Source of the DNA: Halopiger aswanensis
GTDB lineage: Archaea > Halobacteriota > Halobacteria > Halobacteriales > Natrialbaceae
NCBI RefSeq assembly: GCF_003610195.1
Contig: NZ_RAPO01000001.1
Coordinates: 992,001-1,056,000, forward strand
Length of the DNA: 64,000 nt
Reading direction: 5' to 3'
Shown here: positions 1 through 64,000 of the stretch, in pieces
Numbering within the stretch: position 1 is the first letter of the stretch
Layout of the letters: every line of letters starts with the position of its first letter
Position numbers and translations under genes: made by a program
The notes under the pieces: generated by a model
Told to the model about the DNA's origin: nothing
What the model saw: the letters and a program-made list of their open reading frames with translations, nothing else
Databases searched by the model: none

Positions 1-1
1 C

Positions 2-199
2 GCCCACATCGGCGAGGGGGCCGTCGTCGCGGCCGGCAGCGTCGTCACCGAGGGAACCGAGGTCCCGCCGTCGACGTTAGTCGCCGGCGCGCCCGCCGAG
101 CCGAAGACCGAAGTCGACGATCCGCGCCTCGAGGCGACCGCCGATCGGTACGTCGACCTCGCGAGGCGCCACGCCGAGTCGTCCGAACGGCTGGACTGA
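2..199 (+). CDS. C-terminal end of a hexapeptide-repeat (gamma-carbonic anhydrase-like) protein, 5' truncated
   Basis: The window opens inside this gene, and 65 codons remain before the TGA at 197-199. The visible part starts with AHIGEGAVVAAGSVV followed by a GAPAEP turn. These are typical last coils of a left-handed beta-helix of the gamma-carbonic anhydrase/acyltransferase superfamily. A short charged helix (RYVDLARRHAES) closes the protein, as in YrdA/PaaY-type proteins. The metal-binding histidines would lie upstream of the window, so enzyme activity cannot be judged. Confidence 0.75.
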   Translation, partial: AHIGEGAVVAAGSVVTEGTEVPPSTLVAGAPAEPKTEVDDPRLEATADRYVDLARRHAESSERLD

Positions 200-323
200 C
201 GACGCGGGGCAGCGGTGACCGGCGGCGCGACCGGCCGCGAATCGAGGGCTCGAGGGCCGTTCGTCCCCGTATCGGCGTCCGTCGAGGGAAACGCTGATAC
301 GCGCACCGTGCTAATCGCTGGCC

Positions 324-794
324 ATGAGCGACGCCGACTGGACCGACCGGATCGTCGGGGCGCGGATGACCCTCGATCAGGAGTTTTCCTCACGTATCGC
401 CGAGTCGCGGTTCTCGAACCAGCAGTGGAGTCTGATCATGACCGCGACCGAACTCGAGATCGAACACGCCGACGACCCCGAGCGCGCCCGGATCGTCGCG
501 AACACCGACAAAGTCGATCAGATCATGCCCGAACTCGAGAACGTGGATGCGGGGATGGGAGCGATGGGCGGGCCGGGTGCCGGCGGCGGTGGCGGTAACG
601 CGGGCGGCTCGAGCGGCGGCCTCGTCGACTCCATCAAGGGCGCGCTCGGCCTCGGCGGCGACGGCGGAGGCGGGCACGATGCGAAACGCGAGGCAGCCGA
701 ACGGCTCACACAGGAGTACGCCGACGAACTTCAGTCGAAACTCGAGTCGAACGGCAAGTGGGACTCGATTCGAGAAATCGCCGCGGAAAACTGA
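324..794 (+). CDS. Small conserved haloarchaeal protein (DUF5799-like)
   Basis: This 156-aa acidic protein has an N-terminal helical part (WTDRIVGARMTLDQEF, then FSNQQWSLIMTATELEIE). A Gly-rich linker follows at about residues 78-120, and the end is a second helical segment. I recognise the N-terminal block as a widespread haloarchaeal family that I believe is DUF5799; that label is from memory. No catalytic motif, signal peptide or membrane segment is visible. The ATG at 324 fits because the conserved MSDADWTDRI start follows directly. Function unknown. Confidence 0.8.
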   Translation: MSDADWTDRIVGARMTLDQEFSSRIAESRFSNQQWSLIMTATELEIEHADDPERARIVANTDKVDQIMPELENVDAGMGAMGGPGAGGGGGNAGGSSGGLVDSIKGALGLGGDGGGGHDAKREAAERLTQEYADELQSKLESNGKWDSIREIAAEN

Positions 795-920
795 TCGGCG
801 CGGCGCGAGACGGCCGGCGACGCGCGATACGTCCGGTCGATCGACAACCACTGCTGTTCGGCGACAACCGAGCACCGACCGGGGACAACGCCTGCGGACC
901 GGCGACGACCGACCGCGCCA

Positions 921-1064
921 TCAGTCGCCGGCGCGAAAGAGCGTGTACTCGCTGGTCTCGTAGATGTTGATGAGTTCGTTGACCAGTTCGTCGTAGGACT
1001 CGTCGTCGATGCGCAGTTCGTCCAGTCGCTCGATCGTCTCTTCCTCGAGTTCGACGGTGGGCAT
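921..1064 (-). CDS. 47-aa antitoxin-like small protein
   Basis: The product MPTVELEEETIERLDELR... is 47 aa with an amphipathic helix rich in Glu, Leu and Asp. It resembles small haloarchaeal VapB/CopG-type or DUF7557-type proteins, where a short beta strand (PTVEL) is followed by two helices. The reading frame is open further upstream, but the ATG at 1064 begins the recognisable strand-helix unit and the upstream extension is Arg-rich noise. No toxin gene lies next to it, so an antitoxin role is only a guess. Confidence 0.65.
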   Translation of the reverse strand: MPTVELEEETIERLDELRIDDESYDELVNELINIYETSEYTLFRAGD

Positions 1065-1198
1065 ACGCGAAACTTCGACGTCAACGGGCAAAAACGCCAC
1101 GGGCACCCGTCCTCGCCGGCCTTCTTCCGATCGACTGACCGATCGACCCGTCGTCGCAAGCCACAGCACCTTTAGGGACGCTTCCCGACCGTAGGGAT

Positions 1199-1489
1199 AT
1201 GTCCGACGACGTGGAGACGATCACCGTCTCGATTACGGCCGATGATGAAACGACAGACGACGTGACGGTCCCCGCCGGCCTCGTGGACCTCGTCGCGGAA
1301 GGCGACCAGACGTCCGCCGAGACGGTCGGCGACATCGTGCTGCTCTCGTTCGCCAGCCGCGCCCACCACATGGTTCACCACGGCCAGGGCGGCGACGAGG
1401 ACCTCGAGGCCCAGGAGGAACGCATCATGGATCTCTTCGAGGAGCGGTTCGGCGTCACCTTCGGCGAAGCGACCGGTCACCAGCACTAA
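1199..1489 (+). CDS. Conserved haloarchaeal hypothetical protein, 96 aa
   Basis: This acidic protein begins MSDDVETITVSI and is predicted to form a beta-rich first half. Its middle carries a His cluster (RAHHMVHHGQ, about residues 59-68) and its end is a charged helix finishing in GHQH. The clustered His residues could bind a metal, but no known motif is complete. It is diverged from the 921-1064 gene (134 bp apart, opposite strand), so the gap between them carries both promoters. Function unknown. Confidence 0.75.
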   Translation: MSDDVETITVSITADDETTDDVTVPAGLVDLVAEGDQTSAETVGDIVLLSFASRAHHMVHHGQGGDEDLEAQEERIMDLFEERFGVTFGEATGHQH

Positions 1490-1674
1490 CGCGCTCCCGA
1501 ACGATCGAACCACCGGTCGACGCTGCAGTCTGCGGGTTCGGACCCTCGTTCTGCGGACTCGACCGTCGGCGATTTCTACGGCGGTATCCGAACGATCGAC
1601 CAGCTACCGACGGCGCTGGTGTCGCGCTGTGGCGGGCGCGCTCGAGCGACGCCGTCGGTCGCCGGCTCTCGGAG

Positions 1675-4600
1675 CTAGACGACTGTTATCCCCGATTCGC
1701 CGGCGGTCGATTCAGCCGGCGGCGAGTCGCCGGATTGTTCGGTGCCCTCGGCTGAGCCGTTCGACTCGGCCGGTGGACCAGGGCTGGTCGGTTCGTCGGG
1801 CGATTCGGTACCGGCGTTCGCCGGCTCGTCAGCCGCTCCCGAATCGGGGGCCTCGTCGGTCGTTTCGGGCGGTCCCTCCGGAGATTGACCGTCACCTCCG
1901 TCTTCGGACCGCGCCTCCGGCGGTTCGTCCGCACCCGCACCGGCGTCGCCCGCGTCGCCGGCACCGGACTCGGTGACCGCTTCGATCGTCACCGAGCCAG
2001 TGTCGTTCTCGGTCGCGATCGTGTGCGTCGATTCACCCTCCGGAACCGTCGTCTCGAACGAGACCGTCGCCGATTCGCCGCCGGCGAGCGTCACCGCCGT
2101 CTCTCCGGCCGGTTGCCCGTCGACGCTGTAGGTCACCGTCTGCGTTCCCTCGAGATCGCCGACGTTCGTGATCGTCGTACTCACCGTGACCGGATCGCCC
2201 GGCGCCGGATCGGTTGCGTCCGCCGACACGTCGTCGATGGCAAACTCGGCAGGATCTCCACTTGGCTCGGTGGGCGCGATCTCGCCCGCAGCGGCGGTTT
2301 CGGCGGTCAGCACCTCCTCGTAGTCGTAGCGGCTCATATCGACCTCCCAGACGAGCCGCTCGTCGTCGCTCTCGGGGGTCCACTCGACGGTGAACTCGCC
2401 CGCGCCGGGCTCGAGTTCTTCGGGCGGTTCGCTGGCGGTCGTCCCTTCGACGAACGCGCTGTCGACGAACAGCGGCGCGTCGTTGGGGTTCTCGTAGCCG
2501 AAGGTGACCTCGATGGTCTCCCCGTCGTCCGTCGGCGTCGTCTCCTCGACGCCGATTTCCGGCTGCTCGGGCCGGACCTGCTCGAGACACTCGCTGGCGT
2601 CGGGGTTCGGGTAGTCGATCGAGCCGGCGAGTGCGTCCGGCGACGCGATGCCGGTGATCGCCGAGCCGAACTGTCCCTGCGGGACCTCGACGTACGCGCC
2701 GTCATCGGTCTCGGAGACGCCAAAGTCCTCGCCCGTCTCGAAGACGACGGTCCCCTCGACGGGTCCCTCGATGTTCTCGCCGACGCTGAGTGCGTACTCG
2801 CCCATCGAGTTGCCGAAGCCGCCGGACTCGTAGAAGCCGGTGGCCACGATGACCGTGTCGCCCTCCTCGAACGAGCCCGTCACTTCCGCGCGCGAACAGT
2901 TGACGAACTCGACGCCGAATTCGGGCGACTGGTCGACGGTGTACTCGATCGTCTCGTTCGCGAGCGGGGCGGCGGTCCCGTTCTCGTTCTCGTCGGCCGT
3001 CGCGTTGTCACCGTCGGCCGCGACGACCGCCACCTCGAGCGTCGCGTTCGATTCCAGCGGCGGCTCGAGGGCGAGCGACGCGTTCTCGACCGCCCGGCCG
3101 GCCGCGAACGTGTCGCTCGCGGCGCGTTGGTCGCCGGCCTCGTCGGTGACGGTGAGCGCGTAGTCGACGGAGGCGTTGGCTTCGTCGACGACGAGGGCCT
3201 CGCCGGTCCCGGCTTGGTCGCTCACGTTGAGCGTCGCTTCCGGTTCCGGCTCGGGTTCGGGCGCCTCGTCCGCGACCGCGTATTCGACGGAGTCGTTCGC
3301 CAGCGCCTCGTCCGTCGCGGCGTCGCGCACCGAGACGTCGACCGTCGTGTCGTTCTCGATCGACGGCTCGAGGTCTATCGACTCGTTCTCAACCGCCTCG
3401 CCGGCGCTGAAGGGGTCGCTGTCGACGCGTTCGCCGTCGTACGCGGCGCTCAAGACGTATTCGACGGAGGCATTGGCCTCGTCGACGACGAGCGTCTCGC
3501 CGTCGCCCTCCTGATCGCTTACGTTGAGCGTCGCCTCGGGTTCGGGTTCAGGTGGTTCAGTCGCCATCGTGTACTCGATCGATTCGTTCGCGAGTGCCGC
3601 GTCGTCCTCGAGCGCGCGCACGAAGACATCAACGGTTGCGTTCGCTTCGAGCGGTGGCTCGAGATCGAGTTCGAGGTCCTCGACCGATTGACCCGCGGCG
3701 AACGACTCGCTGTCGACCCGTTCGCCGTCGTACTCGGCCGTGACGGCGTAGTCGACGGAGGCATTGGCCTCGTCGACGACGAGCGTCTCGCCGTCGCCCT
3801 CCTGATCGCTTACGTTGAGCGTGGCCTCGCGGTCGGTATCGTCGGCGACCGTGACGAACGCACCGTCGAGCACCGGGCCGCCGCCCGCGGCGACGTATGG
3901 CTCGTCCTCGCTGCCGTCGGACTCTACGTAGTCGAACGATCCGTCGTCGTTCGTATCGTGATGGACGACCGCGACGAGCGCCTGACTCTCGTTTATCGGC
4001 TCCTCGAGGTCGATCTCGAGATCCTCGTACTCGCCGGCCTCGAGGTAGTCGGACGTGCCGATGACGGCGTCGGGATCGGTATCGACCGCGACGCCCTCGT
4101 AGATCGCGACGAAGCCGCCTTCCGAGAGGTCGACCTCGTCGACGACGACGCTCGCGCCCTCCGATTGCTGATCGGCGAACTCGATCGACGCGGTCCCCTC
4201 GAGTTCGTCGACCTGCTCGATTCGCTGGACGACGGTGACCTCGACGTACTGGACGATCTCCGTCGCGTCGGTGATCCCTTCGCTGACGGCGTACTGGGTC
4301 GCGTCCGCTGCCGTCTCCTGCGTGATCGTTTGGAGCTGCGTGATGCTGATCCGCTGGGACTGGACGACCCGTGCGGTCTCCTCGCAGGCGCTCCGGGCTG
4401 CGGTCTGGATCTGCTCGACGCTGGCCTCCTGAGATTGGACGAGTGCGCCGCTCGAGCCGCCCTGTGCGAGTCGCTGGACCTGCGCGACGTCGACGACCTG
4501 CTGCTGGGTCACCGCGCCCTCACCCGCGCCGCGCGCGGCGGCCTGGATCTGCTCGACCTCGACGATCTGGTACTGGACTGCCGACTGGACGGCGCCCTTC

Positions 4601-5925
4601 GAGGCGCCGGTGGCCGCGTGCTGGATCTGCGTAATCGAGACCTCCTGGCGCTGCAGCAGCGACCCCTGCGAGGCGCCGTCCGCCGCAGCCTGAATCTGCT
4701 CGACGGATGCTTCTTGGCTCTGTTCGATCGCCCCTTTCGACGCGCCGAAGGCAGCCTCCTGAATCTGCGTAATCGAGATTCGCTGGACCTGCTCGACGCT
4801 GACGGACTGGACCTGCTTCAGCGGCCCCTTGCCGGCACCGCGTGCGGCGGCCTGGGTCTGCTCGACCGAGACAGACTGGCGCTGCTCGAGCGCGCCCTTC
4901 GCGGCCCCGATCGCGGCCTTCTGAACCTGCTTGATGTCGACGCGCTGGCGCTGTTCGACGTCGACGCGTTGCTCCTGCTCGAGCACGCTCCGGGTGCTCC
5001 CCTCGAGCGAGCCGGCCGACGCCCCCGCGGCAGCGTGCTGGACGTGCTCGAGCGTGATCCGTTGGCGCTGCTCGACCGTGACTTTCTGGTACTGTTCGAG
5101 GACGCCGTAGGCCGCACCCTGGGCGGCCTCCTGGATCTTCGGTTTGCTGTCGACGCCCGTGTCGCCGGCCTCGCTGGCGGCGCCTGCAGCGGCGCCGTAG
5201 GTCGCGACCTGAATCTGCTCGACGGTCACGCGCTGTTGCTGGGCGAGCGCGCCGTGGGTCGCGCCCCAGGTCGCGCTCTGCATCTGGGTGGCGTTGACCG
5301 TCTGGTACTGGGCGAGCGCACCATCGGTCGCGCCGCCGACCGCGTACTGGATCTGGGTGGCGTTGACCGCCTGCTCCTGCATCAGCGAGCCGTGGACCGC
5401 GCCCGCCGTCGCGGACTGCACCTGCTCGGCGTCGGCCGCCTGGTGCTGGGCGGCCGCCTGTCGCGCGCCGTCGATCGCGGCCGCGCGCTGTTCCTGCGTC
5501 ACCTCGACGCCCTGGGACTGCGCGAGTTCGATTCCCGCGTCGACGCCGGCTTCGACGGGGTCTTCCTGCGCACCAGATTCGGTCTGCTGAGGCGTTGCTT
5601 CAACGCTCGAGGATGCGGCCTCGCCGCTCTCATCCTCGCCGCCGTCCTGCGGTTGTAGCTCTACCGGCGCCTCGAGCGGCAGAATATCCGCTTCGCCGTC
5701 GGTCCCCGCCGATTCCGTTCCCGACGACTCGGCCCCATCGTCCTCACCTGTCGGGTCGTCCTCCTGGAACTGCGCCTGCGTGCCGTCGCCCCCCTCGTCT
5801 GCCGATCCGGTTTCGGCTCCGTCGAACGGACCGAGACCACCGAGTGACGGCAGTGCGACCGCGCCAACGAGCATCGCCCCGACGACGAGCGCGACCGCGA
5901 CGAACCCGACGCGCGTGCGGTTCAC
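1675..5925 (-). CDS. Giant exported surface protein with Gln-rich 23-residue repeats, DUF7282-like and CARDB-like domains
   Basis: The gene encodes 1416 aa from a GTG start. Residues 1-30 form a signal peptide or signal anchor (MNRTRVGFVAVALVVGAMLVG). An acidic low-complexity segment follows to about residue 130. Residues 135-570 hold about 15 degenerate copies of a unit close to QxVxVEQIQxAAxGAxxGALxQ. Residues 578-690 look like the haloarchaeal DUF7282 domain (SVVVDEVDLSEGGFVAIYE). Three related modules follow, each beginning ATLNVSDQ. Next come a domain bounded by two cysteines (NCSRAEV to DASEC, near 960-1070), a CARDB-like domain (AFTNVG-type core NVGDLEGTQTVTYSVDG), and a Ser/Pro/Glu-rich tail. 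There is no PGF-CTERM or terminal membrane helix. The long open frame on the other strand is a compositional shadow. Likely an adhesive or cell-wall fibre; function inferred only. Confidence 0.9.
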   Translation of the reverse strand: MNRTRVGFVAVALVVGAMLVGAVALPSLGGLGPFDGAETGSADEGGDGTQAQFQEDDPTGEDDGAESSGTESAGTDGEADILPLEAPVELQPQDGGEDESGEAASSSVEATPQQTESGAQEDPVEAGVDAGIELAQSQGVEVTQEQRAAAIDGARQAAAQHQAADAEQVQSATAGAVHGSLMQEQAVNATQIQYAVGGATDGALAQYQTVNATQMQSATWGATHGALAQQQRVTVEQIQVATYGAAAGAASEAGDTGVDSKPKIQEAAQGAAYGVLEQYQKVTVEQRQRITLEHVQHAAAGASAGSLEGSTRSVLEQEQRVDVEQRQRVDIKQVQKAAIGAAKGALEQRQSVSVEQTQAAARGAGKGPLKQVQSVSVEQVQRISITQIQEAAFGASKGAIEQSQEASVEQIQAAADGASQGSLLQRQEVSITQIQHAATGASKGAVQSAVQYQIVEVEQIQAAARGAGEGAVTQQQVVDVAQVQRLAQGGSSGALVQSQEASVEQIQTAARSACEETARVVQSQRISITQLQTITQETAADATQYAVSEGITDATEIVQYVEVTVVQRIEQVDELEGTASIEFADQQSEGASVVVDEVDLSEGGFVAIYEGVAVDTDPDAVIGTSDYLEAGEYEDLEIDLEEPINESQALVAVVHHDTNDDGSFDYVESDGSEDEPYVAAGGGPVLDGAFVTVADDTDREATLNVSDQEGDGETLVVDEANASVDYAVTAEYDGERVDSESFAAGQSVEDLELDLEPPLEANATVDVFVRALEDDAALANESIEYTMATEPPEPEPEATLNVSDQEGDGETLVVDEANASVEYVLSAAYDGERVDSDPFSAGEAVENESIDLEPSIENDTTVDVSVRDAATDEALANDSVEYAVADEAPEPEPEPEATLNVSDQAGTGEALVVDEANASVDYALTVTDEAGDQRAASDTFAAGRAVENASLALEPPLESNATLEVAVVAADGDNATADENENGTAAPLANETIEYTVDQSPEFGVEFVNCSRAEVTGSFEEGDTVIVATGFYESGGFGNSMGEYALSVGENIEGPVEGTVVFETGEDFGVSETDDGAYVEVPQGQFGSAITGIASPDALAGSIDYPNPDASECLEQVRPEQPEIGVEETTPTDDGETIEVTFGYENPNDAPLFVDSAFVEGTTASEPPEELEPGAGEFTVEWTPESDDERLVWEVDMSRYDYEEVLTAETAAAGEIAPTEPSGDPAEFAIDDVSADATDPAPGDPVTVSTTITNVGDLEGTQTVTYSVDGQPAGETAVTLAGGESATVSFETTVPEGESTHTIATENDTGSVTIEAVTESGAGDAGDAGAGADEPPEARSEDGGDGQSPEGPPETTDEAPDSGAADEPANAGTESPDEPTSPGPPAESNGSAEGTEQSGDSPPAESTAGESGITVV
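3160..3835 (-). repeat. Three tandem copies of an ATLNVSDQ module, about 290 bp apart
   Basis: The stretch coding DQEGDGETLVVDEANAS occurs near 3458-3535 and again near 3750-3827, and these two DNA copies are almost identical over roughly 75 bp. A third, more diverged copy lies near 3163-3238. The near-identity of two copies within a diverged protein points to recent duplication or gene conversion. Confidence 0.8.
4216..5523 (-). repeat. Array of about 15 degenerate 69-bp units coding the Gln-rich repeat
   Basis: Each unit encodes a strand-like half (for example QSVSVEQ or QKVTVEQ) and a helix-like half (AARGAGKGPLK, AAFGASKGAI, AADGASQGSL). Some units carry an extra 8 residues of the pattern QRISITQIQ or QRVDIKQVQ, giving a period of 31 instead of 23. 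One unit has a long insert (near residues 250-265). The DNA copies have diverged, so the array is old rather than a fresh slippage product. Confidence 0.85.
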
Positions 5926-6427
5926 TGCGGATCACCGGCGCGGGGGCCGTCACAGACGCCCGTTGGATCAGAACTGGCGGACGCTTCGCGTGCTCTCACG
6001 CATCGTTCACGCGCGCGTCCAGACGACGACCTCGATATCGAGATCGGTACGTGTCGTCCCGTACCGCAGTGGTCGAATCGTCTCGCGTTTATCCTGCGCT
6101 GCCGTCGCCGTCCGTACCGCGTACTACCGGATCGCATTCGTTTCACACCACCCGACCGAATCGGCGCATAAGCGCGCCGTCCGTTTCAGTCAGGACCCGG
6201 AGACAATACCGGATTACTTCCCCGTGAATCGTCAGCCGCCCGTCCTCGAGCGCGCAGTGAGTTGACGGCCCGGTTCTACGCTCGTTCAGGGAGCCAGTAT
6301 AATCGTGAAACCGGACAGGAACGTCCCGTTTCAGCCGGGTTGATTCGGCTCCGTTCGTGCCGAGCATCGGTTTCCGCGGGACTCGAGTATCGCGAGGGTC
6401 TCGAGGAGCCCCGGTCGATCACCGATT
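5926..6427. other. Intergenic region between divergent genes
   Basis: About 500 bp without a convincing gene. It must hold the promoter of the large surface protein (minus strand). One open frame on the minus strand (6143-6367) has acceptable codon use but no recognisable sequence, so I did not call it. No repeat or RNA gene was seen. Confidence 0.5.
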
Positions 6428-6459
6428 TTGGAAACCGAAGTTTTGATCTTGGTTTACGA
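6428..6459 (+). promoter_or_regulatory. Predicted BirA-type biotin operator upstream of bioY
   Basis: The two half-sites are TTGGAAACC (6428-6436) and GGTTTACGA (6451-6459), separated by 14 bp. Each matches the known BirA consensus TTGTAAACC / GGTTTACAA at 8 of 9 positions. The site ends 14 bp before the bioY ATG, where the TATA box of a leaderless transcript would lie. A bound BirA (biotin-protein ligase with a DNA-binding domain) would therefore block transcription when biotin is plentiful. BirA itself is not in the window. Confidence 0.75.
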
Positions 6460-6472
6460 GACACACGTCGGT

Positions 6473-7060
6473 ATGGCAACCGAACGACAGTCGGTCGATC
6501 GCGTCGACGGCGACGTCGTCCGGCAGTTCGCCCGGGCGGCGCTGATCGCGGCGCTGATCGGGGCGTCCGCACCCGTAACGATCCCGATCCCGCTCTCGCC
6601 GGCGCCGATCACGCTGCAGGTACTGTTCGTCTTCCTGGCCGGACTCGTCCTCGGGCCGGTCTGGGGGACCTTCTCGCTGGTGCTGTATCTCGCCGCCGGC
6701 GCGGTTGGGCTCCCCGTCTTCGCCGGCATGAACGGCGGCCCCGGCGTCCTCGTCGGGCAAACCGCGGGCTACCTCTGGTCGTACCCGATCGCCGCCGGAC
6801 TGATCGGGCTGGTCGTCCACCGCGGGACGAACCTGCGCGACCCCGCCGCACAGCCCCTTCCGGTCGTCGTCGCGGCACTCGTCGCCGGAACGCTGCTCAT
6901 CTACGGCATGGGCGTCGGCTACATGGCCTGGCTCCTCGAGATGAACCTCTGGGACGCGATCGCCGCTGGCGCACTGCCGTTCATCCCCGGCGAGATCCTG
7001 AAGATGGCCGCGGCGATCGCCATCGTCAAAAGCGGCCGGATCGTATCGGTGCGCTCGTGA
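6473..7060 (+). CDS. bioY: Biotin transporter substrate-binding (S) component BioY
   Basis: BioY is the membrane S component that captures biotin for the ECF transporter. The 195-aa protein shows five to six hydrophobic segments. It has BioY hallmarks: the first-helix APVTIPIPLSPAPITLQVLFV, the LAGLVLGPVWGTFSLVLYLAAGAVGLPVFAG stretch (cited in part), and the terminal FIPGEILKM. I chose the ATG at 6473 because the longer frame starting at 6428 would run through the operator. The gene stands upstream of bioM and bioN in one transcription unit. Confidence 0.93.
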   Translation: MATERQSVDRVDGDVVRQFARAALIAALIGASAPVTIPIPLSPAPITLQVLFVFLAGLVLGPVWGTFSLVLYLAAGAVGLPVFAGMNGGPGVLVGQTAGYLWSYPIAAGLIGLVVHRGTNLRDPAAQPLPVVVAALVAGTLLIYGMGVGYMAWLLEMNLWDAIAAGALPFIPGEILKMAAAIAIVKSGRIVSVRS

Positions 7061-7124
7061 CCGCACGCAACCGACTCGAGACCGCACGCACATCCGCGCC
7101 CACGCTCGTACGCGAACGCACGCA

Positions 7125-7853
7125 ATGATCGAATTCCGCGACGTCTCCTACGCCTTCGAGGACGTCCCCGTCCTCGAGGAACTCTCGCTGTCGGTCGAGA
7201 GCGGCGAGTTCGTCGTTCTGGCGGGCGCGAACGGCAGCGGAAAGACGACACTGTTGCGTCACTGCAACGGCCTCCTCGAGCCGGATTCCGGAACCGTGCT
7301 GGTCGACGGCACGCCCGTCGCCGACGACCTCGTTGCCGCGCGCTCGCGCGTCGGCATGGTCTTCCAGCACCCGCGCGACCAGTTCGTCGCCGCGACGGTC
7401 GGCGCCGACGTCGCCTTCGGCCCCGAGAACCTCGGCCTCGAGCGATCGGAGATCGACCGCCGCGTCGAAGCCGCGCTCGCGGCCGTGAATATGGCGGGCC
7501 GCGAGGACGAGCAGATCGACGCGCTCTCGGGCGGCGAACAGGCCCGCGTGGCCATTGCGGGCGCGCTCGCGATGGATCCCGACCACCTCGTCCTCGACGA
7601 ACCGTTTACCGGGCTCGACGATCCCGCCCGCCGATCCGTCCTCGAGCGCCTCGAGTCGCTGTCCGCCGAGGGCACCGGCGTCGTGCTCGCGACGCACGAC
7701 CTGCGGGACGTCCTCGCGCTCGCGGATCGGCTCGTCGCCATGCGGGACGGACGCGTCGTCGTCGACGACGCGCCCGAGCGAGCGATTGCGGAACTCGAGG
7801 GCCTCGAGGTTCGCGTTCCGGAAGCGTTCCGTCCCGAGGCCGACCGATGTTGA
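7125..7853 (+). CDS. bioM: Biotin ECF transporter ATPase BioM
   Basis: This 242-aa ABC ATPase energises biotin uptake. It has Walker A GANGSGKT (about residues 34-41), a Q-loop (VFQHPRDQF), signature LSGGEQARVAIAGAL, Walker B HLVLDEPFTGLDD, and the switch His in ATHDLRD. The asymmetric VFQHPRDQ sequence is typical of ECF ATPases of the CbiO/EcfA group. It follows bioY by 64 bp and overlaps bioN by 7 bp, so the three genes probably form one operon. Confidence 0.92.
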   Translation: MIEFRDVSYAFEDVPVLEELSLSVESGEFVVLAGANGSGKTTLLRHCNGLLEPDSGTVLVDGTPVADDLVAARSRVGMVFQHPRDQFVAATVGADVAFGPENLGLERSEIDRRVEAALAAVNMAGREDEQIDALSGGEQARVAIAGALAMDPDHLVLDEPFTGLDDPARRSVLERLESLSAEGTGVVLATHDLRDVLALADRLVAMRDGRVVVDDAPERAIAELEGLEVRVPEAFRPEADRC

Positions 7854-8551
7854 CCTACGAACCCGACGACACGCTGGCCCATCGGCTCGATCCGCGCTCG
7901 AAGCTCGCGGTCCAGCTCGGCTTCGCCGCGACCGCGCTGGCACACACCGACGCGCGAGCCCTCCTCGCGCTGTCCGCCGTCGCCGCGCTCGTCCTCGTCG
8001 CAGCGCGGGTACCGCTCCGGCGGACGCTGTACGCGTATCGGTTCGCGTTCGTCATCCTGACGCTCGCGCCGCTGCTGGCCGCGCTCGCGCTCGGGCCGCC
8101 GTGGATCGTCCTCGAGGACGGACTCGCGTCGGCTCGAGCGAGCTATCGCGTCCTGTTGATCCTGCTCGTTAGCGCTGCGTACGTCCGGTCGACGCCGGTA
8201 CGGGACTCGCGCGCCGCGATCCAGCGGACGATCCCGGGGAAACCCGGTCAGTTGCTGGGAATCGGGATCGCGCTCGTCTTTCGCTTTCTGCCCGTCCTGC
8301 AGGGCGATATTCGGACGATTCGCGATGCGATGGCTGCCCGACTCGGCACCGAACGCAGCGCCGTCGACCGCGCGAGTACGCTCACGTTGCTCGGGCTCTC
8401 GCGCGCCTTCGACCGCGCGGATCGACTCGCGCTCGCGATGCAAGCGCGGTGTTTTTCGTGGAATCCGACGCTGCCGCCGCTATCGTTCGGACGGGGCGAC
8501 GCAGTCGTGCTGGTGTTTGCGGTCGGATTAAGTCTAACGGCGTTCCTGTAG
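7847..8551 (+). CDS. bioN: Biotin ECF transporter transmembrane (T) component BioN
   Basis: This 234-aa protein of the CbiQ/EcfT family couples the ATPase to the S component. It has several hydrophobic helices (near residues 25-60, 68-85 and 98-110, plus the C-terminus). The cytoplasmic coupling region ends in ALAMQARCF, the place where EcfT proteins carry their Ala-Arg-Gly motifs; here the last residue is Cys rather than Gly. The ATG at 7847 overlaps the end of bioM, as expected for translational coupling. Confidence 0.9.
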   Translation: MLTYEPDDTLAHRLDPRSKLAVQLGFAATALAHTDARALLALSAVAALVLVAARVPLRRTLYAYRFAFVILTLAPLLAALALGPPWIVLEDGLASARASYRVLLILLVSAAYVRSTPVRDSRAAIQRTIPGKPGQLLGIGIALVFRFLPVLQGDIRTIRDAMAARLGTERSAVDRASTLTLLGLSRAFDRADRLALAMQARCFSWNPTLPPLSFGRGDAVVLVFAVGLSLTAFL

Positions 8552-8914
8552 CTCGCGGTGACGTACCGATCGCCCGCGGACTCGGTCCGGAGCAAAAGCG
8601 AGTGGGGGAGAGGGGAGGGTGGGGAACGAGAGGGGACCCTCGCTCCCCGCAGCCCCAGCCGCAAACTGCCAGTCGAGATGGGGGGATGGAGTGACAAGCG
8701 GATGGGGGATGCCTCCAGACGGAACGCGTCTGGATGGGCGTGTAATCAGTATCGGTGATGAGTAATAATACTTCGGCAGACGCTCGTCTGACGTTCGTCG
8801 GCGTTCCGGCCTGCGATTTCGACCCAGCACAGCGCGCTCTCGACTCTCGCGGCGGCCGTCGGGAAATACGGGGCACAGGGTTACCCGCGATCCGACGAAG
8901 ATATACGTGTCACC
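8552..8914. other. Intergenic region with a G-rich tract and two related inverted repeats
   Basis: No gene is visible in this 363-bp stretch. It holds a purine tract with four G-runs (8604-8624), a strong inverted repeat (8714-8734) and a second inverted repeat with the same arm sequence CAGACG (8777-8790). A TATA-like GATATA lies near 8900. Confidence 0.6.
8714..8734 (+). terminator. 8-bp stem-loop after bioN, possible terminator or operator
   Basis: TCCAGACG and CGTCTGGA form a perfect 8-bp stem around a 5-base loop. It lies 163 bp after bioN and about 180 bp before the next gene. No T-run follows directly, so a regulatory protein site is an equal possibility. The arm sequence recurs at 8777-8790. 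Confidence 0.35.
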
Positions 8915-9709
8915 ATGAGCCACGATTCGTCCGAACGGGACGCCGCGGAGCGGCTCCCGCACGCGGAAGGCGGCAGCTGGCCAGTCAAGGGCTTCGACGG
9001 AACCGAACGCCAGACGACGTACATCGGGATGGCAAGCCACGAAAGCGGTGATGCCGATATCGAGTCAACCGCGCTCGTCTACGACGAACGTGACGAGACG
9101 GTGTTTCAGGCCGTAATCGACGAGGACAACCAGCGGCTCGTCCCGAAGAACGGTACCGAACGGGAACTCGAGTCCGACGGCAGCCTCGCCGAGACTCTCG
9201 CGGCGTTCGGCGACCGCCTCGAGTGGGATTCGCTCTCCGAGTTCGCGCGGGAGCGACTGCAAGATGCGGATGAATCGCGCAAATCAGCACCGGAGCCGAT
9301 CACCTTTACCCGGAGCAACACGAGCGCCGCGGCCGACCACAACCTCGAGTTTTCGGGCTCGTACCGCTACCGGACGACCGGCGGTCAGGTGCGTACCGTC
9401 GAACGAACCCTCGAGGTAACCCTCGACGACTCGGACGATCCCGCTCGAGCCGCCGTCGACGTGACGGAACAGGTCACGCAGTCGACTGCACTGAGCAACC
9501 AACAAGATCGAGCCGACGCCGCCCGCCTTGGAACGAGCGAAACTGCGTTTACGATCGATCTCACCTCAGCTGCGACGGAGGGGCGGCTCGAGGCGGTGAT
9601 CGAAGAGTGGTGCCAAGAGTGGCACATCCCCCACGTTGCGCTGTCGGTCGAAGCCAGTAGTGAAGACACTGAACCGATAGAAGATAGATCAACCGAGGAG
9701 GATGCGTGA
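8915..9709 (+). CDS. Unrecognised acidic haloarchaeal protein, 264 aa
   Basis: I do not recognise this protein. It is soluble, strongly acidic and has no signal peptide or Cys-metal motif. The middle (about residues 125-190) contains FSGSYRYRTTGGQVRTVERTLEVTLDD, a run of alternating residues suggesting a beta-sheet domain. The end is a Glu/Asp-rich tail (SSEDTEPIEDRSTEED). The first half also looks like a separate small alpha/beta domain (TALVYDERDETVFQAVI). Base use is slightly less GC-rich than in the bio genes. No neighbour suggests a role. Confidence 0.8.
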   Translation: MSHDSSERDAAERLPHAEGGSWPVKGFDGTERQTTYIGMASHESGDADIESTALVYDERDETVFQAVIDEDNQRLVPKNGTERELESDGSLAETLAAFGDRLEWDSLSEFARERLQDADESRKSAPEPITFTRSNTSAAADHNLEFSGSYRYRTTGGQVRTVERTLEVTLDDSDDPARAAVDVTEQVTQSTALSNQQDRADAARLGTSETAFTIDLTSAATEGRLEAVIEEWCQEWHIPHVALSVEASSEDTEPIEDRSTEEDA

Positions 9710-9976
9710 TTTGGACGCTAACACGTACTCACAATAGCGATCTTCGGGAGAGAAGTTACTTTTCCCATTGTTCATGTGATTCAATCTATCTCAGTACTAT
9801 TGGTCAATTAATTCGATATCGTACAGGTTTCATTCACTTCCAAGGTTAGTCTGGACGCTCGAAGCGATTGATCCTCAGAACTGCCTGTTAAGCGACTTAC
9901 TATCACTGGTGGATGGGCTTACTTGCCCACAATTATTATAGGAACACTAATGTTATAGTAGAAACAACACTATTGT

Positions 9977-10603
9977 GTGGCGACCGAACAATACGATCGC
10001 CTCACCGAGTCCCCGCAAACCGGTATCAATCGGAACGCTCTGGCGATGGACGAACGAATGCAAGTTCAGTACCTCCGCGTCAATCGCCGCAGCGATCAAC
10101 CTCCAGCCTACGACGGCCAATTTACGACCGTCTACTATCTCGACGGTGACGAACGAATGGCCGCAAAGAAATTCGTTGAAGAGAATCGAGCGCAACTGAA
10201 GGCGATCGACTTTTCGCATCCCGATCCGGTTCAACGCGCGGTCCCGCGTGAGGTATACGACTGGATCCTCCACTTTTTGGGTGAACGGAAACTCCGGAAA
10301 TACCAAAATATCGTGTATGAACAGCGTCGAAGCGGTACCGAGTGGGTAATCGATCGCGACCACTTCGAAACGTATCCCAACGATCGGTATCGACCGACAT
10401 CGACTGCGGCGGTCGCAAAGGCTGCCCCTCTCGAGTCGGTCTATCGCGACCTTGGAACCGTTATTACTGAATCCGATCTTGAGGCTCACGACGCTATCGA
10501 GGGCTGCGAGACGAACGTCCTCGAGTACTATCGTGTTGCTGGTCCCTTTGACTGTGAACCGGTTATCAGCGACGGAGCGTTGGCAGTGAAAAAGCGATCA
10601 TAG
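9977..10603 (+). CDS. Unrecognised hypothetical protein, 208 aa
   Basis: This protein has no family I recognise. It begins at GTG 9977, but an in-frame ATG at 10046 (MDERMQVQYLRV) is a possible later start. A second TATA-like stretch near 9952-9960 would fit that start. The protein is soluble, rich in Tyr and Arg, and less acidic than its neighbours. The gene is set in an AT-rich 270-bp upstream gap and uses more AT-ending codons than flanking genes, so it may have been acquired by transfer. Confidence 0.65.
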   Translation: MATEQYDRLTESPQTGINRNALAMDERMQVQYLRVNRRSDQPPAYDGQFTTVYYLDGDERMAAKKFVEENRAQLKAIDFSHPDPVQRAVPREVYDWILHFLGERKLRKYQNIVYEQRRSGTEWVIDRDHFETYPNDRYRPTSTAAVAKAAPLESVYRDLGTVITESDLEAHDAIEGCETNVLEYYRVAGPFDCEPVISDGALAVKKRS

Positions 10604-10906
10604 CCGATGCATCCCCACTTCACGTTGAAAATCGACTCTGACGAACGCGTCCATAGCACAATAGTTCATGAACTGATGACGCGCACTATTGCAGATATTC
10701 ACCTACGATTTCACTACTCGGTAAAATTATCTGCCAGATGAGTCAACACACAAGACTTATTACTTCACTCGAATGATCTTTCTGATACCCCTACCCGGGA
10801 GGCTGGTAGGTTCGTAGCTGAGTTGTTGGGAGGATGTCGACGGTCGCCTTCCACTGATCGTGCGCTAACCAACCAAACCGCAGATAACACAACTATAACA
10901 CAACAC
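10604..10906. promoter_or_regulatory. Promoter and long 5' leader of the S-layer gene
   Basis: This 303-bp gap has no gene. A TATA-like ACTTATTAC near 10755-10763 would place the transcript start near 10785 and leave a leader of about 120 nt. The leader could fold with CTACC/GGTAG arms near 10791-10810. Long leaders are known for haloarchaeal S-layer mRNAs; the exact start here is inferred. Confidence 0.45.
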
Positions 10907-13423
10907 ATGAGCGGAAATTCATATCGCGAAAAGGGACGTGCAGTGTTCCTGGCAGCGATGATGGTCCTCTCTGTCGTCGCAATGTCTGCTGCCTTCGCAG
11001 GCGCAGGCGCTGCCGTTAAGACACAGGATATCGGCGACGCAGGACCGACATACAACGAGAGGAGCGACTTGGAAAACAAGGACGTCTGGATTGGCCAAGA
11101 GGTAACCCTCGAACTTGAAGAGGAGTACACCTCGCTGCAGATTCGCCAAGGGTCGACCTATGACGAGGATGACGATGTCGTCCTCGAAAACCGTGTCGAC
11201 ACCAGCGATAACACGGTGACCTTCGATAGTTCCGAGCTCGAGGCAGGCAATCCGTACAACCTCAACCTTACCGGCGGAACCACGGACTCGAAGTGGAATG
11301 GGGTTGTCTTCTGGCTTGAATCGGAAGACCTCGAAACCGAGTTCACCAGCTCCACAGTTACCCAGGAGGGTAACGCAACCGTCTCGCTCACGTCTGACCG
11401 AGCGAACCAGTGGGTGAACGTTACGGCTGACAGTCTTGATGCAGACGATCTCGAGGATGTCTTCAGTTCGAACGACAACAGCGACGTTTCGGTTGAAAAT
11501 ACCGACAGTGACGAGGACCGCGTGACCCTCAACGTCACGGACGTCACTACTTACGACGACAACGACATTGAGTTCAGTGCAGACTTCAGCGATATCGACG
11601 CTGGCGAATACGAGTTCGATTTCGAGACGACGGACTCGCTCGCTGCGGATAACGCGACGGTCGAAGTTATCCAAGACGACGCGGAAGTCGAATTCGAGGG
11701 AGACGCCACCGGCGAGCAGGGTGAAATTATCGACATCACTGTCAGCACGCAGTACGTCGACAGTGGTGCAGTCCAGATCGGTGAGCTGGAAAACTACAAC
11801 TTCCAGGCCGCAACTGAGTTCGAGATCAACGAAGACGATCTCAACGAGGTCACCCTGCAGTTCAACACCAACGCACCGAGAGCGACCGATGCTGAAGATG
11901 CGTGGTCGCTCCACCCCAAGCACGACGACCACGATATCGAACTGGATAATCAAGCCGTGAACGCCTCGGCGCTCGACGAGTTCGAGCCCCTCGGTGCGTA
12001 CGATTACGAGATGCAGGCCGGCACGGACCTGAATACGTCGACCACTTACGACGATAACTACTACATCAACGACAACGACGTGACTGACACGGCGTTCTTC
12101 GACGTGAGCGAACCGTCACCTGTTGGTGACGTCACTACGCAGGTTGCGCCCGCAGGGGACGACGTGTTCGACTACAAGGACTTCAACGAGTCCACGATCA
12201 CTGACTCCGACGTCGTCGCCGACGGCGACCACCTCCTGCTGTCGGTCGACAGCTTCGACCAGTCCGGACTGGTTGACTCCTGGAAAGCAGAGGAATCTGT
12301 CGGTGAGGACCTCGGAAACCAGAGCATTAACATCACTATCGAAGAACAGGATCCTGGCCCGAACGTTGATGCCGAGGTCTGGACGACCAACCCCGATCAG
12401 GCAGACGAAGAAGACTACAACCTGATCAACGTCAGTCCCGCACACACTGACACTGAGGAATACGACGGTGATCTCCCACTGGTCATCGAATACGATGACG
12501 CTGACGAGGAACTCGAGGCTGACGCATCCTACGACCTGACCTACTCGGTCAGTGAGGACAGTCCGTACGTGTCCGATGAGGACGAAGAGATCGAGATTGA
12601 AGACGAGTTCACCCTCGAAAAACCCGAACTCGAGTGGAACGACAACGCTGAAGAAGTTCCCAATTCGGAAGACGCTGAAGTGACCGGCGACACGAACGTC
12701 GCCCCCGGTAGCGAGATCAGCACGAAGGCTCGCTCCGGAGGTAACTTCACGGACTCCGAAGATGCGATCGTCGCCGAGGACGGCACGTTCACCGCCACGT
12801 ACGACTTTAGCGAGTACGACGCTGGCATCACGTTCGACCTCACGGCGACCCACGCCGATCGGAACAAGTTCGACGACGAGTACGACAGCAACCTCGAAGA
12901 CGAAATCGAGTCGACGCTCGTCGACGCTGCGGAACCGCTGATCCAGCTCGACACCAGCGCACCGTCGGAAGTCACCGTCGGTGACGACGCCACGCTCGAC
13001 GTGACCGTCGCCAACAACGGTGGCGCAGCTGACGAAGTCGAGATCGGCGTTGACATCGCTGACGAACCCGTCGACAGTCAGAACGTCACGCTCGAGCCTG
13101 ACGAGGAGTGGACCCAGAGCTACTCCTTCGACACCTCGGAAGCTGGTGATATCAGCTGGGGCGTCACTGCTGGTGACGACTCCGCCAGTGGCACGCTGAG
13201 TGTCGTCGAAGAAGAGCCGACTGACGACAGTGGCTCCGACGACAGCGGCTCTGACGACAGCGGCTCTGACGACAGCGGCTCTGACGACAGCGGCTCTGAC
13301 GACAGCGGCTCTGACGACAGTGGCTCCGATGACGACGATGACAGCACACCCGGCTTCGGCGTTGCTGTTGCCGCGATCGCCCTGCTCGCAGCCGCCATGC
13401 TGGCCCTGCGCCGTCAGGACTAA
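10907..13423 (+). CDS. csg: S-layer surface glycoprotein with PGF-CTERM anchor
   Basis: This 838-aa protein is the probable main S-layer subunit. The N-terminus MSGNSYREKGRAVFLAAMM... is the special haloarchaeal surface-glycoprotein signal peptide, with cleavage expected after AGAGAA. The body is extremely acidic, beta-rich and carries about a dozen N-glycosylation sequons (NLT, NAT, NVT, NIT and others). Near residue 715 a CARDB-like stretch (VTVANNGGAADEVEIGVD) precedes a spacer of seven DDSGS units. The end is STPGFGVAVAAIALLAAAML-ALRRQD, a PGF-CTERM signal recognised by the archaeosortase ArtA. The in-frame extension to 10823 lies in the leader, so I start at 10907. Its glycan is probably made by the cluster at 47.7-64 kb. 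Confidence 0.92.
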   Translation: MSGNSYREKGRAVFLAAMMVLSVVAMSAAFAGAGAAVKTQDIGDAGPTYNERSDLENKDVWIGQEVTLELEEEYTSLQIRQGSTYDEDDDVVLENRVDTSDNTVTFDSSELEAGNPYNLNLTGGTTDSKWNGVVFWLESEDLETEFTSSTVTQEGNATVSLTSDRANQWVNVTADSLDADDLEDVFSSNDNSDVSVENTDSDEDRVTLNVTDVTTYDDNDIEFSADFSDIDAGEYEFDFETTDSLAADNATVEVIQDDAEVEFEGDATGEQGEIIDITVSTQYVDSGAVQIGELENYNFQAATEFEINEDDLNEVTLQFNTNAPRATDAEDAWSLHPKHDDHDIELDNQAVNASALDEFEPLGAYDYEMQAGTDLNTSTTYDDNYYINDNDVTDTAFFDVSEPSPVGDVTTQVAPAGDDVFDYKDFNESTITDSDVVADGDHLLLSVDSFDQSGLVDSWKAEESVGEDLGNQSINITIEEQDPGPNVDAEVWTTNPDQADEEDYNLINVSPAHTDTEEYDGDLPLVIEYDDADEELEADASYDLTYSVSEDSPYVSDEDEEIEIEDEFTLEKPELEWNDNAEEVPNSEDAEVTGDTNVAPGSEISTKARSGGNFTDSEDAIVAEDGTFTATYDFSEYDAGITFDLTATHADRNKFDDEYDSNLEDEIESTLVDAAEPLIQLDTSAPSEVTVGDDATLDVTVANNGGAADEVEIGVDIADEPVDSQNVTLEPDEEWTQSYSFDTSEAGDISWGVTAGDDSASGTLSVVEEEPTDDSGSDDSGSDDSGSDDSGSDDSGSDDSGSDDSGSDDDDDSTPGFGVAVAAIALLAAAMLALRRQD
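13223..13327 (+). repeat. Seven tandem 15-bp units coding DDSGS spacer
   Basis: Seven copies of a 15-bp unit (GACGACAGCGGCTCT with few changes) run in frame and encode DDSGS. They sit between the folded S-layer domains and the membrane-anchoring C-terminus. In other S-layer proteins this position is a Thr/Ser-rich O-glycosylated stalk. Copy number can be expected to vary by slippage. Confidence 0.9.
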
Positions 13424-13436
13424 CGCGACCTAACTA

Positions 13437-13451
13437 CCGGACTTCGTCCGG
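13437..13451 (+). terminator. Stem-loop terminator of the S-layer gene
   Basis: CCGGAC and GTCCGG form a perfect 6-bp stem with a TTC loop just 14 bp after the S-layer stop codon. A T-rich stretch (TATTCTGATTTTATTCTGG) follows shortly after. Confidence 0.65.
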
Positions 13452-13711
13452 CTCTTCCGTATTCTGATTTTATTCTGGATACTATACCCGGTAGCGACGG
13501 CACTTCTGTGCTAATTTCTCGAGAATGACTCTACTCGATTAGATCCAGGTCCATCACAGCCTACTCTGCTCTTCACGTGATCACGTGTGATGTTCGTCGC
13601 AGAAGGAGAGCGGTAAATGTGCTTTGAACCGCGAGCTCGGATTACTGGCCTCTTCCGTACTTCGAGAGTCGCAAATACCTGCAGACAGAAGCGTTGAACT
13701 GAAGGATTGAA

Positions 13712-13784
13712 GCCGGTGGAGGGATTTGAACCCTCGACCTAATCCTTACGAAGGATTCGCTCTGCCAGTCTGAGCTACACCGGC
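13712..13784 (-). tRNA. tRNA-Thr (anticodon CGU)
   Basis: The minus strand folds as a full cloverleaf. The acceptor stem is GCCGGTG/CACCGGC, the D-arm contains AGCTCAGACTGGCAGAGC, and the anticodon stem AATCC/GGATT encloses loop TTCGTAA with anticodon CGT. The T-arm is GAGGG-TTCAAAT-CCCTC. The CGU anticodon reads the Thr codon ACG. No intron is present and CCA is not encoded. No duplicated tRNA end or integrase was seen nearby. Confidence 0.97.
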
Positions 13785-13872
13785 GCTCCGTTGCATGTAT
13801 TCGTACGAGCGATAGCAGGCATAAGGATTGCGAATCGATCCGGTCGTGTGACCGTGTTGCGTGGTCCGGCGC

Positions 13873-14922
13873 CTACGCCGACGAGCGCTCGAGTCGCACG
13901 TCGAGACAGACGTTCAGTTCGTGGGGGGCGTACGAGCGAACGGTGTGTCGGGTCTCGACGGAAACGTCGTATTCGGGTTCGGCGGCGTCGCGGATCGCGC
14001 GCTCGCCCGGTCCGAAGGGGTCGTCCTCGTGCTGGATGTCGTAGTAGTGGAGGACGCAGTCATCGCCGGCGATCGCGACGGCCGTCTCGAGGAACTCGTC
14101 GGCGCTGTGCGGAAGGTTCATGACGATGCGGTCGGCCCAGTTCTCGTAGTCAGGGGCGCCTTTGGTATCGCGCTCGGTGACTGCTTCGCCTTCGCTCGCA
14201 TCGACTCGAGACGGAACGACCGTTCGAACGTCCGTACAGATCGCAGTCACGCGGTCCTCGACACCGTTTCGGCAGGCGTTCTCTCGGAGGTACGCGATCG
14301 CGTCCGGGTTGATATCGACGCCGACGCACTCCGCGCCGCGTTTCGCGAACGGAACGACGAACGGGCCGACGCCGGCGAACATGTCGAACGCCCGCTCGTC
14401 GGCTGCTACCTGCTCGGCGACGCGGTGGCGCTCAGTTGCGAGCCGCGGCGAGAAGTACACCTCCGCGAGATCTAGCGCGAACTCGCAGCCGTACTCCCGG
14501 TGGATGACCTCGGTATCCTCCCCGGCGAGCAGCTCCCAGTCGCGGACGCGCGTCTCGCCTTTGACCTTCGAGGCCTTGTTCAGCACCGTCTCGACCGGGA
14601 GGTCGGACCCGAGGACGGCATCGGCGATCTCCCGGGCGCGGTCCGGATCGTCCTCGTCGAGCAGGACTGCTTTCCCGAGTCGTTCGTACGAAGGATCGAA
14701 GCCGAGCAGATCGGCTGGCCTCGTCTGTGTTTCGCGTTCGTCGGCAGTTCGCCGCACGACCTCGAGGTCGTCGGGGACCGCCTCGGCGTCTGTGACCGGA
14801 ATGTAGAGGTTGCCGTCCTCGACCGCGATCTCGTAGTCGTCGTCGATCAGGTCCGCGTCCGCGAGGTCGCTGCGCGTCGCCTCGCCCTCCTCGCGGGGAA
14901 CGCGGACGCAGGGCACGTTCAT
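13873..14922 (-). CDS. trm5: tRNA (guanine37-N1)-methyltransferase Trm5
   Basis: Trm5 methylates G37 next to the anticodon and so prevents frameshifting. This 349-aa protein has an N-terminal substrate-recognition region and a C-terminal Rossmann methyltransferase domain. The SAM-binding motif is FDMFAGVGPFVVPFAKRG, followed by VGVDINPDAIAYLREN, and the catalytic motif is NLPHSADEFL. The final HTVRSYAPHELNVCLDVRL is also typical. I start at the ATG 14922 (MNVPCVRVP) because the upstream extension is Arg-rich and unlike the family. It is divergent from the Rieske gene. Confidence 0.92.
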   Translation of the reverse strand: MNVPCVRVPREEGEATRSDLADADLIDDDYEIAVEDGNLYIPVTDAEAVPDDLEVVRRTADERETQTRPADLLGFDPSYERLGKAVLLDEDDPDRAREIADAVLGSDLPVETVLNKASKVKGETRVRDWELLAGEDTEVIHREYGCEFALDLAEVYFSPRLATERHRVAEQVAADERAFDMFAGVGPFVVPFAKRGAECVGVDINPDAIAYLRENACRNGVEDRVTAICTDVRTVVPSRVDASEGEAVTERDTKGAPDYENWADRIVMNLPHSADEFLETAVAIAGDDCVLHYYDIQHEDDPFGPGERAIRDAAEPEYDVSVETRHTVRSYAPHELNVCLDVRLERSSA

Positions 14923-15029
14923 ACCGGTACTCGCCGATGGGCGGCCGTAACGGTGACGTTTTCCCGGACGGCCGCGCGTCGACATCGAGAACGATTAACG
15001 GTTATCAGGGAGCCGATCGTAGCCGGCCT

Positions 15030-15449
15030 ATGAAGCAGCTCACGACCGTCGAAACGGTCCACGAGGAGGGGTCGTGGCTATTTACGGTCCGAGATCAGTA
15101 CGGCGAACTCGAGGAGGCGCTGCTCGTCCCCTGCGAAGCTGGCGTCGAAGGATGGATCAACCGCTGTACGCACGAAGCCCAGCGATTCGACACGGGACGG
15201 GGCGCACCGATCCGTAACGGGCAGCTCATCTGCCCGCGCCACGGGTCGATGTTCGACACCTGCTCGGGCTACTGCGACAATGGCGAGGCGGCCGATACGA
15301 CGCTCCCGACGGTCGAGATCACGGTCCGCGACGACGGCCGCGTCATCCTCACTGACGATGAACTCTCGTTCGTCGGCGAGGGCGGTATCGACGAAAACGA
15401 GGACGACGGTGACGACGGACCGGCGTCGACGTCCCATATCGGCTTCTAA
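15030..15449 (+). CDS. Rieske [2Fe-2S] domain protein
   Basis: This 139-aa soluble protein carries a Rieske cluster site: C46-T-H48 and C68-P-R-H71, spaced as in dioxygenase-type ferredoxins. Two further Cys (78 and 82) follow in TCSGYCDNG, which is unusual. The C-terminal 30 residues are a very acidic tail. No membrane anchor is present, so a soluble ferredoxin-like electron carrier is more likely than a bc1-type subunit. No oxygenase partner lies nearby. The start at 15030 follows the divergent promoter gap and matches the domain start. Confidence 0.88.
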   Translation: MKQLTTVETVHEEGSWLFTVRDQYGELEEALLVPCEAGVEGWINRCTHEAQRFDTGRGAPIRNGQLICPRHGSMFDTCSGYCDNGEAADTTLPTVEITVRDDGRVILTDDELSFVGEGGIDENEDDGDDGPASTSHIGF

Positions 15450-15514
15450 CCGAGTCTCGATCGGACTGCGGTCGTCTCGAAAGCGTATTCCGCCCGGTCG
15501 CACTACGAGCGGCC

Positions 15515-16303
15515 ATGCTCACCTTCATCGGCCTCGGCCTCTACGACGAACGCTCGATCACCGTCGAGGGCCAGGAAGCGCTCCGAAACGCCGACCGCGC
15601 CTACGCTGAATTCTACACCAGCAAACTCATCGGGACGACGATCGACGACCTCGAGTCCTACCACGACGTCGAGATCGAGGTTCGAGATCGCGCCGGCGTC
15701 GAGCAGGAACCGGACGACATCCTCGCGGCCGCCGAGGACGAGGACGTGGCCTTTCTGACCGCCGGCGACACGATGATCTCGACGACCCACGTCGACCTCC
15801 GCTTGCGCGCCCACGACCGCGGGATCGAGACGCGCGTGATCCACGGCGTCACCGCCCAGACGGCGACCAGTTCGTTGACGGGGCTACAGAACTACCGGTT
15901 CGGCAAGGCGACGACGCTGCCGTTTCCCTACGCCCACGGCGCGGACGGTCTCCCGGCGAGCGTCACGGAGACGATCGACGAGAACCGCGAGGACGGACTG
16001 CACACGGTCGTCTACCTCGACATCAAGGTCGGGCACGAACGCGCCGAGGAGGACGAGTACATGACCGCCGATAGGGGCGCCGAACTGCTCGCCGAGGAGT
16101 ACCCCGACCTCGTCGGCGTCGTCGTCGCCCGCGCCGGCAGCCCGGACCCGCTCGTCGAAGCTGGCACGATGACCGACCTCGCCGACCGCGAGTTCGGTGA
16201 TCCGCTCCACCTCCTCGTGATTCCCGGCGACTGCCACCTGCTCGAGGCCGACGCGCTGGTCGAACTCGCCGGTGCGGACCGAGAGCAACTGGATATCGTC
16301 TGA
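15515..16303 (+). CDS. dphB: Diphthine synthase DphB
   Basis: DphB adds methyl groups from SAM to the modified His of elongation factor aEF2 on the way to diphthamide. The 262-aa protein matches the family in length. It belongs to the tetrapyrrole-methylase fold: MLTFIGLGLYDERSIT at the start, AFLTAGDTMISTTHVDLRLRA in the middle and VIHGVTAQTA-SSLTGLQNYRFGKATTLP thereafter. The final LHLLVIPGDCHLLEADALVELAGA is also characteristic. It probably has its own promoter; the adjacent genes are unrelated. Confidence 0.95.
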   Translation: MLTFIGLGLYDERSITVEGQEALRNADRAYAEFYTSKLIGTTIDDLESYHDVEIEVRDRAGVEQEPDDILAAAEDEDVAFLTAGDTMISTTHVDLRLRAHDRGIETRVIHGVTAQTATSSLTGLQNYRFGKATTLPFPYAHGADGLPASVTETIDENREDGLHTVVYLDIKVGHERAEEDEYMTADRGAELLAEEYPDLVGVVVARAGSPDPLVEAGTMTDLADREFGDPLHLLVIPGDCHLLEADALVELAGADREQLDIV

Positions 16304-16433
16304 GGCACGGCATCTTCCTGCGGTCGGCCGGCTACGCGGTGTGGCGAGCGCAGGCGCGTTTCGGAAAGGCGGCGACTGTTTCTGCTTCGATCGACGTTAT
16401 GGTCCGACAGTGACAGATAGACCGTAGAGGATC

Positions 16434-18545
16434 ATGGGAGCAAACGGCACGGACCTCGTCGACGACCTCTCGCTCGGGGAGAAGATCGATCTCGTCCACG
16501 GCGCGCCCGATCCGGACGGCAAGGCGACCGGGTACGTCCCCGGCATCGATCGGGTCGGCGTCCCGCCGCTGCGGATGGTCGACGGCCCGCTCGGCGTGCG
16601 GGCACTGGGAGCGCAAGCGACTGCGTTCCCCGCATCGATCGCTCTCGCATCGTCGTGGAACCCGGAATTGGCACGCGAGTTCGGCGCCGCGCTCGGTCGA
16701 GAGACGGCGGCCCGCGAGCAGGACGTTCTGCTCGGACCGGGCGTCAACATCATCCGAGTGCCCCACGGCGGGCGGAATTTCGAATACTACAGCGAGGACC
16801 CGCACCTTACCTCTCGGATCGGCGTCGGGACAATCGAGGGCATCCAGTCGGCGGACGTCGCGGCGACGGTCAAACACCACGTCGCGAACAACCAGGAGAC
16901 GAACCGCTACGAGGTCAGCGCCGACGTGAGCGAACGGGCGCTGCGCGAAATCTACTTGCCCGCATTCCGGGCGGCCGTCGAGGAGGCCGACGTCCGGTCC
17001 GTGATGACGGCGTACAACCGAGTCAACGGTACCCACATGAGCGATCACGAGTATCTCATCTCGGACGTCCTGAAAGACGAGTGGGGATTCGACGGCGTCG
17101 TCGTCTCCGACTGGTGGGGCACCCGTAGCACCGTCGACGCGGCACGGGCGGGTCTCGACCTCGAGATGCCCGGCGTCGAACTCGAGGAGTTCCTCCCGGC
17201 CGATCCCGAGGAAATGGACGCACCTGACGGCGGAGACGGCACCGATGACGGCGCGCTGCCGCCGCTGCCGGACGTCCCCGCCTACTTCGGCGACCCGCTT
17301 CGCGAAGCGGTCGAGACCGGCGACGTCGACGAATCGGTCCTCGACGAAAAGGTCTCGTGACTCCTCGGGCTCCTCGAGTCGATCGGCCGGTTCGACGACG
17401 GTGCGCCTGAGGGCGAACTGGACACGAACGAACACCGCCGACTGGCTCGAGAGATCGCGATCGAGGGAACGGTCGTGCTGCAAAACGACGGCGCGCTCCC
17501 CCTGGCGGACGACGAGTCGATCGCCCTCATCGGTCCGAACGCCGACGCCGCAAAGCTCGGTGGCGGCGGCTCGTCGGAAGTAACGCCGGTCACGGAAACG
17601 AGCCCCCTCAAGGGACTCGAGGATCGCGCGGTCGAGGTGACGTTCGAGCGCGGCGCGGAACCGATCGCGGAATCGTCGTTCTTCGACGGCGGCGATGATC
17701 CGACGGACGCCGACGACGCGAGCGTCGACGATGCGGTCGCGGCCGCCGAAGCCGCCGACTGCGCAGTCGTCGTCGCACAGGACGACGCGACGGAGTTCAC
17801 AGACCGGGACTCCCTCGACCTCCCCGGCGACCAGAACGACCTGATCTCGGCCGTCGCCGACGCCGCCGAGCGAACCGTCGTCGTCCTCCGGACCAGCGGC
17901 CCCGTCGCGATGCCGTGGCTCGAGGCCGTCGACGCCGTCCTCGAGACGTGGTACCCCGGCCAGGGCGACGGCGAAGCGCTCGCCGATATCCTATTCGGCG
18001 ACGCGGATCCCGGCGGCCGGCTTCCGGTGACGTTCGGGCGGTCGGCCGACGACTACCCCACGGCCGAGGAGACGGCGTTCCCGGGCACTGACGATGTCGC
18101 ACGGTACGACGAGGGCGTCTTCGTCGGCTACCGCTACTTCGACGAACACGACCGCGAACCGCTGTTCCCGTTCGGCCACGGGCTCTCGTACGCCGCTTTT
18201 GAGTACGACAATGCTGCTGTTACCGAGACCGGCGACGGCTTCGAGGTCACCGTCGACATCAGCAACGTGAGCGACCGTGCTGGCAAGGAAGTCATGCAGG
18301 TCTACGCCGAGAAGGCGGCTGCACCCGTCCCGACGCCCGAGCGCGAACTCGTCGGCTTCGAATCAGTCACCCTCGAGGCCGGGGAATCGACCACGGTGAC
18401 CGTCTCGCTCGAGACGGAGGACTTCGCGTACTACGACGCAAGCGAGAACGGATCGGACGGCTGGACGGTCCCGAACGGCGCGAATGCGATCGCCGTTGGC
18501 CGCTCGTCGCGAGATCTGGAGGCGACGCTCGAGGTGGACGTGTAG
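16434..18545 (+). pseudogene. GH3 beta-glucosidase interrupted by an in-frame TGA
   Basis: The frame 16434-18545 would code about 703 aa of a family 3 glycoside hydrolase. It is cut by a TGA at 17358-17360 into parts of 308 aa (16434-17360) and 356 aa (from GTG 17475). The first part holds the (beta/alpha) domain with KHHVANNQE and the nucleophile region GFDGVVVSDWWG. Right after the TGA the same frame continues LLGLLESIGRFDDG, then the C-terminal GH3 domain and a Fn3-like domain (ERELVGFESVTLEAGE). Only one codon separates the two conserved blocks, and CGA (Arg) to TGA is a simple C-to-T change. The gene is therefore a recent nonsense mutant, a sequencing error, or read through. There is no signal peptide, so an intact enzyme would be cytosolic and act on short glucosides. 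Confidence 0.85.
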
Positions 18546-18588
18546 CGCGGTCGGGGCATCGCCGTCGGAACTGGTCTCGGGGCCGCAG

Positions 18589-19023
18589 TCAAGAGAAGAA
18601 GCGCTTAAGCCGCGCGACCAGTCCGCTCGATTGACCGTCGCGCGAATTCGCGGAGTCGGCTACTGGTTCTCGGTGGTCACCGTCCAGCGAAGTCTCTGGA
18701 TCAGTGTCCGCACCCTCACGATACGCTGCTTCGGCAGCCTGCTCGAGGAGGCCGTCCGCATCGGTGACGGCCGCTTTGACGGGCGCCTCGACGACGGGTG
18801 TCCCCTCGAACCGGTCGCGGCCGACGGCCGTCTCTGCGGCGACGATGACCGCGTCCGCCGTCGCGATATCGTCGCTCGAGAGTTCGTTTTCCCGCCCCAT
18901 GGCACCTCGGACTTCGACGATGATCTCGTGGCCGTTCGCCGCCGCGACCCGTTCCAGATTCTCGGCCGCCATCTGGCTGTGTGCGATCCCCGTCGGACAG
19001 GAGGTGACTGCGACGAATTTCAT
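18589..19023 (-). CDS. ptfB: Fructose PTS EIIB component
   Basis: EIIB passes the phosphoryl group from EIIA to incoming fructose. The 144-aa protein starts MKFVAVTSCPTGIAHSQMAAE, with the phosphorylated Cys9 in the fructose-type motif. It then shows the fold of PTS_IIB_fruc (VRGAMGRENELSSDDIATADAVIVAAE). A charged C-terminal tail of 35 residues follows. I start at ATG 19023, which overlaps the ptsI stop by 4 bp (ATGA); the longer frame upstream is a shadow of ptsI. It is the last gene of the fructose operon. Confidence 0.93.
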   Translation of the reverse strand: MKFVAVTSCPTGIAHSQMAAENLERVAAANGHEIIVEVRGAMGRENELSSDDIATADAVIVAAETAVGRDRFEGTPVVEAPVKAAVTDADGLLEQAAEAAYREGADTDPETSLDGDHREPVADSANSRDGQSSGLVARLKRFFS

Positions 19024-20780
19024 CGATTCGCTTCGCCCCCGTTGCGCTCGCCGCCAGCACCGGCGTCGTCCGCCGCCAGTCGGCTGCGAACCCCCTCGAC
19101 CGTGGTCGCGCTCGTCGCCCGATCCGCCAGCGATGCAGCCTCCGTCGCGTCGATCCTGGGTATATTCGCCTTCACCTCGGGGATCGTGACCGCGCTCATG
19201 CTCAGTTCGTCGAGTCCGAGTCCGACCAGTAACGCCGTCAGGTCGGGGTCGCCCGCCATTTCGCCGCACATCCCGACCCGGACGCCGGCGTCGTGTCCCG
19301 CCTCGACCGTCCGCTCGATCGCCCGGAGAACGGCGGGTTCGCAGGGATCGTGGAGATCGGCGACTCGATCGTGCTCTCGAGCGGCCGCCATCACGTACTG
19401 GGTGAGGTCGTTCGTCCCGATGCTGAGGAAGTCGACCCGCTCCGCGAGATCGGCTGCGGAGAGCGCCGCGCTCGGCGTCTCGATCATAACGCCGAGTTCG
19501 GGGAGTTCGTGGGCGATACCCGCTGTCTCGAGGTCGGTCGCGACGGACTCGACCGCTGTCAGGGCCGCCTCGAGTTCCGAAACGGTGGCAACCATCGGGA
19601 ACATCGCGGACAGCGTGCCGGACTCGGCGGCCGCCGCCCGGAGCAGGGCCCGAAGCTGCGTCTCGAAGAGGTCGGCGTCGGGTCCGAGCGAGCGGCGGAT
19701 ACCGCGCGCTCCGAGGAAGGGATTGGCCGACTCGCGGGCGTCGGCGTACGGGAGCGACTTGTCGCCGCCGACGTCGAGCGTCCGGACGACGACTCGCCCG
19801 TCGGGAAACGCCTCGAGCGCCTCCCGGTAGACCTCGTACTGTTCGTCCTCGCTCGGGGGCCTTTCGCGGTCGAGAAAGAGAAACTCGGTTCTGAACAGCC
19901 CGATCCCGTCGGCCCCCTGCCGGACGGCGTCCTCGAGACCGGCGGGCGTACAGACGTTGGCGGCGACCCCGATCGGCTTCCCGTCCGCCGTCGAAACGGT
20001 CGCCTCGCGAACCTCGGGGTTTCGCCCGTCCGTCGCTCGATCGCGTCGCCCGTCGTCGGGATCGACGATCACGGCGCCGTCGTCACCGTCGACGAGGACG
20101 GTCCGCTCGTCGTCGATCGCCTCGAGCGCGTCGCCGGCGCCGACGACGGCGGGAATCCCCAGCGAGCGGGCGAAGATCGCCGCGTGCGAGGTTCGGCCGC
20201 CGTCCACGGTTGCAAAGCCCGCGACGCGCTCGGGGTCGAGCCGCGCCGCGTCGCTCGGCGTCAGCCGCTCCGCGAGGAGGACGGTTCCTTCTGGCACGCC
20301 CGTCAGGTCGAGCCGCTCGCGGCCGGTCAGCAGCCGGAGGAGCCGATCTCGAACGTCGCGCAGGTCGTCGGCGCGCTCGCCCGTCCGCCCCTCCATGTTC
20401 GCAAACCGTTCGATCGGGTCGGCGAACGACCGCTGGACCGCCCGTTCCGCCGAGCACCCGTCCGCGATCGCCGCCTCGATGTTGTCGACGAGCTGCGGAT
20501 CGTCGAGGAGTCGCTCGTGGACGTCGAACACCGCCGCTTCCTCCTCGCCGACGCGTTCGGCCGCTCGCTCGCGTTCGCGCTCGAGTTCCTCCCGAGCGCG
20601 CTCCCGTGCCTCGTCGAACCGGTTGCGCTCGGCCGCCGGGTCGGTCGCGGCGGCCGCCGGCGCTTCGGCCTCGAGTCGGGCGTCGGTTCCGGGGTCGTAC
20701 CACGCTGCGGTGCCGACGTTTTCGAGCGCAGTAATCCCGATCCCCTCGATTCGCCGGCTCGGCGGCTCGTTTTCGGTCAT
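19020..20780 (-). CDS. ptsI: PTS enzyme I (phosphoenolpyruvate-protein phosphotransferase)
   Basis: Enzyme I takes phosphate from phosphoenolpyruvate and gives it to HPr. The 586-aa protein has the helical HPr-binding part (residues 50-150) and the active-site His in GGRTSHAAIFARSLGIPAVVG near residue 200. The C-terminal PEP-binding barrel contains RTLDVGGDKSLPY, LGARGIRRSL, MIETPSAALSA and the catalytic-loop CGEMAGDP. I start at ATG 20780 (MTENEPP), 4 bp after ptsH. PTS genes are rare in archaea and restricted to some haloarchaea, where this fructose system is known from Haloferax. Confidence 0.95.
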   Translation of the reverse strand: MTENEPPSRRIEGIGITALENVGTAAWYDPGTDARLEAEAPAAAATDPAAERNRFDEARERAREELERERERAAERVGEEEAAVFDVHERLLDDPQLVDNIEAAIADGCSAERAVQRSFADPIERFANMEGRTGERADDLRDVRDRLLRLLTGRERLDLTGVPEGTVLLAERLTPSDAARLDPERVAGFATVDGGRTSHAAIFARSLGIPAVVGAGDALEAIDDERTVLVDGDDGAVIVDPDDGRRDRATDGRNPEVREATVSTADGKPIGVAANVCTPAGLEDAVRQGADGIGLFRTEFLFLDRERPPSEDEQYEVYREALEAFPDGRVVVRTLDVGGDKSLPYADARESANPFLGARGIRRSLGPDADLFETQLRALLRAAAAESGTLSAMFPMVATVSELEAALTAVESVATDLETAGIAHELPELGVMIETPSAALSAADLAERVDFLSIGTNDLTQYVMAAAREHDRVADLHDPCEPAVLRAIERTVEAGHDAGVRVGMCGEMAGDPDLTALLVGLGLDELSMSAVTIPEVKANIPRIDATEAASLADRATSATTVEGVRSRLAADDAGAGGERNGGEANR

Positions 20781-20784
20781 GATA

Positions 20785-21165
20785 TCAGGTCGTGGATTCC
20801 GACGGCGAGTCCGAGTCCGTCTCCCGCTTCCCCTCTGTCGCTGCTCTCTGCGTCGCGAGCAGTTCCTCGAGCGCGTCGAGTGCCGCCGCCGCGTCGTCGC
20901 CCGCCGCAGTGAGTCGAACGTCATCGCCGCTCGCGACGCCGAGGCTCGTGACCGCGAGGACGCTCGTCGCCGCGACTGGGTCGTCGTCGCGGTCGCCGTC
21001 GTCGTTGTCGGCGTCATCGACGGGCTCGATCCGGACTTCGGCGTCGAACTGCGCGACGGTGTCGACGATGTCCGCGGCCGGGCGGGCGTGGAGACCTTCA
21101 TCTGCTGCAACGGTGACGGTTCGCGTTCGCGCTCGCGCTCGTTCGCCGACGCGTTCGCCGTCCAT
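20785..21165 (-). CDS. ptsH: Phosphocarrier protein HPr of the fructose PTS
   Basis: HPr carries phosphate from enzyme I to EIIA. The 126-aa protein is longer than bacterial HPr (about 88 aa) because of an acidic insert (DADNDDGDRDDDP) and a charged tail. The active-site motif is GLHARPAADIV with His26. The later VTSLGVASGDDVRLTAAGDDAAAALDAL (quoted from the HPr helix) fits the fold. There is no bacterial-type regulatory Ser motif. The ATG at 21165 overlaps the EIIA stop by one base. Confidence 0.92.
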   Translation of the reverse strand: MDGERVGERARARTRTVTVAADEGLHARPAADIVDTVAQFDAEVRIEPVDDADNDDGDRDDDPVAATSVLAVTSLGVASGDDVRLTAAGDDAAAALDALEELLATQRAATEGKRETDSDSPSESTT

Positions 21166-21626
21166 CACCCGATCGCCTCCGCGAGCGTCCGTCGGGCGGC
21201 GGCCGCCGACTCCGCCTCGTGCAACGCCGTTCGCACCTCCGCGTGCATGAGCGCGCGGGACAGCGAACTGAGTATCGCGAGGTGCTCGTCGGTCGCTTCC
21301 GTCGGCGCGAGCAACAGAAACAGCAGCGTCGCCGGCTCCCCGTCGCTCGTCTCGACGGCGACCCCCTCGCTCGAGCGAGCGAAGGCGATCGTCGGTCGGT
21401 CGACGGCGTCGGTCTTCGCGTGGAAGAGTCCGATCCCCTTTCCCACCCCGGCGCCCATTTCCGCCTCGTGAGAGCGGATCGCCTCGAGGGCTTCGTCGCG
21501 GTCCGTCACGCGGCCCGCGTCGACGGCGCGATCGAGGAGGTACTCGATACACCCGCCCTTGTCGGTCGGGGGCTCCCGGAGCGTGATCAGCTCCGGCGCG
21601 AGTACGGCGTCGATCTCGTCGTCCAT
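21165..21626 (-). CDS. ptfA: Fructose PTS EIIA component
   Basis: This 153-aa EIIA of the fructose/mannitol family accepts phosphate from HPr and gives it to EIIB. The active-site His is His69 in GKGIGLFHAKTDAV; most relatives have GIAIPH, so the residues before His are changed but the His is kept. The end LSSLSRALMHAEVRTALHEA also fits the family. It lies 25 bp after ptfC and overlaps ptsH, so all five PTS genes are probably co-transcribed. Confidence 0.92.
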   Translation of the reverse strand: MDDEIDAVLAPELITLREPPTDKGGCIEYLLDRAVDAGRVTDRDEALEAIRSHEAEMGAGVGKGIGLFHAKTDAVDRPTIAFARSSEGVAVETSDGEPATLLFLLLAPTEATDEHLAILSSLSRALMHAEVRTALHEAESAAAARRTLAEAIG

Positions 21627-21651
21627 GGATGTGGTATATCGTTAATGACGT

Positions 21652-22764
21652 TTAGTCGTTCTTCTGTGCGGTCGCGACTGCGTCGTCGGTATCGACGTAG
21701 TCCGGTTTGAGCATCGTTACGGTTGTGGCCGTAAGGGCCGTCCCGAGCGCGAGACAGACCAGGAACAGCGCCGGGCTGTTACTGAGAATTACGACGAGGA
21801 TACCGCCGTGGGGCGCGGGCATCGTCACCCCGAGCCACATCGCGAGCCCGGCGGCGGCCGCGCTCCCGACGACGACGCCGGGCAGCACCCGCTCGGGATC
21901 GGCGGTGACGTAGGGGATGGCGCCTTCGGTGACGAAGGACAGTCCCATCGGCACCGCGGCCTTCGCCTGTGCGTACCGCTCGTCGGGGTACTTCTGCGGG
22001 GCGACGGCGTTCGACAGCGCGAGGCCGAGCGGCGGCACCATCCCCGCGATCATCACCGCGGCCATCGGCGCGTAGATCTGGTCGGGGAGCAGGGCCACGG
22101 CGAAAACGTACGCGATCTTATTGACGGGGCCGCCGCTGTCGATCGCGACCATCCCGCCCAGCACGGCGCCGAACGCGAGCGCCTCGAGGCCGACCGCGTC
22201 GCGGACGACCGCGGTCAGCCACTCGAGCGCGATCGCAGAGGGCGGCGCGAGAACGAAGAGCGCGACGGGTGCTAGCGACCCGGTGACGAGGACCGGAACG
22301 AGGAAGACGGGCACGAGCGGTTCGACGGCGTTCGGCACGTCGCGATTACCGGCCCAGGCGACGGTCACCCCCGCGAGGAGTCCGACGCCGAGCGCGCCGA
22401 GGTAGCCGGCTCCCGTCTGTCCCGTCTCGAGGCCTACGATCAGTCCCGCTTGCTCGACGATCGCTCCCCGCTGGACGAGCGCAGTGAGGACGAACCCCGG
22501 CGCGAGACCCGGTCGGTCGGCGATCGCGTAGGCGACGTACGCGCCGAAAACGGGAACGGCGAACTCGAGGCTCGCTCGGCCGATCGCCGCGAGAAACCAC
22601 GCGAGCGTGCCGGGCTGCTCGAGCGCCCCCGCCTCGCCGACGAGACGAGCGACCGCGAGGAAGACGCCGCCGACGGTGACGAACGGGATCATGAAGCTCA
22701 CGCCGGTCATGAGATCGCGGCGGACGGATTCGAGGTGGGCGGAGAGTGTGGACGTGACGGTCAT
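21652..22764 (-). CDS. ptfC: Fructose PTS EIIC membrane component
   Basis: EIIC is the channel that brings fructose in. The 370-aa protein has about nine hydrophobic helices. It contains fructose-EIIC landmarks such as LMTGVSFMIPFVTVGGVFLA, AIDSGGPVNKIAY and FVTEGAIPYVTADPERV. The start ATG at 22764 (MTVTSTLSAHLE) matches the usual beginning of the family. The frame is open to 22827, but that part is a low-complexity (IPIS)n run from a GATCGG simple repeat. It follows pfkB by 59 bp. Confidence 0.93.
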   Translation of the reverse strand: MTVTSTLSAHLESVRRDLMTGVSFMIPFVTVGGVFLAVARLVGEAGALEQPGTLAWFLAAIGRASLEFAVPVFGAYVAYAIADRPGLAPGFVLTALVQRGAIVEQAGLIVGLETGQTGAGYLGALGVGLLAGVTVAWAGNRDVPNAVEPLVPVFLVPVLVTGSLAPVALFVLAPPSAIALEWLTAVVRDAVGLEALAFGAVLGGMVAIDSGGPVNKIAYVFAVALLPDQIYAPMAAVMIAGMVPPLGLALSNAVAPQKYPDERYAQAKAAVPMGLSFVTEGAIPYVTADPERVLPGVVVGSAAAAGLAMWLGVTMPAPHGGILVVILSNSPALFLVCLALGTALTATTVTMLKPDYVDTDDAVATAQKND

Positions 22765-22823
22765 GGGCACGGATATCGGAATCGGGAGCGGGATCGAGAT
22801 CGAGATCGGGGTCGCCGAACCGA

Positions 22824-23732
22824 TCACCTCGTAAACAGCGGGACGTCGGTCGAATCCGAGCGGAGACCGGACATCTCCGGGACGGTCGTGCCCGGCACCG
22901 ACACGACCTCGGCGGCGACCGTGATGCCCATGCGGAGCGCGGCGGTTCCGGACTGGCCGCGCGCGAACGTCGATAAGATACCCGCGAGCAGGGCGTCGCC
23001 CGCCCCGACGGTGTCGACGACCTCGACGTCTCGAGCGTCAGCCCGGTACACGCCGTCGGGCGAGGCCAGCAGGGCGCCGTCGTCCCCCAGCGACGCGACG
23101 ACGTGTTCGAACCCCTCCTCGCGGAGCGCTTCCGCCGCTTCCACGCACTCCTCGTCGGTGTGAACCGGCATCCCGGTCGCGGTCCCGAGTTCGCGGCGGT
23201 TGGGCTTACAGAGGAAGTAGTCGCTCTGGAGTCCCTTCAACAGGTCGCCTTGAACGTCGACGACGGTTCGCCACGACCCGGCGCGAGCGATACGGTCGAT
23301 CGTCGCCGGCCCCAGGTTCGGCGGGAGGCTGCCGGCGATGACGACCATTTCCGGATCGTGTTCGCGAACCTTGTTGACGACCTCGCGGACGGTCTCCTTC
23401 TTGACGTTGTGGCCCGACTGGTTGACCTTGTACTCCTCGTCGTCGGTGAGGATCGTCGTGTTGAGCCTCGTACAGCCCCCCATCTCGACGAAGTCGTTCG
23501 GAATCTTCTGACGGGAGAGTTGATCCTCGATGTACGAGCCGAGGAACCCGCCCATCAGCCCGGTCGCGGTCGAGTCGACGCCGAGCCCGGAGAGGTACTT
23601 CGAGACGTTGATCCCCTTTCCGCCGGGGTCGTACTGGGACATGCTCGCGCGTTTGACCACGTCGGGCTCGAGGTCCCCCTCGACGGTGATCGTGTGATCG
23701 ACCGCCGGATTCAGCGTGACGGTGAGGATCAC
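22824..23732 (-). CDS. pfkB: 1-phosphofructokinase
   Basis: This ribokinase-family enzyme turns fructose-1-phosphate from the PTS into fructose-1,6-bisphosphate. The 302-aa protein has GGKGINVSKYLSGLG near residue 35 and the catalytic anion hole DTVGAGDALLAGIL near residue 245. VILTVTLNPAVDHTI at the start is the typical 1-PFK N-terminus. The start codon is GTG 23732, which overlaps the glpR stop by 4 bp (GTGA). This matches the co-transcribed glpR-pfkB pair described in Haloferax volcanii. Confidence 0.95.
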   Translation of the reverse strand: MILTVTLNPAVDHTITVEGDLEPDVVKRASMSQYDPGGKGINVSKYLSGLGVDSTATGLMGGFLGSYIEDQLSRQKIPNDFVEMGGCTRLNTTILTDDEEYKVNQSGHNVKKETVREVVNKVREHDPEMVVIAGSLPPNLGPATIDRIARAGSWRTVVDVQGDLLKGLQSDYFLCKPNRRELGTATGMPVHTDEECVEAAEALREEGFEHVVASLGDDGALLASPDGVYRADARDVEVVDTVGAGDALLAGILSTFARGQSGTAALRMGITVAAEVVSVPGTTVPEMSGLRSDSTDVPLFTR

Positions 23733-24490
23733 TCTCCCACCCCGTCGACGACGTCGACGCCGGCGGCCTCGAACGGCTCGCGCTGCTCGTCCGTCAGCGT
23801 CGCCTCGGTGACGAACACGTCGACGTCCTCGAGGTCGGCGAAGTTGACGAAACTCCGCTGGTCGAGTTTCGAGCCGTCGGAAACGAGCACGACCCGCTGG
23901 GACTTCTCCACCATCAACGACTTCATCCGCGCTTCGTCCTCGTTCGGCGTCGTCAGCCCGGCCTCCGGGTGGATGGCGTTCGTCCCGAGGAAGACGACGT
24001 CGAAGTTCGTCCGCTCGAGGAACTCCTCGCCGGTCGGCCCCACGAGCGCCCACGTCTGCTCGCGAAGCGTGCCGCCGGTGAGTTTGACGTCGCCGCGCTC
24101 GCCGAGTTCCATGGCGATCAGCGGCGAGTTCGTCGCGGCGATAAACTCGGTATCGGGCGCCGCCTTGGCGACTTCCATCGTCGTCGTCCCGGAATCGAAG
24201 AAGACCACCTGTCCCCGTCGAATCTCCTCGGCGGCGCGGTTTCCGATCGCTTGCTTCGCCTCGAGGTTTTGGACCTGTTTCTGGCTGTACGTCCGTTCCT
24301 CGGCGACGCTCGAGGCGGGAATCGCGCCGCCGTGCGAGCGTTCGATCAGCCCCTCGTCCTCGAGGTCCTGGAGGTCGCGCCGGATCGTCGCCTCGGAGAC
24401 GCCGAGTGCGTCCGCAAGCTCGGTGACGGTCTGTCCGTTCTCTTCAGAGACGACGTCGACGATTTCGCGTTTCCGTTGTTTGGGTAGCAT
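23729..24490 (-). CDS. glpR: DeoR/GlpR-family transcriptional repressor
   Basis: GlpR is a helix-turn-helix repressor; in Haloferax volcanii it represses fructose and glucose kinase genes in the absence of the sugars. The 253-aa protein has a DeoR-type winged HTH (MLPKQRKREIVDVV...LGVSEATIRRDLQDLEDEGLIERSHGGA) and the DeoR sensor domain (VFFDSGTTTMEVAKA, DVVFLGTNAIHPEAGLTT). It leads the fructose operon, so it probably controls its own transcript. The 97-bp gap upstream is AT-rich (AACAAATAAGG, AACAATAATCG) and should hold promoter and operator. Confidence 0.93.
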   Translation of the reverse strand: MLPKQRKREIVDVVSEENGQTVTELADALGVSEATIRRDLQDLEDEGLIERSHGGAIPASSVAEERTYSQKQVQNLEAKQAIGNRAAEEIRRGQVVFFDSGTTTMEVAKAAPDTEFIAATNSPLIAMELGERGDVKLTGGTLREQTWALVGPTGEEFLERTNFDVVFLGTNAIHPEAGLTTPNEDEARMKSLMVEKSQRVVLVSDGSKLDQRSFVNFADLEDVDVFVTEATLTDEQREPFEAAGVDVVDGVGE

Positions 24491-24587
24491 AACTCGGCGG
24501 GGAGAGATATTCGTTGCTCGATTATTGTTCGGCCCGTGACCTTATTTGTTTGTGATCGATTACGTTCATTGCTGCCGACGACTGGCG

Positions 24588-24758
24588 CTATCGCGCGGAG
24601 AGCATCGCGAGCGCCAGCGTGACCATCGCCCCGATACCGGTGACGAACGCGGCGCCGTAGGTTCCCCGAAGGTAGTTGTACACCGCGATGCCGACGAGCG
24701 CAACACCGATCACTAACGGAACGAGCTCCGCGATGGAGTCGGTGTCGATCGTCGTCAC
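24588..24758 (-). CDS. 56-aa two-helix membrane protein at the end of the ABC operon
   Basis: This small gene starts at GTG 24758 within the stop of the ABC ATPase gene (GTGA overlap). The product begins VTTIDTDSIAELVP and contains two hydrophobic helices (about residues 12-30 and 35-53) around a short loop NYLRGTYGA. Codon use and the overlap with the ATPase gene support translation. It has no known family that I recognise; a transporter accessory or regulatory micro-protein is possible. Confidence 0.7.
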   Translation of the reverse strand: MTTIDTDSIAELVPLVIGVALVGIAVYNYLRGTYGAAFVTGIGAMVTLALAMLSAR

Positions 24759-25891
24759 GCGACTTGCTCCTCTTCGGCGGATTCGGCGGTCGCTTCGTTT
24801 TCGGCTCGCTCGAACGTCAGCGACTCTCCGGAGGCCGCGTCGAAGTAGTGCAGCGAGCGGCGATCGAACTCGACGCTGACGCGGTCGTCGACCTGGATCG
24901 GCCCGCCGGGCTCGACCGACGCCTTCATCGTCGTCTCGTTACCCAGGCCGAGCTCGAGGACCGTCTTTTCGCCCTGCGGCTCGACGACGTTGACCGTCGC
25001 CGGGAGCCCGTCCGGACGCAGCGTCACGTCCTCCGGTCGGACGCCGAGGACGACATCGTCGCCGACCGCCCCCTCGAGCGCCCACTCGAACTCGTCCGGG
25101 ACCTCGTGTTCGAACGCGCCGAGATCGATCGCGTAGCCGTCGTCGGTCCGGTGAACCGTCCCCTCGAGGAAGTTCATGCTCGGCGAGCCCAGGAAGTCCG
25201 CGACGAACATGTTTCGCGGGTTGGAGTAGACGAACGTCGGCGGGCCGACCTGCTGGACCTTCCCGTCGTTCATGACGGCGATCTGATCGCCGAGCGTCAT
25301 CGCCTCGACCTGATCGTGGGTGACGTAGACCGTCGTCGTCGAGAGCTTGTCGTGGAGTTTGTTCAACTCGGCGCGCATCTGCACGCGCAGTTTCGCGTCC
25401 AGATTCGACAGCGGTTCGTCCATCAGGAAGACGTCCGGGTTCCGGACGATGGCGCGACCGAGCGCGACCCGCTGTTGCTGGCCGCCCGAGAGTTCGGCCG
25501 GCTTCCGATCCAGCAGTTCGTCGATCTGGAGGAGATTCGCGGCGTCTTCGACGCGCTCCTGGATCGTCTCCTCGTCGGCGCCCTGCTGTTCCAGTCCGAA
25601 GCGCATGTTCCCGCGAACGGTTTTGTGCGGGTAGAGCGCGTAGTTCTGGAAGACCATGGCGATGTCGCGCTCGTAGGCGCGCTGATCGTTGACGACCTCA
25701 TCGCCGATCTTGATCGTCCCGTCGCTGGCGCGCTCGAGGCCGGCGATCAGCCGCAGCGTCGTCGTTTTGCCACAGCCCGACGGGCCGACCAACACGGTGA
25801 AGCTCTCGTCGGGAATCTCGAGCGAGACGCCGTCGACGGCGACGATGTCGTCGAACCGCTTGACGAGGTCGTCGAGTCGTACTTTAGCCAT
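24755..25891 (-). CDS. Carbohydrate ABC importer ATPase (MsmK/UgpC type)
   Basis: This 378-aa ATPase drives the sugar importer. It has Walker A GPSGCGKTT, Q-loop MVFQNYALYPH, signature LSGGQQQRVALGRAI, Walker B VFLMDEPLSNLDAKLR and H-loop VTHDQVEAMT. The C-terminal 140 residues form the TOBE regulatory domain (VVLGVRPEDVTL) as in MalK/UgpC. The ATG at 25891 gives the usual MAKVRLDDL start. It lies 48 bp after the second permease gene. Confidence 0.93.
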   Translation of the reverse strand: MAKVRLDDLVKRFDDIVAVDGVSLEIPDESFTVLVGPSGCGKTTTLRLIAGLERASDGTIKIGDEVVNDQRAYERDIAMVFQNYALYPHKTVRGNMRFGLEQQGADEETIQERVEDAANLLQIDELLDRKPAELSGGQQQRVALGRAIVRNPDVFLMDEPLSNLDAKLRVQMRAELNKLHDKLSTTTVYVTHDQVEAMTLGDQIAVMNDGKVQQVGPPTFVYSNPRNMFVADFLGSPSMNFLEGTVHRTDDGYAIDLGAFEHEVPDEFEWALEGAVGDDVVLGVRPEDVTLRPDGLPATVNVVEPQGEKTVLELGLGNETTMKASVEPGGPIQVDDRVSVEFDRRSLHYFDAASGESLTFERAENEATAESAEEEQVA

Positions 25892-25939
25892 CGATACCAC
25901 CGCCGTAGATAGTGTGTCGTCGTTGCATTGATTTCGAAC

Positions 25940-26860
25940 TCATTCTTTCACCGCCCCCTGCGTGAGACCGCTCACGATGTACCGCTGGAAGAACAGCCCG
26001 AACAGAATGCCGGGCAGTGCGGCGATCATGCCGCCAGCGGCGAGGTGTGACCAGTCGATGAAGTCGTCGGCGACGAACAGCGAGACGGCGATCGGTAGCG
26101 TCTGGGACGCTTCGCTCCGGGTGAGCACCAGCGCGAAGATGAACTCGTTCCACGAGAAGATGAACGCGAGGATCGCCGTCGCCGCGATACCGGGCTTGGC
26201 GACCGGGAGGACGACCTTCACGAACGCCTCCCAGGTGGAACAACCGTCGACTTGCGCCTGCTCGTCGAGTGATTCCGGCACCCCGTCGAAGTAGTTTTTC
26301 ATGATCCAGACCGCGAACGGCAGGTTGAAGAACGTGTACGTCAGGATCAGCGCCACTCGCGTGTCGGTGAGGTTGCCGGTCAACCCGCCGATCAGCGGCG
26401 GACTCGACATGATCTGGAAGAACGGCACGATCAGCGCGATCGGCGGAATCATCCGCGCCGCCACGATCGAGAGCAACAGCGCCTTGTTCCCCAGGAAGTT
26501 GTACCGGGAGAACGTGTACCCGGTCATCGTCCCCAGCGTGACGCAGATCAGCGTCGTCGTCGACGCGACGATCAGGCTGTTGATCGTGTACGCCTCGAAC
26601 GGCCGATTCCGGAAGATGTCGACGTAGTTCTGGACCGTCGGATCGTGCGGGACGAACGTGATCGGGAGCGAGAGGACCTCGCCCTGGGTCTTCAGGCTCG
26701 TGATGAAGATGTAGTATATCGGGAACCAGATGACGATCACGTACAGGAGCAAGAGTCCGTACGCGACCAGTCGTTCCCTGACGACGCTCGGCCACGCGTC
26801 GTCCGCGTTGAGGCCGAGGCGGTCGGCGAATCGATTGACGGGTGAATCTTTCGTGCTCAT
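25940..26860 (-). CDS. Carbohydrate ABC importer permease, MalG family
   Basis: This 306-aa inner-membrane subunit has six hydrophobic helices. The EAA coupling loop is DGVPESLDEQAQVDGCSTWEAFVKVVLPVAKPG. The N-terminal helix WFPIYYIFITSLKT is typical of MalG/UgpE. I start at ATG 26860 (MSTKDSPV), which overlaps the stop of the partner permease (ATGA); the longer open frame upstream is a shadow of that gene. Substrate cannot be read from the sequence. Confidence 0.93.
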   Translation of the reverse strand: MSTKDSPVNRFADRLGLNADDAWPSVVRERLVAYGLLLLYVIVIWFPIYYIFITSLKTQGEVLSLPITFVPHDPTVQNYVDIFRNRPFEAYTINSLIVASTTTLICVTLGTMTGYTFSRYNFLGNKALLLSIVAARMIPPIALIVPFFQIMSSPPLIGGLTGNLTDTRVALILTYTFFNLPFAVWIMKNYFDGVPESLDEQAQVDGCSTWEAFVKVVLPVAKPGIAATAILAFIFSWNEFIFALVLTRSEASQTLPIAVSLFVADDFIDWSHLAAGGMIAALPGILFGLFFQRYIVSGLTQGAVKE

Positions 26861-27786
26861 GAGTCGTACGGTGTCCCTCCGAAGATCGTGTACAGGATCG
26901 CGACGATGGCGAACGTGACCGCGAGCATGATGACGCCCAGCGCGGCTCCTTCCCCGGTTCGCTGGAACTCCATGGACGTGCGGTAGAGCCAGGAGGCCCA
27001 CACCTCAGTGGACTTCCCGGGACCGCCTTGGGTCATCACCCACACCAGGTCCAGCGCCCTGATATCGAAGATGATGCGGATCGTCAGCGCGACCAGAATC
27101 GACGGCTTCAGGAACGGGTACGTCACGTTCCAGAAGCGTGACCAGCGACTCGCGCCGTCGACTTCGGCGGCGTCGTACAGCTGCTCCGGGACGTTTTGCA
27201 GGCCCGCGAGCAGGATGATCACGATAAACGGCGTGAACACCCAGATGTCGGCGATGATCAGTGCCATCATCGCCAGCGTTCCGTCCGAAAGGAACGCAAT
27301 CTTCTCCGAAAGCAGGCCCGTCTGGGTCAGCAGCCCGTTTATCGCGCCGTTTTTCGCCTCGAACATCCAGCGCCACATGAGTCCGCTCATCACGTACGGG
27401 AGGATCCACGGGACGATGACGGCGGTCCGGAACCACCCTCGACCCTTGAGATCCTTGTTCAACAGGATCGCGATCCCGAGTCCGAGCAGGAACGAAAGGG
27501 TGACGCTACACCCGACGTAGATGAGCGTGTTCTTCGTGAACGCGATGAAGCTCGCATTAAACACCTCCAGCGTGCCGCCGGGATCGAGCAGAATGCGCTT
27601 GAAATTCCGGAGCCCCACGAACTCGGTCTCCCGCGTGAGCGGGTTCTCCCAGAACAGGCTCGACCAGAGGAGCCGAGCGGTCGGATAGACGATGATGGCC
27701 GCGATCCAGATCAGCGTCGGTCCGACCGTCAGCGGAACGAACAGCCGGTCAAGCGCTCGACGTAGCGACTTTTCTGACGTCTCCAT
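26857..27786 (-). CDS. Carbohydrate ABC importer permease, MalF/UgpA family
   Basis: This 309-aa permease has six hydrophobic helices and the EAA loop LYDAAEVDGASRWSRFWNVTYPFLKPSI. MTQGGPGKSTEVWASWLYRTSMEF near the end is the usual extracytoplasmic signature of UgpA-type subunits. It lies 40 bp after the binding-protein gene and overlaps the MalG-type gene, so the four transporter genes form one operon read from the promoter near 29142. Confidence 0.93.
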   Translation of the reverse strand: METSEKSLRRALDRLFVPLTVGPTLIWIAAIIVYPTARLLWSSLFWENPLTRETEFVGLRNFKRILLDPGGTLEVFNASFIAFTKNTLIYVGCSVTLSFLLGLGIAILLNKDLKGRGWFRTAVIVPWILPYVMSGLMWRWMFEAKNGAINGLLTQTGLLSEKIAFLSDGTLAMMALIIADIWVFTPFIVIILLAGLQNVPEQLYDAAEVDGASRWSRFWNVTYPFLKPSILVALTIRIIFDIRALDLVWVMTQGGPGKSTEVWASWLYRTSMEFQRTGEGAALGVIMLAVTFAIVAILYTIFGGTPYDS

Positions 27787-27826
27787 ATATGATATGTAAC
27801 GGGATAGTCGGTAGCTGTGGGTCCAC

Positions 27827-29116
27827 TTACAGGAGCCCGATGTCCTGATAGAGGCGCGTAACGTTCTCCTGTGCGTCTTCCAGCGCCGTCTGCGGATCCT
27901 TCTCGCCGAGCAGCGCCGGCGTGATCTGTTCGTCGATGTAGTCGTCGACCTGCGGCTGCTGGATGTAGGTCTCGCTCATCGCGTGCTCGAGGTTGTACTT
28001 CATGTCCTCGAGGAGCCACGAGGGGTACTCCTCCTGGATCTCGTCGTCCTCGTAGACGTCGGGGACGACGCAGGGGTTCCCCTCGACGAGCATGTTGTTC
28101 TTACAGGACTCTCGCGTCGTCATGAACTCGGCGAACCGCTGGGCTGCGGCCTTCTTCTCGGAGAACGCGGAGATGCTGATTCCGTTCGTGTCCTGGAAGG
28201 TCGCACGACCGCTCGGGCCTGCCGGCGGCCGTGCACTGCCGACGCGCTCTTCGCCCCACTCGTCGATCGCGCGCGAGCCGAGCGGCGTCCACGATTCGAC
28301 GGTAGCGAACTCGCCGGCGATGAAGGCGTCGCCGACGGCGCCCTCGCCCATGCTCGAGATGCCGTCGGGGATGATTTCCTCGTCGCGGAGCTGCGTGACG
28401 AACTCCATGACCTGCTGGCCTTCGTCGCCCGCGAACACCGGCTCGTTGTTCTCGTTGAACAGCGAGCCGCCGGCCTGGTAGAGCAGCTGCTTGAACGTGA
28501 ACACGGACTTATCGGCCCACGTGAGGCCGAAGCCGGACCGACTGCCGTCGCTCAGTTCGGGCCCCATCTCCAGCACCTCGTCCCACGTGTCCGGCGGCGT
28601 CTCGACGACCTCCGTGTCGTAGAGGTACGTGCCCCACTTCCCGAACTCGGGAGCCATGTACGGATCGCCGTCGAAGCTGACGAGGTCGACGAGACTGTCC
28701 GGGAACTTGCTCATGTGGTCGTCCGAGAGCTCGAGCGGCTCGAGCCAGCCGGCGTTGACGAAGTCGGCGAGCCACCAGGTCGGACCGTTGAACGCGTCGA
28801 CCTTCGGCTCCTGACTGTTGAAGATCGTCGTCAGGCTGGTCTTCAGGTTCGCCCAGGGAACTTCGTTGACGTTGACGGTGATGCCGGTTTCCTCCTCGAA
28901 GCGTTCGATGTTGGCCTCGGTCCCCTGGTCGAACTCGAGGCTCCCCGCGTTGTAGAACGTGATTTCGTCGGCCATCTCGCCGTCGCCGTTCCCGTTACCA
29001 CTGCCGTTGCCCCCGTCCGAGTTGCCCGTACAGCCAGCGAGTCCCACGATGCTGGCGGCGCTGAGTGCGCCACTCGTTTTGAGAACCGTCCGCCGTGACT
29101 GCCGTTTGCGTGGCAT
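27827..29116 (-). CDS. Sugar-binding lipoprotein of the ABC importer
   Basis: This 429-aa extracytoplasmic solute-binding protein belongs to the SBP family 1 (MalE/UgpB-like). The N-terminus carries a twin-Arg signal RRTVLKTSGA and a lipobox LAGC near residue 30. A Gly/Asn linker that tethers the mature lipoprotein follows. The body shows IERFEEETGITVNVNEVPW and EFMTTRES typical of the fold. The ATG at 29116 is favoured over that at 29128 because it lies 26 bp from the TATA centre, as expected for a leaderless transcript. Ligand unknown. Confidence 0.92.
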   Translation of the reverse strand: MPRKRQSRRTVLKTSGALSAASIVGLAGCTGNSDGGNGSGNGNGDGEMADEITFYNAGSLEFDQGTEANIERFEEETGITVNVNEVPWANLKTSLTTIFNSQEPKVDAFNGPTWWLADFVNAGWLEPLELSDDHMSKFPDSLVDLVSFDGDPYMAPEFGKWGTYLYDTEVVETPPDTWDEVLEMGPELSDGSRSGFGLTWADKSVFTFKQLLYQAGGSLFNENNEPVFAGDEGQQVMEFVTQLRDEEIIPDGISSMGEGAVGDAFIAGEFATVESWTPLGSRAIDEWGEERVGSARPPAGPSGRATFQDTNGISISAFSEKKAAAQRFAEFMTTRESCKNNMLVEGNPCVVPDVYEDDEIQEEYPSWLLEDMKYNLEHAMSETYIQQPQVDDYIDEQITPALLGEKDPQTALEDAQENVTRLYQDIGLL

Positions 29117-29136
29117 ACTGTCCCACATCAGAGTGA

Positions 29137-29148
29137 TTAATAATAAAA
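29137..29148 (-). promoter_or_regulatory. TATA box of the sugar ABC operon
   Basis: On the minus strand TTTTATTATTAA is centred about 26 bp before the ATG at 29116. This spacing fits a leaderless haloarchaeal transcript starting at the ATG. Confidence 0.6.
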
Positions 29149-29395
29149 GTTGCGTAATTTCGTTTATACACTACTGTAGATGAGTGGAATTATTTGGAAT
29201 CGCCCCTCCGGAAGTGACAATACGATCAAACATCTGCGTCACTACCGAATCTCGAGACGGGAGAATACCACCAAAAGAGCGCTATTTGCCCCGATGTGGG
29301 CGTGGCCTGTCGAGTCAGGTTCGATGAGATCAACTACCGACGAAAACGCTCGCCCGACACGAACGAACACTCGCAGTCAGAAACGAACAGGTCCG

Positions 29396-30376
29396 TTACA
29401 GTCGCTCGATAATCGCGTTCGTTACGTCCTCAGTGGAGGCGTCGCCGCCCAGATCCGGCGTGCGCGGCCCGTCCTCGAGCGTCGCCTCGACGGCCTCGTG
29501 GACCGCCTGCCCTTCCTCGTCGTAGCCGAGGTACTCGAGCAGCATGGCGGCGGAGATGATCGTCGCGGCCGGGTTCGCGACGCCCTCGCCGGCGATGTCC
29601 GGCGCGGTACCGTGGACGGGTTCGAACAGCGCGCGCTCGGGGCCGACGTTCGCGCTCGGGAGGAGACCGAGGCCGCCGACGAGGCCGGCGGCGAGGTCCG
29701 AGAGTACGTCGCCCGCAAGGTTGGGACAGACGACGACGTCGAACTGTTCGGGATCGAGACAGACCCGCGTGGCGAAGGCGTCCATCAGCACCTCGTCGGT
29801 TTCGACGCCGTTCTCGTCGGCCACGCGCTTGATCGTGTCGCGAAAGAGGCCGTCCGTCTCGCGCATGACGTTGGCCTTGTGGGAGATTGTAAAGCCGTCG
29901 TAGCCGTTGTCCTCGACGTACTCGCAGGCGAACTCCGCGAGATCCTCGGAGGCCGACTCGGTAACGACGCGGGTCAGCGTCGAGACGTCCTGCGTGAGTC
30001 GATCCTCGATCCCCGAGTAGACGCCCTCGGTGTTCTCGCGGAGGAAGACCAGATCGGTCTCGGGCCGGACGGCGTCGACGCCGGGGTAGGCCTTCGCCGG
30101 TCGGATGTTGACGAAGGAGTCGACCGCGTCGCGCAGCGGCAGGATCACGTCGGCCGCGGTCTCGCCGGCCGCACCGAACAGCGTCGCGTCCGCCGAGGCC
30201 GCGAGATCGTAGGTCTCCTGGGGCAGCGCCTCTCCGGTTTCCTCCTCGACCGCGTCGCCGGCGTCGGCCTCGACGAACTCGAAGTCGAGCTCGAGCGCCT
30301 CGAGGACCTCGACGGCCGCGGGCGTGACTTCCTGACCGATTCCGTCGCCGGGGATGACGGCGATTTCGTGAGTCAT
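29396..30376 (-). CDS. leuB: 3-isopropylmalate dehydrogenase
   Basis: LeuB oxidises and decarboxylates 3-isopropylmalate in leucine synthesis. The 326-aa protein starts [17 protein letters not shown]. It shows the substrate-binding [14 protein letters not shown], the catalytic [13 protein letters not shown] and the NAD-binding ending [19 protein letters not shown]. The length is typical for archaeal enzymes of this family. It lies apart from leuCD, separated by a subtilase and a vWA lipoprotein gene, all on the same strand. Confidence 0.93.
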
Positions 30377-30441
30377 GCCACAACGTCTCGGGGCGGGGGA
30401 AAAGAGGGTATCGATACACCCGAACTGGTCACGGACCGGAC

Positions 30442-32826
30442 TTACGACCCGCGAGCGCGCCGCCACGCGTAGACGCCGCCGAGGACGGCACACAGCGCGA
30501 ACAGCGCGGCGATCGTTCCGGTCACCGGGACCGGCACCGGAGCCGGGAGCGCCACCGTCACGCTCGCTGTCTCGCCGCTCTCGACCGGTCCCGTCTCGAC
30601 GCTGTTCGACTCGAACTCCGATGCGGCGGCTTCGACGGCGTACGACTCGCCAGTGCCGGGAACGACGACCTCGAGCGTTCCGTCTTCCTTCGTCGTCCCG
30701 TTTGCGCCGAACGCGGTACCGCTGTCCCGTTCGATCCTCACCGTCGCGTTTCCGATCGGCTCACCATCTTCCGTTTGGACCGTAATGGTGAGCGCGGCGT
30801 CTCCGTCGAGCGTCACCGATTCCTCGAGTCGGTCGGCATCGGCTGCGAACGAAACCGTTCGATCAGCGTCGACGTATCCTTCGGCGCCGACCTGTAGCTC
30901 ATACTCGCCCCGCATCGGCACGTTCTCGAGGCGGTAGGTCCCGTCGCCGACGTGCGTTCCCGTGTACGTTCCCGCTGGCCCGGCGGCCTCGACCGTCGCC
31001 CCGTCGATTCCGTCGCCGAAGCGGGCGTCGGTCACGTCCACCTCGAGCGTCCCGCTGCCGGCGAGTTCGACGTCGAGGGTCGACGTCTCGTCGCTGGCGA
31101 CGGTTCGCGTCTCAGTTACCGACTCGTACCCGTCGCGCTCGACGACGACGGCGTATTCCCGGTCGCCGGCCAATCCGGGAACCTCGTAGCGACCCTCCGC
31201 GTCGGTGGTCGTCTCGTACGGTTCGCCCTCGCCGATGACCTCGACGGTCGCGTTGGCGATCGGGTTGCCGGTTTCGGCGTCGGTCACCGTCCCCTCAAGG
31301 GTCGCGTACTGGCCGACGGCGTCGACCGCCGCGTAGGCGTCGATGATCCCGCTCCCGTAGCGGGTATCTTTCGCCGCGGAAACGTCCTCGCCGTCCGGTT
31401 TCCAGGCCGTCTCCTCGAGTGCACGCTTGATTTCGTCGGGCGAGAGGTCCGCTGCGGTTGCGGACTGCATGAGCGCGGCCGTACCGGCGACGTGGGGCGC
31501 CGTCAGGCTGGTGCCGAGGTTCGTCCGGTAGCCGCCGCCCGGCGTCGCGCTCTTGACGCTTACACCGGGTGCGACGACGTCGGGGACGACGTACGAGTCG
31601 GGCCAGCGGGCCGGCGCATCCCCGCGCCACTCGTCGGCGGTGTCGATCTCCTCGCCCCCGGAAAAGGAGGGCACGTCGTCCGACTGATCGATCGCCCCGA
31701 CGCTGATCACGTCGTAGGCGTTCCCCGGCGACAGCGACGTCCCCTCACCGCCGTTGCCGACCGCGCCGACGACCACGGTGCCGGCCTCGCGGGCGTTTTC
31801 GATCGCGTCGACGGACGCGCTGCTGTGGCCGTCCCACCCCAGACTCAGACTGATAACGTCGGCGTCTTCCTCGATCGCCCACTCCATTCCGGCCAGAATC
31901 GTCGAGGAGCGCCCGCCGCAGCGCTTCCGGTTCTCGCAGTCGGTCATGACGGCGCCGTGGAGCAGCGTTACGTCGGGCGCGACGCCGATGTGGGTTCCGC
32001 TCGCGTTGCCGCCGGCGACGATGCCCGACACCTGCGTTCCGTGGCCGTCGTAGTCGATCGGCTCGGCCGACGGGTCGTCGTCGAAGTCCTTCCACTCCGC
32101 GACCTCGATGTCCGGGTGGTCGCCGTCGACGCCCGAGTCGAGTACGGCGACTCTGACACCCTCGCCTCTCGTGCGGAACGCGTCCCAGGCCTCGGGGGCG
32201 CGGATCTTCTCGAGGCCCTCGGTGTACACCGCGCTCGAGGACGTTCCAGCGGTCGCCAATTCGGCGTGCGTTGTTGGCTCGTTCGTGCTTGATTTCGCTG
32301 GGATGGCTGGCGCGGAACTCGAGACGACGCTGTTCGGCTCGATCCGCGTCACGTTCTCCAGCCGCGCGAGGACCGTCAGCGACGCGCGATCAGTATCGAC
32401 CGTTACGAGTGCGGCGTTCGTGATCCAGAAGGACCGCTCGAGCGTGACGCCCTCGGTCGCGCTCGCGTACCGCTCGAGGGATTGCTGCGTCCGCTCGGCG
32501 TGGCCCCGGCGAGCGGCGACCATATCGTCCTCCCGTTCGCGCTCGACCTCGATCTTGGCACCACCCTCGTCGACACTCGAGACCGCCTCGTCGTCGAACG
32601 GTTCGAATCGGACCAGCACCGTGACGGTTCCGTCGGCCTCCTCGATCGTCTCGTCGATGGGAGTCGGTTCCGCGGGAGCGGACGTCGCATCGCCCACCGC
32701 TGACGTGGCGGGCGTCGCCGCCCACGCGCCGGGAACGGCCGCGACGAACAGCACGCAAAGCACGCACGCAACCAGCGCCGCCACTCCGGCGGACCGCACC
32801 CGAGAACCGATCGGCGAGGCGGACAT
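30442..32826 (-). CDS. Secreted subtilisin-like protease (S8) with carboxypeptidase-regulatory-like domains and C-terminal anchor
   Basis: This 794-aa protein has a Sec-type signal peptide (residues 1-36) and an I9-like propeptide ([10 protein letters not shown] to RIEPNSVV). The catalytic domain has Asp in [12 protein letters not shown], His in [14 protein letters not shown] and Ser in [20 protein letters not shown], with oxyanion Asn in GAVGNGG. Three beta-sandwich modules follow ([36 protein letters not shown] and [18 protein letters not shown]). The end is a single membrane helix with RRARGS inside. It is thus a membrane-tethered extracellular protease. Autoprocessing is expected but not shown. 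Confidence 0.93.
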
Positions 32827-32895
32827 TGCTCGAGCGAAGACAGTCGGCGCGGTTAAACGTACCTGTTGACTCGGCGCTCGCTTTTAGGCCGCTGA

Positions 32896-34650
32896 TCAAC
32901 CGCTCGCGAGAATCTCGTCGAGCAGGTCCCGCTCCCGATCGAGGGTCTCGTCGCCGATCGCCTCGCGTTCCGAACGGAGGTGGTCGCGGAAGCGCTCGAG
33001 TCGCTCGTCGTACGGCGGTGACACCACGAGCGGGTCCGACTGCAACTCCCACTCGCCGAGCCGATCGGCTTCGGGGTCGGGAGCCGGGGCGATGCCGTCG
33101 TCGGCGCCGTCGACTGCGACGAGGTCGGCCTCGCGCTCGTGGACCGTCCAGTTTCGCAGCAGTTCGGCGTAGCGGGCAAGCAGGATCGCCTTGCGGACGG
33201 CGGTGCTGCCGTAGCGCTCGTCGTCACCGGACGGGAACGCGACGGTCTCGGTCGTCGATCGGCGCTCGCCCGACCGCGTCTCCCAGCTCGCCTCGAGCGT
33301 CAGAGGCGCGTCGGTGCCATCGGAGGACGCTGTATCCGTCCGTTCGACCCGCACGAGGACGACGCCGCCTTTCGCCTCACCGTCGGTTCGAGGCGACGGG
33401 AACAGCGTGTTCACGCGCATGAGTTCACCAGTTGCCTCATCGGCGGCCGTCGAGCCGTACACCCGCACGATCTCATACCCGTCGGCTGCGAGTTCCAGCG
33501 AGAGATCGTAGACCAGCGGCGTCACCATGTACTCGAACTCGTCGGTCATTCGGCGCTCGAACTCGTCGGCGGAGTAGACGCTGTAGTAGTTCGCGCCGCG
33601 GACGGCCGTCAACCGGTCGATCAGCTCCGCGTTGAAGTCTACGCCGACGCCGACCACCGTCGTGTGGTGGCCCCGGTCGGCGTTCGCCTCGAGGCTCGCG
33701 TGGAGTTCGTCGGCGTCGGTCTCGCCGACGTTGATCTGGGCGTCCGTGATCAGGATCGAGCGGTTCTCGTACGCCCCGCGGTCGGCGTCGTCGTACTCGG
33801 ACAGCAACTCCTCGCTCAACTCGAGTCCGGCCGAGACGTTCGTCCCGCCGCGGGCTTCGACGTCCTCGCGCATGTGCTCGCGGATCGCGTCCATATCTGT
33901 TTGTTCGACCGCCCGAAGCGGCTTCGCGAGGTGCGCCTCGCTGTTGAACAGTACGACGCCGAGTCGGTCGTCGGGACGGAGCTGCTTCGTCATCGCGGCC
34001 AGCGCTTCCTTCGCAACGTCCATCTTCGGCCGGCTCGTGTCACCCTCGGCTTCCTGCCTGTTGCCGAACTGATCGTAGTAGTAGTCGTCGAAGCTGGCGC
34101 TCATCGACCCCGAGATGTCCAGCACGATCACGAGGTTCAGCGCCGGCCGGTCGAACTCGGACTGGGCGAGCCCCGACTCGAGGCCGACCGACAGGTACCG
34201 CTCGGGGTCGCCCGAGAGCGGGTCCGGCGTCACGGCCGGCGTGTAGGTCGGGCAGAACAGCGACTCGCAGGTACCGTCGCCGCCGGTGTCGAAGTAGTAC
34301 TCGTGGAACAGCCCCTCGGTGGCCATGCTTTCGGGGAGCGGCAGGTAGCCGTCGGCGACGTTGCGCCTGAACGTCCCGACGTCGGCGGCGCCGCCGGCGG
34401 CGAGGCCGATGCTCTCGTCGGCGCTCGTCGCCATCTCGGCGCCGTTGCCGCCCGCCGCGTCGTCGCTCCCGCCGAAACTCCAGAGACCGTCGTCGTCCTC
34501 GCGATCCGGCGAGTACTGCCAGTCGTCGACCCGCTCCCCGTCGGTCGCCGTCGACGGCGTCGATGTCGGCAGCGAACAGCCCGCGAGCGCGGCGCTCGAG
34601 GCGGCGGCAGCGGTACACAGCGTCAGAAACTGTCGTCGATCGGAGGGCAT
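32896..34650 (-). CDS. vWA-domain lipoprotein
   Basis: This 584-aa exported protein has a Tat-like signal (RRQFLTLCTAA) and lipobox ALAGC near residue 24. A Gly/Asp-rich tether follows. The von Willebrand factor A domain begins near residue 170 with the metal-dependent adhesion site DISGSMS. It continues with GGTNVSAGLELSEELL and ends at ILITDAQINVGETD. A C-terminal segment similar to YfbK-type proteins (PLVYDLSLELAADGYEIVRVYG) completes the protein. It lies 69 bp before the subtilase gene and may be co-transcribed. Role in envelope protein interactions is inferred. Confidence 0.9.
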   Translation of the reverse strand: MPSDRRQFLTLCTAAAASSAALAGCSLPTSTPSTATDGERVDDWQYSPDREDDDGLWSFGGSDDAAGGNGAEMATSADESIGLAAGGAADVGTFRRNVADGYLPLPESMATEGLFHEYYFDTGGDGTCESLFCPTYTPAVTPDPLSGDPERYLSVGLESGLAQSEFDRPALNLVIVLDISGSMSASFDDYYYDQFGNRQEAEGDTSRPKMDVAKEALAAMTKQLRPDDRLGVVLFNSEAHLAKPLRAVEQTDMDAIREHMREDVEARGGTNVSAGLELSEELLSEYDDADRGAYENRSILITDAQINVGETDADELHASLEANADRGHHTTVVGVGVDFNAELIDRLTAVRGANYYSVYSADEFERRMTDEFEYMVTPLVYDLSLELAADGYEIVRVYGSTAADEATGELMRVNTLFPSPRTDGEAKGGVVLVRVERTDTASSDGTDAPLTLEASWETRSGERRSTTETVAFPSGDDERYGSTAVRKAILLARYAELLRNWTVHEREADLVAVDGADDGIAPAPDPEADRLGEWELQSDPLVVSPPYDERLERFRDHLRSEREAIGDETLDRERDLLDEILASG

Positions 34651-34790
34651 AGCCGACGCTACGCGTCGACGGTCATAATCGGTTCGGCAAACTGAAACGA
34701 CGATTGTAGCTAGCGCGTCGGCTTCGAGACGACGATTCGGAAACTCGAGAGAACGAAGGAGCGAAGGATCGAACGGCGGCCGGCGCGGCG

Positions 34791-35426
34791 CTACTCGGCT
34801 TCGGGAATCGCCGCGTCCTCGACGTACGGCAGTTCCTCGGCCTTCTTCCGAACTTCGCCGGCGTTGGACTTCATCAGCGCCGTCGTGTCCCAGACGCCCT
34901 CGACGAGGGCCTTGCGCTGGGCCTCGTCGACCGTGACGTCGATGGTCTGCCCGCCGTAGGTGACTTCCTCGGCTTCGACGTCGATCTCGATCTCTTCGTC
35001 GGGGTGCTCGTCGACCCAGTCCTGCAGGTCCTGGATCGTCTCGCTGTCGGCCGTGACGGTCGGAATCCCGAGGGCCAGACAGTTACCCGCGAAAATTTCG
35101 GCGAAGCTCTCGCCGATGATCGCGTCGATACCCCAGCGCATCAGGGCCTGGGGCGCGTGCTCACGCGAGGAGCCGCAGCCGAAGTTGCTGTTGACGACCA
35201 TCACCGAGGAGTCCTGGTAGCGGTCCTCGTTCATCGGATGGTCCTTGGGGTTGTCGTCGTCGTCGAACCGGACGTCGAAGAACGCGAACTCGCCCAGCCC
35301 GTCGAAGGTGACGACCTTCATGAACCGCGCGGGGATGATCTGGTCCGTGTCGATGTCGTTCCCGCGGATCGGGAGGCCCGACCCGGAAACGTAGTCGACC
35401 TCGGGAATCTCGACGTCGTCGCTCAT
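34791..35426 (-). CDS. leuD: 3-isopropylmalate dehydratase small subunit
   Basis: LeuD is the small swivelling subunit of isopropylmalate isomerase. The 211-aa protein has [17 protein letters not shown] and the hallmark [21 protein letters not shown]. The start ATG at 35426 overlaps the leuC stop by 4 bp, so the subunits are translationally coupled and made in equal amounts. The C-terminal tail of about 20 residues is acidic. Confidence 0.95.
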
Positions 35427-36850
35427 TGTGCGGTCACCTCCGCTTCCGGCAGTTCGCGAACGTCGGTCACTTCACCCTGGATCGCCGCCGCGGCGACCAT
35501 CCGCGGGTTCATCAGGACGGTGCGCCCGTCCTTGCTGCCCTGGCGGCCGATGAAGTTCCGGTTCGAGGAGGAGGCGCAGGCCTCGTCGCCCTCGAGTTGG
35601 TCCTCGTTCATGCCGAGACACATCGAGCAGCCGGCGTTGCGCCACTCGAAGCCGGCCTCCTCGAAGATGTCTTTCAGGCCTTCTTCCTCGGCGGCCTGCT
35701 GGACGCGCTGGCTGCCGGGGACGACCATCGCGCGGACGTCGTCGTGGACCTCACGACCCTTGACGATACGGGCCGCACGTCGCAGGTCCGGCAGGCGAGC
35801 GTTCGTACAGGAACCGAGGAAGGCGACGTCGATGTCGTAGCCCTCCATCGTGTCGCCGGGCTCGACGCGCATGTGCTCCTGGGCGCGTCGGGCGGTGTCC
35901 TGCTTGTCCTCGGGCAGCTCCTCCGGTGCCGGGATCGGGTCCGTGATGCCGATGCCCTGGCCGGGCGTGGTGCCCCAGGTGACGACCGGCTCGAGTTCGT
36001 TCGCGTCGATGCGAACGATGTCGTCGTACTCGGCGTCCGCGTCGGAGCGGATGGACTCCCAGTACGGTTTGAGTTCCTCGAAGCGCTCGGGGTTCTCTTG
36101 GAAGTAGTCCGTCTCCTCGAGCCACTCGTAGGTGGTCTCGTCGGGGTTGACGTAGCCCGCGCGGGCGCCGCCCTCGATGGACATGTTACAGATCGACATC
36201 CGACCCTCCATGCCCAGCGACTCGATGGCCTCGCCGGCGTACTCGTAGACGTAGCCGACGCCGCCCTCGGTGCCGAGTCGGCGGATGATCTCGAGGATGA
36301 TGTCCTTGGCCTCGACGCCCTCGCCGAGTTCGCCGTCGACCTGGATCTTACGGACCTTCTGCTTCTCCATGGCGACGGTGCCCGTCGCGAGCACGTCCCG
36401 GATCTGGCTCGTGCCGATACCGAACGCGAGCGCGCCGAAGGCGCCGTGGGTGGAGGTGTGGGAGTCGCCGCAGACGATCGTCTTGCCGGGCTGGGTCAGG
36501 CCCTGCTCCGGTCCGATGACGTGGACGATCCCCTGATCGCCCGTCGTCGGGTCCGAGAACTCGATGCCCGCCTCGCGGACGTTCTCCTCGAGTTCGGCCA
36601 TCATCTCCTCGGCCGCGTCCTCCTCGTAGGGGCGGGACTGATCGGCCGTCGGGACGATGTGGTCGACCGTCGCGTGGGTCAGTTCGGGGTAGGCGACCTC
36701 GAGGTCGCGCTCGCGGAGCATCCCGAACGCCTGCGGGCTCGTCACCTCGTGGATGAGGTGGAGGCCGATGAACAGCTGGTCCTGTCCGGTCGGCAGCGTC
36801 GTGACTTTGTGTCGATCCCAAACCTTGTCGTACAGCGTGCCTTCGCTCAT
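35423..36850 (-). CDS. leuC: 3-isopropylmalate dehydratase large subunit
   Basis: LeuC holds the [4Fe-4S] cluster that isomerises isopropylmalate. The 475-aa protein starts [13 protein letters not shown]. It shows [21 protein letters not shown] and the cluster cysteines in [17 protein letters not shown] and [14 protein letters not shown]. It overlaps leuD downstream and the 113-aa gene upstream, each by ATGA. This is the bacterial-type (long) LeuC rather than the short archaeal homoaconitase-like form. Confidence 0.95.
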
Positions 36851-37188
36851 TCCTCGTCCTCTACCGGGTCTACCGGGTTTCGTTGCCCGCGCTCGAAGAC
36901 GCGGTTCGCGTCCTCGGCGTCGTGGGGCGGCGTGTGATCCACGTCCGCCATGGTGGTGTCTCGTTTTCGCTCGGCTGTTCCGTCGTCGGTCTCGTCGGCC
37001 TCGGCGTCAGCCGGCCGGCCACCGTCGGAGCGACGCTCCGACGAGGATCGCGAACCATCGGTTCGCTCACCGCCGTCCGCCGCGACCGTCGGGCCGCGGC
37101 TGAACAGGCGGCCGGTCGTCTCCCCCGTGTAGGGGTTGGTGTGGCTGACGTCGGCCATCGTTCGCGCGTCGTTTGCGTTGTCGCTCAT
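36847..37188 (-). CDS. 113-aa hydrophilic protein with a duplicated MADVxHTxP motif, between ilvC and leuC
   Basis: The protein is intrinsically disordered in composition (Asp, Glu, Arg, Ser, Gly). It holds two copies of one motif: [22 protein letters not shown] (residues 11-32) and [22 protein letters not shown] (residues 80-101). It lies 21 bp after ilvC and overlaps leuC by ATGA, so it is clearly part of the operon. I recall a small protein in this place in other haloarchaea, but its function is not known to me. It may bind an enzyme of the operon. Confidence 0.85.
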
Positions 37189-37209
37189 TGTGTCATTGCA
37201 CCGAATTCG

Positions 37210-38265
37210 TTAGTCGTCCGCCTGCACTTGGACGGATTCCTCGTCTTCCGCCTCGGCTTCCTCCTCGGCCCACGCGAACAGCGCGCGGAGCCGCTCGCCG
37301 ACGTCCTCGATCTCGTGGTTCTTCTCGGCCTGGCGCAGCTGGCTGTAGGTCGGTCGCTTGGCCTGGTTCTCGAGGATCCACTCGCGGGTGAACTCGCCGT
37401 TCTGGACCTCCTCGAGGGCCTGTTCCATGTTCTCGCGGACGTGCTCGTCGACGATTTCGTCGCCGCGGGTCAGGCCGCCGTACTCGGCGGTGTCGGAGAC
37501 CGAATCCCACATCTCGCCGAGCCCGCCCTCGTACATCAGGTCGACGATGAGCTTGAGCTCGTTGAGACACTCGAAGTAGGCGATCTCGGGCGAGTAGCCG
37601 GCGTCGACCAGCGTCTCGTAGCCGTGCTTGACCAGCGAGGTGACGCCGCCACAGAGGACGGCCTGCTCGCCGAACAGGTCGGATTCGACCTCCTCCTGGA
37701 ACGTCGTCTCGATGACGCCGGCGCGGGTGCAGCCGATGCCCTTCGCGTACGCCAGTGCGCGCTCCTCGGCGTCGCCGGTCGTGTCCTGGTAGATCGCCAG
37801 CAGACCGGGCGTCCCCTCGTCGTTCTCGTAGTTGCGGCGGACGAGGTGACCCGGGCTCTTGGGCGCGACCATCGTCACGTCGACGTCCTCGGGGGGCTGG
37901 ATCTGGTTGTAGTGGATGTTCAGCCCGTGGGCGAACTGCAGCGTGTCGCCGCTCTCTAAGTTCGGCTCGATGGACTGCTCGTAGACGTCCGGCTGGACGG
38001 TGTCGGGCACGAGCACGGAGACGTAGGAGGCCTGCGCCACGGCGTCGCCGGGCGTCGCGACCTCGAGGCCGTCCTCCTCGGCGGCCGAGCGCGAGGACGA
38101 GCCCTCGCGGAGGCCGACGACCACGTCCACGCCGCTCTCGTGGAGGTTCAGCGCGTGGGCGTGGCCCTGGCTCCCGTAGCCCAGCACGGCTACGGTCTCG
38201 TCGTCGAGCGTCGATACGTCTGCGTCGTCGTCGTAGTAAATCTCGGTGGTGAATTCGTCAGTCAT
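37210..38265 (-). CDS. ilvC: Ketol-acid reductoisomerase
   Basis: IlvC rearranges and reduces acetolactate in valine, leucine and isoleucine synthesis. The 351-aa protein is class I. It has the NAD(P)H loop [19 protein letters not shown] near residues 27-45 and the metal-binding knot region [20 protein letters not shown] and [19 protein letters not shown]. The final 25 residues are an acidic, Ala/Glu-rich tail. Its start overlaps the ilvN end by 8 bp. Confidence 0.95.
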
Positions 38266-38947
38266 CGGAAGTTGTCTGCGGTTGTTGTTGGGTGTGGTTC
38301 GCCTCGTCGGCGGTCGATGCTTCCGCGCTCGAGCCGGCCGGTGCGGCCGTCTCGTCGGTGCCGCGGGCGAGCGCCGTCGTCCCGGTCCGGGAAATCTCCC
38401 GGATGCCGAACTGACTGAACGTCTCGATCGCGGCTTCGATCTTCTGTCGCGCGCCCGTGATCTCGAAGGTCGCCGTCTCCGGACTCGAGTCGACGGTCGT
38501 CGCGTCGTACATGTCCGCGACGGCGCTGACGGCGGCGGGATCGTGAGCGTCGACCTTCACGAGCGCCAGTTCCCGCTGCATCGCGTCGGGCTCGAGTTCC
38601 CGGACGGAGACGACCGGCAGCAGCTTCCGGAGCTGCTTTTTGATCTGGTCGATTCCGGGGTCGGGCTCCTCGACGACGACCGTGATACGGGCCCAGTCGT
38701 CGTCCTTTGTCGGCCCGACGGTCAGGCTCTCGATGTTGAACTGCCGCCTCGAGAACAGCCCCGAGACTTCCGCGAGCACGCCGGGCTCGTGTTCGACCAG
38801 CGCCGAGATGACGGTCCGGCGCGGCTCGTGGGTCGCCTCGACCTCGGGGTCGATGCGGATCCCCTGCTTGTTGCGCCGGCCCTCGGGAGAGGGGCGTTCC
38901 TCGGGTGCCGGTCCCTCGAGTCCGCGTTCGAACTCGTCGCCGCTCAT
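38258..38947 (-). CDS. ilvN: Acetolactate synthase small regulatory subunit
   Basis: IlvN binds branched-chain amino acids and regulates the catalytic subunit. The 229-aa protein has an N-terminal ACT domain ([33 protein letters not shown], quoted in part) and a second ACT-like domain ([20 protein letters not shown]...[13 protein letters not shown]). Disordered charged tails lie at both ends. I start at ATG 38947 (MSGDEFERG), which overlaps ilvB by ATGA; the open frame continuing upstream is an ilvB shadow. Confidence 0.94.
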
Positions 38948-40770
38948 AGCTGGTCCTCCGTCAGTGCGAACTGGCCGTTGTCGCCGCCGCTGGGCACCAT
39001 CGGGTAGACGTTGGCCTGCGGGTCGATGTGGACGTCGATGACCGACGGCCCGTCGTACGCGATGGCCGATTCGATGGTGTCGGCGACCTCGTCGTAGTCG
39101 TCGATGCGGTACCCCTGCGCGCCGAAGGCTTCGGCGAGCTTGTCGAACTCGGGCATCCAGCCGTAGTCCGACGCGGAGTGGCGCCCGTCGAAGAAGGCGT
39201 CCTGCCACTGGCGGACCATCCCGATGTACTCGTTGTTGAGCACCGCGACGGTGATGTCTAAGTTCTCGCGGACCGCGACCGACAGGCCCTGCAGCGTCAT
39301 CAGGAACGAGCCGTCGCCGTCGACGCAGATCACTTCCTGATCGTCGTCGGCCGCGACTCGAGCCCCGATGGCTGCGGGCAGGCCGTAGCCCATCGTCCCG
39401 AGGCCGTGACTCGAGACCCACGTGCGCGGCTCGGTGAACGTCCAGTACTGGCAGGCCCACATCTGGTGCTGGCCGACGCCGGTCGTCACGATGGCCTCGT
39501 CGCTCGTGGCCTCGTCTAAGGCCTCGACGACGAACTGCGGCTGGACGGGTTTGTCGTCGGGCGTCTCGTAGTCCATCGAATACTCGGACTTCCACTGCTG
39601 GCACTGTGCGCGCCACTTCTTCGCCTGCGGCGACTCGTCGACCGCCTCGGCCAGTTGCTCGACGACGGTTTCGGCGTCGCCGACCAGCGGGTAGTCCGCG
39701 TAGATGTTCTTCGAGATCTCGGCGGGGTCGATGTCGACGTGGATGACCTCCGCCTCGGGGGCGAAGGTCTCGATGCCGCCGGTCAGGCGGTCGTCGAACC
39801 GGGTGCCGATGCCGATCAGCGTATCGCAGTGCGTGATCGCCATGTTGGCGTAGCCGGTCCCGTGCATCCCCGCCATCTCGAGGGACAGTTCGTGATCCTC
39901 GGGGAACGAACCGAGGCCGGGCATCGTCGTGATGACCGGAATCTCGTGTTCGATAGCGAACTCGCGGCAGGCCTCGCTGGCCTCGCCCTTGATGACGCCG
40001 CCGCCCAGCAGCATGACGGGTCGCTCGGCGTTCTCGATCCGTTCGGCTGCGGCCGCGACGATTTCCGAGTCGGCCCGCTCCTGGACTTCGTAGGTGTCGG
40101 GCGTCTTCGGCGCGTCGGGCTCGGTGTCGGTGTCGGACTTGGTGATGTCCTTGGGCAGGTCGACCAGCGTCGGCCCCGGTCGACCCTCGCTTGCGAGCGC
40201 GAAGGCCTCGCTGACGTCGGTGCCGACGCGGTCCGGATCGGACGCGAAGGCGTTGTTCTTCGTGACCGGCGTCGTGACGCCGGTGGTGTCGGTCTCCTGG
40301 AACGCGTCGTTGCCGACGAACTCCGTCGGGACCTGGCCGGTCAGCGCGACCATCGGGTCCGAGTCCATGTCGGCGTCCGCCAGGCCCGTCACGAGGTTCG
40401 TCGCGCCCGGGCCCGAGGTCGCCAGGCAGATCCCCGGCTTGCCCGAGACGATGCCGTAGGCGTCGGCCGCGTGGGCCGCGCCCTGCTCGTGGGCCATCGT
40501 GATGTGCGTGATCTCGGAGTCGTAGAGGGCGTCGTAGACGGGCATGATCGCCCCGCCCTGCACGCCGAAGGCGTACTCGACGCCCGCGTTCTCGAGCGCA
40601 CGGACGACGGCCTCGGCGCCGTTAGTGACCGGCTCGGGCGTCGTCTCCGACGCCGAATCGGCTTCGGGATCCGGTTTGGCGGCGTCCGGCGCCGCGCTGT
40701 CCGTGATCTGGTCGTCTGCCTGTTCTTCCTCCGCGTCGGCTTGTGTAACCGGTGTTGCGCGTTCGCTCAT
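38944..40770 (-). CDS. ilvB: Acetolactate synthase large catalytic subunit
   Basis: IlvB is the ThDP-dependent enzyme that begins branched-chain amino acid synthesis. The 608-aa protein has a 45-residue acidic N-terminal tail, then EAVVRALENAGVEYAFGVQGG. The catalytic Glu is in AHEQGAAHAADAYG, and the ThDP-binding motif runs from GDGSFLMTLQGLS to AVLNN. A G-rich ribosome-binding sequence (GGGGGAG) lies 5-11 bases before its ATG. The roughly 400-bp region upstream carries a two-ORF leader described separately. Confidence 0.95.
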   Translation of the reverse strand: MSERATPVTQADAEEEQADDQITDSAAPDAAKPDPEADSASETTPEPVTNGAEAVVRALENAGVEYAFGVQGGAIMPVYDALYDSEITHITMAHEQGAAHAADAYGIVSGKPGICLATSGPGATNLVTGLADADMDSDPMVALTGQVPTEFVGNDAFQETDTTGVTTPVTKNNAFASDPDRVGTDVSEAFALASEGRPGPTLVDLPKDITKSDTDTEPDAPKTPDTYEVQERADSEIVAAAAERIENAERPVMLLGGGVIKGEASEACREFAIEHEIPVITTMPGLGSFPEDHELSLEMAGMHGTGYANMAITHCDTLIGIGTRFDDRLTGGIETFAPEAEVIHVDIDPAEISKNIYADYPLVGDAETVVEQLAEAVDESPQAKKWRAQCQQWKSEYSMDYETPDDKPVQPQFVVEALDEATSDEAIVTTGVGQHQMWACQYWTFTEPRTWVSSHGLGTMGYGLPAAIGARVAADDDQEVICVDGDGSFLMTLQGLSVAVRENLDITVAVLNNEYIGMVRQWQDAFFDGRHSASDYGWMPEFDKLAEAFGAQGYRIDDYDEVADTIESAIAYDGPSVIDVHIDPQANVYPMVPSGGDNGQFALTEDQL

Positions 40771-40832
40771 CGAGTCTCCCCCGCCGCGATGCGGCGAGCA
40801 GTCGTGGGTTTGGGTGTACGGTACGGTGTCAT
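40767..40832 (-). CDS. 21-codon upstream ORF overlapping the ilvB start
   Basis: The peptide starts MTPYRTPKPTT and ends AAGETR; it contains five Thr and four Arg and no Leu or Val. Its TGA overlaps the ilvB ATG as ATGA, the same coupling used by the other genes of this operon. A 6-bp hairpin (40782-40796, arms CGCCGC/GCGGCG) lies inside this ORF next to the ilvB ribosome-binding site. Ribosomes translating this ORF would melt it. Confidence 0.45.
   Translation of the reverse strand: MTPYRTPKPTTARRIAAGETR
40782..40796 (-). promoter_or_regulatory. Stem-loop next to the ilvB ribosome-binding site
   Basis: CGCCGC and GCGGCG pair perfectly around a 3-base loop. On the mRNA the stem ends one base before the GGGGAG ribosome-binding sequence of ilvB. 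It could hinder 30S binding unless opened by translation of the overlapping upstream ORF. Confidence 0.4.
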
Positions 40833-40894
40833 CTGCTGGGTGTGTGATCGCTCTGAAAACGGTGCGAACCCGAAATCGAAGCTGCGACGGACTA

Positions 40895-40921
40895 GTAGAG
40901 GTGGGGCTAAAGCGCCCCTAC
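40895..40921 (-). promoter_or_regulatory. Hairpin containing the stop codon of the first ilvB leader ORF
   Basis: On the mRNA GGGGC pairs with GCCCC around loop GCTTTA, and outer GTAG can pair with CTAC. The TAG stop of the 27-codon leader ORF lies at the loop and 3' arm, so a ribosome stalled on the final Ile, Val or Leu codons would cover the 5' arm. No U-run follows, which argues against a simple intrinsic terminator. Confidence 0.5.
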
Positions 40922-40990
40922 AATACGAATCGGAGCGAGCGCGCTGGTGTCGACCGCGAAGCGAGCCGACGTCGTTGCGCGTTCCGTCAT
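40907..40990 (-). CDS. 27-codon leader peptide upstream of ilvB, ending in Ile, Ile, Val and Leu codons
   Basis: The ORF begins MTERATTSARF and ends PIRIVGAL before TAG. Four of its last seven codons encode branched-chain amino acids, the end products of the downstream genes. A TATA-like box centred near 41023 predicts a transcript start about 7 bases before this ATG, so it would be the first codon met by the ribosome. Arrangement and codon content resemble bacterial amino-acid attenuator leaders. Expression is not proved. Confidence 0.55.
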   Translation of the reverse strand: MTERATTSARFAVDTSALAPIRIVGAL

Positions 40991-41016
40991 TACTGACGAT
41001 GTAGGTCGCTCGACTC

Positions 41017-41030
41017 ACATAATCTTTGCG
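41017..41030 (-). promoter_or_regulatory. TATA-like box of the ilvB transcript
   Basis: On the minus strand GCAAAGATTATGTG is centred about 33 bp before the ATG of the 27-codon leader ORF. It is the most AT-rich element between leuA and ilvB. It implies a leader of about 230 nt before ilvB. Confidence 0.45.
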
Positions 41031-41171
41031 TGTCGAGCAACGTCTGCCCCTGCGGCCGTCGCTGCGAGTGCGATCACGAGTCCGAACGCGAGTCGGCCCG
41101 CTCGAGCTATTTGCGGTGCTCGAGCGGTATAGCCGACGCTCGCGAACGGTGGCAAACGGGGAGGACATCCC

Positions 41172-42485
41172 TCAGGCGCGCACCTCCTCGCCCTCGCGCT
41201 GGCGGTCGACGCCAGCTTCCTCCGCGAAGCGCTCGAGGTCGCTGACCGTGACCCGGCGCTTCTCGGCACCGTAGTCCTTGACCCGGCGGGTGACCGCGCG
41301 GACCTCGTCGTCGGTCGGCTCGAAGCCGAGTTCGTCGAGGCGCTCCCGTACCGAGTGGGTTCCGGTGTGTTTGCCCATGACCAGTCGGCGCTCGGCGCCG
41401 ACCATCTCGGGGGTCATGACGCCGGGCTCGAAGGTGTCGGAGTTCTCGATGACGCCGGCGGCGTGGATGCCGCTCTCGTGGGAGAAGGCGTTGTCGCCGA
41501 CGACGGGCTTGTTGCCCGGCGTCTCGATGGCGCTCTTCTCCTCGACGACCTCGGAGAGTTCGGTAATGCGCGTCGTGTCGATCCCCGTGTCGGTCTGGTA
41601 GAGGGATTCGACGGCCATCACGAACTCCTCGTAGGCGGCGTTGCCGGCGCGTTCGCCGATGGAGTTGACCGACACCTGCGCCTGATCGGCGCCCGCTTCG
41701 ATGCCGGCCAAGGCGTTCGCGGTGGCCAGCCCGAAGTCGTCGTGGGTGTGGACGTCGATCCGCGCGTCGGTGTGGGCGTCGACCTTCTCGATCATCGCCT
41801 TGAACCGACTCGGCGTCGCGACGCCGCAGGTGTCGGGAATGTTGATCCAGTCGGTTCCGGCCTCCGTGACCGCTTCGATCACGTCGATCAGGAACGCCTC
41901 GTCGGTCCGCGTCGCGTCCATCGGCGAGAACATGCAGACCGCTCCCGCCTCTGTGATGCGTTCGACCGATTCGACTGCGCGCTGTACGACCTCGTCCCGG
42001 GTGGCGTGCATCGAATCCTCGATCTGGACGTCGCTGGTGCTGACGAAGGTGTGCACCATCTCGACGCCGGAATCCAGCGCCGCTTCGATGTCTTTGTCGA
42101 CGACGCGGGCTAACCCGCAGGTGGTCGTCGACGTCGAGGAAGCGATATCACGAACGGCCTCGAACTCCGCGTCGGAGTTGACGGGGAACCCGGCTTCGAT
42201 GACGTGGGTCCCCATCTCGTCCAAGATCGAGGCGATCTGCCGTTTATCGTCGTACGAGAACGAGGTTCCGGGCGACTGCTCGCCGTCCCGGAGGGTCGTA
42301 TCGAAGACACGTGCTGACTCTATTTCGTCAGTGGAATCTAACGTGCCCTGGAAGAACTCGACCCCCCTGACTGGTGTCAGAGGACGAACCGTCTTGTGAA
42401 GACATTGTATCAGAATCCGAGGCGGGACTGGATATATAAAACTAACGCTGAACCGAACCAGAACTGACGAGTTACCACGGCACAC
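41172..42485 (-). CDS. leuA: 2-isopropylmalate synthase / citramalate synthase family enzyme
   Basis: This enzyme condenses acetyl-CoA with 2-oxoisovalerate (LeuA) or pyruvate (CimA). It has the signature FDTTLRDGEQSPGTSFSYDDK, the metal site HTHDDFGLATANALAGIEAGA and NPGNKPVVGDNAFSHESGIHAAGV. It lacks the long C-terminal leucine-binding domain of bacterial LeuA (it ends soon after the HTG motif region), so leucine feedback may differ. The start is uncertain. The only ATG in frame (42485) lies before a strong TATA box at 42433-42442. The ATG that box would serve (42405) opens another frame. The conserved protein begins near residue 41 (RGVEFFQGTLDS). Confidence 0.9.
   Translation of the reverse strand: MCRGNSSVLVRFSVSFIYPVPPRILIQCLHKTVRPLTPVRGVEFFQGTLDSTDEIESARVFDTTLRDGEQSPGTSFSYDDKRQIASILDEMGTHVIEAGFPVNSDAEFEAVRDIASSTSTTTCGLARVVDKDIEAALDSGVEMVHTFVSTSDVQIEDSMHATRDEVVQRAVESVERITEAGAVCMFSPMDATRTDEAFLIDVIEAVTEAGTDWINIPDTCGVATPSRFKAMIEKVDAHTDARIDVHTHDDFGLATANALAGIEAGADQAQVSVNSIGERAGNAAYEEFVMAVESLYQTDTGIDTTRITELSEVVEEKSAIETPGNKPVVGDNAFSHESGIHAAGVIENSDTFEPGVMTPEMVGAERRLVMGKHTGTHSVRERLDELGFEPTDDEVRAVTRRVKDYGAEKRRVTVSDLERFAEEAGVDRQREGEEVRA
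42328..42405 (-). other. 25-codon ORF in another frame at the leuA 5' end
   Basis: The ATG at 42405 lies about 32 bp from the centre of a TATA box (ATATATAA) and would be the first codon of a leaderless mRNA. The peptide starts MSSQDGSSSDTSQGG and stops inside leuA. If one G of the G6 run near 42362-42367 were missing, this frame would join leuA as MSSQDGSSSDTSQG-VEFFQG. It may be the true leuA start with a frameshift, or a leader ORF. Confidence 0.45.
42432..42442 (-). promoter_or_regulatory. TATA box of leuA
   Basis: The minus strand reads TTTTATATATCC here, the clearest TATA box in this part of the window. It would start transcription near 42405-42412, just at the ATG of the out-of-frame 25-codon ORF. 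Confidence 0.6.
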
Positions 42486-42915
42486 AGAAAACCGGACAGC
42501 GGAAAATCGCCCGACACCAACGACCTAATATTCCCTATATCGACTATTATCATACCAGTCGATCGGCGCCGATTTGCCGCGTCATCCGACTATCGGGACC
42601 GATTCGACCCCCTCGAGACCCTCGAGCGCGCTCTCGCGCACCCTCGAGTGAACGTTCGGTCAGCGTAACTGCGCAAAAATTACCTCGAAAATTACAAGCG
42701 TCTATTTCGACGGGTATCGGTCGACAGGCGTCTACTAAGACTGGTCGTGCGTGTCTCCTGTTGACTCGACACGGTTCAGGCGTTCGATCGTCCAATTCGT
42801 AGCGTAATCGCGGCGCTCCGCTCGCGTACCCTGGCCCTCAGATTTCGACCCACTACTTCGGACGGCACGAGCGCGTATCAGCATTTTACGTGCGCTCGTG
42901 GTAGGCCGGCCCGGT
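42486..42915. other. Intergenic region between divergent leuA and the ferritin-like gene
   Basis: No convincing gene is seen in these 430 bp. A second AT-rich stretch (42525-42553) could serve a longer leuA transcript. Short open frames here have no recognisable product. Confidence 0.5.
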
Positions 42916-43371
42916 ATGACGACCGACGAAATCACCGACCTCCTGACGGAGGCGTACAACGACGAACTCGAGACCGTGATGAACTACCTGACGAACGCGA
43001 TCGTCCTCGACGGGATCCACGCCGAGGAGGTCAAAGCGAGCCTCGAGGAGGACATCCAGGAGGAACTCGACCACGCGCGCATGCTGGGCGAGCGGTTGAA
43101 GCAACTCGACGAGTCGCCGCCGGGCTCCGAGTCGTTCGAGGCGAAGCAGTCGGGGCTACAGCCGCCCGCGGACACGACCGACGTGCAGTCGGTCATCGAC
43201 GGCGTGCTCCAGGCGGAGGAGGACGCGATCGAGACCTACCGGTCGCTCGTCGAGGCGGCCGACGACGCCAACGATCCGGTGACCGAGGACGTCGCGGTGA
43301 CGATCCTCACGGACGAGGAGGCCCACCGCACCGAGTTCCGCGGTTTCAAGAAAGAGTTCCCGATGGACTGA
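42916..43371 (+). CDS. Ferritin-like di-iron protein
   Basis: This 151-aa helical protein shows two ExxH-type iron motifs (QEELDHARML and DEEAHRTEF) with Glu residues in the partner helices (AYNDELETVMNYL, QAEEDAIETYRSL). The four-helix pattern fits the ferritin/bacterioferritin/rubrerythrin superfamily. Length is near that of bacterioferritin, but heme-binding Met is not evident. It probably takes part in iron or peroxide handling. The ATG at 42916 begins the first helix. Confidence 0.85.
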   Translation: MTTDEITDLLTEAYNDELETVMNYLTNAIVLDGIHAEEVKASLEEDIQEELDHARMLGERLKQLDESPPGSESFEAKQSGLQPPADTTDVQSVIDGVLQAEEDAIETYRSLVEAADDANDPVTEDVAVTILTDEEAHRTEFRGFKKEFPMD

Positions 43372-43433
43372 CGACTGGCCGCGGTGAGCCAGGCAGAGGA
43401 ACGTTTTTCTCGTCGCGCTCCAAGGAGGGCCAC

Positions 43434-43724
43434 ATGAGCGACTTCGACCTCGACCTTCGGGCGGTCGAGGAACACATCGACGAGGAGCTCGAACTCGAGG
43501 GAAGCATCGTACTCGGCGTCCTCGACGGGACGACGCCGGCCGACGAGTGGCTCGAGACCGTCTCGAGCGGCAACGTACTCGTCCTCTGCGTCGAGGGCGA
43601 GGTTAACGAACTGGCGTCGGGCTTCGCCCGCGACGTCAAGGAAGCGGGCGGCAATCTGGTTCACTTCCGGGGCTTTCTGATCGTGGCGCCGCCGGGCGTG
43701 GACGTCAGCACGGATCGACTGTAA
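43434..43724 (+). CDS. Conserved haloarchaeal protein (DUF5779-like)
   Basis: This 96-aa acidic protein reads MSDFDLDLRAVEEHIDEEL... with DGTTPADEWLETVSSGNVLVLCVEG and ends GGNLVHFRGFLIVAPPGVDV. I recognise it as a conserved haloarchaeal family, from memory DUF5779. The alternating strands and helices suggest a small alpha/beta fold. It follows the ferritin-like gene by 62 bp on the same strand. Function unknown. Confidence 0.8.
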   Translation: MSDFDLDLRAVEEHIDEELELEGSIVLGVLDGTTPADEWLETVSSGNVLVLCVEGEVNELASGFARDVKEAGGNLVHFRGFLIVAPPGVDVSTDRL

Positions 43725-43810
43725 TCGGCGTTGGGGGCCTGTCAACGATCGAATACCGTTCGCGGCGCACGCCGATCTCGGGGAGTCACTCCCTGACGTC
43801 GGAAACGCTG

Positions 43811-44026
43811 ATGAAACTGATCGAACGCACGGACGAGTCCGTCCGCGAGCATCCGGCGCTCGCCGTCGGCCTGTTTCTCCTGCTGTTTACTTGGTACGGC
43901 GTTCAAACCCGCAACTGGCTTCTCCTGACGGCCGTCGGGCTTCTCGGTTCCCTCCTGGCTGCGCAACTCCTCCTCGAGTTCGCCGACCGAGAGGGAGACG
44001 ACAGTACTTCGAAAAAGAAACCCTAG
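43811..44026 (+). CDS. Small two-helix membrane protein, 71 aa
   Basis: The protein has two hydrophobic segments (about residues 15-32 and 35-53: LAVGLFLLLFTWYGV and LLLTAVGLLGSLLAAQLLL). A charged tail DREGDDSTSKKKP follows. It lies 86 bp after the DUF5779-like gene. I do not recognise a family. The opposite-strand frame here is a shadow. Confidence 0.65.
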   Translation: MKLIERTDESVREHPALAVGLFLLLFTWYGVQTRNWLLLTAVGLLGSLLAAQLLLEFADREGDDSTSKKKP

Positions 44027-44041
44027 CTCGAGCCGGCGTCG

Positions 44042-44539
44042 CTACTCCGAGACCGTCAACTCGCCGTAGTCGAACTCCTCGCCCATCTCCGAGAGGGTGT
44101 CGAGTTCGTCCTGTTCCTCGCGCAGCGTCTCCTCCAGCATGTCCGCGACGTCGTCCATCCCGAGCTGGTCGGCCATCGGGATGAGGTTGCCGTAGGTGGC
44201 GATCTCGTAGTGTTCGGACTTCTGGCCGGCGGCGATGTTGTACCGGTCGATGGCCTGATCGCTGGGGTCTTGGTTCATGAACTCCTCGTGGGCCTCGATC
44301 ATCCCCTCGACGACGGGATCTTCCTCCGCCTCGGCGTCCGCGTCGAGGTGTTCAAACACCTGCTCGATGCGGTCGATGTGCTGTTTGGTTTCTTCGCGGT
44401 GCTCGGCGAACCCGCTCTTCAGTTCCTCGTTCGATGAGGAACTCTCGAGTTCGTCGAGGGCGTCGACGAGGCGCTGTTCGGTGTAGTACGCGTGCTTCAG
44501 GCCGGATACGAAGAGGTCTTCGGTTGAGTCGATGCTCAT
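44042..44539 (-). CDS. YciE/DUF892 ferritin-like stress protein
   Basis: This 165-aa protein matches the YciE/YciF (DUF892) family of ferritin-like di-iron bundles. It shows LKHAYYTEQRLVDALDELESSS, FAEHREETKQHIDRIEQVFE and SEHYEIATYGNLIPMADQLG. Members are induced by osmotic or oxidative stress in bacteria. It converges with the small membrane protein gene. The ATG at 44539 gives the normal start. Confidence 0.9.
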   Translation of the reverse strand: MSIDSTEDLFVSGLKHAYYTEQRLVDALDELESSSSNEELKSGFAEHREETKQHIDRIEQVFEHLDADAEAEEDPVVEGMIEAHEEFMNQDPSDQAIDRYNIAAGQKSEHYEIATYGNLIPMADQLGMDDVADMLEETLREEQDELDTLSEMGEEFDYGELTVSE

Positions 44540-44628
44540 AGGCGATCCGTGTGAGCGGACAGCGCTCCTGTCAATAAGCTATCGCCCTGCAACTGAGCGG
44601 CTCGTACACGCCGCTGTGAACCGCCGTG

Positions 44629-45366
44629 TCAGGCCGTGAACGTGAGCACGTGTCCGTCCGGATCGCGAACGACGACTCGTTCGTCCGTCTCCCGCTCGAC
44701 TGATCGGACGCAGTCGCGGATCGCCTCGAGCACCTGCGTCGGCGCCTCGCCTTCGACCTCGAATCCCAGATCGACGTGCACTCCGCCCCGTGCGTCGGCG
44801 ATCCCCAACTGTGGTTCCCACAACTCGAGCGCCAGCCCCGTCGGATCGGGTCCGTTCATTCGCACGCGCTTACGCTCGCTGCCCCTGTCGACGGTCTCGA
44901 AACCGAGGTCGGCGTAGAACGATTCCGCGCGCTCGAGCGACTCGACCTCGAGGACGACCTCGAAGATGCCGTCGATTCCGGGGCCGTCGACGTCGCGCTG
45001 GCCGAGTTCGACGCAGTTGCCGTCCGGATCGTACAGGTACAGCGACTTCGCGGTGCCGAACTGCGTCTCCTCGAGGTCGCCGTCGTACCGCTCGGAGAGG
45101 CGGTCCCACCAGTCGTCGTACTCGGCGACCGGAATCGAGAACGCGAAGTGCGTGTGCAGACCGCCCCGCGGGAGGCCGGTCGGCCGGCGCAAGACGAGGT
45201 CGGTTTCGCCCGCCGCGAAGGTGAGTTCGTCTCCGTTCTCGTCGTCTCCTCGTGATCGTCCTACCCGTCCCTCGCGGACGTCCATCTCGAGCGTCTCCGC
45301 GTAGAACCGCCGCGCTGGCTCGAGGTATTTGACCTCGAGGGCGAGCCAGGCGAGCTGGGTGAGCAT
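44629..45366 (-). CDS. VOC-superfamily (glyoxalase/ring-cleavage dioxygenase-like) protein
   Basis: This 245-aa protein holds two VOC modules. The first is LAWLALEVKYLEPARRFYAETLEMDV with metal ligands expected near HTHFAF and CVELGQ. The second is FEVVLEVESLERAESFYADLGFE with HVDLGFEV. The linker SLYLYDPDGNCVEL is typical of extradiol dioxygenases and glyoxalases. The substrate is unknown. I start at ATG 45366 (MLTQLAWLALEV), since the 9 residues before it are not conserved. Confidence 0.85.
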   Translation of the reverse strand: MLTQLAWLALEVKYLEPARRFYAETLEMDVREGRVGRSRGDDENGDELTFAAGETDLVLRRPTGLPRGGLHTHFAFSIPVAEYDDWWDRLSERYDGDLEETQFGTAKSLYLYDPDGNCVELGQRDVDGPGIDGIFEVVLEVESLERAESFYADLGFETVDRGSERKRVRMNGPDPTGLALELWEPQLGIADARGGVHVDLGFEVEGEAPTQVLEAIRDCVRSVERETDERVVVRDPDGHVLTFTA

Positions 45367-45485
45367 GGGCGTCGGTACGAGCGGTGGACGCATATACTGT
45401 CGGCCGGGACTCGACCGAAGCTGGAGAACCGGACGTGGTAGCCGCGTGACGGTCGTTTATGCCACTGACGCCCGTAGACACGTAC

Positions 45486-46169
45486 ATGAGCTTTCGAATC
45501 GACGAGCGCGCGACCGACTTCGAGGAGATCGATCGCTACGACCACGGCGTCGGCTGGATCGCCCATCCGGACGAGGAAATGCAGCGAGCGAGCCACGCCA
45601 TCGAGGTCGACGGCGACGTCTGGGTAATCGACCCCGTCGACGCCGAGGGCCTGGACGAACTGTTCGCCGAGTTCGGCGACGTGGCCGGCGTCGTCGTCCT
45701 GCTCGACCGGCACACCCGCGACGCTGCCACGATTGCCAACCGCCACAACGTCCCGGTCTACCTGCACGACTCCTTTTCGGGCGTCACCGACGACCTCGAG
45801 GCGGCGGTCGCCCGCTTCGGCGACCGACTCTCGGATACCGGCATCGAAGCGTATCCGGTCGTCGACAACCGATTCTGGCAGGAAGTCGCGCTTTACGATC
45901 CGCGCGATGACACACTCGTCGTCCCCGAGTCGGTCGGCACGAGCGACTACTTCCGCGCCGGAAACGAACGGCTCGGCGTCCACCCGATGCGACGGCTCGT
46001 TCCGCCTCGCGAGACGCTCGGTGCGTTCGATCCGGACCGCGTGCTGGTCGGCCACGGGGAGGGCGTGCTGTCCAACGCCGACGTGGCACTCGAAGACGCG
46101 CTCGAGAACTCCCGCCGGCGGGCGCCGGGGGTCTTCGCGGGCATGGTTCGGGAGTTCCTTCCCGTCTGA
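45486..46169 (+). CDS. Conserved haloarchaeal protein with a degenerate metallo-beta-lactamase-like pattern
   Basis: The 227-aa protein starts MSFRIDERATDFEEIDRYD. It has HAIEVDGDVWVIDPVDAEGLDELF, then VVLLDRHTRDAATIANRHNVPVYLH, and ends VLVGHGEGVLSNADVALEDAL. This order of strand-loop elements resembles a metallo-beta-lactamase fold, but the HxHxDH metal motif is missing (DRHTRDA instead). The protein may therefore be a non-hydrolytic relative. The in-frame upstream codons from 45459 are probably not used. Confidence 0.7.
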   Translation: MSFRIDERATDFEEIDRYDHGVGWIAHPDEEMQRASHAIEVDGDVWVIDPVDAEGLDELFAEFGDVAGVVVLLDRHTRDAATIANRHNVPVYLHDSFSGVTDDLEAAVARFGDRLSDTGIEAYPVVDNRFWQEVALYDPRDDTLVVPESVGTSDYFRAGNERLGVHPMRRLVPPRETLGAFDPDRVLVGHGEGVLSNADVALEDALENSRRRAPGVFAGMVREFLPV

Positions 46170-46277
46170 GTTGGCGGTTGCCCCGCTGTAATCGCCTGCC
46201 GAATCTTCAGAGACGAGGCACGGTGCAGCAGCATGCGCGGGGAATACACCTAACTACCTACCGCTCCTACACCGCCT

Positions 46278-46727
46278 GTGGTTTACATCACGCGAGCGCT
46301 CGTCGACGTCCTGCTCGATCTGGCCAGCGACGCCGATCCCGATCGCGTGACGACCGGCGTCTCCGTCACGCCCGCGGGCGACCTCGAGGACGCCGACGCC
46401 GTCCCGCCCGAGACGCCGGTCTTTACGGATTTCTTCCTCCCCGATCCCGGCAACCCGGTCAACGCCGTCTTCGGGGTCGACCTCACAACGCCTGCCCGCC
46501 AAGCGCAGGGTCGATTCGTCTCTCACCCCGTCCGCGAACTCGAGGTGACCAAGCGCGACGACCTCGCGGAGGTGATCTTCGTCGCGGTGCCACCCTGGGG
46601 AACCGGACAAGATTCTTTCGGCGCGTTCAATCGCTCGGGCGAACGGCAGCCGCTCGAGATCATCGATGCGCAGGCGCCGGCGGAGTCGTTCTCCGAATCA
46701 GAGTCGGAGTCAGAGTCGAAGCTATAG
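46278..46727 (+). CDS. Conserved haloarchaeal hypothetical protein, 149 aa
   Basis: The protein starts at GTG (VVYITRALVDVLLDLASDADP). It contains PVFTDFFLPDPGNPVNAVFGVDLTTP and ends in a (SE)n tail coded by a short GAGTCA simple repeat (46683-46720). The core looks like an alpha/beta domain. I do not recognise a family. Its neighbours give no hint of function. Confidence 0.7.
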   Translation: MVYITRALVDVLLDLASDADPDRVTTGVSVTPAGDLEDADAVPPETPVFTDFFLPDPGNPVNAVFGVDLTTPARQAQGRFVSHPVRELEVTKRDDLAEVIFVAVPPWGTGQDSFGAFNRSGERQPLEIIDAQAPAESFSESESESESKL

Positions 46728-46813
46728 TGGGCGCAGTGGCGCCGTACTACCGGCTCGGCGAGAGTAGTAGGCACACCACTCGAAAAGGGATAAAATCGAA
46801 GTCTGGTCGGCGG

Positions 46814-46942
46814 TTAGCCCGGATTGGGCGTCGGAAAGCCGTTGTCGTCGATGATTCGGCCGATGATGCTATCGCGCTGCCGGTCTCGATCGTCGTCCCT
46901 CTCGGAGTCGTCCGACGATGGGAAGCCCGGTACGTGTGGCAT
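46814..46942 (-). CDS. Possible 42-aa small protein
   Basis: The frame begins MPHVPGFPSSDDSERDDD and ends IGRIIDDNGFPTPNPG. Its acidic middle flanked by Pro/Gly-rich ends and its codon use resemble haloarchaeal small proteins. It would fill a 350-bp gap. No membrane or metal motif is visible, so it is only a candidate. Confidence 0.35.
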   Translation of the reverse strand: MPHVPGFPSSDDSERDDDRDRQRDSIIGRIIDDNGFPTPNPG

Positions 46943-47079
46943 ACGACTCGACCTCCACGTCTCACTAGTGACTCGAGGCGGAAAAGAATCGGGGACCGCT
47001 GCGTTCGTCGGTGTCCCATTCCTCAGTGATACCGTCTATAGGGTAGCTTCGCGCTCCCCTCTCCGTCGTTCTCGCGACG

Positions 47080-47289
47080 TCACTCGAGATAGCCCAGCCC
47101 GCGGAGCTGCTCGGTGATCTCCTCGAATTCGGCCTCGGTCAGTTCGCCCTCCTTCTGGTGCTGGATGACGATGCTGCGCAGCAGAAATCGAACGAGATCG
47201 CTCGTGCTCTGGAAGCTCGTCCCCTCGATCGTCTCCTCGACGCGGTCGGCGAGATCCTTCGGGATCGAGACCGTGGTGTACTCGGTCAT
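47080..47289 (-). CDS. Ribbon-helix-helix (CopG-like) DNA-binding protein
   Basis: This 69-aa protein starts MTEYTTVSIPKDLADRVEETI, the beta-strand and first helix of an RHH domain. The second helix is STSDLVRFLLRSIVIQHQ. Such proteins bind DNA as dimers and act as repressors or antitoxins. No toxin gene overlaps it. The acidic tail ELTEAEFEEITEQLRGLG is of the type seen in many haloarchaeal members. Confidence 0.88.
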   Translation of the reverse strand: MTEYTTVSIPKDLADRVEETIEGTSFQSTSDLVRFLLRSIVIQHQKEGELTEAEFEEITEQLRGLGYLE

Positions 47290-47390
47290 ACCCCAACCTC
47301 TGTCGCCGGCCCCAAATGCGTGTCGACCGCTCTCGTCGCGTTCGTCGCGTCTTCGTAGCGATTTTTAAAGCTGCCTCGCTAGTTCACTGT

Positions 47391-47720
47391 ATGGGCGTTC
47401 GGCCACCCTCGAGCGGAGACGACGACGAACCCGAGAGCATCGAATTCGGCATCGCCGCTGTTGACGCCAAGCTACGCGATTCCGACCTCTCCTTCCCGGC
47501 GACGAAAGACGACGTCGCGGCCGAACTCGGCCACGAACGAATCCCGTACAACGTGCACGGGGACGACGTCGCGCTGGGCGAGATACTAGCAGAAGTCAAT
47601 ACGCCGGAGTTTCGCTCCCGCCAGGAACTGCTGAACGAACTGCATCAACCCTTCGAGGAGTATCGCCGACAGCACTCGGGTGGCGTCTTCCAACAGGTTC
47701 GGTCGATGCTCCCCTTCTAA
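47391..47720 (+). CDS. Small conserved haloarchaeal protein (DUF5789/DUF2795-like)
   Basis: This 109-aa acidic protein has the pattern FPATKDDVAAELGHERIPYNVHGDDVALGEILAEV, which looks like the DUF5789/DUF2795 group of small helical proteins. The end is VFQQVRSMLPF. I start at ATG 47391, since the codons before it are Arg-rich and not family-like. It converges with the aglJ-like gene, leaving only 6 bp between the stops. Confidence 0.75.
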   Translation: MGVRPPSSGDDDEPESIEFGIAAVDAKLRDSDLSFPATKDDVAAELGHERIPYNVHGDDVALGEILAEVNTPEFRSRQELLNELHQPFEEYRRQHSGGVFQQVRSMLPF

Positions 47721-47726
47721 TCGACC

Positions 47727-48743
47727 TCAGTCGTCGTCGCGATTATTGCGGCGCGCGATGTGCTCGAGCCGACGCCGCTGTTCGCGGTGGAGGGTTACGA
47801 GCATGTCCGAGAGGACGCCGAACATGAGCAGTTGGACGCCGAGTAGGATTGCGGCCGCCGAAACGAGCGCCATGATCTCGTGGCCGACTCCGTACTGGAC
47901 CCACTCCCAGAGCACGTAAGCTGCGATGAGGCTCCCCGTAACGAGGCCGGCGGCTCCGAGGCTGCCGAAGTAAAACAGTGGGTTGTTGGTTTTCGCTAGC
48001 GAGTACAGCGCGAGGATGATCGTCCCGCCGTCCCTGATCGGGTGGAGGTTCGTCTCCGATTCCTCGGGTCGGGCGCTGTAACTGACCGGGACGACCGTCG
48101 TGTCGATCCCGTGTTTCACGCACTCGACGGCGAGTTCCGTCTCGATCGTAAAGCCGTCTGAGTCGAGCGAAAGCCGGTCGAACGAATCGGTCGTGAAGGC
48201 GCGGTAGCCCGAGAGAATGTCCTCGTAGTCGGCGCCGTGAATCAGCCGGAACGAGCGGTTGATCATCCGGTTGCCGAACCCGTTCAACGCCTTCATCGCG
48301 TCGTCGTCCATGTCCGCAAACCGGTTGCCGATCACGTGCTCGTACCCTTGGGCGAGCGGCTCGAGCATCGTGTCGGCGTCGGCCGGATCGTACGTCCCGT
48401 CGCCGTCGAGCATCAGCACGTAGGGAACGTCGATGTAGTCAACGGCTTCCCGGACCGCCTGGCCCTTGCCCTCACCGGACTGGACCAGCACCTGTGCGCC
48501 GTGATCGCGGGCGATCTCCTGCGTGTCGTCGTCCGACCCGCCGTCGATGACGACGACGTTCGTGTAGCCCTGCTCCTCGAAGCCGTCGATCACGTCGCCG
48601 ATCGTCGCGGCTTCGTTCAACGTCGGAATGAGGATACACACCTCTTCGGCGGAAATCTCGCGCGTCGTCTCGGATTGGCTCATGACGGTAATCTCGCCGC
48701 TACCGTCCGCGACCGCGCTCGCGCGAGGCCCATCGTTCTCCAT
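47727..48743 (-). CDS. aglJ: Dolichyl-phosphate hexosyltransferase, AglJ-like
   Basis: In Haloferax, AglJ attaches the first sugar of the S-layer N-glycan to dolichol phosphate. This 338-aa GT2 enzyme has CILIPTLNEAATIGDVIDGF, VVIDGGSDDDTQEIA and the metal motif LMLDGDGTYDPADAD. Two C-terminal helices anchor it (PLFYFGSLGAAGLVTGSLIAAYV and IMALVSAAAILLGVQLLMFG, cited in part). An alternative start at MSQSETTR (residue 21) is possible. It opens the glycan cluster. Confidence 0.88.
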   Translation of the reverse strand: MENDGPRASAVADGSGEITVMSQSETTREISAEEVCILIPTLNEAATIGDVIDGFEEQGYTNVVVIDGGSDDDTQEIARDHGAQVLVQSGEGKGQAVREAVDYIDVPYVLMLDGDGTYDPADADTMLEPLAQGYEHVIGNRFADMDDDAMKALNGFGNRMINRSFRLIHGADYEDILSGYRAFTTDSFDRLSLDSDGFTIETELAVECVKHGIDTTVVPVSYSARPEESETNLHPIRDGGTIILALYSLAKTNNPLFYFGSLGAAGLVTGSLIAAYVLWEWVQYGVGHEIMALVSAAAILLGVQLLMFGVLSDMLVTLHREQRRRLEHIARRNNRDDD

Positions 48744-48824
48744 CGCCAGTCACTCTTTCGTGTGGCCGCAAAAGAGTACTGATCGACGGGATCGCCTGTG
48801 CAACGCTTGTGACTTCCTTCGAGT

Positions 48825-50120
48825 CTACCAGGTCAGTCCTTCGTACACGTCGAGCTCGTCTTTGTCGACGTCGATCCGCCGCCCGTCTACGAGCACGCGC
48901 CGGGCCATCCCGTCGAACTCGAGGGCGTCGAACTCCGGCCAGTCGGTCGCGACGACCGCGCCGTCAGCGCCCTCGAGCGCCCCCGCGGCCGAGTCGGCGT
49001 ACTCGATCTCGAGGTCGGGGTACTGCTCGCGGACGTTATCCATCGCGACGGGGTCGTACGCGACGACCGCGGCGCCGCGCTCGCGGAGATACTCGACGAC
49101 GTCCAGTGCGCGGGACTTTCGGATGTCGTCGGTCCCCGGCTTGAAGGATAGGCCGAGGACGGCGATCCGTGCACCCTCGAGGTCGACGTGGTCCGCGAGC
49201 AGGTCGACGAGCCGCCGCGGTTGTTCGTCGTTGACGGCGACGGCGGCGTCGAGCAGTTCGGGTTCGTACCCCTGTTCGCGGGCGCCGGCCCGCAGGGCGG
49301 CGACGTCTTTGGGGAAGCAGGAGCCGCCCCAGCCCAGTCCCGAACGCATGAACCGCTCGGAGATGCGGTCGTCGAGGCCGACCGCCTCGAGGACCTCGTA
49401 AGCGTCCGCGCCGTACTCCTTGGCGATGTTGCCGAGGTCGTTCACCAGCGACACCTTCGAGGCGAGGAAGGCGTTGTTCGCGTACTTGATCAGTTCGGCC
49501 TCGCGGACGTCGGTCTCGACGAGGTGGGTGTCGTCGTTCGCGAGGATCGGCGCGTAGAGCTCGCGGAGCTGCTCGGCGGCTGCGTCGGTGCGGGTTCCGA
49601 GGACGACCTTGTCCGGCTCGAGGAAGTCCTGGACCGCGGTCCCCATCCGCAGGAACTCGGGGTTCATCGCGACGTCGATGCCGTCGCCGATGGCCGTTCC
49701 CGATTGCTCCTCGAGGATTGGCGCGACGACTTCCTCGGTCGTTCCCGGCAGCACGGTACTCTTGACGACGACGAGGTGGTCGTCGTCTTTGGCGGCGAGC
49801 GCGTCGCCGAGCATCTCCGCGCCGGCGCGCATCGGTGCGAGCTCGAGGCTGCCGTCGTCCGATTGTGGAGTGGGGAGACAGAGCAGCGTGACATCGGTCT
49901 CGAGAACCTCGTCGTAGTCCGTCGTCGCGCGGAGGGAAGCGCCGGCGTGCTCGGCAATCCGTTCCTCGAGGCCCGACTCGTGGATCGGCGCCTCGCCGGC
50001 GTTGATCGCGTCGACGATGTCCTCGTCGATTTCGACGTTGACGACCTCGTGGCCCAGATCGGCGAGACAGGCGGCGACGGTGGTCCCGACGTAGCCGCTG
50101 CCGATAATAGAGACGTTCAT
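48825..50120 (-). CDS. aglM: UDP-sugar 6-dehydrogenase, AglM/UGD-like
   Basis: The enzyme oxidises a UDP-hexose to a UDP-uronic acid. The 431-aa protein has the NAD motif IIGSGYVGTTVAACLADLGH, the central AELIKYANNAFLASKVSLVND and the catalytic Cys in LGWGGSCFPKDVAALRA. It is close to Haloferax AglM (UDP-glucose dehydrogenase). Since the cluster also carries Wbp-like enzymes that need UDP-GlcNAc-uronate, a UDP-GlcNAc dehydrogenase role is possible. It lies 81 bp upstream of aglJ. Confidence 0.92.
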   Translation of the reverse strand: MNVSIIGSGYVGTTVAACLADLGHEVVNVEIDEDIVDAINAGEAPIHESGLEERIAEHAGASLRATTDYDEVLETDVTLLCLPTPQSDDGSLELAPMRAGAEMLGDALAAKDDDHLVVVKSTVLPGTTEEVVAPILEEQSGTAIGDGIDVAMNPEFLRMGTAVQDFLEPDKVVLGTRTDAAAEQLRELYAPILANDDTHLVETDVREAELIKYANNAFLASKVSLVNDLGNIAKEYGADAYEVLEAVGLDDRISERFMRSGLGWGGSCFPKDVAALRAGAREQGYEPELLDAAVAVNDEQPRRLVDLLADHVDLEGARIAVLGLSFKPGTDDIRKSRALDVVEYLRERGAAVVAYDPVAMDNVREQYPDLEIEYADSAAGALEGADGAVVATDWPEFDALEFDGMARRVLVDGRRIDVDKDELDVYEGLTW

Positions 50121-50267
50121 AGCGGGCGAAACGCGGGGCTGGTGTTAGTGGTTTTCGGGTCGCGACGGTGCGATCCGCGTCTAAACCGATCAGGTTACGT
50201 CTCGAATGTTGAGGTTGTCGGCGCTCGAATCCGCGACTTTTTGAGGGTGTTCTGTGAATACCCTCGC

Positions 50268-51185
50268 ATGGAAAACTACCGGATTCTTGTCACGGGCGGC
50301 GCGGGATTTATCGGCTCGAATCTCGCGAACGAGTTGGCGAGCCGTAACGACGTGATCGCCATCGACGACTGTTATCTCGGCGAGGCTGACAACCTCTCCG
50401 ACGACGTCGAGTTCGTCGAGGCGAGCGTCCTCGAGGACGATTTGCCGACTGACGTCGATGTTGTCTTCCACTTGGCTGCGCTCTCGTCCTATGCGATGCA
50501 CGAGGAGGATCCGACGCGAGGCGCTCGCGTGAACGTCGAAGGGTTTGTTAATACGGTCGAACAGGCACGCCAGGACGGTTGCGAGGCCGTCGTTTACGCG
50601 TCGACGTCCTCGATCTACGGCACCAGAACCGAACCGACGCCCGAGGACGTGCCAGTGTCGGTCAACACGGGCTACGAGGCTTCGAAAATGGCCCGCGAGC
50701 GCTACGCGGAATACTTCGGCAACCACTACGGGATGTCCATGTGCGGAATGCGTTTCTTCTCGGTCTATCAGGGCTATGAGGGCGCCGAGGGCCACAAGGG
50801 CGAGTACGCCAACGTTATCGCACAGTTCGCCGACGACATCGCTCACGGCCGGTCGCCGGAACTCTACGGGGACGGCACCCAGACCCGCGACTTCACGCAC
50901 GTCTCGGATGTGGTGCGCGCACTCGAGTTAGCCGCCGAGGACGAACTCGAGGGAGTCTACAACGTTGGCACCGGCGATCGAACCTCGTTCAACGAACTCG
51001 TTGGGTTACTCAACGAGACGCTCGGAACGGATGTCGCTCCCGAGTATGTCGAGAACCCGATTCCCGAAGACGTGTACGTCCACGATACCTGCGCGGACGC
51101 GTCGAAGCTTCGGGCTGCGACCGGCTGGGAACCCGAGATCGGGCTCGAGGAGGGAGTAGAGCGAGTCTGCGAGCCGTACCTGTGA
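50268..51185 (+). CDS. NAD-dependent nucleotide-sugar epimerase (extended SDR)
   Basis: This 305-aa protein begins MENYRILVTGGAGFIGSNLANEL with the GxxGxxG motif. It has catalytic Ser in YASTSSIYG and the Tyr-Lys pair in TGYEASKMARERY. It continues with GMRFFSVYQGY and DGTQTRDFTHVSDVVRAL, typical of UDP-glucose 4-epimerase-like or dTDP-glucose dehydratase-like enzymes. Substrate is not determinable. The ATG 50268 is the first Met before the Rossmann motif; the far longer frame upstream is an aglM shadow. Confidence 0.88.
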   Translation: MENYRILVTGGAGFIGSNLANELASRNDVIAIDDCYLGEADNLSDDVEFVEASVLEDDLPTDVDVVFHLAALSSYAMHEEDPTRGARVNVEGFVNTVEQARQDGCEAVVYASTSSIYGTRTEPTPEDVPVSVNTGYEASKMARERYAEYFGNHYGMSMCGMRFFSVYQGYEGAEGHKGEYANVIAQFADDIAHGRSPELYGDGTQTRDFTHVSDVVRALELAAEDELEGVYNVGTGDRTSFNELVGLLNETLGTDVAPEYVENPIPEDVYVHDTCADASKLRAATGWEPEIGLEEGVERVCEPYL

Positions 51186-51230
51186 GTCAGTGTCTGTTTC
51201 GATTCGTTCGGCGAAGACAGAGCAGGGAGA

Positions 51231-52214
51231 TCAGGAATTGAGAACGAGTGGTTCGTACCACTCCCGGTTGTCCCGGTACCAGTCGACGAACTGCGAGACG
51301 CCCTCGCGGATGCTCGTCGACGGTTCGTAGCCGATCAGTTCGTTCGCCTTCGACACGTCGGCGTGGGTGTGGCGCGCGTCGGCTTCCTTGGCGTCATTGT
51401 ACTCGAGACCGACATCGGCGCCCGTCTCGTCGATGATGTGTTCGGCGAGTTCTTCGATCGTGATGTTCCCTGTCGAGCCGATATTCATCGCTTCGCCGTC
51501 CGCAGCATCCGTCTCGAGCAGCGTGAGATTCGCACCTACGATATCATCGATATAGGTGAAGTCACGCGTCTGTTGGCCGTCGCCATAGATTACTGGCGGC
51601 TTGCCGTTGAGACACCGCGACGTGAAGTTAGTGATCGCCATATTCGGCCGCATCCGCGGCCCGTAAACGGTGAAGTATCGGAGGCTGACCGTCGGCAGAT
51701 CGTAGACATCGGTCCAGACGCGACAGTAGTGCTCGGCCGCGAGCTTCGTCACGCCGTAGGGGCTCTGGGGCACGTTCTGGTGGTCTTCGTCGTACGGCAG
51801 GTACTCCATCTCGCCGTAGACCGATGACGACGAGGCGTTGACGAACCGTTCCACGCCATGGTCAGCGGCCGCCTGTAGGAGGTTGAGTAGTCCCGTCGTG
51901 TTGATTTCGTGGGGCTTTTTCGGATTCTCGACGCTCGTCCGAACGCCAGCTTGAGCCGCTTGGTGGTAGATGTAGTCGATATCGCGACTCGCGATAATGT
52001 CTCGGACGAGTTCCTCGTCAGTAATCGATCCATTCACGAACTCGAACCGCTCGTCACCGAGTTCGCGACACAGTTCGACGTTCCGTTCCTTGATTCCCGT
52101 ATCGTAGTAGGGGTCCATAACATCGAGTACCGTGACGGTATGGCCCTCCTCGAGGAGTCCTTCCGCAATGTGGGAGCCGATGAACCCTGCACCGCCGGTT
52201 ACGAGGACGTTCAT
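51231..52214 (-). CDS. NAD-dependent epimerase, UDP-glucuronate 4-epimerase-like
   Basis: This 327-aa extended SDR has VTGGAGFIGSHIAEGLLEEGH. The loop DVMDPYYDTGIKERNVEL resembles UDP-glucuronate 4-epimerases. Catalytic Ser lies in NASSSSVYGEM and Tyr-Lys in SPYGVTKLAAEHY. FTVYGPRMRPNMAI and DGQQTRDFTYIDDIV are also typical. It could convert the uronic acid made by the aglM-like enzyme to its galacto form. It converges with the 50268-51185 epimerase. Confidence 0.9.
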   Translation of the reverse strand: MNVLVTGGAGFIGSHIAEGLLEEGHTVTVLDVMDPYYDTGIKERNVELCRELGDERFEFVNGSITDEELVRDIIASRDIDYIYHQAAQAGVRTSVENPKKPHEINTTGLLNLLQAAADHGVERFVNASSSSVYGEMEYLPYDEDHQNVPQSPYGVTKLAAEHYCRVWTDVYDLPTVSLRYFTVYGPRMRPNMAITNFTSRCLNGKPPVIYGDGQQTRDFTYIDDIVGANLTLLETDAADGEAMNIGSTGNITIEELAEHIIDETGADVGLEYNDAKEADARHTHADVSKANELIGYEPSTSIREGVSQFVDWYRDNREWYEPLVLNS

Positions 52215-52498
52215 ACGGGGCAGGAGACAGCGCGGTCGTTAGTTAGTTTCGGTGCACTCGAATTCTTCCCTCGTGATGATTGAGCCCGGAGTGTGACCAT
52301 ATATAATCGGATCAGTCAGGTACGTAGGACCTACTTGAGCAGAGACAGACTGACTTGGTCAGAGGTTGTAATCGCATAGTCGGAAGCACACTGACTGCTC
52401 CCTTGGTAGTCGTTACGGACTGCCGTGTAAATCGAAGCAACACCTACCCGTCGATTACAAGCAGCATACCAAAGGAACAGAGTAAAACTGGTTCACCT

Positions 52499-52591
52499 AT
52501 GCAACGGGACTACATTACGAAATTCGAGTGCAAAAAGTGTCACAGGCAGTACGAGCATCCACATGGTGCCCAAACGTGTTGTGAGCGCTGA
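52499..52591 (+). CDS. Possible 30-aa zinc-finger micro-protein
   Basis: The peptide begins MQRDYITKFECKKCHRQY and ends HGAQTCCER. It holds a CxxC pair and a CC pair 14 residues later with His between, a plausible small zinc-binding knuckle. It lies alone in a 400-bp gap between glycan genes. Tiny haloarchaeal zinc-finger proteins are known, usually with two CxxC motifs, so this is only a candidate. Confidence 0.4.
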   Translation: MQRDYITKFECKKCHRQYEHPHGAQTCCER

Positions 52592-52615
52592 TTCGGAACT
52601 ATTGTTGTTGGTTTC

Positions 52616-53380
52616 TCAATCGTTATTGGCCGTGGCTTCAGAGGCCTCTCCCGTAGACGCCAGCGAGTCATTGTCTTGGAGTCGTTCCGTTGCTCGCTCT
52701 CGATCGTCGGGATAGCCGACGTCGATACGCCACCCGTCCATCCGGATCGCGTCAATCGTTCTACCCGACTGGATCAGCAGGTCGATCGCGTCCGGGAGTT
52801 CGTACTCGCCGCGGTCGCTCGGCTGAACGAGGTGACAGGCATGGAAGATCTCCGGCGTGAACGTATAGAACCCAGTCATCACGAGATTCGACGGTGGATC
52901 GTCCGGTTTCTCCATCACCTCGACGATCTCGCCGTACTCGTTCGTATCGAGAACACCGTACCGTGACGCTTCCTCGTAGGGGACTTCCTCGACGAGGAAG
53001 GCCGCGTCGGCGCGGGCCTCCTGCTGACGATTGATGACATCGCCGAGATTCGCTCGGAACACGTTATCCCCGAGCATCAGCATGAAGTCATCGTCGATGT
53101 GGGGCTCCGCCTGGAGGATCGCGTGGGCAAGTCCCAGCTGTTCACGCTGGTGCGCGTAGGTGATCGGTACGCCCTCGTACTCGTCACCGTAACGTTCGAT
53201 GATCTGTTCCTTCTGGTAACCGACGACGACGACGAACTCCGTCGCACCGATCTCGATCAAATTGTCGAATACGTCCTCAATGAGCGGCTTGCCGTCGACC
53301 TCGACGAGGACTTTCGGTTTGTCGTCCGTGAGGGGCCGAAGGCGAGTTCCTTTGCCTGCGGCCAGCACGACTGCTTGCAT
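52616..53380 (-). CDS. aglF: Sugar nucleotidylyltransferase, AglF-like
   Basis: The enzyme activates a sugar-1-phosphate with UTP or dTTP. The 254-aa protein begins MQAVVLAAGKGTRLRPLTDDKPKVLVEV, the classic GxGTRLRPLT-KPK motif. It continues with LGLAHAILQAEPHIDDDFMLMLGDNVF and WRIDVGYPDD. It resembles Haloferax AglF, a glucose-1-phosphate uridylyltransferase. I start at ATG 53380 because the family starts right at the motif. It is divergent from the GlmU-like gene. Confidence 0.9.
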   Translation of the reverse strand: MQAVVLAAGKGTRLRPLTDDKPKVLVEVDGKPLIEDVFDNLIEIGATEFVVVVGYQKEQIIERYGDEYEGVPITYAHQREQLGLAHAILQAEPHIDDDFMLMLGDNVFRANLGDVINRQQEARADAAFLVEEVPYEEASRYGVLDTNEYGEIVEVMEKPDDPPSNLVMTGFYTFTPEIFHACHLVQPSDRGEYELPDAIDLLIQSGRTIDAIRMDGWRIDVGYPDDRERATERLQDNDSLASTGEASEATANND

Positions 53381-53505
53381 ATAGCTATAGCTTCCAATCA
53401 AGTGTTATATGTCTTCGGGCATCGTATTGACGGGCGATAGTTCGCCGATCAGACTCCTTTCGGACAACCAGCAAGTATTCAAGGATTCCTCCGACAAGAG
53501 TGACT

Positions 53506-54672
53506 ATGAGCGAAGCGAACGTGCCAGCTGTTGTTCTGGCGGCTGGCGAAGGACGCCGTCTCGACCCGCTGACGAACCGGCGTCCGAAACCGATGGTCCC
53601 CGTTGCGAATCGACCGATTCTGGAGTACGTTATTTCGGCGATCGCAGACGCCGGTATCGACCGAGTCGTTCTCATTGTCGGGTACCGAGACGAACGAATT
53701 CGAAATCACTTCGGCGATGGCGACGACTGGGACATCGACATTGAATACGTTGTACAGGAAACGCAACTCGGGACGGCCCACGCAGTCTTACAGGCGGAAT
53801 CTGCCGTCGATGGACCGTTTCTCGTTCTCAACGGTGACCGAATCGTCGATTCGTCACTTGTCGAGCGTGTCCGCGACGAAATCGTTGACGCTGACACTAG
53901 TCCGGTAATGTCGGTCACACGAACGGGCCATGCGAGCGATTACGGCGTTGTCTCGCTCGAGGGCAATCGTATTGTCGATATCACCGAAAAGCCAACCGAA
54001 CCCGTCCGGTCCGAAGTGATCAACGCCGGGGTCTATGGGTTCGACGGCGCTATCTTTGATGCCATCCGCGAAACGCCGACCGAACACGGCGAGATGGCGA
54101 TCACGACGACGCTCGAGACCATTGCGTCGGAGGAACCGATTCGCGCCATCCGGTATCGGGACGTCTGGCTCGACGTCTCGTATCTCTGGGATCTACTCAA
54201 CGTGAATGCGGCAGTGATCGACGAATTTGACGACAGTGGGGCCGAGTTAGACGGTGCGATCGCGGCTGATACGACTATCGGCGAGAACATTTCCCTCGGA
54301 GCAAACGCGACGCTCGGCGGAAGCGTCGCGATCGGCGATAACGTGACGATCGAAGCCAACGCCGTCGTCTCCAACGCTGTCGTCTTTTCGGACGCCGTCA
54401 TCGAGGCGGGAGCCGTCGTTCGCGATGCCATCGTCGCTGAAAATGCTCGCATTGGAGCGAACGCGACGATCGCCGGCGGCGAAAGTACGGTCGTCGTCGC
54501 CGACGAGGTACACGAGGACGTCGAACTCGGCGGCGTCGTCGGCGACAACGCGACCGTCGGGGGCGGGACGGTCCTCGACCCTGGGACCGTCCTCGGCGAC
54601 GGTGCCGTCGTCGATCCGGGTGCGACCGTCAGCGGACGAATTGAATCGGACGCGATCGTCAGGAGGGGATAA
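53506..54672 (+). CDS. glmU: Bifunctional sugar-1-phosphate nucleotidylyltransferase / acetyltransferase, GlmU-like
   Basis: The 388-aa protein has an N-terminal nucleotidylyltransferase domain (LAAGEGRRLDPLTNRRPKPMVPVANRPI, cited in part). From about residue 245 a left-handed beta-helix of hexapeptide repeats follows (TTIGENISLGANATLGGSVAIGDNV). This layout matches archaeal GlmU enzymes that acetylate GlcN-1-P and form UDP-GlcNAc. The stop is 2 bp before glmS, so the two are coupled. The in-frame GTG at 53500 is a less likely start. Confidence 0.9.
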   Translation: MSEANVPAVVLAAGEGRRLDPLTNRRPKPMVPVANRPILEYVISAIADAGIDRVVLIVGYRDERIRNHFGDGDDWDIDIEYVVQETQLGTAHAVLQAESAVDGPFLVLNGDRIVDSSLVERVRDEIVDADTSPVMSVTRTGHASDYGVVSLEGNRIVDITEKPTEPVRSEVINAGVYGFDGAIFDAIRETPTEHGEMAITTTLETIASEEPIRAIRYRDVWLDVSYLWDLLNVNAAVIDEFDDSGAELDGAIAADTTIGENISLGANATLGGSVAIGDNVTIEANAVVSNAVVFSDAVIEAGAVVRDAIVAENARIGANATIAGGESTVVVADEVHEDVELGGVVGDNATVGGGTVLDPGTVLGDGAVVDPGATVSGRIESDAIVRRG

Positions 54673-54674
54673 TC

Positions 54675-56480
54675 ATGTGTGGAATCGTCGGTTACGTCGG
54701 CACCGAATCAGCTGGCCCGGTCGTTCACGGCGGGCTCAAGAATCTCGATTACCGCGGATACGACTCTGCGGGTGTCGCGCTCGTCAATCAAGAGGTGACG
54801 ATCGCAAAGCAGTCCGGAAAGGTAGATGACCTATCCGTTCCCGACATCCCAGATGCGACCTGCGGTATCGGTCACACGCGGTGGTCGACCCACGGTCCGC
54901 CGACCGACGAAAACGCGCATCCCCACACCGGGATGACCGGAGACGTCGCCGTCGTCCACAACGGCATCATCGAGAACTACGACGCGTTGAAATCCGAGCT
55001 GCGCGCGGACGGCCGTGAGTTCTCGAGCGATACGGACACTGAGGTTATCCCGCATCTCCTCGAGCAGGAGTTAGCAGACGGCCACGATCTGCACTCGGCA
55101 CTCGAATCTGTCGTTGAACGATTAGAGGGGAGTTACGCGATCGCAGCGGTGCGAGCTGGTTCGGAGCAAATCGTTGCCACGCGTCACGAGAGTCCGTTAG
55201 TTGTTGGCCACGGCGACGACGCCTCGTTCCTCGCAAGCGACGTGACGGCATTCCTCGAGCACACCCGCGACGTGACCTACCTGGAGGACGGCGACGTCGT
55301 AACCCTCGAGGGCGGGGACGTGACGGTTTACCAAGACGGTGAGGTCGTCGACCGGGAAATCGAGACCGTCGACTGGGATGCCGACGCGGCAGAGAAAGGG
55401 GGGTACGACCACTACATGCTCAAAGAGATCCACGAGCAGCCCACCGCGTTGCGGCAGGCGCTGTCGGGCCGGATCGACCTCGACCGCGGCACGGCCGATC
55501 TCGACGTCGAGTTCCCGACCGGGTTCCTCGACTCCCTCGAGGAGATTCAGCTCGTCGCTTGCGGGACGTCGTACTACGCTGCCCAGTACGCGGCGGAGTT
55601 GCTCGAGGAGTTCGCTGACGTCCGAGCGTCCGCCGAACTGGCGAGCGAGTACACCTTTGATGGTGGACGAGATCCTTGGCGGACGCTCTGTGTCGCCGTC
55701 ACTCAGAGCGGCGAGACCGCCGACACGCTCAGTGCACTTCGGCGTGCGGCCGGCGCCGGCGTCCGGACGCTGGCGGTGACCAACACGCTCGGCAGTACGG
55801 TGACGCGGGAAGCCGACGATAGTCTCTTCATCCGTGCCGGTCCGGAGATCGGGGTCGCGGCGACGAAGACGTTCGCTTCACAGGTGACGACGTTGGCGTT
55901 GCTTTCGGTGTTCGTCGGTCGAGAACGGGGGACGCTGTCGGCGGCCGATGCCCGTGACGTACTGGAGAATCTTCGTGGGTTACCGGGTGCGGTTCAGCAA
56001 GTACTCGACGACGAAGGTGCCGTTTTGGAGGCTGCCGAAGAATACGTCGACGCCGACGCCTACTTCTTTGTCGGCCGCGAGTACGGCTATCCGGTCTCGC
56101 TCGAGGGTGCGTTGAAGTTGAAGGAGATTTCCTACGACCACGCTGAAGGATTCGCAGCCGGTGAATTAAAACACGGGCCACTAGCTCTCGTGACAAATAA
56201 AACGCCTGTACTCGCGATTCTAACAGATGGAACAAGTGCTGCGGAGACGCTAAACAACGTTGCAGAAGCCCAGACCCGGGAAGCGCCGGCAATCGGTATC
56301 ATCGATGGCTCCGTTGATGCGAAAGGGCTCGATGTTTCGCTCAAGATTCCGAATATCGGAGTACTCACGCCGCTTGTTGCAAATGTCTACCTACAGTTGT
56401 TTGCCTACCATATCGCGAACCTACAAGGTCAGTCGATCGATAAACCGCGGAACTTGGCGAAGAGCGTGACCGTCGAATGA
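54675..56480 (+). CDS. glmS: Glutamine-fructose-6-phosphate aminotransferase
   Basis: GlmS makes glucosamine-6-phosphate, the entry into amino-sugar synthesis. The 601-aa protein starts MCGIVGYVG with the nucleophile Cys2. It has TRWSTHG and VVHNGIIENYDALK in the glutaminase domain. Two SIS domains follow (LVACGTSYYAAQYAAELLEE, TQSGETADTLSALR and SYDHAEGFAAGELKHGPLALV). It ends with the usual PRNLAKSVTVE. With the GlmU-like gene it supplies UDP-GlcNAc to the glycan cluster. Confidence 0.96.
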   Translation: MCGIVGYVGTESAGPVVHGGLKNLDYRGYDSAGVALVNQEVTIAKQSGKVDDLSVPDIPDATCGIGHTRWSTHGPPTDENAHPHTGMTGDVAVVHNGIIENYDALKSELRADGREFSSDTDTEVIPHLLEQELADGHDLHSALESVVERLEGSYAIAAVRAGSEQIVATRHESPLVVGHGDDASFLASDVTAFLEHTRDVTYLEDGDVVTLEGGDVTVYQDGEVVDREIETVDWDADAAEKGGYDHYMLKEIHEQPTALRQALSGRIDLDRGTADLDVEFPTGFLDSLEEIQLVACGTSYYAAQYAAELLEEFADVRASAELASEYTFDGGRDPWRTLCVAVTQSGETADTLSALRRAAGAGVRTLAVTNTLGSTVTREADDSLFIRAGPEIGVAATKTFASQVTTLALLSVFVGRERGTLSAADARDVLENLRGLPGAVQQVLDDEGAVLEAAEEYVDADAYFFVGREYGYPVSLEGALKLKEISYDHAEGFAAGELKHGPLALVTNKTPVLAILTDGTSAAETLNNVAEAQTREAPAIGIIDGSVDAKGLDVSLKIPNIGVLTPLVANVYLQLFAYHIANLQGQSIDKPRNLAKSVTVE

Positions 56481-56604
56481 GAGACCGAAAAGCGTACATC
56501 CGGGGAGTGAAACGAGTGCATCGACAGCAGATGGTATCTTTCACCGAATTTGACTCTCGAAACAGTATGCGTATTGGTTCTGTACAAGCAGCGGTGGTGG
56601 TTAA

Positions 56605-58401
56605 ATGACAGACGGAGAGGACGATATTAGCTCACGCGAAAAACTCGATGCGTTACTCCGCGTTGCGAAGTATCGACCAAAATTTACTGCAGGGCTTATC
56701 GTCTTGGGTGGATTCGTTGCCTTCCTCGAGGGGATCGGACTAAGTTTCATCTATCCGATCATCGAAGTTGCGCAAACCGACGGTGAAGTCGCTTCGTCCG
56801 ATATGATTATGGAGGTCTTCTTAGGAATATACGATGCTCTTAATATACCCTTCAAACTTGGCTATCTAATTATTGGAATTGCAGCAGTGATGACGGTTCG
56901 GTTCACGTCGTCATTTATCGTCGGTTGGCTCAAAGCTATGCTCCAGAAGCGCTACGAGCAAGACCTTCGGAAGCGAGCATTCAATGCTGCACTCGCTGCC
57001 GAAGTAGGCTACTTCGACGAGGAAGGATCAGACGATATCCTGAACGCAATCATCACTGAGACGCGCTACTCTGGTCGTGTAATCAAAGGTGCCGTGCAAT
57101 CCTTAGAAACCTTATTCCTCGCAGGAATGTACTTGACGGTAATGTTTTACATTACCCCGAAAATGACTGTTTTTGCGCTACTTCTCCTTGGGGGCGTTAC
57201 TGTAGTTATCAGACATGTTATCGAACCAGCGGCTACCGTTGGGACGGAAGTCGCAGAGGCGAACGAACAGGTTCAACAGTCCGTTCAGGCAGGGACACAG
57301 GGTATCCGTGACGTGAAACTCTTCGGACTTGCCGACGAAGTATATGATGACTTTTTCGAGTCAATTCGTCGCTACACACGCTCTGAAATAAATCTTTCCC
57401 GAAACGAAGCCGCAATGCAAAACTTCTACGACCTTGCAGCGGCAATATCACTATTCGTCTTGATCTATGCAGGGTTTACATATACTGGCCTCTCACTCGG
57501 GGCACTCAGTATTTTCCTCTTTGCGATGTTCCGGCTTTCGCCGCTGATGAGTCGCCTGAACAGCCAGGTGTATAGGGTCGAAGGCAACCTCTCGCACCTC
57601 GTTCGCACGCAGGTATTTCTCGATGAACTCGACAGTCGACGGGAAAATAGTGGTACTCAATCTATTTCTACGGTCAACCGTATCGAATTCGATGACGTTC
57701 ACTTCTCCTACAATAACGATGAGAAAGTTCTAGACGGCATCTCGTTTAATGTCGAAGAGGACGAATTTATCGCTTTCGTTGGCCACTCCGGTGCCGGAAA
57801 GTCAACGATCGTCTCACTGCTTGCTCGGCTGTACGATCCCGATCAGGGTAACATTCGTGCAGACGGTACCCCTATTGAGGAGTACGACCTCAAGGAGTGG
57901 CGCGAACGGATCGCCGTAGTTCGCCAGCAGCCGTTTATCTTCAATGGTACCCTTGAGAATAACATCACAGTCGGAAATCGAGACGCAACTCGCGATGACG
58001 TCGAGCGCGTTAGCGAGATCGCGAAAGTCGACGAATTCGTCGACGAACTTCCAAATGGTTACGACTCTCAGCTTGGTGATGACGGAGTTCGATTGTCCGG
58101 GGGACAGCGCCAGCGAGTGGCGTTGGCGCGAGCATTATTGAAGGACGCAGACTTTCTGGTACTGGACGAGGCGACTAGCGACCTCGACTCGAATTTAGAG
58201 CGGGAGGTGCAGGACGCTATCGAATTAATGGACCGTAACTATGGCATCATCGCGATCGCACATCGGCTCTCGACGGTGAAGAACGCTGACCGGATATACA
58301 CGGTTGAGGCGGGGCAAATCATCGAACAAGGAAGCCACCGGGAATTGCTTGACGACGAGGGTGAATACGCGGAACTGTATGCGATTCAGTCGCGAGGTTA
58401 A
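56605..58401 (+). CDS. ABC exporter (MsbA/PglK type), probable lipid-linked glycan flippase
   Basis: This 598-aa half-transporter fuses about six membrane helices (residues 28-300) to an ATPase. It has Walker A GHSGAGKST near residue 400, Q-loop VRQQPFIFNGTLENNI, signature LSGGQRQRVALARALL, Walker B FLVLDEATSDLDS and H-loop AHRLSTV. Its place in the glycan cluster suggests it flips lipid-linked oligosaccharide, like PglK; this is inferred from context. Codon use is AT-richer than in glmS upstream, marking the start of a compositional change. Confidence 0.88.
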   Translation: MTDGEDDISSREKLDALLRVAKYRPKFTAGLIVLGGFVAFLEGIGLSFIYPIIEVAQTDGEVASSDMIMEVFLGIYDALNIPFKLGYLIIGIAAVMTVRFTSSFIVGWLKAMLQKRYEQDLRKRAFNAALAAEVGYFDEEGSDDILNAIITETRYSGRVIKGAVQSLETLFLAGMYLTVMFYITPKMTVFALLLLGGVTVVIRHVIEPAATVGTEVAEANEQVQQSVQAGTQGIRDVKLFGLADEVYDDFFESIRRYTRSEINLSRNEAAMQNFYDLAAAISLFVLIYAGFTYTGLSLGALSIFLFAMFRLSPLMSRLNSQVYRVEGNLSHLVRTQVFLDELDSRRENSGTQSISTVNRIEFDDVHFSYNNDEKVLDGISFNVEEDEFIAFVGHSGAGKSTIVSLLARLYDPDQGNIRADGTPIEEYDLKEWRERIAVVRQQPFIFNGTLENNITVGNRDATRDDVERVSEIAKVDEFVDELPNGYDSQLGDDGVRLSGGQRQRVALARALLKDADFLVLDEATSDLDSNLEREVQDAIELMDRNYGIIAIAHRLSTVKNADRIYTVEAGQIIEQGSHRELLDDEGEYAELYAIQSRG

Positions 58402-58593
58402 GTGGTTTGAACCTTGCAGCCATGTTTAGTCTCTGCTACCGCAGACCGCTGTGTTAGGTACTGTCGCAATAATCCGTATTAGGCGAATACGTTCGCATGG
58501 TTAGAAACAGCAATGAGTCACAGCTCACTACCTTTCGTAAATTTCTCTCGATTATTTCGATAGCTTGAATACGGTTATTATAGAAGTACCGGT

Positions 58594-59427
58594 ATGCCAT
58601 CAATATCGGAGAGAATCCAGCAGGCTTATGCAAGTGGTGGATTAACACATCTCTCCAAGCTCGCTTTCTCTCATCTTACCCGAACGGCGACCTACCACGG
58701 AAGACTCGCGTATTACAATCTCAAGGCGCCCCACAAACTAGCTTACACGGAACACGATATACTTACACTATCCGAGTGGGAAACTCTCCAGTACCTCGAA
58801 GCAAATGACGTTGGAATCGCTCGATTTGGAGACGGTGAACTCACGTACTTATTGGGTAAGAATACGAGCCACGACCCACAGTATCCACCCCTGAGAAAAA
58901 AAGTTCGACAGGTCTTATCGACGTACAGCAACGATACTTCGACCAACCAATATCTGGTGACATTACCCATCGACGTTACTCTTGGAGATTACTACTCCAA
59001 ACATAATACTGATCCATCAGCTTGGAGTTACGACAAGCGGTACGCAATGATCCCATTCCTCAAGAAGGGAGTTCCATATGGATCCCAGTTTTGCTTTCGA
59101 AAGGGAGAGGTGGCCCACAATGTAGGTGAATACAAAGAGAAACTGATTCAGCTCTTCTCGGAAAAAGATTTGCTATATGTGACGGACAAGAATCGGTTTA
59201 GCGAAGATATCGAGATATCCGAAGTCATCGAAATACCACCGGAATCCGAAATTGATGCTTTTTATATATATGATAATATCAAGGAACGAGCGATAAAAGC
59301 ATATGAGCGACATCACAATCCTCTAATTCTGATCTCAGCGGGAGTTACGGCAACTGCCCTGTCAGCAGAGTTAAACGCAGAGGGGTATCGGACGTACGAT
59401 ATTGGGAAACTGTATAAGATGCTCTGA
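58594..59427 (+). CDS. GT-D type glycosyltransferase (DUF1792 family)
   Basis: This 277-aa protein has the motif VGIARFGDGELTYLLGKN, where D-x-E (DGE) is the metal/nucleotide site of the GT-D fold first found in streptococcal Dgt1. Other family traits are RKKVRQVLST and the terminal ISAGVTATALSAELNAEGYRTYDIGKLY. In bacteria the family adds hexose to surface glycans. A TATA-like TTATTATAG lies shortly upstream. Codon use is AT-rich. Confidence 0.85.
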   Translation: MPSISERIQQAYASGGLTHLSKLAFSHLTRTATYHGRLAYYNLKAPHKLAYTEHDILTLSEWETLQYLEANDVGIARFGDGELTYLLGKNTSHDPQYPPLRKKVRQVLSTYSNDTSTNQYLVTLPIDVTLGDYYSKHNTDPSAWSYDKRYAMIPFLKKGVPYGSQFCFRKGEVAHNVGEYKEKLIQLFSEKDLLYVTDKNRFSEDIEISEVIEIPPESEIDAFYIYDNIKERAIKAYERHHNPLILISAGVTATALSAELNAEGYRTYDIGKLYKML

Positions 59428-59448
59428 AAGATTCGAGAGTGTGAGCAG

Positions 59449-59898
59449 TCACTCAATAGGTTCAGCAGGATTGCCGACGACGGTTGTCTTAGGCGGGACA
59501 TCTTCTAGAACAACGGCACCAGCACCGACCAGTGCACCTGCTCCGATTTCAACTCCGGGTCCTACCGTCACACCAGCGCCGATCGCTGCACCTTCGCGGA
59601 CGATAGTCTCAAGTTGTTCCCACTCGCCGTCAACCGACGGATGCATATCGTTGGTGAATGTGACGTTTGGACCGACGAAGACCTCCTCTTCTAGGGTGAT
59701 ACCTGTCGGAATAAACGTGAATGGGCGGATAGTGCAGTTCTGACCGATAGTAACATCTTCCTCAATATAGACGAACGAGTCGATTTTGGTACCGCTGCTG
59801 ATTTCACAGCCGAAGAGGTTCACCTGATCGTAAATGTCTACGTCCGTAGGTAATGACACGTCGGTGATGATAGCATGCTGCGGAGAGTGGTCGGTCAT
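59449..59898 (-). CDS. Hexapeptide N-acetyltransferase, WbpD/WlbB-like
   Basis: This 149-aa protein forms a left-handed beta-helix (IEEDVTIGQNCTIRPFTFIPTGITLEEEVFVGPNVTFTND, cited in part). The His in DMHPS and the terminal IGAGALVGAGAVV...KTTVVGNPA are typical of WbpD. WbpD acetylates UDP-2-acetamido-3-amino-2,3-dideoxy-glucuronate. The gene starts within the stop of the oxidoreductase gene (ATGA overlap), so trio members are coupled. Confidence 0.85.
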   Translation of the reverse strand: MTDHSPQHAIITDVSLPTDVDIYDQVNLFGCEISSGTKIDSFVYIEEDVTIGQNCTIRPFTFIPTGITLEEEVFVGPNVTFTNDMHPSVDGEWEQLETIVREGAAIGAGVTVGPGVEIGAGALVGAGAVVLEDVPPKTTVVGNPAEPIE

Positions 59899-60806
59899 TT
59901 TTGTCTCACCTCTTGCAGTCGCTCAATCGCCTCTACCGTCCGAACACCTACGACGGCGGAGTTGATAGTATTATGTCCTGTTTCGATCGCATCGATAAAA
60001 TTCGAGGCTTCAGCTCGTATCGTATTGTTCTTCTCAACAGGATACTTGGAGACGCCACTCTCGTCGTAGATTTCGATGTCTTGGCTGACAGCGTCGATTT
60101 TTGCGCTGGCTTCCGTCCCCGCGAGTTCAATCGTCCTCCGACGAATATAATCATCCCAGCTAACCTGCATTGTCACTTCAGCACCTGCAACGGAGAATTG
60201 TGCCGTTGCTGATACTGCTCCATCGACACCTGGAATTGTCCGCGTCTGACACTGTTCCTTAGAGGGCCAGTCGTCTGTAACAAAGTTTAGGATATCTATT
60301 GGATGCGGAGCAAGATCCCATAACACGTCCGTCCCTGAGGGAGGTTCAATGTGGTGGGTCCATCGGAGAGTGACATCATTCAATGTCCCAAATCGCCCGT
60401 CCCTATATAGATCACGAACCGTCTGGATTACGTTTGCAAATCGATAGATGTGCCCCGTCTGAATGATCTGATTTTCTTCGTTTGCAATTTCCATCAAATC
60501 AAAGGCAGCATTACGATCTGTTGTGATTGGCTTTTCAATCATAATGTCCACACCGGACCTAACAGCTTCCATGCCGATCGGTACGTGTGTCTCATTCGGA
60601 GTGCAAACGTGAATTCCATCGACCTTCCTCAACGTTGAGTCGAGATCTGAGAGGCAGTAGTCCGCACCTTGGACGGCATCGAGCCGCGAGTCATCGAGAT
60701 CGCAGGCGGCGACTTCCTCAATTCGACCCTCGTTACGGAGGTGGGTGTACTCTTCTACGACCTTTGATCCCCAATGACCCAATCCAATGACACCTATACT
60801 TGTCAT
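59895..60806 (-). CDS. Gfo/Idh/MocA oxidoreductase, WbpB/WlbA-like
   Basis: This 303-aa protein has the Rossmann start SIGVIGLGHWGSKVVEEY, the catalytic EKPITTDRNAA and the domain that binds a UDP-sugar (HHIEPPSGTDVLWDLAPHPIDIL). WbpB/WlbA oxidises C3 of UDP-GlcNAc-uronate, the step before transamination. It overlaps both neighbours (WbpE-like upstream, WbpD-like downstream) by 4 bp, strong support for a joint pathway. Confidence 0.87.
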   Translation of the reverse strand: MTSIGVIGLGHWGSKVVEEYTHLRNEGRIEEVAACDLDDSRLDAVQGADYCLSDLDSTLRKVDGIHVCTPNETHVPIGMEAVRSGVDIMIEKPITTDRNAAFDLMEIANEENQIIQTGHIYRFANVIQTVRDLYRDGRFGTLNDVTLRWTHHIEPPSGTDVLWDLAPHPIDILNFVTDDWPSKEQCQTRTIPGVDGAVSATAQFSVAGAEVTMQVSWDDYIRRRTIELAGTEASAKIDAVSQDIEIYDESGVSKYPVEKNNTIRAEASNFIDAIETGHNTINSAVVGVRTVEAIERLQEVRQK

Positions 60807-61891
60807 TGAAAGAACCCCCGAAGGTGTTTAACGAGATAGTCTACCTGCTGTTCCGATAGGTGTTGATGACAAGGAAGCGTTAAAACCGTCTCAGACCATT
60901 GTTCAGCGCGCTCGAAGTCTCCCTCGCTGTACCCCATCTCACGATACGGTGGTTGTAGATGAACCGGACATCTGTACTGCCGCCCAGTCTCTATACCATT
61001 CTCATCCAAATACTCTCTTAGCGCATCTCGCTGCTCTGACCGAATTGTATAGAAGTACCAAGCCGGCGTAACATTCTCATCGGCCGACGGTGGAAGATGG
61101 ATATCTAAATCGCTGAACTCCTCGGTGTATCGCGCTGCAACCTCCTGTCGGCGGCCGTTCCACTCATCCAGTCGCTGAATCTGAATGCGACCGATTGCTG
61201 CGTTGACAGTATTCAATCGTGCTGTGTAGCCGATGCGTTCGTGGTGATAACCAGACTCGGATCGCCCTACGTCTCGAAGTGAGCGTGCTGCTCGTGCTAG
61301 CGAATTATCATCTGTCAAGATCGCACCGCCGTCGCCAGCGACTGTAACATTCTTTGACGGATAGAATGATAGTGCCGCGGCGTCTGCTATTGACCCTATC
61401 TTCCTGCCGTTGCGCATTGCTCCGTGGGCCTGACAGGCGTCTGAAATAATAGGGATATCCCCAGCAATATCGCGCAACCGTTCAATATCCATTGGATAAC
61501 CGTAAAGGTGAATTGGTAGAATAGCATCGATTTCCTCCATCTCAACGATACGCTTTACCTCGGATAAATCCGGACCGTAGGTATCAAGATCTATATCGAC
61601 GAACCGAGGAGTTGCCCCCGTCTGGACAATGGCATTCGCTGTCGCGATGAACGTTGCTGGTGTAGTAAGTACAGTGTCTCCCTCTCCAATCCCCTTTCCC
61701 TCAAGAGCGAGTTGAAGCGCTTTAGTACCACTGTCGACGGCAATAGCGTGATTTACTTCGAAATATGTCTCAAGTTCTGATTCGAACCGCGAAACCGTCT
61801 CCCCTCCTACGAAAAATTCCTCCTCCAAGACTCGGTGCGCCTCGGACAGCATCTCCTCGTCAAGGGATGGATTCGCAAGTGGAATCTCCAT
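60803..61891 (-). CDS. DegT/DnrJ/EryC1 sugar aminotransferase, WbpE/WlbC-like
   Basis: This 362-aa PLP enzyme has IPLANPSLDEEMLSEAHRVLEEEFFVGG at its start (cited in part). It carries the PLP Lys in LSFYPSKNVTVAGDGGAI and the usual SDACQAHGAMRNGRKIGSI. It would add an amino group at C3 of the keto-sugar made by the WbpB-like protein. I start at ATG 61891, because a TATA box (AATATTTATATTGG) is centred about 28 bp before it, as expected for a leaderless mRNA. Confidence 0.9.
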   Translation of the reverse strand: MEIPLANPSLDEEMLSEAHRVLEEEFFVGGETVSRFESELETYFEVNHAIAVDSGTKALQLALEGKGIGEGDTVLTTPATFIATANAIVQTGATPRFVDIDLDTYGPDLSEVKRIVEMEEIDAILPIHLYGYPMDIERLRDIAGDIPIISDACQAHGAMRNGRKIGSIADAAALSFYPSKNVTVAGDGGAILTDDNSLARAARSLRDVGRSESGYHHERIGYTARLNTVNAAIGRIQIQRLDEWNGRRQEVAARYTEEFSDLDIHLPPSADENVTPAWYFYTIRSEQRDALREYLDENGIETGRQYRCPVHLQPPYREMGYSEGDFERAEQWSETVLTLPCHQHLSEQQVDYLVKHLRGFFQ

Positions 61892-61912
61892 TATGATCAC
61901 CTTACCCCACGC

Positions 61913-61926
61913 CAATATAAATATTA
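61913..61926 (-). promoter_or_regulatory. TATA box of the WbpE-B-D-like operon
   Basis: The minus strand reads TAATATTTATATTGGC here, centred about 28 bp before the ATG at 61891. This spacing fits a leaderless transcript for the three overlapping genes. Confidence 0.6.
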
Positions 61927-62007
61927 TGCAATTCTATGAATGACAGTCCTGCATAGTATATAACCATTCGATCCCATATATTTTATTTGTGAACTGTTCT
62001 GAAATCG

Positions 62008-63039
62008 TCAGTTTTGTCTGAAGAGCCGGTCTACTGTGTCGATTCTGTGTGAAATAGTATGGTTCTCCTTAATGAGTCTCGTTCCTCTTCTCCGCTTTTC
62101 AAGGTAGCTCTCTGGGTCTGACAAGTACTGGTGTGCTTGGGAGGCAAACTCCTCCTTTGAGTTAAAGATCAAGCAATTATCATTAGTGAATCCTGCTCTG
62201 GCGAGGTCATTGGAGTATTGGGCGAAGAGCAGGGCTCCCGCAGCAGGAATTTCAAAATATTTACCGAATAGATACTGCCATTCGGGATCTAACGACCCCG
62301 CGGCAACCATACAGTCGAAGTTTCTGAGCCATTGGTAGTACTCATCATGTTCGAAAATACGGTTTTGATGGCCCGAGTTGTCATAATCGATAATATAGTC
62401 TTGTTGTCTACACCAATCCCTCATTTTATACACCTCTGATCCGGACGCACCAGTAAGGTGAATTTCTTCATTACCTCTGAACTGAACCTCTTCGGGGGAC
62501 AGTACGAACTCCGAGGGAACTGCCCAGGGAAAGAACTCCAATCGATCCTCTTCTAACTGAGGCATCCAGTGAAAGAACGGGTCATAAACTGGAGAAAGAA
62601 CGCGATCAACGTTATTCTGATGAATGTACTCGTAGAACCACTCAGGATCTGTGTTCGGGTCACTCGCAAATAAAAGGACGGTATGGTCCTCATCGAGATA
62701 ATCCAGTGTTGGACCTTTATTATTTCGTGCGCCGAAGGCAAAAATATTGTCAAGTTCTTCTGCTTTTCGCTCGTAGAGTCGCTGTGTGGTAATAATGATT
62801 GGGTCAAACCGATCGATGAATTGGTTGATGAAATACGGATACTCAGCAACCGTCCACTCTCCCCGCCGTTTCAGCCCCCAATTCAAAACTAGTCCATATC
62901 GAGAGGATTTGTCAACCTGGTTTTGTTCCATTATTTTATTTATGATGGTATCGTGGAAATTCGCATATTGACCATACAGCTCGGCGCGTACAAGGGACGG
63001 ATCACGTAGGCCTCTCAGAATTTGACGAGGTGAGTACAT
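62008..63039 (-). CDS. Probable glycosyltransferase (CgeB/GT4-like C-terminal domain)
   Basis: This 343-aa protein shows a C-terminal pattern WQYLFGKYFEIPAAGALLFAQYSNDLARAGF, then NCLIFNSKEEFASQAHQYL and SDPESYLEKRRRGTRLIKENHT. These are typical of CgeB-like or GT4-family glycosyltransferases that act on surface glycans. The N-terminal half is poorly conserved. The nearest relatives should be in glycan islands. The gene is AT-rich, like those around it. Confidence 0.75.
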   Translation of the reverse strand: MYSPRQILRGLRDPSLVRAELYGQYANFHDTIINKIMEQNQVDKSSRYGLVLNWGLKRRGEWTVAEYPYFINQFIDRFDPIIITTQRLYERKAEELDNIFAFGARNNKGPTLDYLDEDHTVLLFASDPNTDPEWFYEYIHQNNVDRVLSPVYDPFFHWMPQLEEDRLEFFPWAVPSEFVLSPEEVQFRGNEEIHLTGASGSEVYKMRDWCRQQDYIIDYDNSGHQNRIFEHDEYYQWLRNFDCMVAAGSLDPEWQYLFGKYFEIPAAGALLFAQYSNDLARAGFTNDNCLIFNSKEEFASQAHQYLSDPESYLEKRRRGTRLIKENHTISHRIDTVDRLFRQN

Positions 63040-63194
63040 TCTTGCTGAATTCTCTCCTCGCTAGCTCGTAAAGTTCTGTCGAAAGGGCCAGATAGCTACG
63101 ACGGTAGATTTAAAGACAGAATAATCACAATTACAGATTTAAGCTAGCAATAGAGTATAAATAGTGCCAGAAAATAGGCTCAATAGTGCGTGAA

Positions 63195-64000
63195 ATGCGA
63201 GGAAAATACAATCTCAATAACATGCTTGGTCTGGTCAAGAATCCGAGTAAAGTCCCCAATGCGTTTGGATACATTTGGGATGATCTTACTACTGTCGGAC
63301 ACAACAGCTTTGGGAGATTTTATTACAATCATCAATATAAGAATCGAGAAGTGGACATCATGCAGAAGGATTGGGACAATCTTCTCTTGCTGGATGCGTG
63401 TCGGTACGACATTTTGCAGTCTCTTGCCGACCGGGAAATAGAGAAGATTGTATCTGTCGGAGGACGGTCATCCGAATTCATTGAAGAAGCGATGAATGGC
63501 AAGGAATTATACGATACCGTCTATATCTCATCGAACCCCCACGTTGAAATGACGCTTGATGATGGTGTCTTTCACGATGTGATAAAAACCTATGGGGAAA
63601 GTTGGAAGAATCAGCGAACAAACGATCATACCAAATTCCACCCTGAGAACGTCTACAACATTGCAAAGGACAATATTGAATCGTATTCAGATAAGTATAT
63701 TGTAGTTCATTTTATGCAACCACACGGTCCGTATTTTGGTGAGAAGGCCAAACACCTGAGACAGGAGTTGGCCAGTGAATACAATATCAGATTCACCCGG
63801 TTACCAGATACGGAGGAGAACGGAAAAAAACAATATGCAGACCTGATGTATGCTGCAAAGGATGGCTACCTATCTGCAGCGCAGATACATGAGGTATACA
63901 TTGAGAACCTAAAACTCGTACTAGAATATGCCGAGAAGTTAGCTAACGAGCTCAATGGGAAGACAGTCATCTCATCTGATCATGGTGAGAACTTAGGCAA
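63195..64000 (+). CDS. Sulfatase/alkaline phosphatase-superfamily protein, 3' end outside the window
   Basis: The frame from ATG 63195 stays open for 268 codons to the end of the window. The product has WDNLLLLDACRYDIL, which holds the first metal Asp. It also has HFMQPHGPYFG and VISSDHGENLG, the later metal Asp-His pair of the alkaline-phosphatase/sulfatase fold. Such proteins in glycan clusters may modify sugars or transfer phospho-groups. No signal peptide is visible. A short overlapping frame beginning 63190 is not the gene. Confidence 0.85.
   Translation, partial: MRGKYNLNNMLGLVKNPSKVPNAFGYIWDDLTTVGHNSFGRFYYNHQYKNREVDIMQKDWDNLLLLDACRYDILQSLADREIEKIVSVGGRSSEFIEEAMNGKELYDTVYISSNPHVEMTLDDGVFHDVIKTYGESWKNQRTNDHTKFHPENVYNIAKDNIESYSDKYIVVHFMQPHGPYFGEKAKHLRQELASEYNIRFTRLPDTEENGKKQYADLMYAAKDGYLSAAQIHEVYIENLKLVLEYAEKLANELNGKTVISSDHGENLG

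Follow-up and report, generated by a model that had tools for sequence, protein, structure and literature searches.

The gene examined here occupies positions 1675..5925 on the minus strand of the window, the whole 64,000-nucleotide stretch of Halopiger aswanensis DNA that was analysed, and encodes a repeat protein of 1416 amino acids, predicted to be exported, with a GTG start and similar start regions in orthologues. Its hydrophobic N-terminal segment (residues 1-30; 5836..5925), a signal peptide or signal anchor to judge from its sequence and the hydropathy of homologues, is followed by an acidic, poorly conserved linker (approximately residues 31-120; 5566..5835) and by an N-terminal cap (residues 121-139; 5509..5565) which has AQSQG at its end and is common to relatives in the alignment. 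The repeat array (residues 140-525; 4351..5508) forms the front third of the protein. Self-similarity and unit listing resolve it into 23-residue units (some of 24-31) with three 8-residue inserts, VTVEQRQR (residues 282-289; 5059..5082), VDVEQRQR (residues 321-328; 4942..4965) and VSVEQVQR (residues 375-382; 4780..4803). A partial 16th unit, starting at residue 526, and a predicted helical C-terminal cap take up residues 526-570 (4216..4350), the best-scoring stretch of a low-confidence AlphaFold2 model (blocks of pLDDT 52-81). Behind the array sits a DUF7282 domain (residues 579-692; 3850..4191; Pfam PF23951, E 6.5e-38), and then three similar, Ig-like-looking modules with the motif ATLNVSDQ, recognised by eye and without a Pfam name (approximately residues 697-1000; 2926..3837), a possible Ig- or CARDB-like module with sub-threshold matches to B_ant_repeat and CBM60 (approximately residues 1234-1310; 1996..2226) and an acidic low-complexity C-terminal tail (1678..1995). 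No C-terminal membrane anchor is seen in the sequence of the window protein.

Divergent from the repeat gene lie genes for BioY, an ECF ATPase and an ECF transmembrane protein (6428-8551, plus strand), likely a biotin uptake operon. Further along the same strand, the product of 8915-9709 gives a sub-threshold match to the N-terminal domain of type I restriction enzyme R proteins (22.0 bits; cutoff 25.1), and 10823-13423 encodes an S-layer-type surface glycoprotein with a halo signal peptide, a BGTF surface domain and a PGF-CTERM match, which scores far under the cutoff of the S-layer glycoprotein equivalog model. This gene is approximately 5 kb from the repeat gene and nothing connects the two. 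Positions 56001-64000 have a G+C content of 0.44-0.50, against approximately 0.65 over most of the window, and are possibly an integrated element.

The 23-residue repeat in the window protein is real. Residues 121-600, compared with themselves at a lag of 23, reach a BLOSUM62 similarity of 0.90 per residue; among 500 shuffles of the same residues no lag between 5 and 79 gave more than 0.02. This confirms the Gln-rich repeat of the initial annotation; the span it had noted, 4216-5523, takes in the array together with the C-terminal cap and was accurately described. Secondary peaks at lags 8, 31, 46, 49 and 54 arise because of the 8-residue inserts and the 26-residue units. Read from the unit listings, the array holds 16 units, counting a degenerate first and the partial last; most have 23 residues, the first has 24, two have 26, one has 25 and one has 31. 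At the DNA level the repeat is detectable only in short stretches (69-nucleotide period, 2-3 copies, 73-83% matches), and the copies are therefore old.

Searches with the array alone returned no Pfam family at E values up to 10, including the curlin, leucine-rich repeat and alpha-solenoid families, nothing in PHROGs at E values up to 1 and, with a profile built from 11 sequences, no PDB chain at E values up to 10. The whole protein likewise matched no PDB chain at E values up to 1 and no NCBIfam model above threshold (B_ant_repeat, E 0.74 over residues 1234-1258), and its sole above-threshold Pfam match was DUF7282 (129.8 bits against a gathering cutoff of 27), with CBM60 sub-threshold at E 0.44. 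The initial annotation, whose author knew of no named repeat with this pattern, is thereby borne out for all libraries searched. It had also placed DUF7282-like and CARDB-like modules behind the repeat; DUF7282 is present, but CARDB (PF07705) is absent from the window protein at E values up to 1 in the whole-protein Pfam search and up to 10 in that of the repeat region, and exceeds the Pfam gathering score only in one relative, L065 (E 2.2e-9). In a literature search whose coverage left out most subscription journals, no paper on the repeat, on DUF7282 or on a fibre or adhesin function was found. Judged by these profile comparisons, the repeat is an undescribed class, an unnamed module common across the haloarchaeal order.

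The same repeat is found in other haloarchaea, where the initial annotation had proposed to look for it: of the 391 genomes sampled from the class, 111 have a match. Eighty-four of the 101 genomes of its own family (Natrialbaceae by the named relatives; counted from the listing) carry it, and the other 27 matching genomes belong to other families of the same order. Named relatives come from Natrarchaeobius, Natronorubrum, Natrialba, Natronolimnohabitans, Natronosalvus, Natribaculum, Halopiger and Natronobiforma, and further from Halorientalis and strain LT46; Natronorubrum is placed in the Natrialbaceae, Halorientalis in the Haloarculaceae and Halobaculum in the Haloferacaceae. Profile searches of four other families matched 25 of 28, 9 of 170, 14 of 146 and 3 of 9 genomes. 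At the level of the phylum 13 of 294 genomes matched, all within the same order, and none of the 294 had the repeat outside it. Two plasmid records, from Halobaculum and Halomicrococcus, contain the repeat. A viral origin was considered and rejected: no relative was confirmed when viral contigs were scanned with the profile, and phage records and PHROGs gave no match.

In all eight named Natrialbaceae loci the repeat gene is adjoined by BioY, EcfA and EcfT, and in seven by DUF5799, the eighth locus being cut short; none of these four neighbours occurs in 34 other loci (L041-L074), which are only 5-13 kb each. Outside the Natrialbaceae, TSP3, CARDB, NosD/beta-helix or DUF7282 modules follow the array, with DUF7282 present in the relatives L056 and L045. 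The gene is thus vertically kept in the Natrialbaceae and the array a wandering module outside them, and, given its varied C-terminal partners, the array behaves as a stand-alone extracellular module would. Export is predicted from the hydrophobic N-terminal segment: hydropathy places a hydrophobic 19-mer ahead of the array in 128 of the 131 homologous proteins, and a twin-arginine-like motif is found in nine of these 128. The "giant exported protein" of the initial annotation does have an N-terminal hydrophobic segment, but at 1416 residues giant is an overstatement.

The anatomy of the unit was derived from 197 open reading frames with at least three units, which after removal of near-duplicates left 131 proteins with 1596 units, 1428 of them distinct. 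Their consensus is [VA][TSND][VI]xQ[IV]QxAAxGAAxGA[LV]xQxQx. In this set, whose distinct units were themselves found with a profile of the repeat unit, Gly16 is conserved at 98%, Gly12 at 97%, Gln7 at 96%, Gln5 at 89%, Ala9 at 88%, Ala13 at 83%, Gln22 at 75% and Gln20 at 70%; among 451 regular units, selected by a stricter motif in which Gln7 is invariant and position 5 almost so, the values for Gln20 and Gln22 rise to 95% and 97%. Variability from position 18 across the unit boundary to position 5 has a strong 180-degree periodicity (0.88), and from 7 to 19 there is a weaker 100-degree signal (0.44), with 165 degrees about equal (0.42). Simple propensities call a helix at positions 7-16. Couplings were calculated from 1058 neighbouring unit pairs, with an effective number of 427, and a run on 1057 pairs agrees. 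Within the unit, those of the first part are of the i,i+2 type (20-22, 19-21, 2-4, 3-5 and 5-7), and those of the second part are i,i+3 or i,i+4 (9-12, 12-16, 11-15, 10-14 and 15-19); 1-5 and 3-7 also couple at this spacing. From periodicity and co-variation together we infer an extended segment at approximately positions 18-5 followed by an Ala/Gly helix at approximately 7-19. This agrees, across the 131 homologous proteins, with the strand-like and helix-like halves described in the initial annotation, and it leaves the boundary between them unfixed.

In the one pair compared, the array is the part under the strongest purifying selection: against the nearest relative, it has 92% identity and a dN/dS of 0.15, the region after it 88% and 0.20, and the linker 65% and 0.36. 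The length of the array is also nearly constant in its own family, with a mean span of 345 residues and a standard deviation of 12 (coefficient of variation 0.036; 78 proteins), compared with a standard deviation of 121 around 1434 for the open frame (0.085; n=71). Outside the family the span varies widely (standard deviation 92; 53 proteins). When unit order in the window protein was compared by rank with that in 43 proteins of other families, with few pairs in each comparison, 36 correlations were positive, three zero and four negative; unit order is therefore only loosely conserved outside the family.

Couplings between units provide hints of how they might pack. The strongest between neighbours, 17-10, scores 7.6 by mean field and 6.7 by pseudo-likelihood, and the strongest between next-but-one units, 17-14, scores 6.0 and 5.0. 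With standard weighting both score above the controls taken at a separation of at least three units (mean field 3.7, 3.2, 3.0 and 4.3 at three, four, five and six units; pseudo-likelihood 2.4 at four units). With harsher weighting 17-10 has 6.0 and 5.5 and 17-14 has 4.0 and 5.1, controls reach up to 4.6, above the 4.0 of 17-14, and neighbour pairs such as 22-5 or 20-1 can rank equally high. The residue pairs are physically sensible: Gly is paired with Thr or Cys at 17-10 and with Leu or Ile at 14-9, and the 15-11 coupling of next-but-one units combines Lys with Glu and His with Trp or Tyr. Because units keep individual identities among orthologues, common descent can look like coupling between them, and the 9-16 and 14-9 couplings may each stem from few events. 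Gln-Gln couplings vanish once the units are limited to those with all four Gln. The 22-5 and 21-6 couplings and the second structure model described below had pointed to a beta-hairpin around position 2; this idea was dropped because, in the same all-four-Gln units, 22-5 sinks to background and 21-6 is missing from the top-ranked pairs. The overall pattern would allow neighbours that run antiparallel and next neighbours that run parallel, at two units per turn, and the presence of couplings between neighbouring and next-but-one units, weakening beyond, hints at compact stacking.

Two AlphaFold2 models were obtained. For the full array (11 alignment rows) mean pLDDT was 36.1, with helices mainly at the array ends, some beginning near unit position 3; for residues 383-562 (33 rows, including register-shifted ones) it was 36.4, and the model has one long helix and short strands at unit positions 18-21 and 6-8, in disagreement with the first. 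These results are evidence of neither disorder nor any fold. The rod of the initial annotation is not confirmed as a fold, both runs being of low confidence. A low-confidence prediction, an outcome that the same annotation had named as refuting its claim, did occur (mean pLDDT approximately 36), but it carries no information with so few alignment rows (11 and 33).

The explanation we favour as a whole, at somewhat under an even chance, is an exported surface stalk with a strand-plus-helix repeat domain of fixed length. The vertically inherited protein would be exported, and perhaps held in the membrane, by its N-terminal hydrophobic segment; a flexible acidic linker would lead to an array folded as one rigid repeat domain. 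In each unit Gln20, Gln22, Val1, Val3, Gln5 and Gln7 would line one side of the extended segment, and the Ala/Gly-rich helices would pack closely through their small residues. Such an array would stand just outside the membrane and carry DUF7282 and the Ig-like modules outward; on the assumption that every unit adds a single strand spacing (approximately 4.8 angstrom), its 16 units would measure approximately 8 nm. A stalk is the simplest reading because the protein is predicted to be exported, is modular and has a constant array length in the family; a fibre or adhesin role, as in the initial annotation, is a guess. Carried to a specific new fold, a compact rod in which extended segments and Ala/Gly helices alternate with antiparallel neighbours, parallel i/i+2 units and two units per turn, in which Gln ladders and the packing of helices through small residues hold the rod together and the 8-residue inserts lengthen strands or hairpins, the proposal becomes rather unlikely.

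The same antiparallel neighbour couplings (17-10, 14-9 and 9-16) and parallel next-neighbour couplings (17-14, 15-15 and 17-17) would suit an all-helical rod, an alpha-solenoid with one helix per unit at approximately positions 3-19, a short linker and two units per turn. Thr, Ser, Asn or Asp at position 2, present in approximately 84% of the 1428 distinct units, would then be the N-cap, and the couplings 4-8, 4-11, 8-11, 8-15, 11-15 and 15-19, as well as the helical, better-scoring ends of the first model, some of whose helices start from position 3, point the same way. However, conserved and variable positions alternate strictly between 18 and 5, and this, like the Val/Ile-rich stretches such as VNIVQIQVI and the repeated VxVxQxQx inserts, fits a strand better; we regard this arrangement, too, as a lesser possibility. 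A curli-like or other pure beta-solenoid, with two strands per 23-residue turn and internal Gln ladders and possibly polymerising into fibres, is improbable: repeat length, regularly spaced Gln, Gly and Ala and the strands of the low-confidence second model speak for it, but no curlin family matches, positions 8-19 couple at i,i+3 and i,i+4 and not i,i+2, and the variable positions 4, 8, 11, 15 and 19 are helix-spaced. It is equally hard to credit that the array is a mostly disordered spacer which only distances the distal domains from the membrane, as very low pLDDT in both models and a simple composition (Ala 19%, Gln 17%) might suggest. Plain disorder is disfavoured because of the strong position-specific conservation in the repeat, above all of Gln7, Gly12 and Gly16 in the profile-derived units, and the array is moreover the most conserved part of the protein, is near-constant in length in the 78 proteins and contains residue pairs, such as Gly17-Thr/Cys10, that compensate in volume from one unit to another.

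Among known systems, leucine-rich repeats, beta-alpha solenoids with 20-30 residues per unit, resemble the array in unit length and in the proposed order of strand and helix, but the array lacks LxxLxLxxN, has Gln and Ala/Gly at the conserved places and no Pfam match to that family, and its shifted-register, next-but-one couplings would be unlike a simple stack. The curli protein CsgA has repeats of approximately 22 residues with conserved Gln, Gly and Ala and is an exported surface protein; the array shares these features and differs by its helix-like second half. With alpha-solenoids (TPR, HEAT and Sel1-like) the array may share antiparallel neighbour and parallel next-neighbour helices, but it has one helix per 23-residue unit and small-residue packing. 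The likeness to haloarchaeal DUF7282 surface proteins, shared with L056 and L045, lies in a domain separate from the array, which also occurs without DUF7282 and with TSP3 or CARDB. Many large haloarchaeal surface proteins are nameless; the repeat would offer annotators a new family and a marker of exported proteins, and it would be a short, highly regular structure target for how small-residue rods stay folded in saturated salt.

Short relatives L063, L064 and L065 have an RR-containing signal, twin-arginine in appearance, and the C-terminal end of L063 consists of 8-residue VxVxQxQS-like repeats. In the relative L055 (3647-9001) four consecutive 8-residue VxVxQxQx-like units lie between two 23-residue units; the 8-residue insert is therefore itself repeatable.

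Follow-up and report, generated by a model that had tools for sequence, protein, structure and literature searches.

What does the short open reading frame (ORF) in front of the ilvBNC operon of Halopiger aswanensis do, and might it allow a translating ribosome to sense the amino acids that the operon provides? Leader-peptide attenuation is a textbook mode of bacterial control; in the literature searched, mostly without subscription papers, so that absence is not proof, no archaeal case was found. An earlier note on the window analysed here (a stretch of 64,000 nucleotides) had proposed that a 27-codon ORF on the minus strand is an amino-acid-sensing leader of ilvBNC, and the coordinates and peptide that it gave for this ORF proved exact. 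The features of the locus are collected in Table 1.

Table 1. Features of the ilvB upstream region, in window positions
Feature	Position	Strand	Basis or remark
Leader ORF, 27 aa, MTERATTSARFAVDTSALAPIRIVGAL and stop	40907..40990	-	window sequence; conserved in-frame ORF
TATA-like box TTAT, predicted promoter	41019..41022	-	window sequence
Predicted transcript start	about 40994-40997	-	from TATA-like box
Sensor codons Ile21 ATT (40930-40928), Arg22, Ile23 ATT (40924-40922), Val24 GTA (40921-40919)	40919..40930	-	
Core hairpin GGGGC-GCTTTA-GCCCC	40903..40918	-	TAG stop (40909-40907) spans loop and first base of 3' arm
Extended stem-loop, 5' arm holding the sensor codons (GAUUcGUA...UACuAGUC)	40890..40931	-	predicted fold of the window
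Second uORF, MTPYRTPKPTTARRIAAGETR and stop	40767..40832	-	stop TGA overlaps ilvB ATG (ATGA)
ilvB, acetolactate synthase large subunit, presumed controlled gene	38944..40770	-	followed by ilvN and ilvC

The leader ORF and its predicted promoter across the haloarchaea

Upstream regions were gathered via IlvB homologues from 30 genomes and 80 contigs; judged by IlvB, the relatives of the window are Natrialbaceae. The homologues share the same upstream arrangement. The element was present at 109 loci, 97 of them distinct (counts are of genomes that are mutually related), and was missing at a single locus, where the contig breaks off 72 nt upstream of the ilvB match. At 95 of the 97 distinct loci, an ATG-started frame in register with the window ORF remains open up to the hairpin; the two alternative frames give 0 and 11 such loci. 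The in-frame ORFs end x-Ile-Val-Gly-Ala/Val. ATG codons located 30-105 nt before the core likewise fall into the leader frame in 152 of 166 cases (152/12/2 by frame). The TATA-like box that had been noticed before the leader is situated 32 nt from the ATG in the window. A box of this kind lies 21-36 nt before the in-frame ATG at 94/97 loci, with the first T of TTAT exactly 32 nt away at 72/97, and the spacing is thus kept in relatives. A short ORF is accordingly found between predicted promoter and structural gene; an AT-rich box is clear 5' of the leader and none is clear 5' of ilvB.

Searched with a covariance model made from a 46-sequence alignment, 280 of 292 haloarchaeal genomes proved to carry the element, and it was represented in 72 of 77 genera. 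One genome scored as lacking it (G062) harbors a variant ending AVVGAR before ilvB. Across the rest of the phylum (about 240 genomes) only six weak matches were obtained (E 0.003-0.006), near the chance number and none convincing, and a search of positions 40700-41200 against Rfam matched no family up to E = 1. The leader ORF and its branched-chain codons are hence kept class-wide, and the lack of conservation in relatives that the earlier note had named as a refuting result did not occur; we conclude that the ORF is real and deeply conserved, far above chance.

Leader peptides have a median length of 27 aa (range 16-41 aa) and a median pI of about 11.7. Their bodies vary in length and sequence and are strongly basic, conservation being confined to the tail, and the synonymous excess within the body is modest (42% observed vs 30% expected). 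The ORF might encode a functional small protein, a reading with which its class-wide conservation agrees. Bodies this variable and basic are, however, unlike typical haloarchaeal proteins and make a stable halophilic product unlikely, while the tail alone is conserved; we regard this reading as extremely improbable.

Candidate sensor codons and the adjoining hairpin

The codon at the core of the tail specifies Ile at 96 of 97 loci (ATT 86, ATC 9, ATA 1) and is followed at 96/97 by the Val codon GTA, and the two codons preceding this Ile-Val pair are enriched in Ile, Leu and Val. The share of Ile rises from 0.7% in the body to 46% in the four final sensor codons, and that of the three branched-chain residues combined (Ile, Leu, Val) from 14.8% to 79.7%. 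The codons used at the sensor are normally rare, ATT constituting 4.9% of Ile and GTA 0.4% of Val codons within ilvB genes. The leader of Natronomonas aquatica (locus L107) ends GIIGIIGIIGAPQ, and IRIRIV is repeated in two Halobiforma loci. The earlier note had counted Ile, Ile, Val and Leu among the last seven codons: Ile-Val is indeed conserved, and one or two codons ahead of it another Ile, Leu or Val usually occurs, but the terminal Leu varies, the residue after Gly-Ala being A, S, L, F, V, Y, P or a stop. Leu was therefore rejected as a component of the signal, which we take to be Ile/Val.

Val is followed by Gly at 97/97 loci and then by Ala or Val. Such constancy could point to nascent-chain arrest, in which the peptide IVGA itself would stall the ribosome upon a free metabolite. 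Since the hairpin arm GGGGC encodes Gly-Ala, the invariance of these residues is accounted for otherwise, and leaders of valS and pheS (see below) show the same design although their sensor residues differ, so that arrest by the peptide appears highly improbable. At the nucleotide level, ATTGTAGGGGC is near-invariant among loci, to a degree that renders codon and RNA constraint inseparable at the ilvB sensor; it is the comparison with valS and pheS that breaks the tie.

The stop codon of the window ORF had been placed within a GGGGC/GCCCC hairpin, and the last base of TAG is part of its 3' arm; among the 97 ilvB loci the stop usually lies inside or beside the hairpin. GGGG/CCCC arms pair in all 97 folds (median z -2.3), at least four pairs outside the core hairpin form at 82/97 loci, and the core hairpin has a probability of 0.95 within the full 5' region, the folding energy of which is itself not unusual (z -0.1). 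Loop length is variable, mostly 5, 6 or 8 nt. The arms are invariant in the 46-sequence alignment, and pair-level covariation is limited because these G/C arms never vary; the two innermost (closing) pairs of the helix do show compensatory changes, C-G to U-A and U-A to G-C. At every locus examined, 3 nt separate the core Ile codon from the start of the hairpin. With this spacing, a ribosome waiting at the codon would hold the 5' arm, and the hairpin is thus placed where a stalled ribosome could alter it. No competing antiterminator hairpin was conserved or outstanding in folds of the 5' region.

A U-run 3' of the hairpin is absent in the loci examined, where only a pyrimidine-rich stretch is found. 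This absence had been noted before and taken to make intrinsic termination less likely than translational control or a factor-dependent stop; the observation stands, but absence of a U-run does not exclude termination. According to the part of PMC7237163 used here, hairpins lie upstream of 503 termination sites in Haloferax volcanii, and a single hairpin that had been cloned brought 59% of transcripts to an end in vivo, rendering termination without a U-run plausible; that part draws no link to leader ORFs or amino acids. Masking of the ilvB Shine-Dalgarno (SD) sequence by the pyrimidines after the hairpin was considered by eye and rejected, the sequence being unconserved and the full fold being without such pairing.

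Gene-matched leaders of valS, pheS and further genes

Second copies of the element were inspected, and most of them precede valS (13 loci), recognised by the N-terminal sequence of its product. In the window's genome (G000) the pattern GGGGCN{1,6}TAGCCCC has exactly two occurrences, one at the ilvB leader and one upstream of valS, where the leader (L169, G000:C1:1372724-1372772(-)) reads MPAAVAVSADPFDGPRGAVFVGAP and then a stop. The valS leaders end V-x-V-G-A, VVVGA or something close to these, Val taking the place of the sensor Ile: their last four codons at the 13 loci comprise 28 Val and 0 Ile in 52 codons. One valS locus (L172) carries GGGCC/GGCCC instead of GGGGC/GCCCC, a further compensatory change.

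We examined pheS because a dRNA-seq study of H. volcanii reported that long 5'-UTRs can contain small ORFs, among them a 26-aa one upstream of pheS (PMC4983044). A leader ending GFGFFF or a variant was present at 25 of 30 haloarchaeal pheS loci, in which Phe occupies 88 of 225 tail codons vs 2 of 433 body codons; among control ORFs, 1 of 800 was as Phe-rich. The H. volcanii uORF is consistent with the Phe-rich leaders of other haloarchaea, and the part of PMC4983044 used here, which tables 16 uORFs from 5'-UTRs of 150-250 nt, neither includes ilvB nor proposes a sensing role. The pheS leaders have the same layout without the ilvB-type sequence core. Several pheS loci harbor the stop codon within a G/C hairpin, as in locus L190 (G000:C3), with the leader MASESHAGGVVSQPQRPRSGFGFFFPA and its stop inside CCCGCG-TAA-CGCGGG. 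The identity of the sensor codons therefore follows the downstream gene, Ile/Val before ilvB, Val before valS and Phe before pheS, clustered in each case at the control point. Nothing else argues as strongly for amino-acid sensing by the leader ORFs as this fit of codons to genes. Together with class-wide conservation, it strongly supports the reading of the ilvB leader as an amino-acid sensor.

The same comparison bears on the idea that the conserved feature is a structured RNA or the operator of a DNA-binding regulator (palindrome GTAGGGGC..GCCCCTAC), with the ORF incidental. Its appeal lies in the GTAGGGG...CCCC core, near-invariant at all loci. The frame bias of 95 vs 0 and 11 and the fixed TATA-ATG spacing speak against it, however, and so does the variable loop length, unlike a rigid operator. 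Ile/Val enrichment is restricted to the tail and tracks the downstream gene, pheS leaders retain the layout without the sequence core, and Rfam offers no match. We consider an RNA or operator of this kind improbable.

One genome of 2.4 Mb (G157) was scanned for further cases. A scan for biased small ORFs was too noisy to be used, with the pheS and ilvB leaders in the top few dozen; a stricter scan for ORFs with the stop in a hairpin retained 7 of 214, trpS ranking first and ilvB second. The candidate trpS leader (L325, near 11750-11831) is MASTSPDGRRWHPREVDSVAVAGRRA, with its stop in a hairpin and one Trp codon; for plasmid trpS copies of Haladaptatus, no leader was apparent in the annotation. 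Separately, an ilvB-type leader ending RLIVGV and a stop (L160, G143:C2:397905-397952) precedes a small protein that is neither IlvB nor ValS, and a protein similar to it is encoded in the window between ilvC and leuC (36847-37188).

A different arrangement was observed at leuA (41172 to about 42359(-)). Downstream of its TATA box (42440-42433), the leuA frame offers no start codon that could be used. The preceding frame is opened by a conserved ATG at the 5' end (42405-42328(-), MSSQDGSSSDTSQGGRVLPGHVRFH and stop), and LeuA goes on in frame +1. Where the two frames overlap, the sequence CGA GTT CTT C, with the shift site at 42354-42351, is nearly invariant among 77 loci examined. leuA is thus a candidate for programmed +1 frameshifting on the rare Leu codon CTT, which is perhaps leucine-sensing. 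The start-codon problem of leuA2 and possible slippage have been raised earlier for a few species (PMC8305020).

A putative ribosome-operated attenuator and its relation to known systems

Between leader and ilvB, the gap ranges from 76 to 223 nt. Of 44 loci at which the ilvB start is fixed, 40 have an ORF that ends at position +4 of that start and is variable in sequence and length, and an SD-like motif precedes ilvB at 39/44. Overlap and motif fit termination-reinitiation, and the second uORF is likely to couple translation to ilvB; SD motifs inside ORFs have been proposed to serve reinitiation in H. volcanii (PMC3986360).

Based on these features, we consider it likely, with a probability of roughly 0.7, that the leader peptide lets the ribosome gauge the supply of Ile- and Val-tRNA for ilvBNC, the hairpin acting as an attenuator set by ribosome position. 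The mRNA would begin at the leader ATG or a few bases upstream of it, and the TATA-ATG spacing suggests that the leader is read first. The ribosome would then have to decode Ile-x-Ile-Val in rare codons just before the G/C hairpin with the stop in its loop or 3' side. When Ile or Val is scarce, it would wait at the sensor and cover the 5' arm, leaving the hairpin open and ilvBNC expressed; when both are ample, it would finish the peptide and leave at the stop, the hairpin would close and most transcription would end. As no conserved competing antiterminator was seen, the ribosome itself may take that role. On full-length transcripts, ribosomes would reach ilvB through termination-reinitiation from the overlapping second uORF. 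The model requires that release be quick relative to stalling, since a terminating ribosome covers the hairpin too.

The main rival keeps the sensing of Ile/Val by the leader but has hairpin and second uORF alter initiation or reinitiation at ilvB rather than termination. The overlap of the second uORF with the ilvB start (40/44), the SD-like motif (39/44), a hairpin without a U-run and possible reinitiation via intragenic SD motifs in H. volcanii (PMC3986360) would all suit such translational control. Simple reinitiation from the leader, however, would lower ilvB in starvation, which is the wrong sign. No conserved pairing between leader and ilvB start was seen, the core hairpin having a probability of 0.95 in the full fold, and the distance to be bridged varies from 76 to 223 nt. 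Translational control hence remains a serious but rather unlikely alternative to the attenuator.

Taken together, haloarchaea probably perform ribosome-based amino-acid sensing through gene-matched leaders (Ile/Val at ilvB, Val at valS, Phe at pheS), a control known so far from bacteria. It further seems reasonably likely that these belong to a general, separately evolved haloarchaeal sensing, comprising leaders at the 5' end of ilvB, valS, pheS and perhaps trpS, and the +1 frameshift at a Leu codon of leuA. If true, this would establish attenuation-type regulation in Archaea for the first time. Leaders with codons matched to ilvB, valS and pheS throughout a class would imply close coupling of transcription and translation in archaea, and would give a function to leader ORFs and hairpin terminators that transcriptome studies have so far only catalogued.

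Among known systems, the enterobacterial ilv (ilvL, ilvB leader) and pheST (pheM) operons have leader peptides with many residues of the amino acid that the operon synthesises or loads onto tRNA, and their attenuators consist of intrinsic terminators with U-runs and competing hairpins. The haloarchaeal leaders resemble them in that they precede both a biosynthetic operon and pheS. They differ in that neither a U-run terminator nor competing hairpins were found at ilvB; lacking these, and a match in Rfam, the ilvB leader is not classed with the classical trp/ilv type. In Corynebacterium, translation of a leader controls transcription attenuation of ilvBNC (uORF and ilvB-II motif; PMC10272879, PMC11857589). 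Both systems combine a short, branched-chain-rich uORF before ilvBNC with RNA hairpins, but the Corynebacterium system is bacterial and has multiple alternative hairpins, whereas the haloarchaeal one has its ATG at the predicted 5' end and a single hairpin with the stop in or beside it, and is without a conserved antiterminator. We therefore propose that the ilvB leader represents a new archaeal variant of leader-peptide, attenuator-like control.
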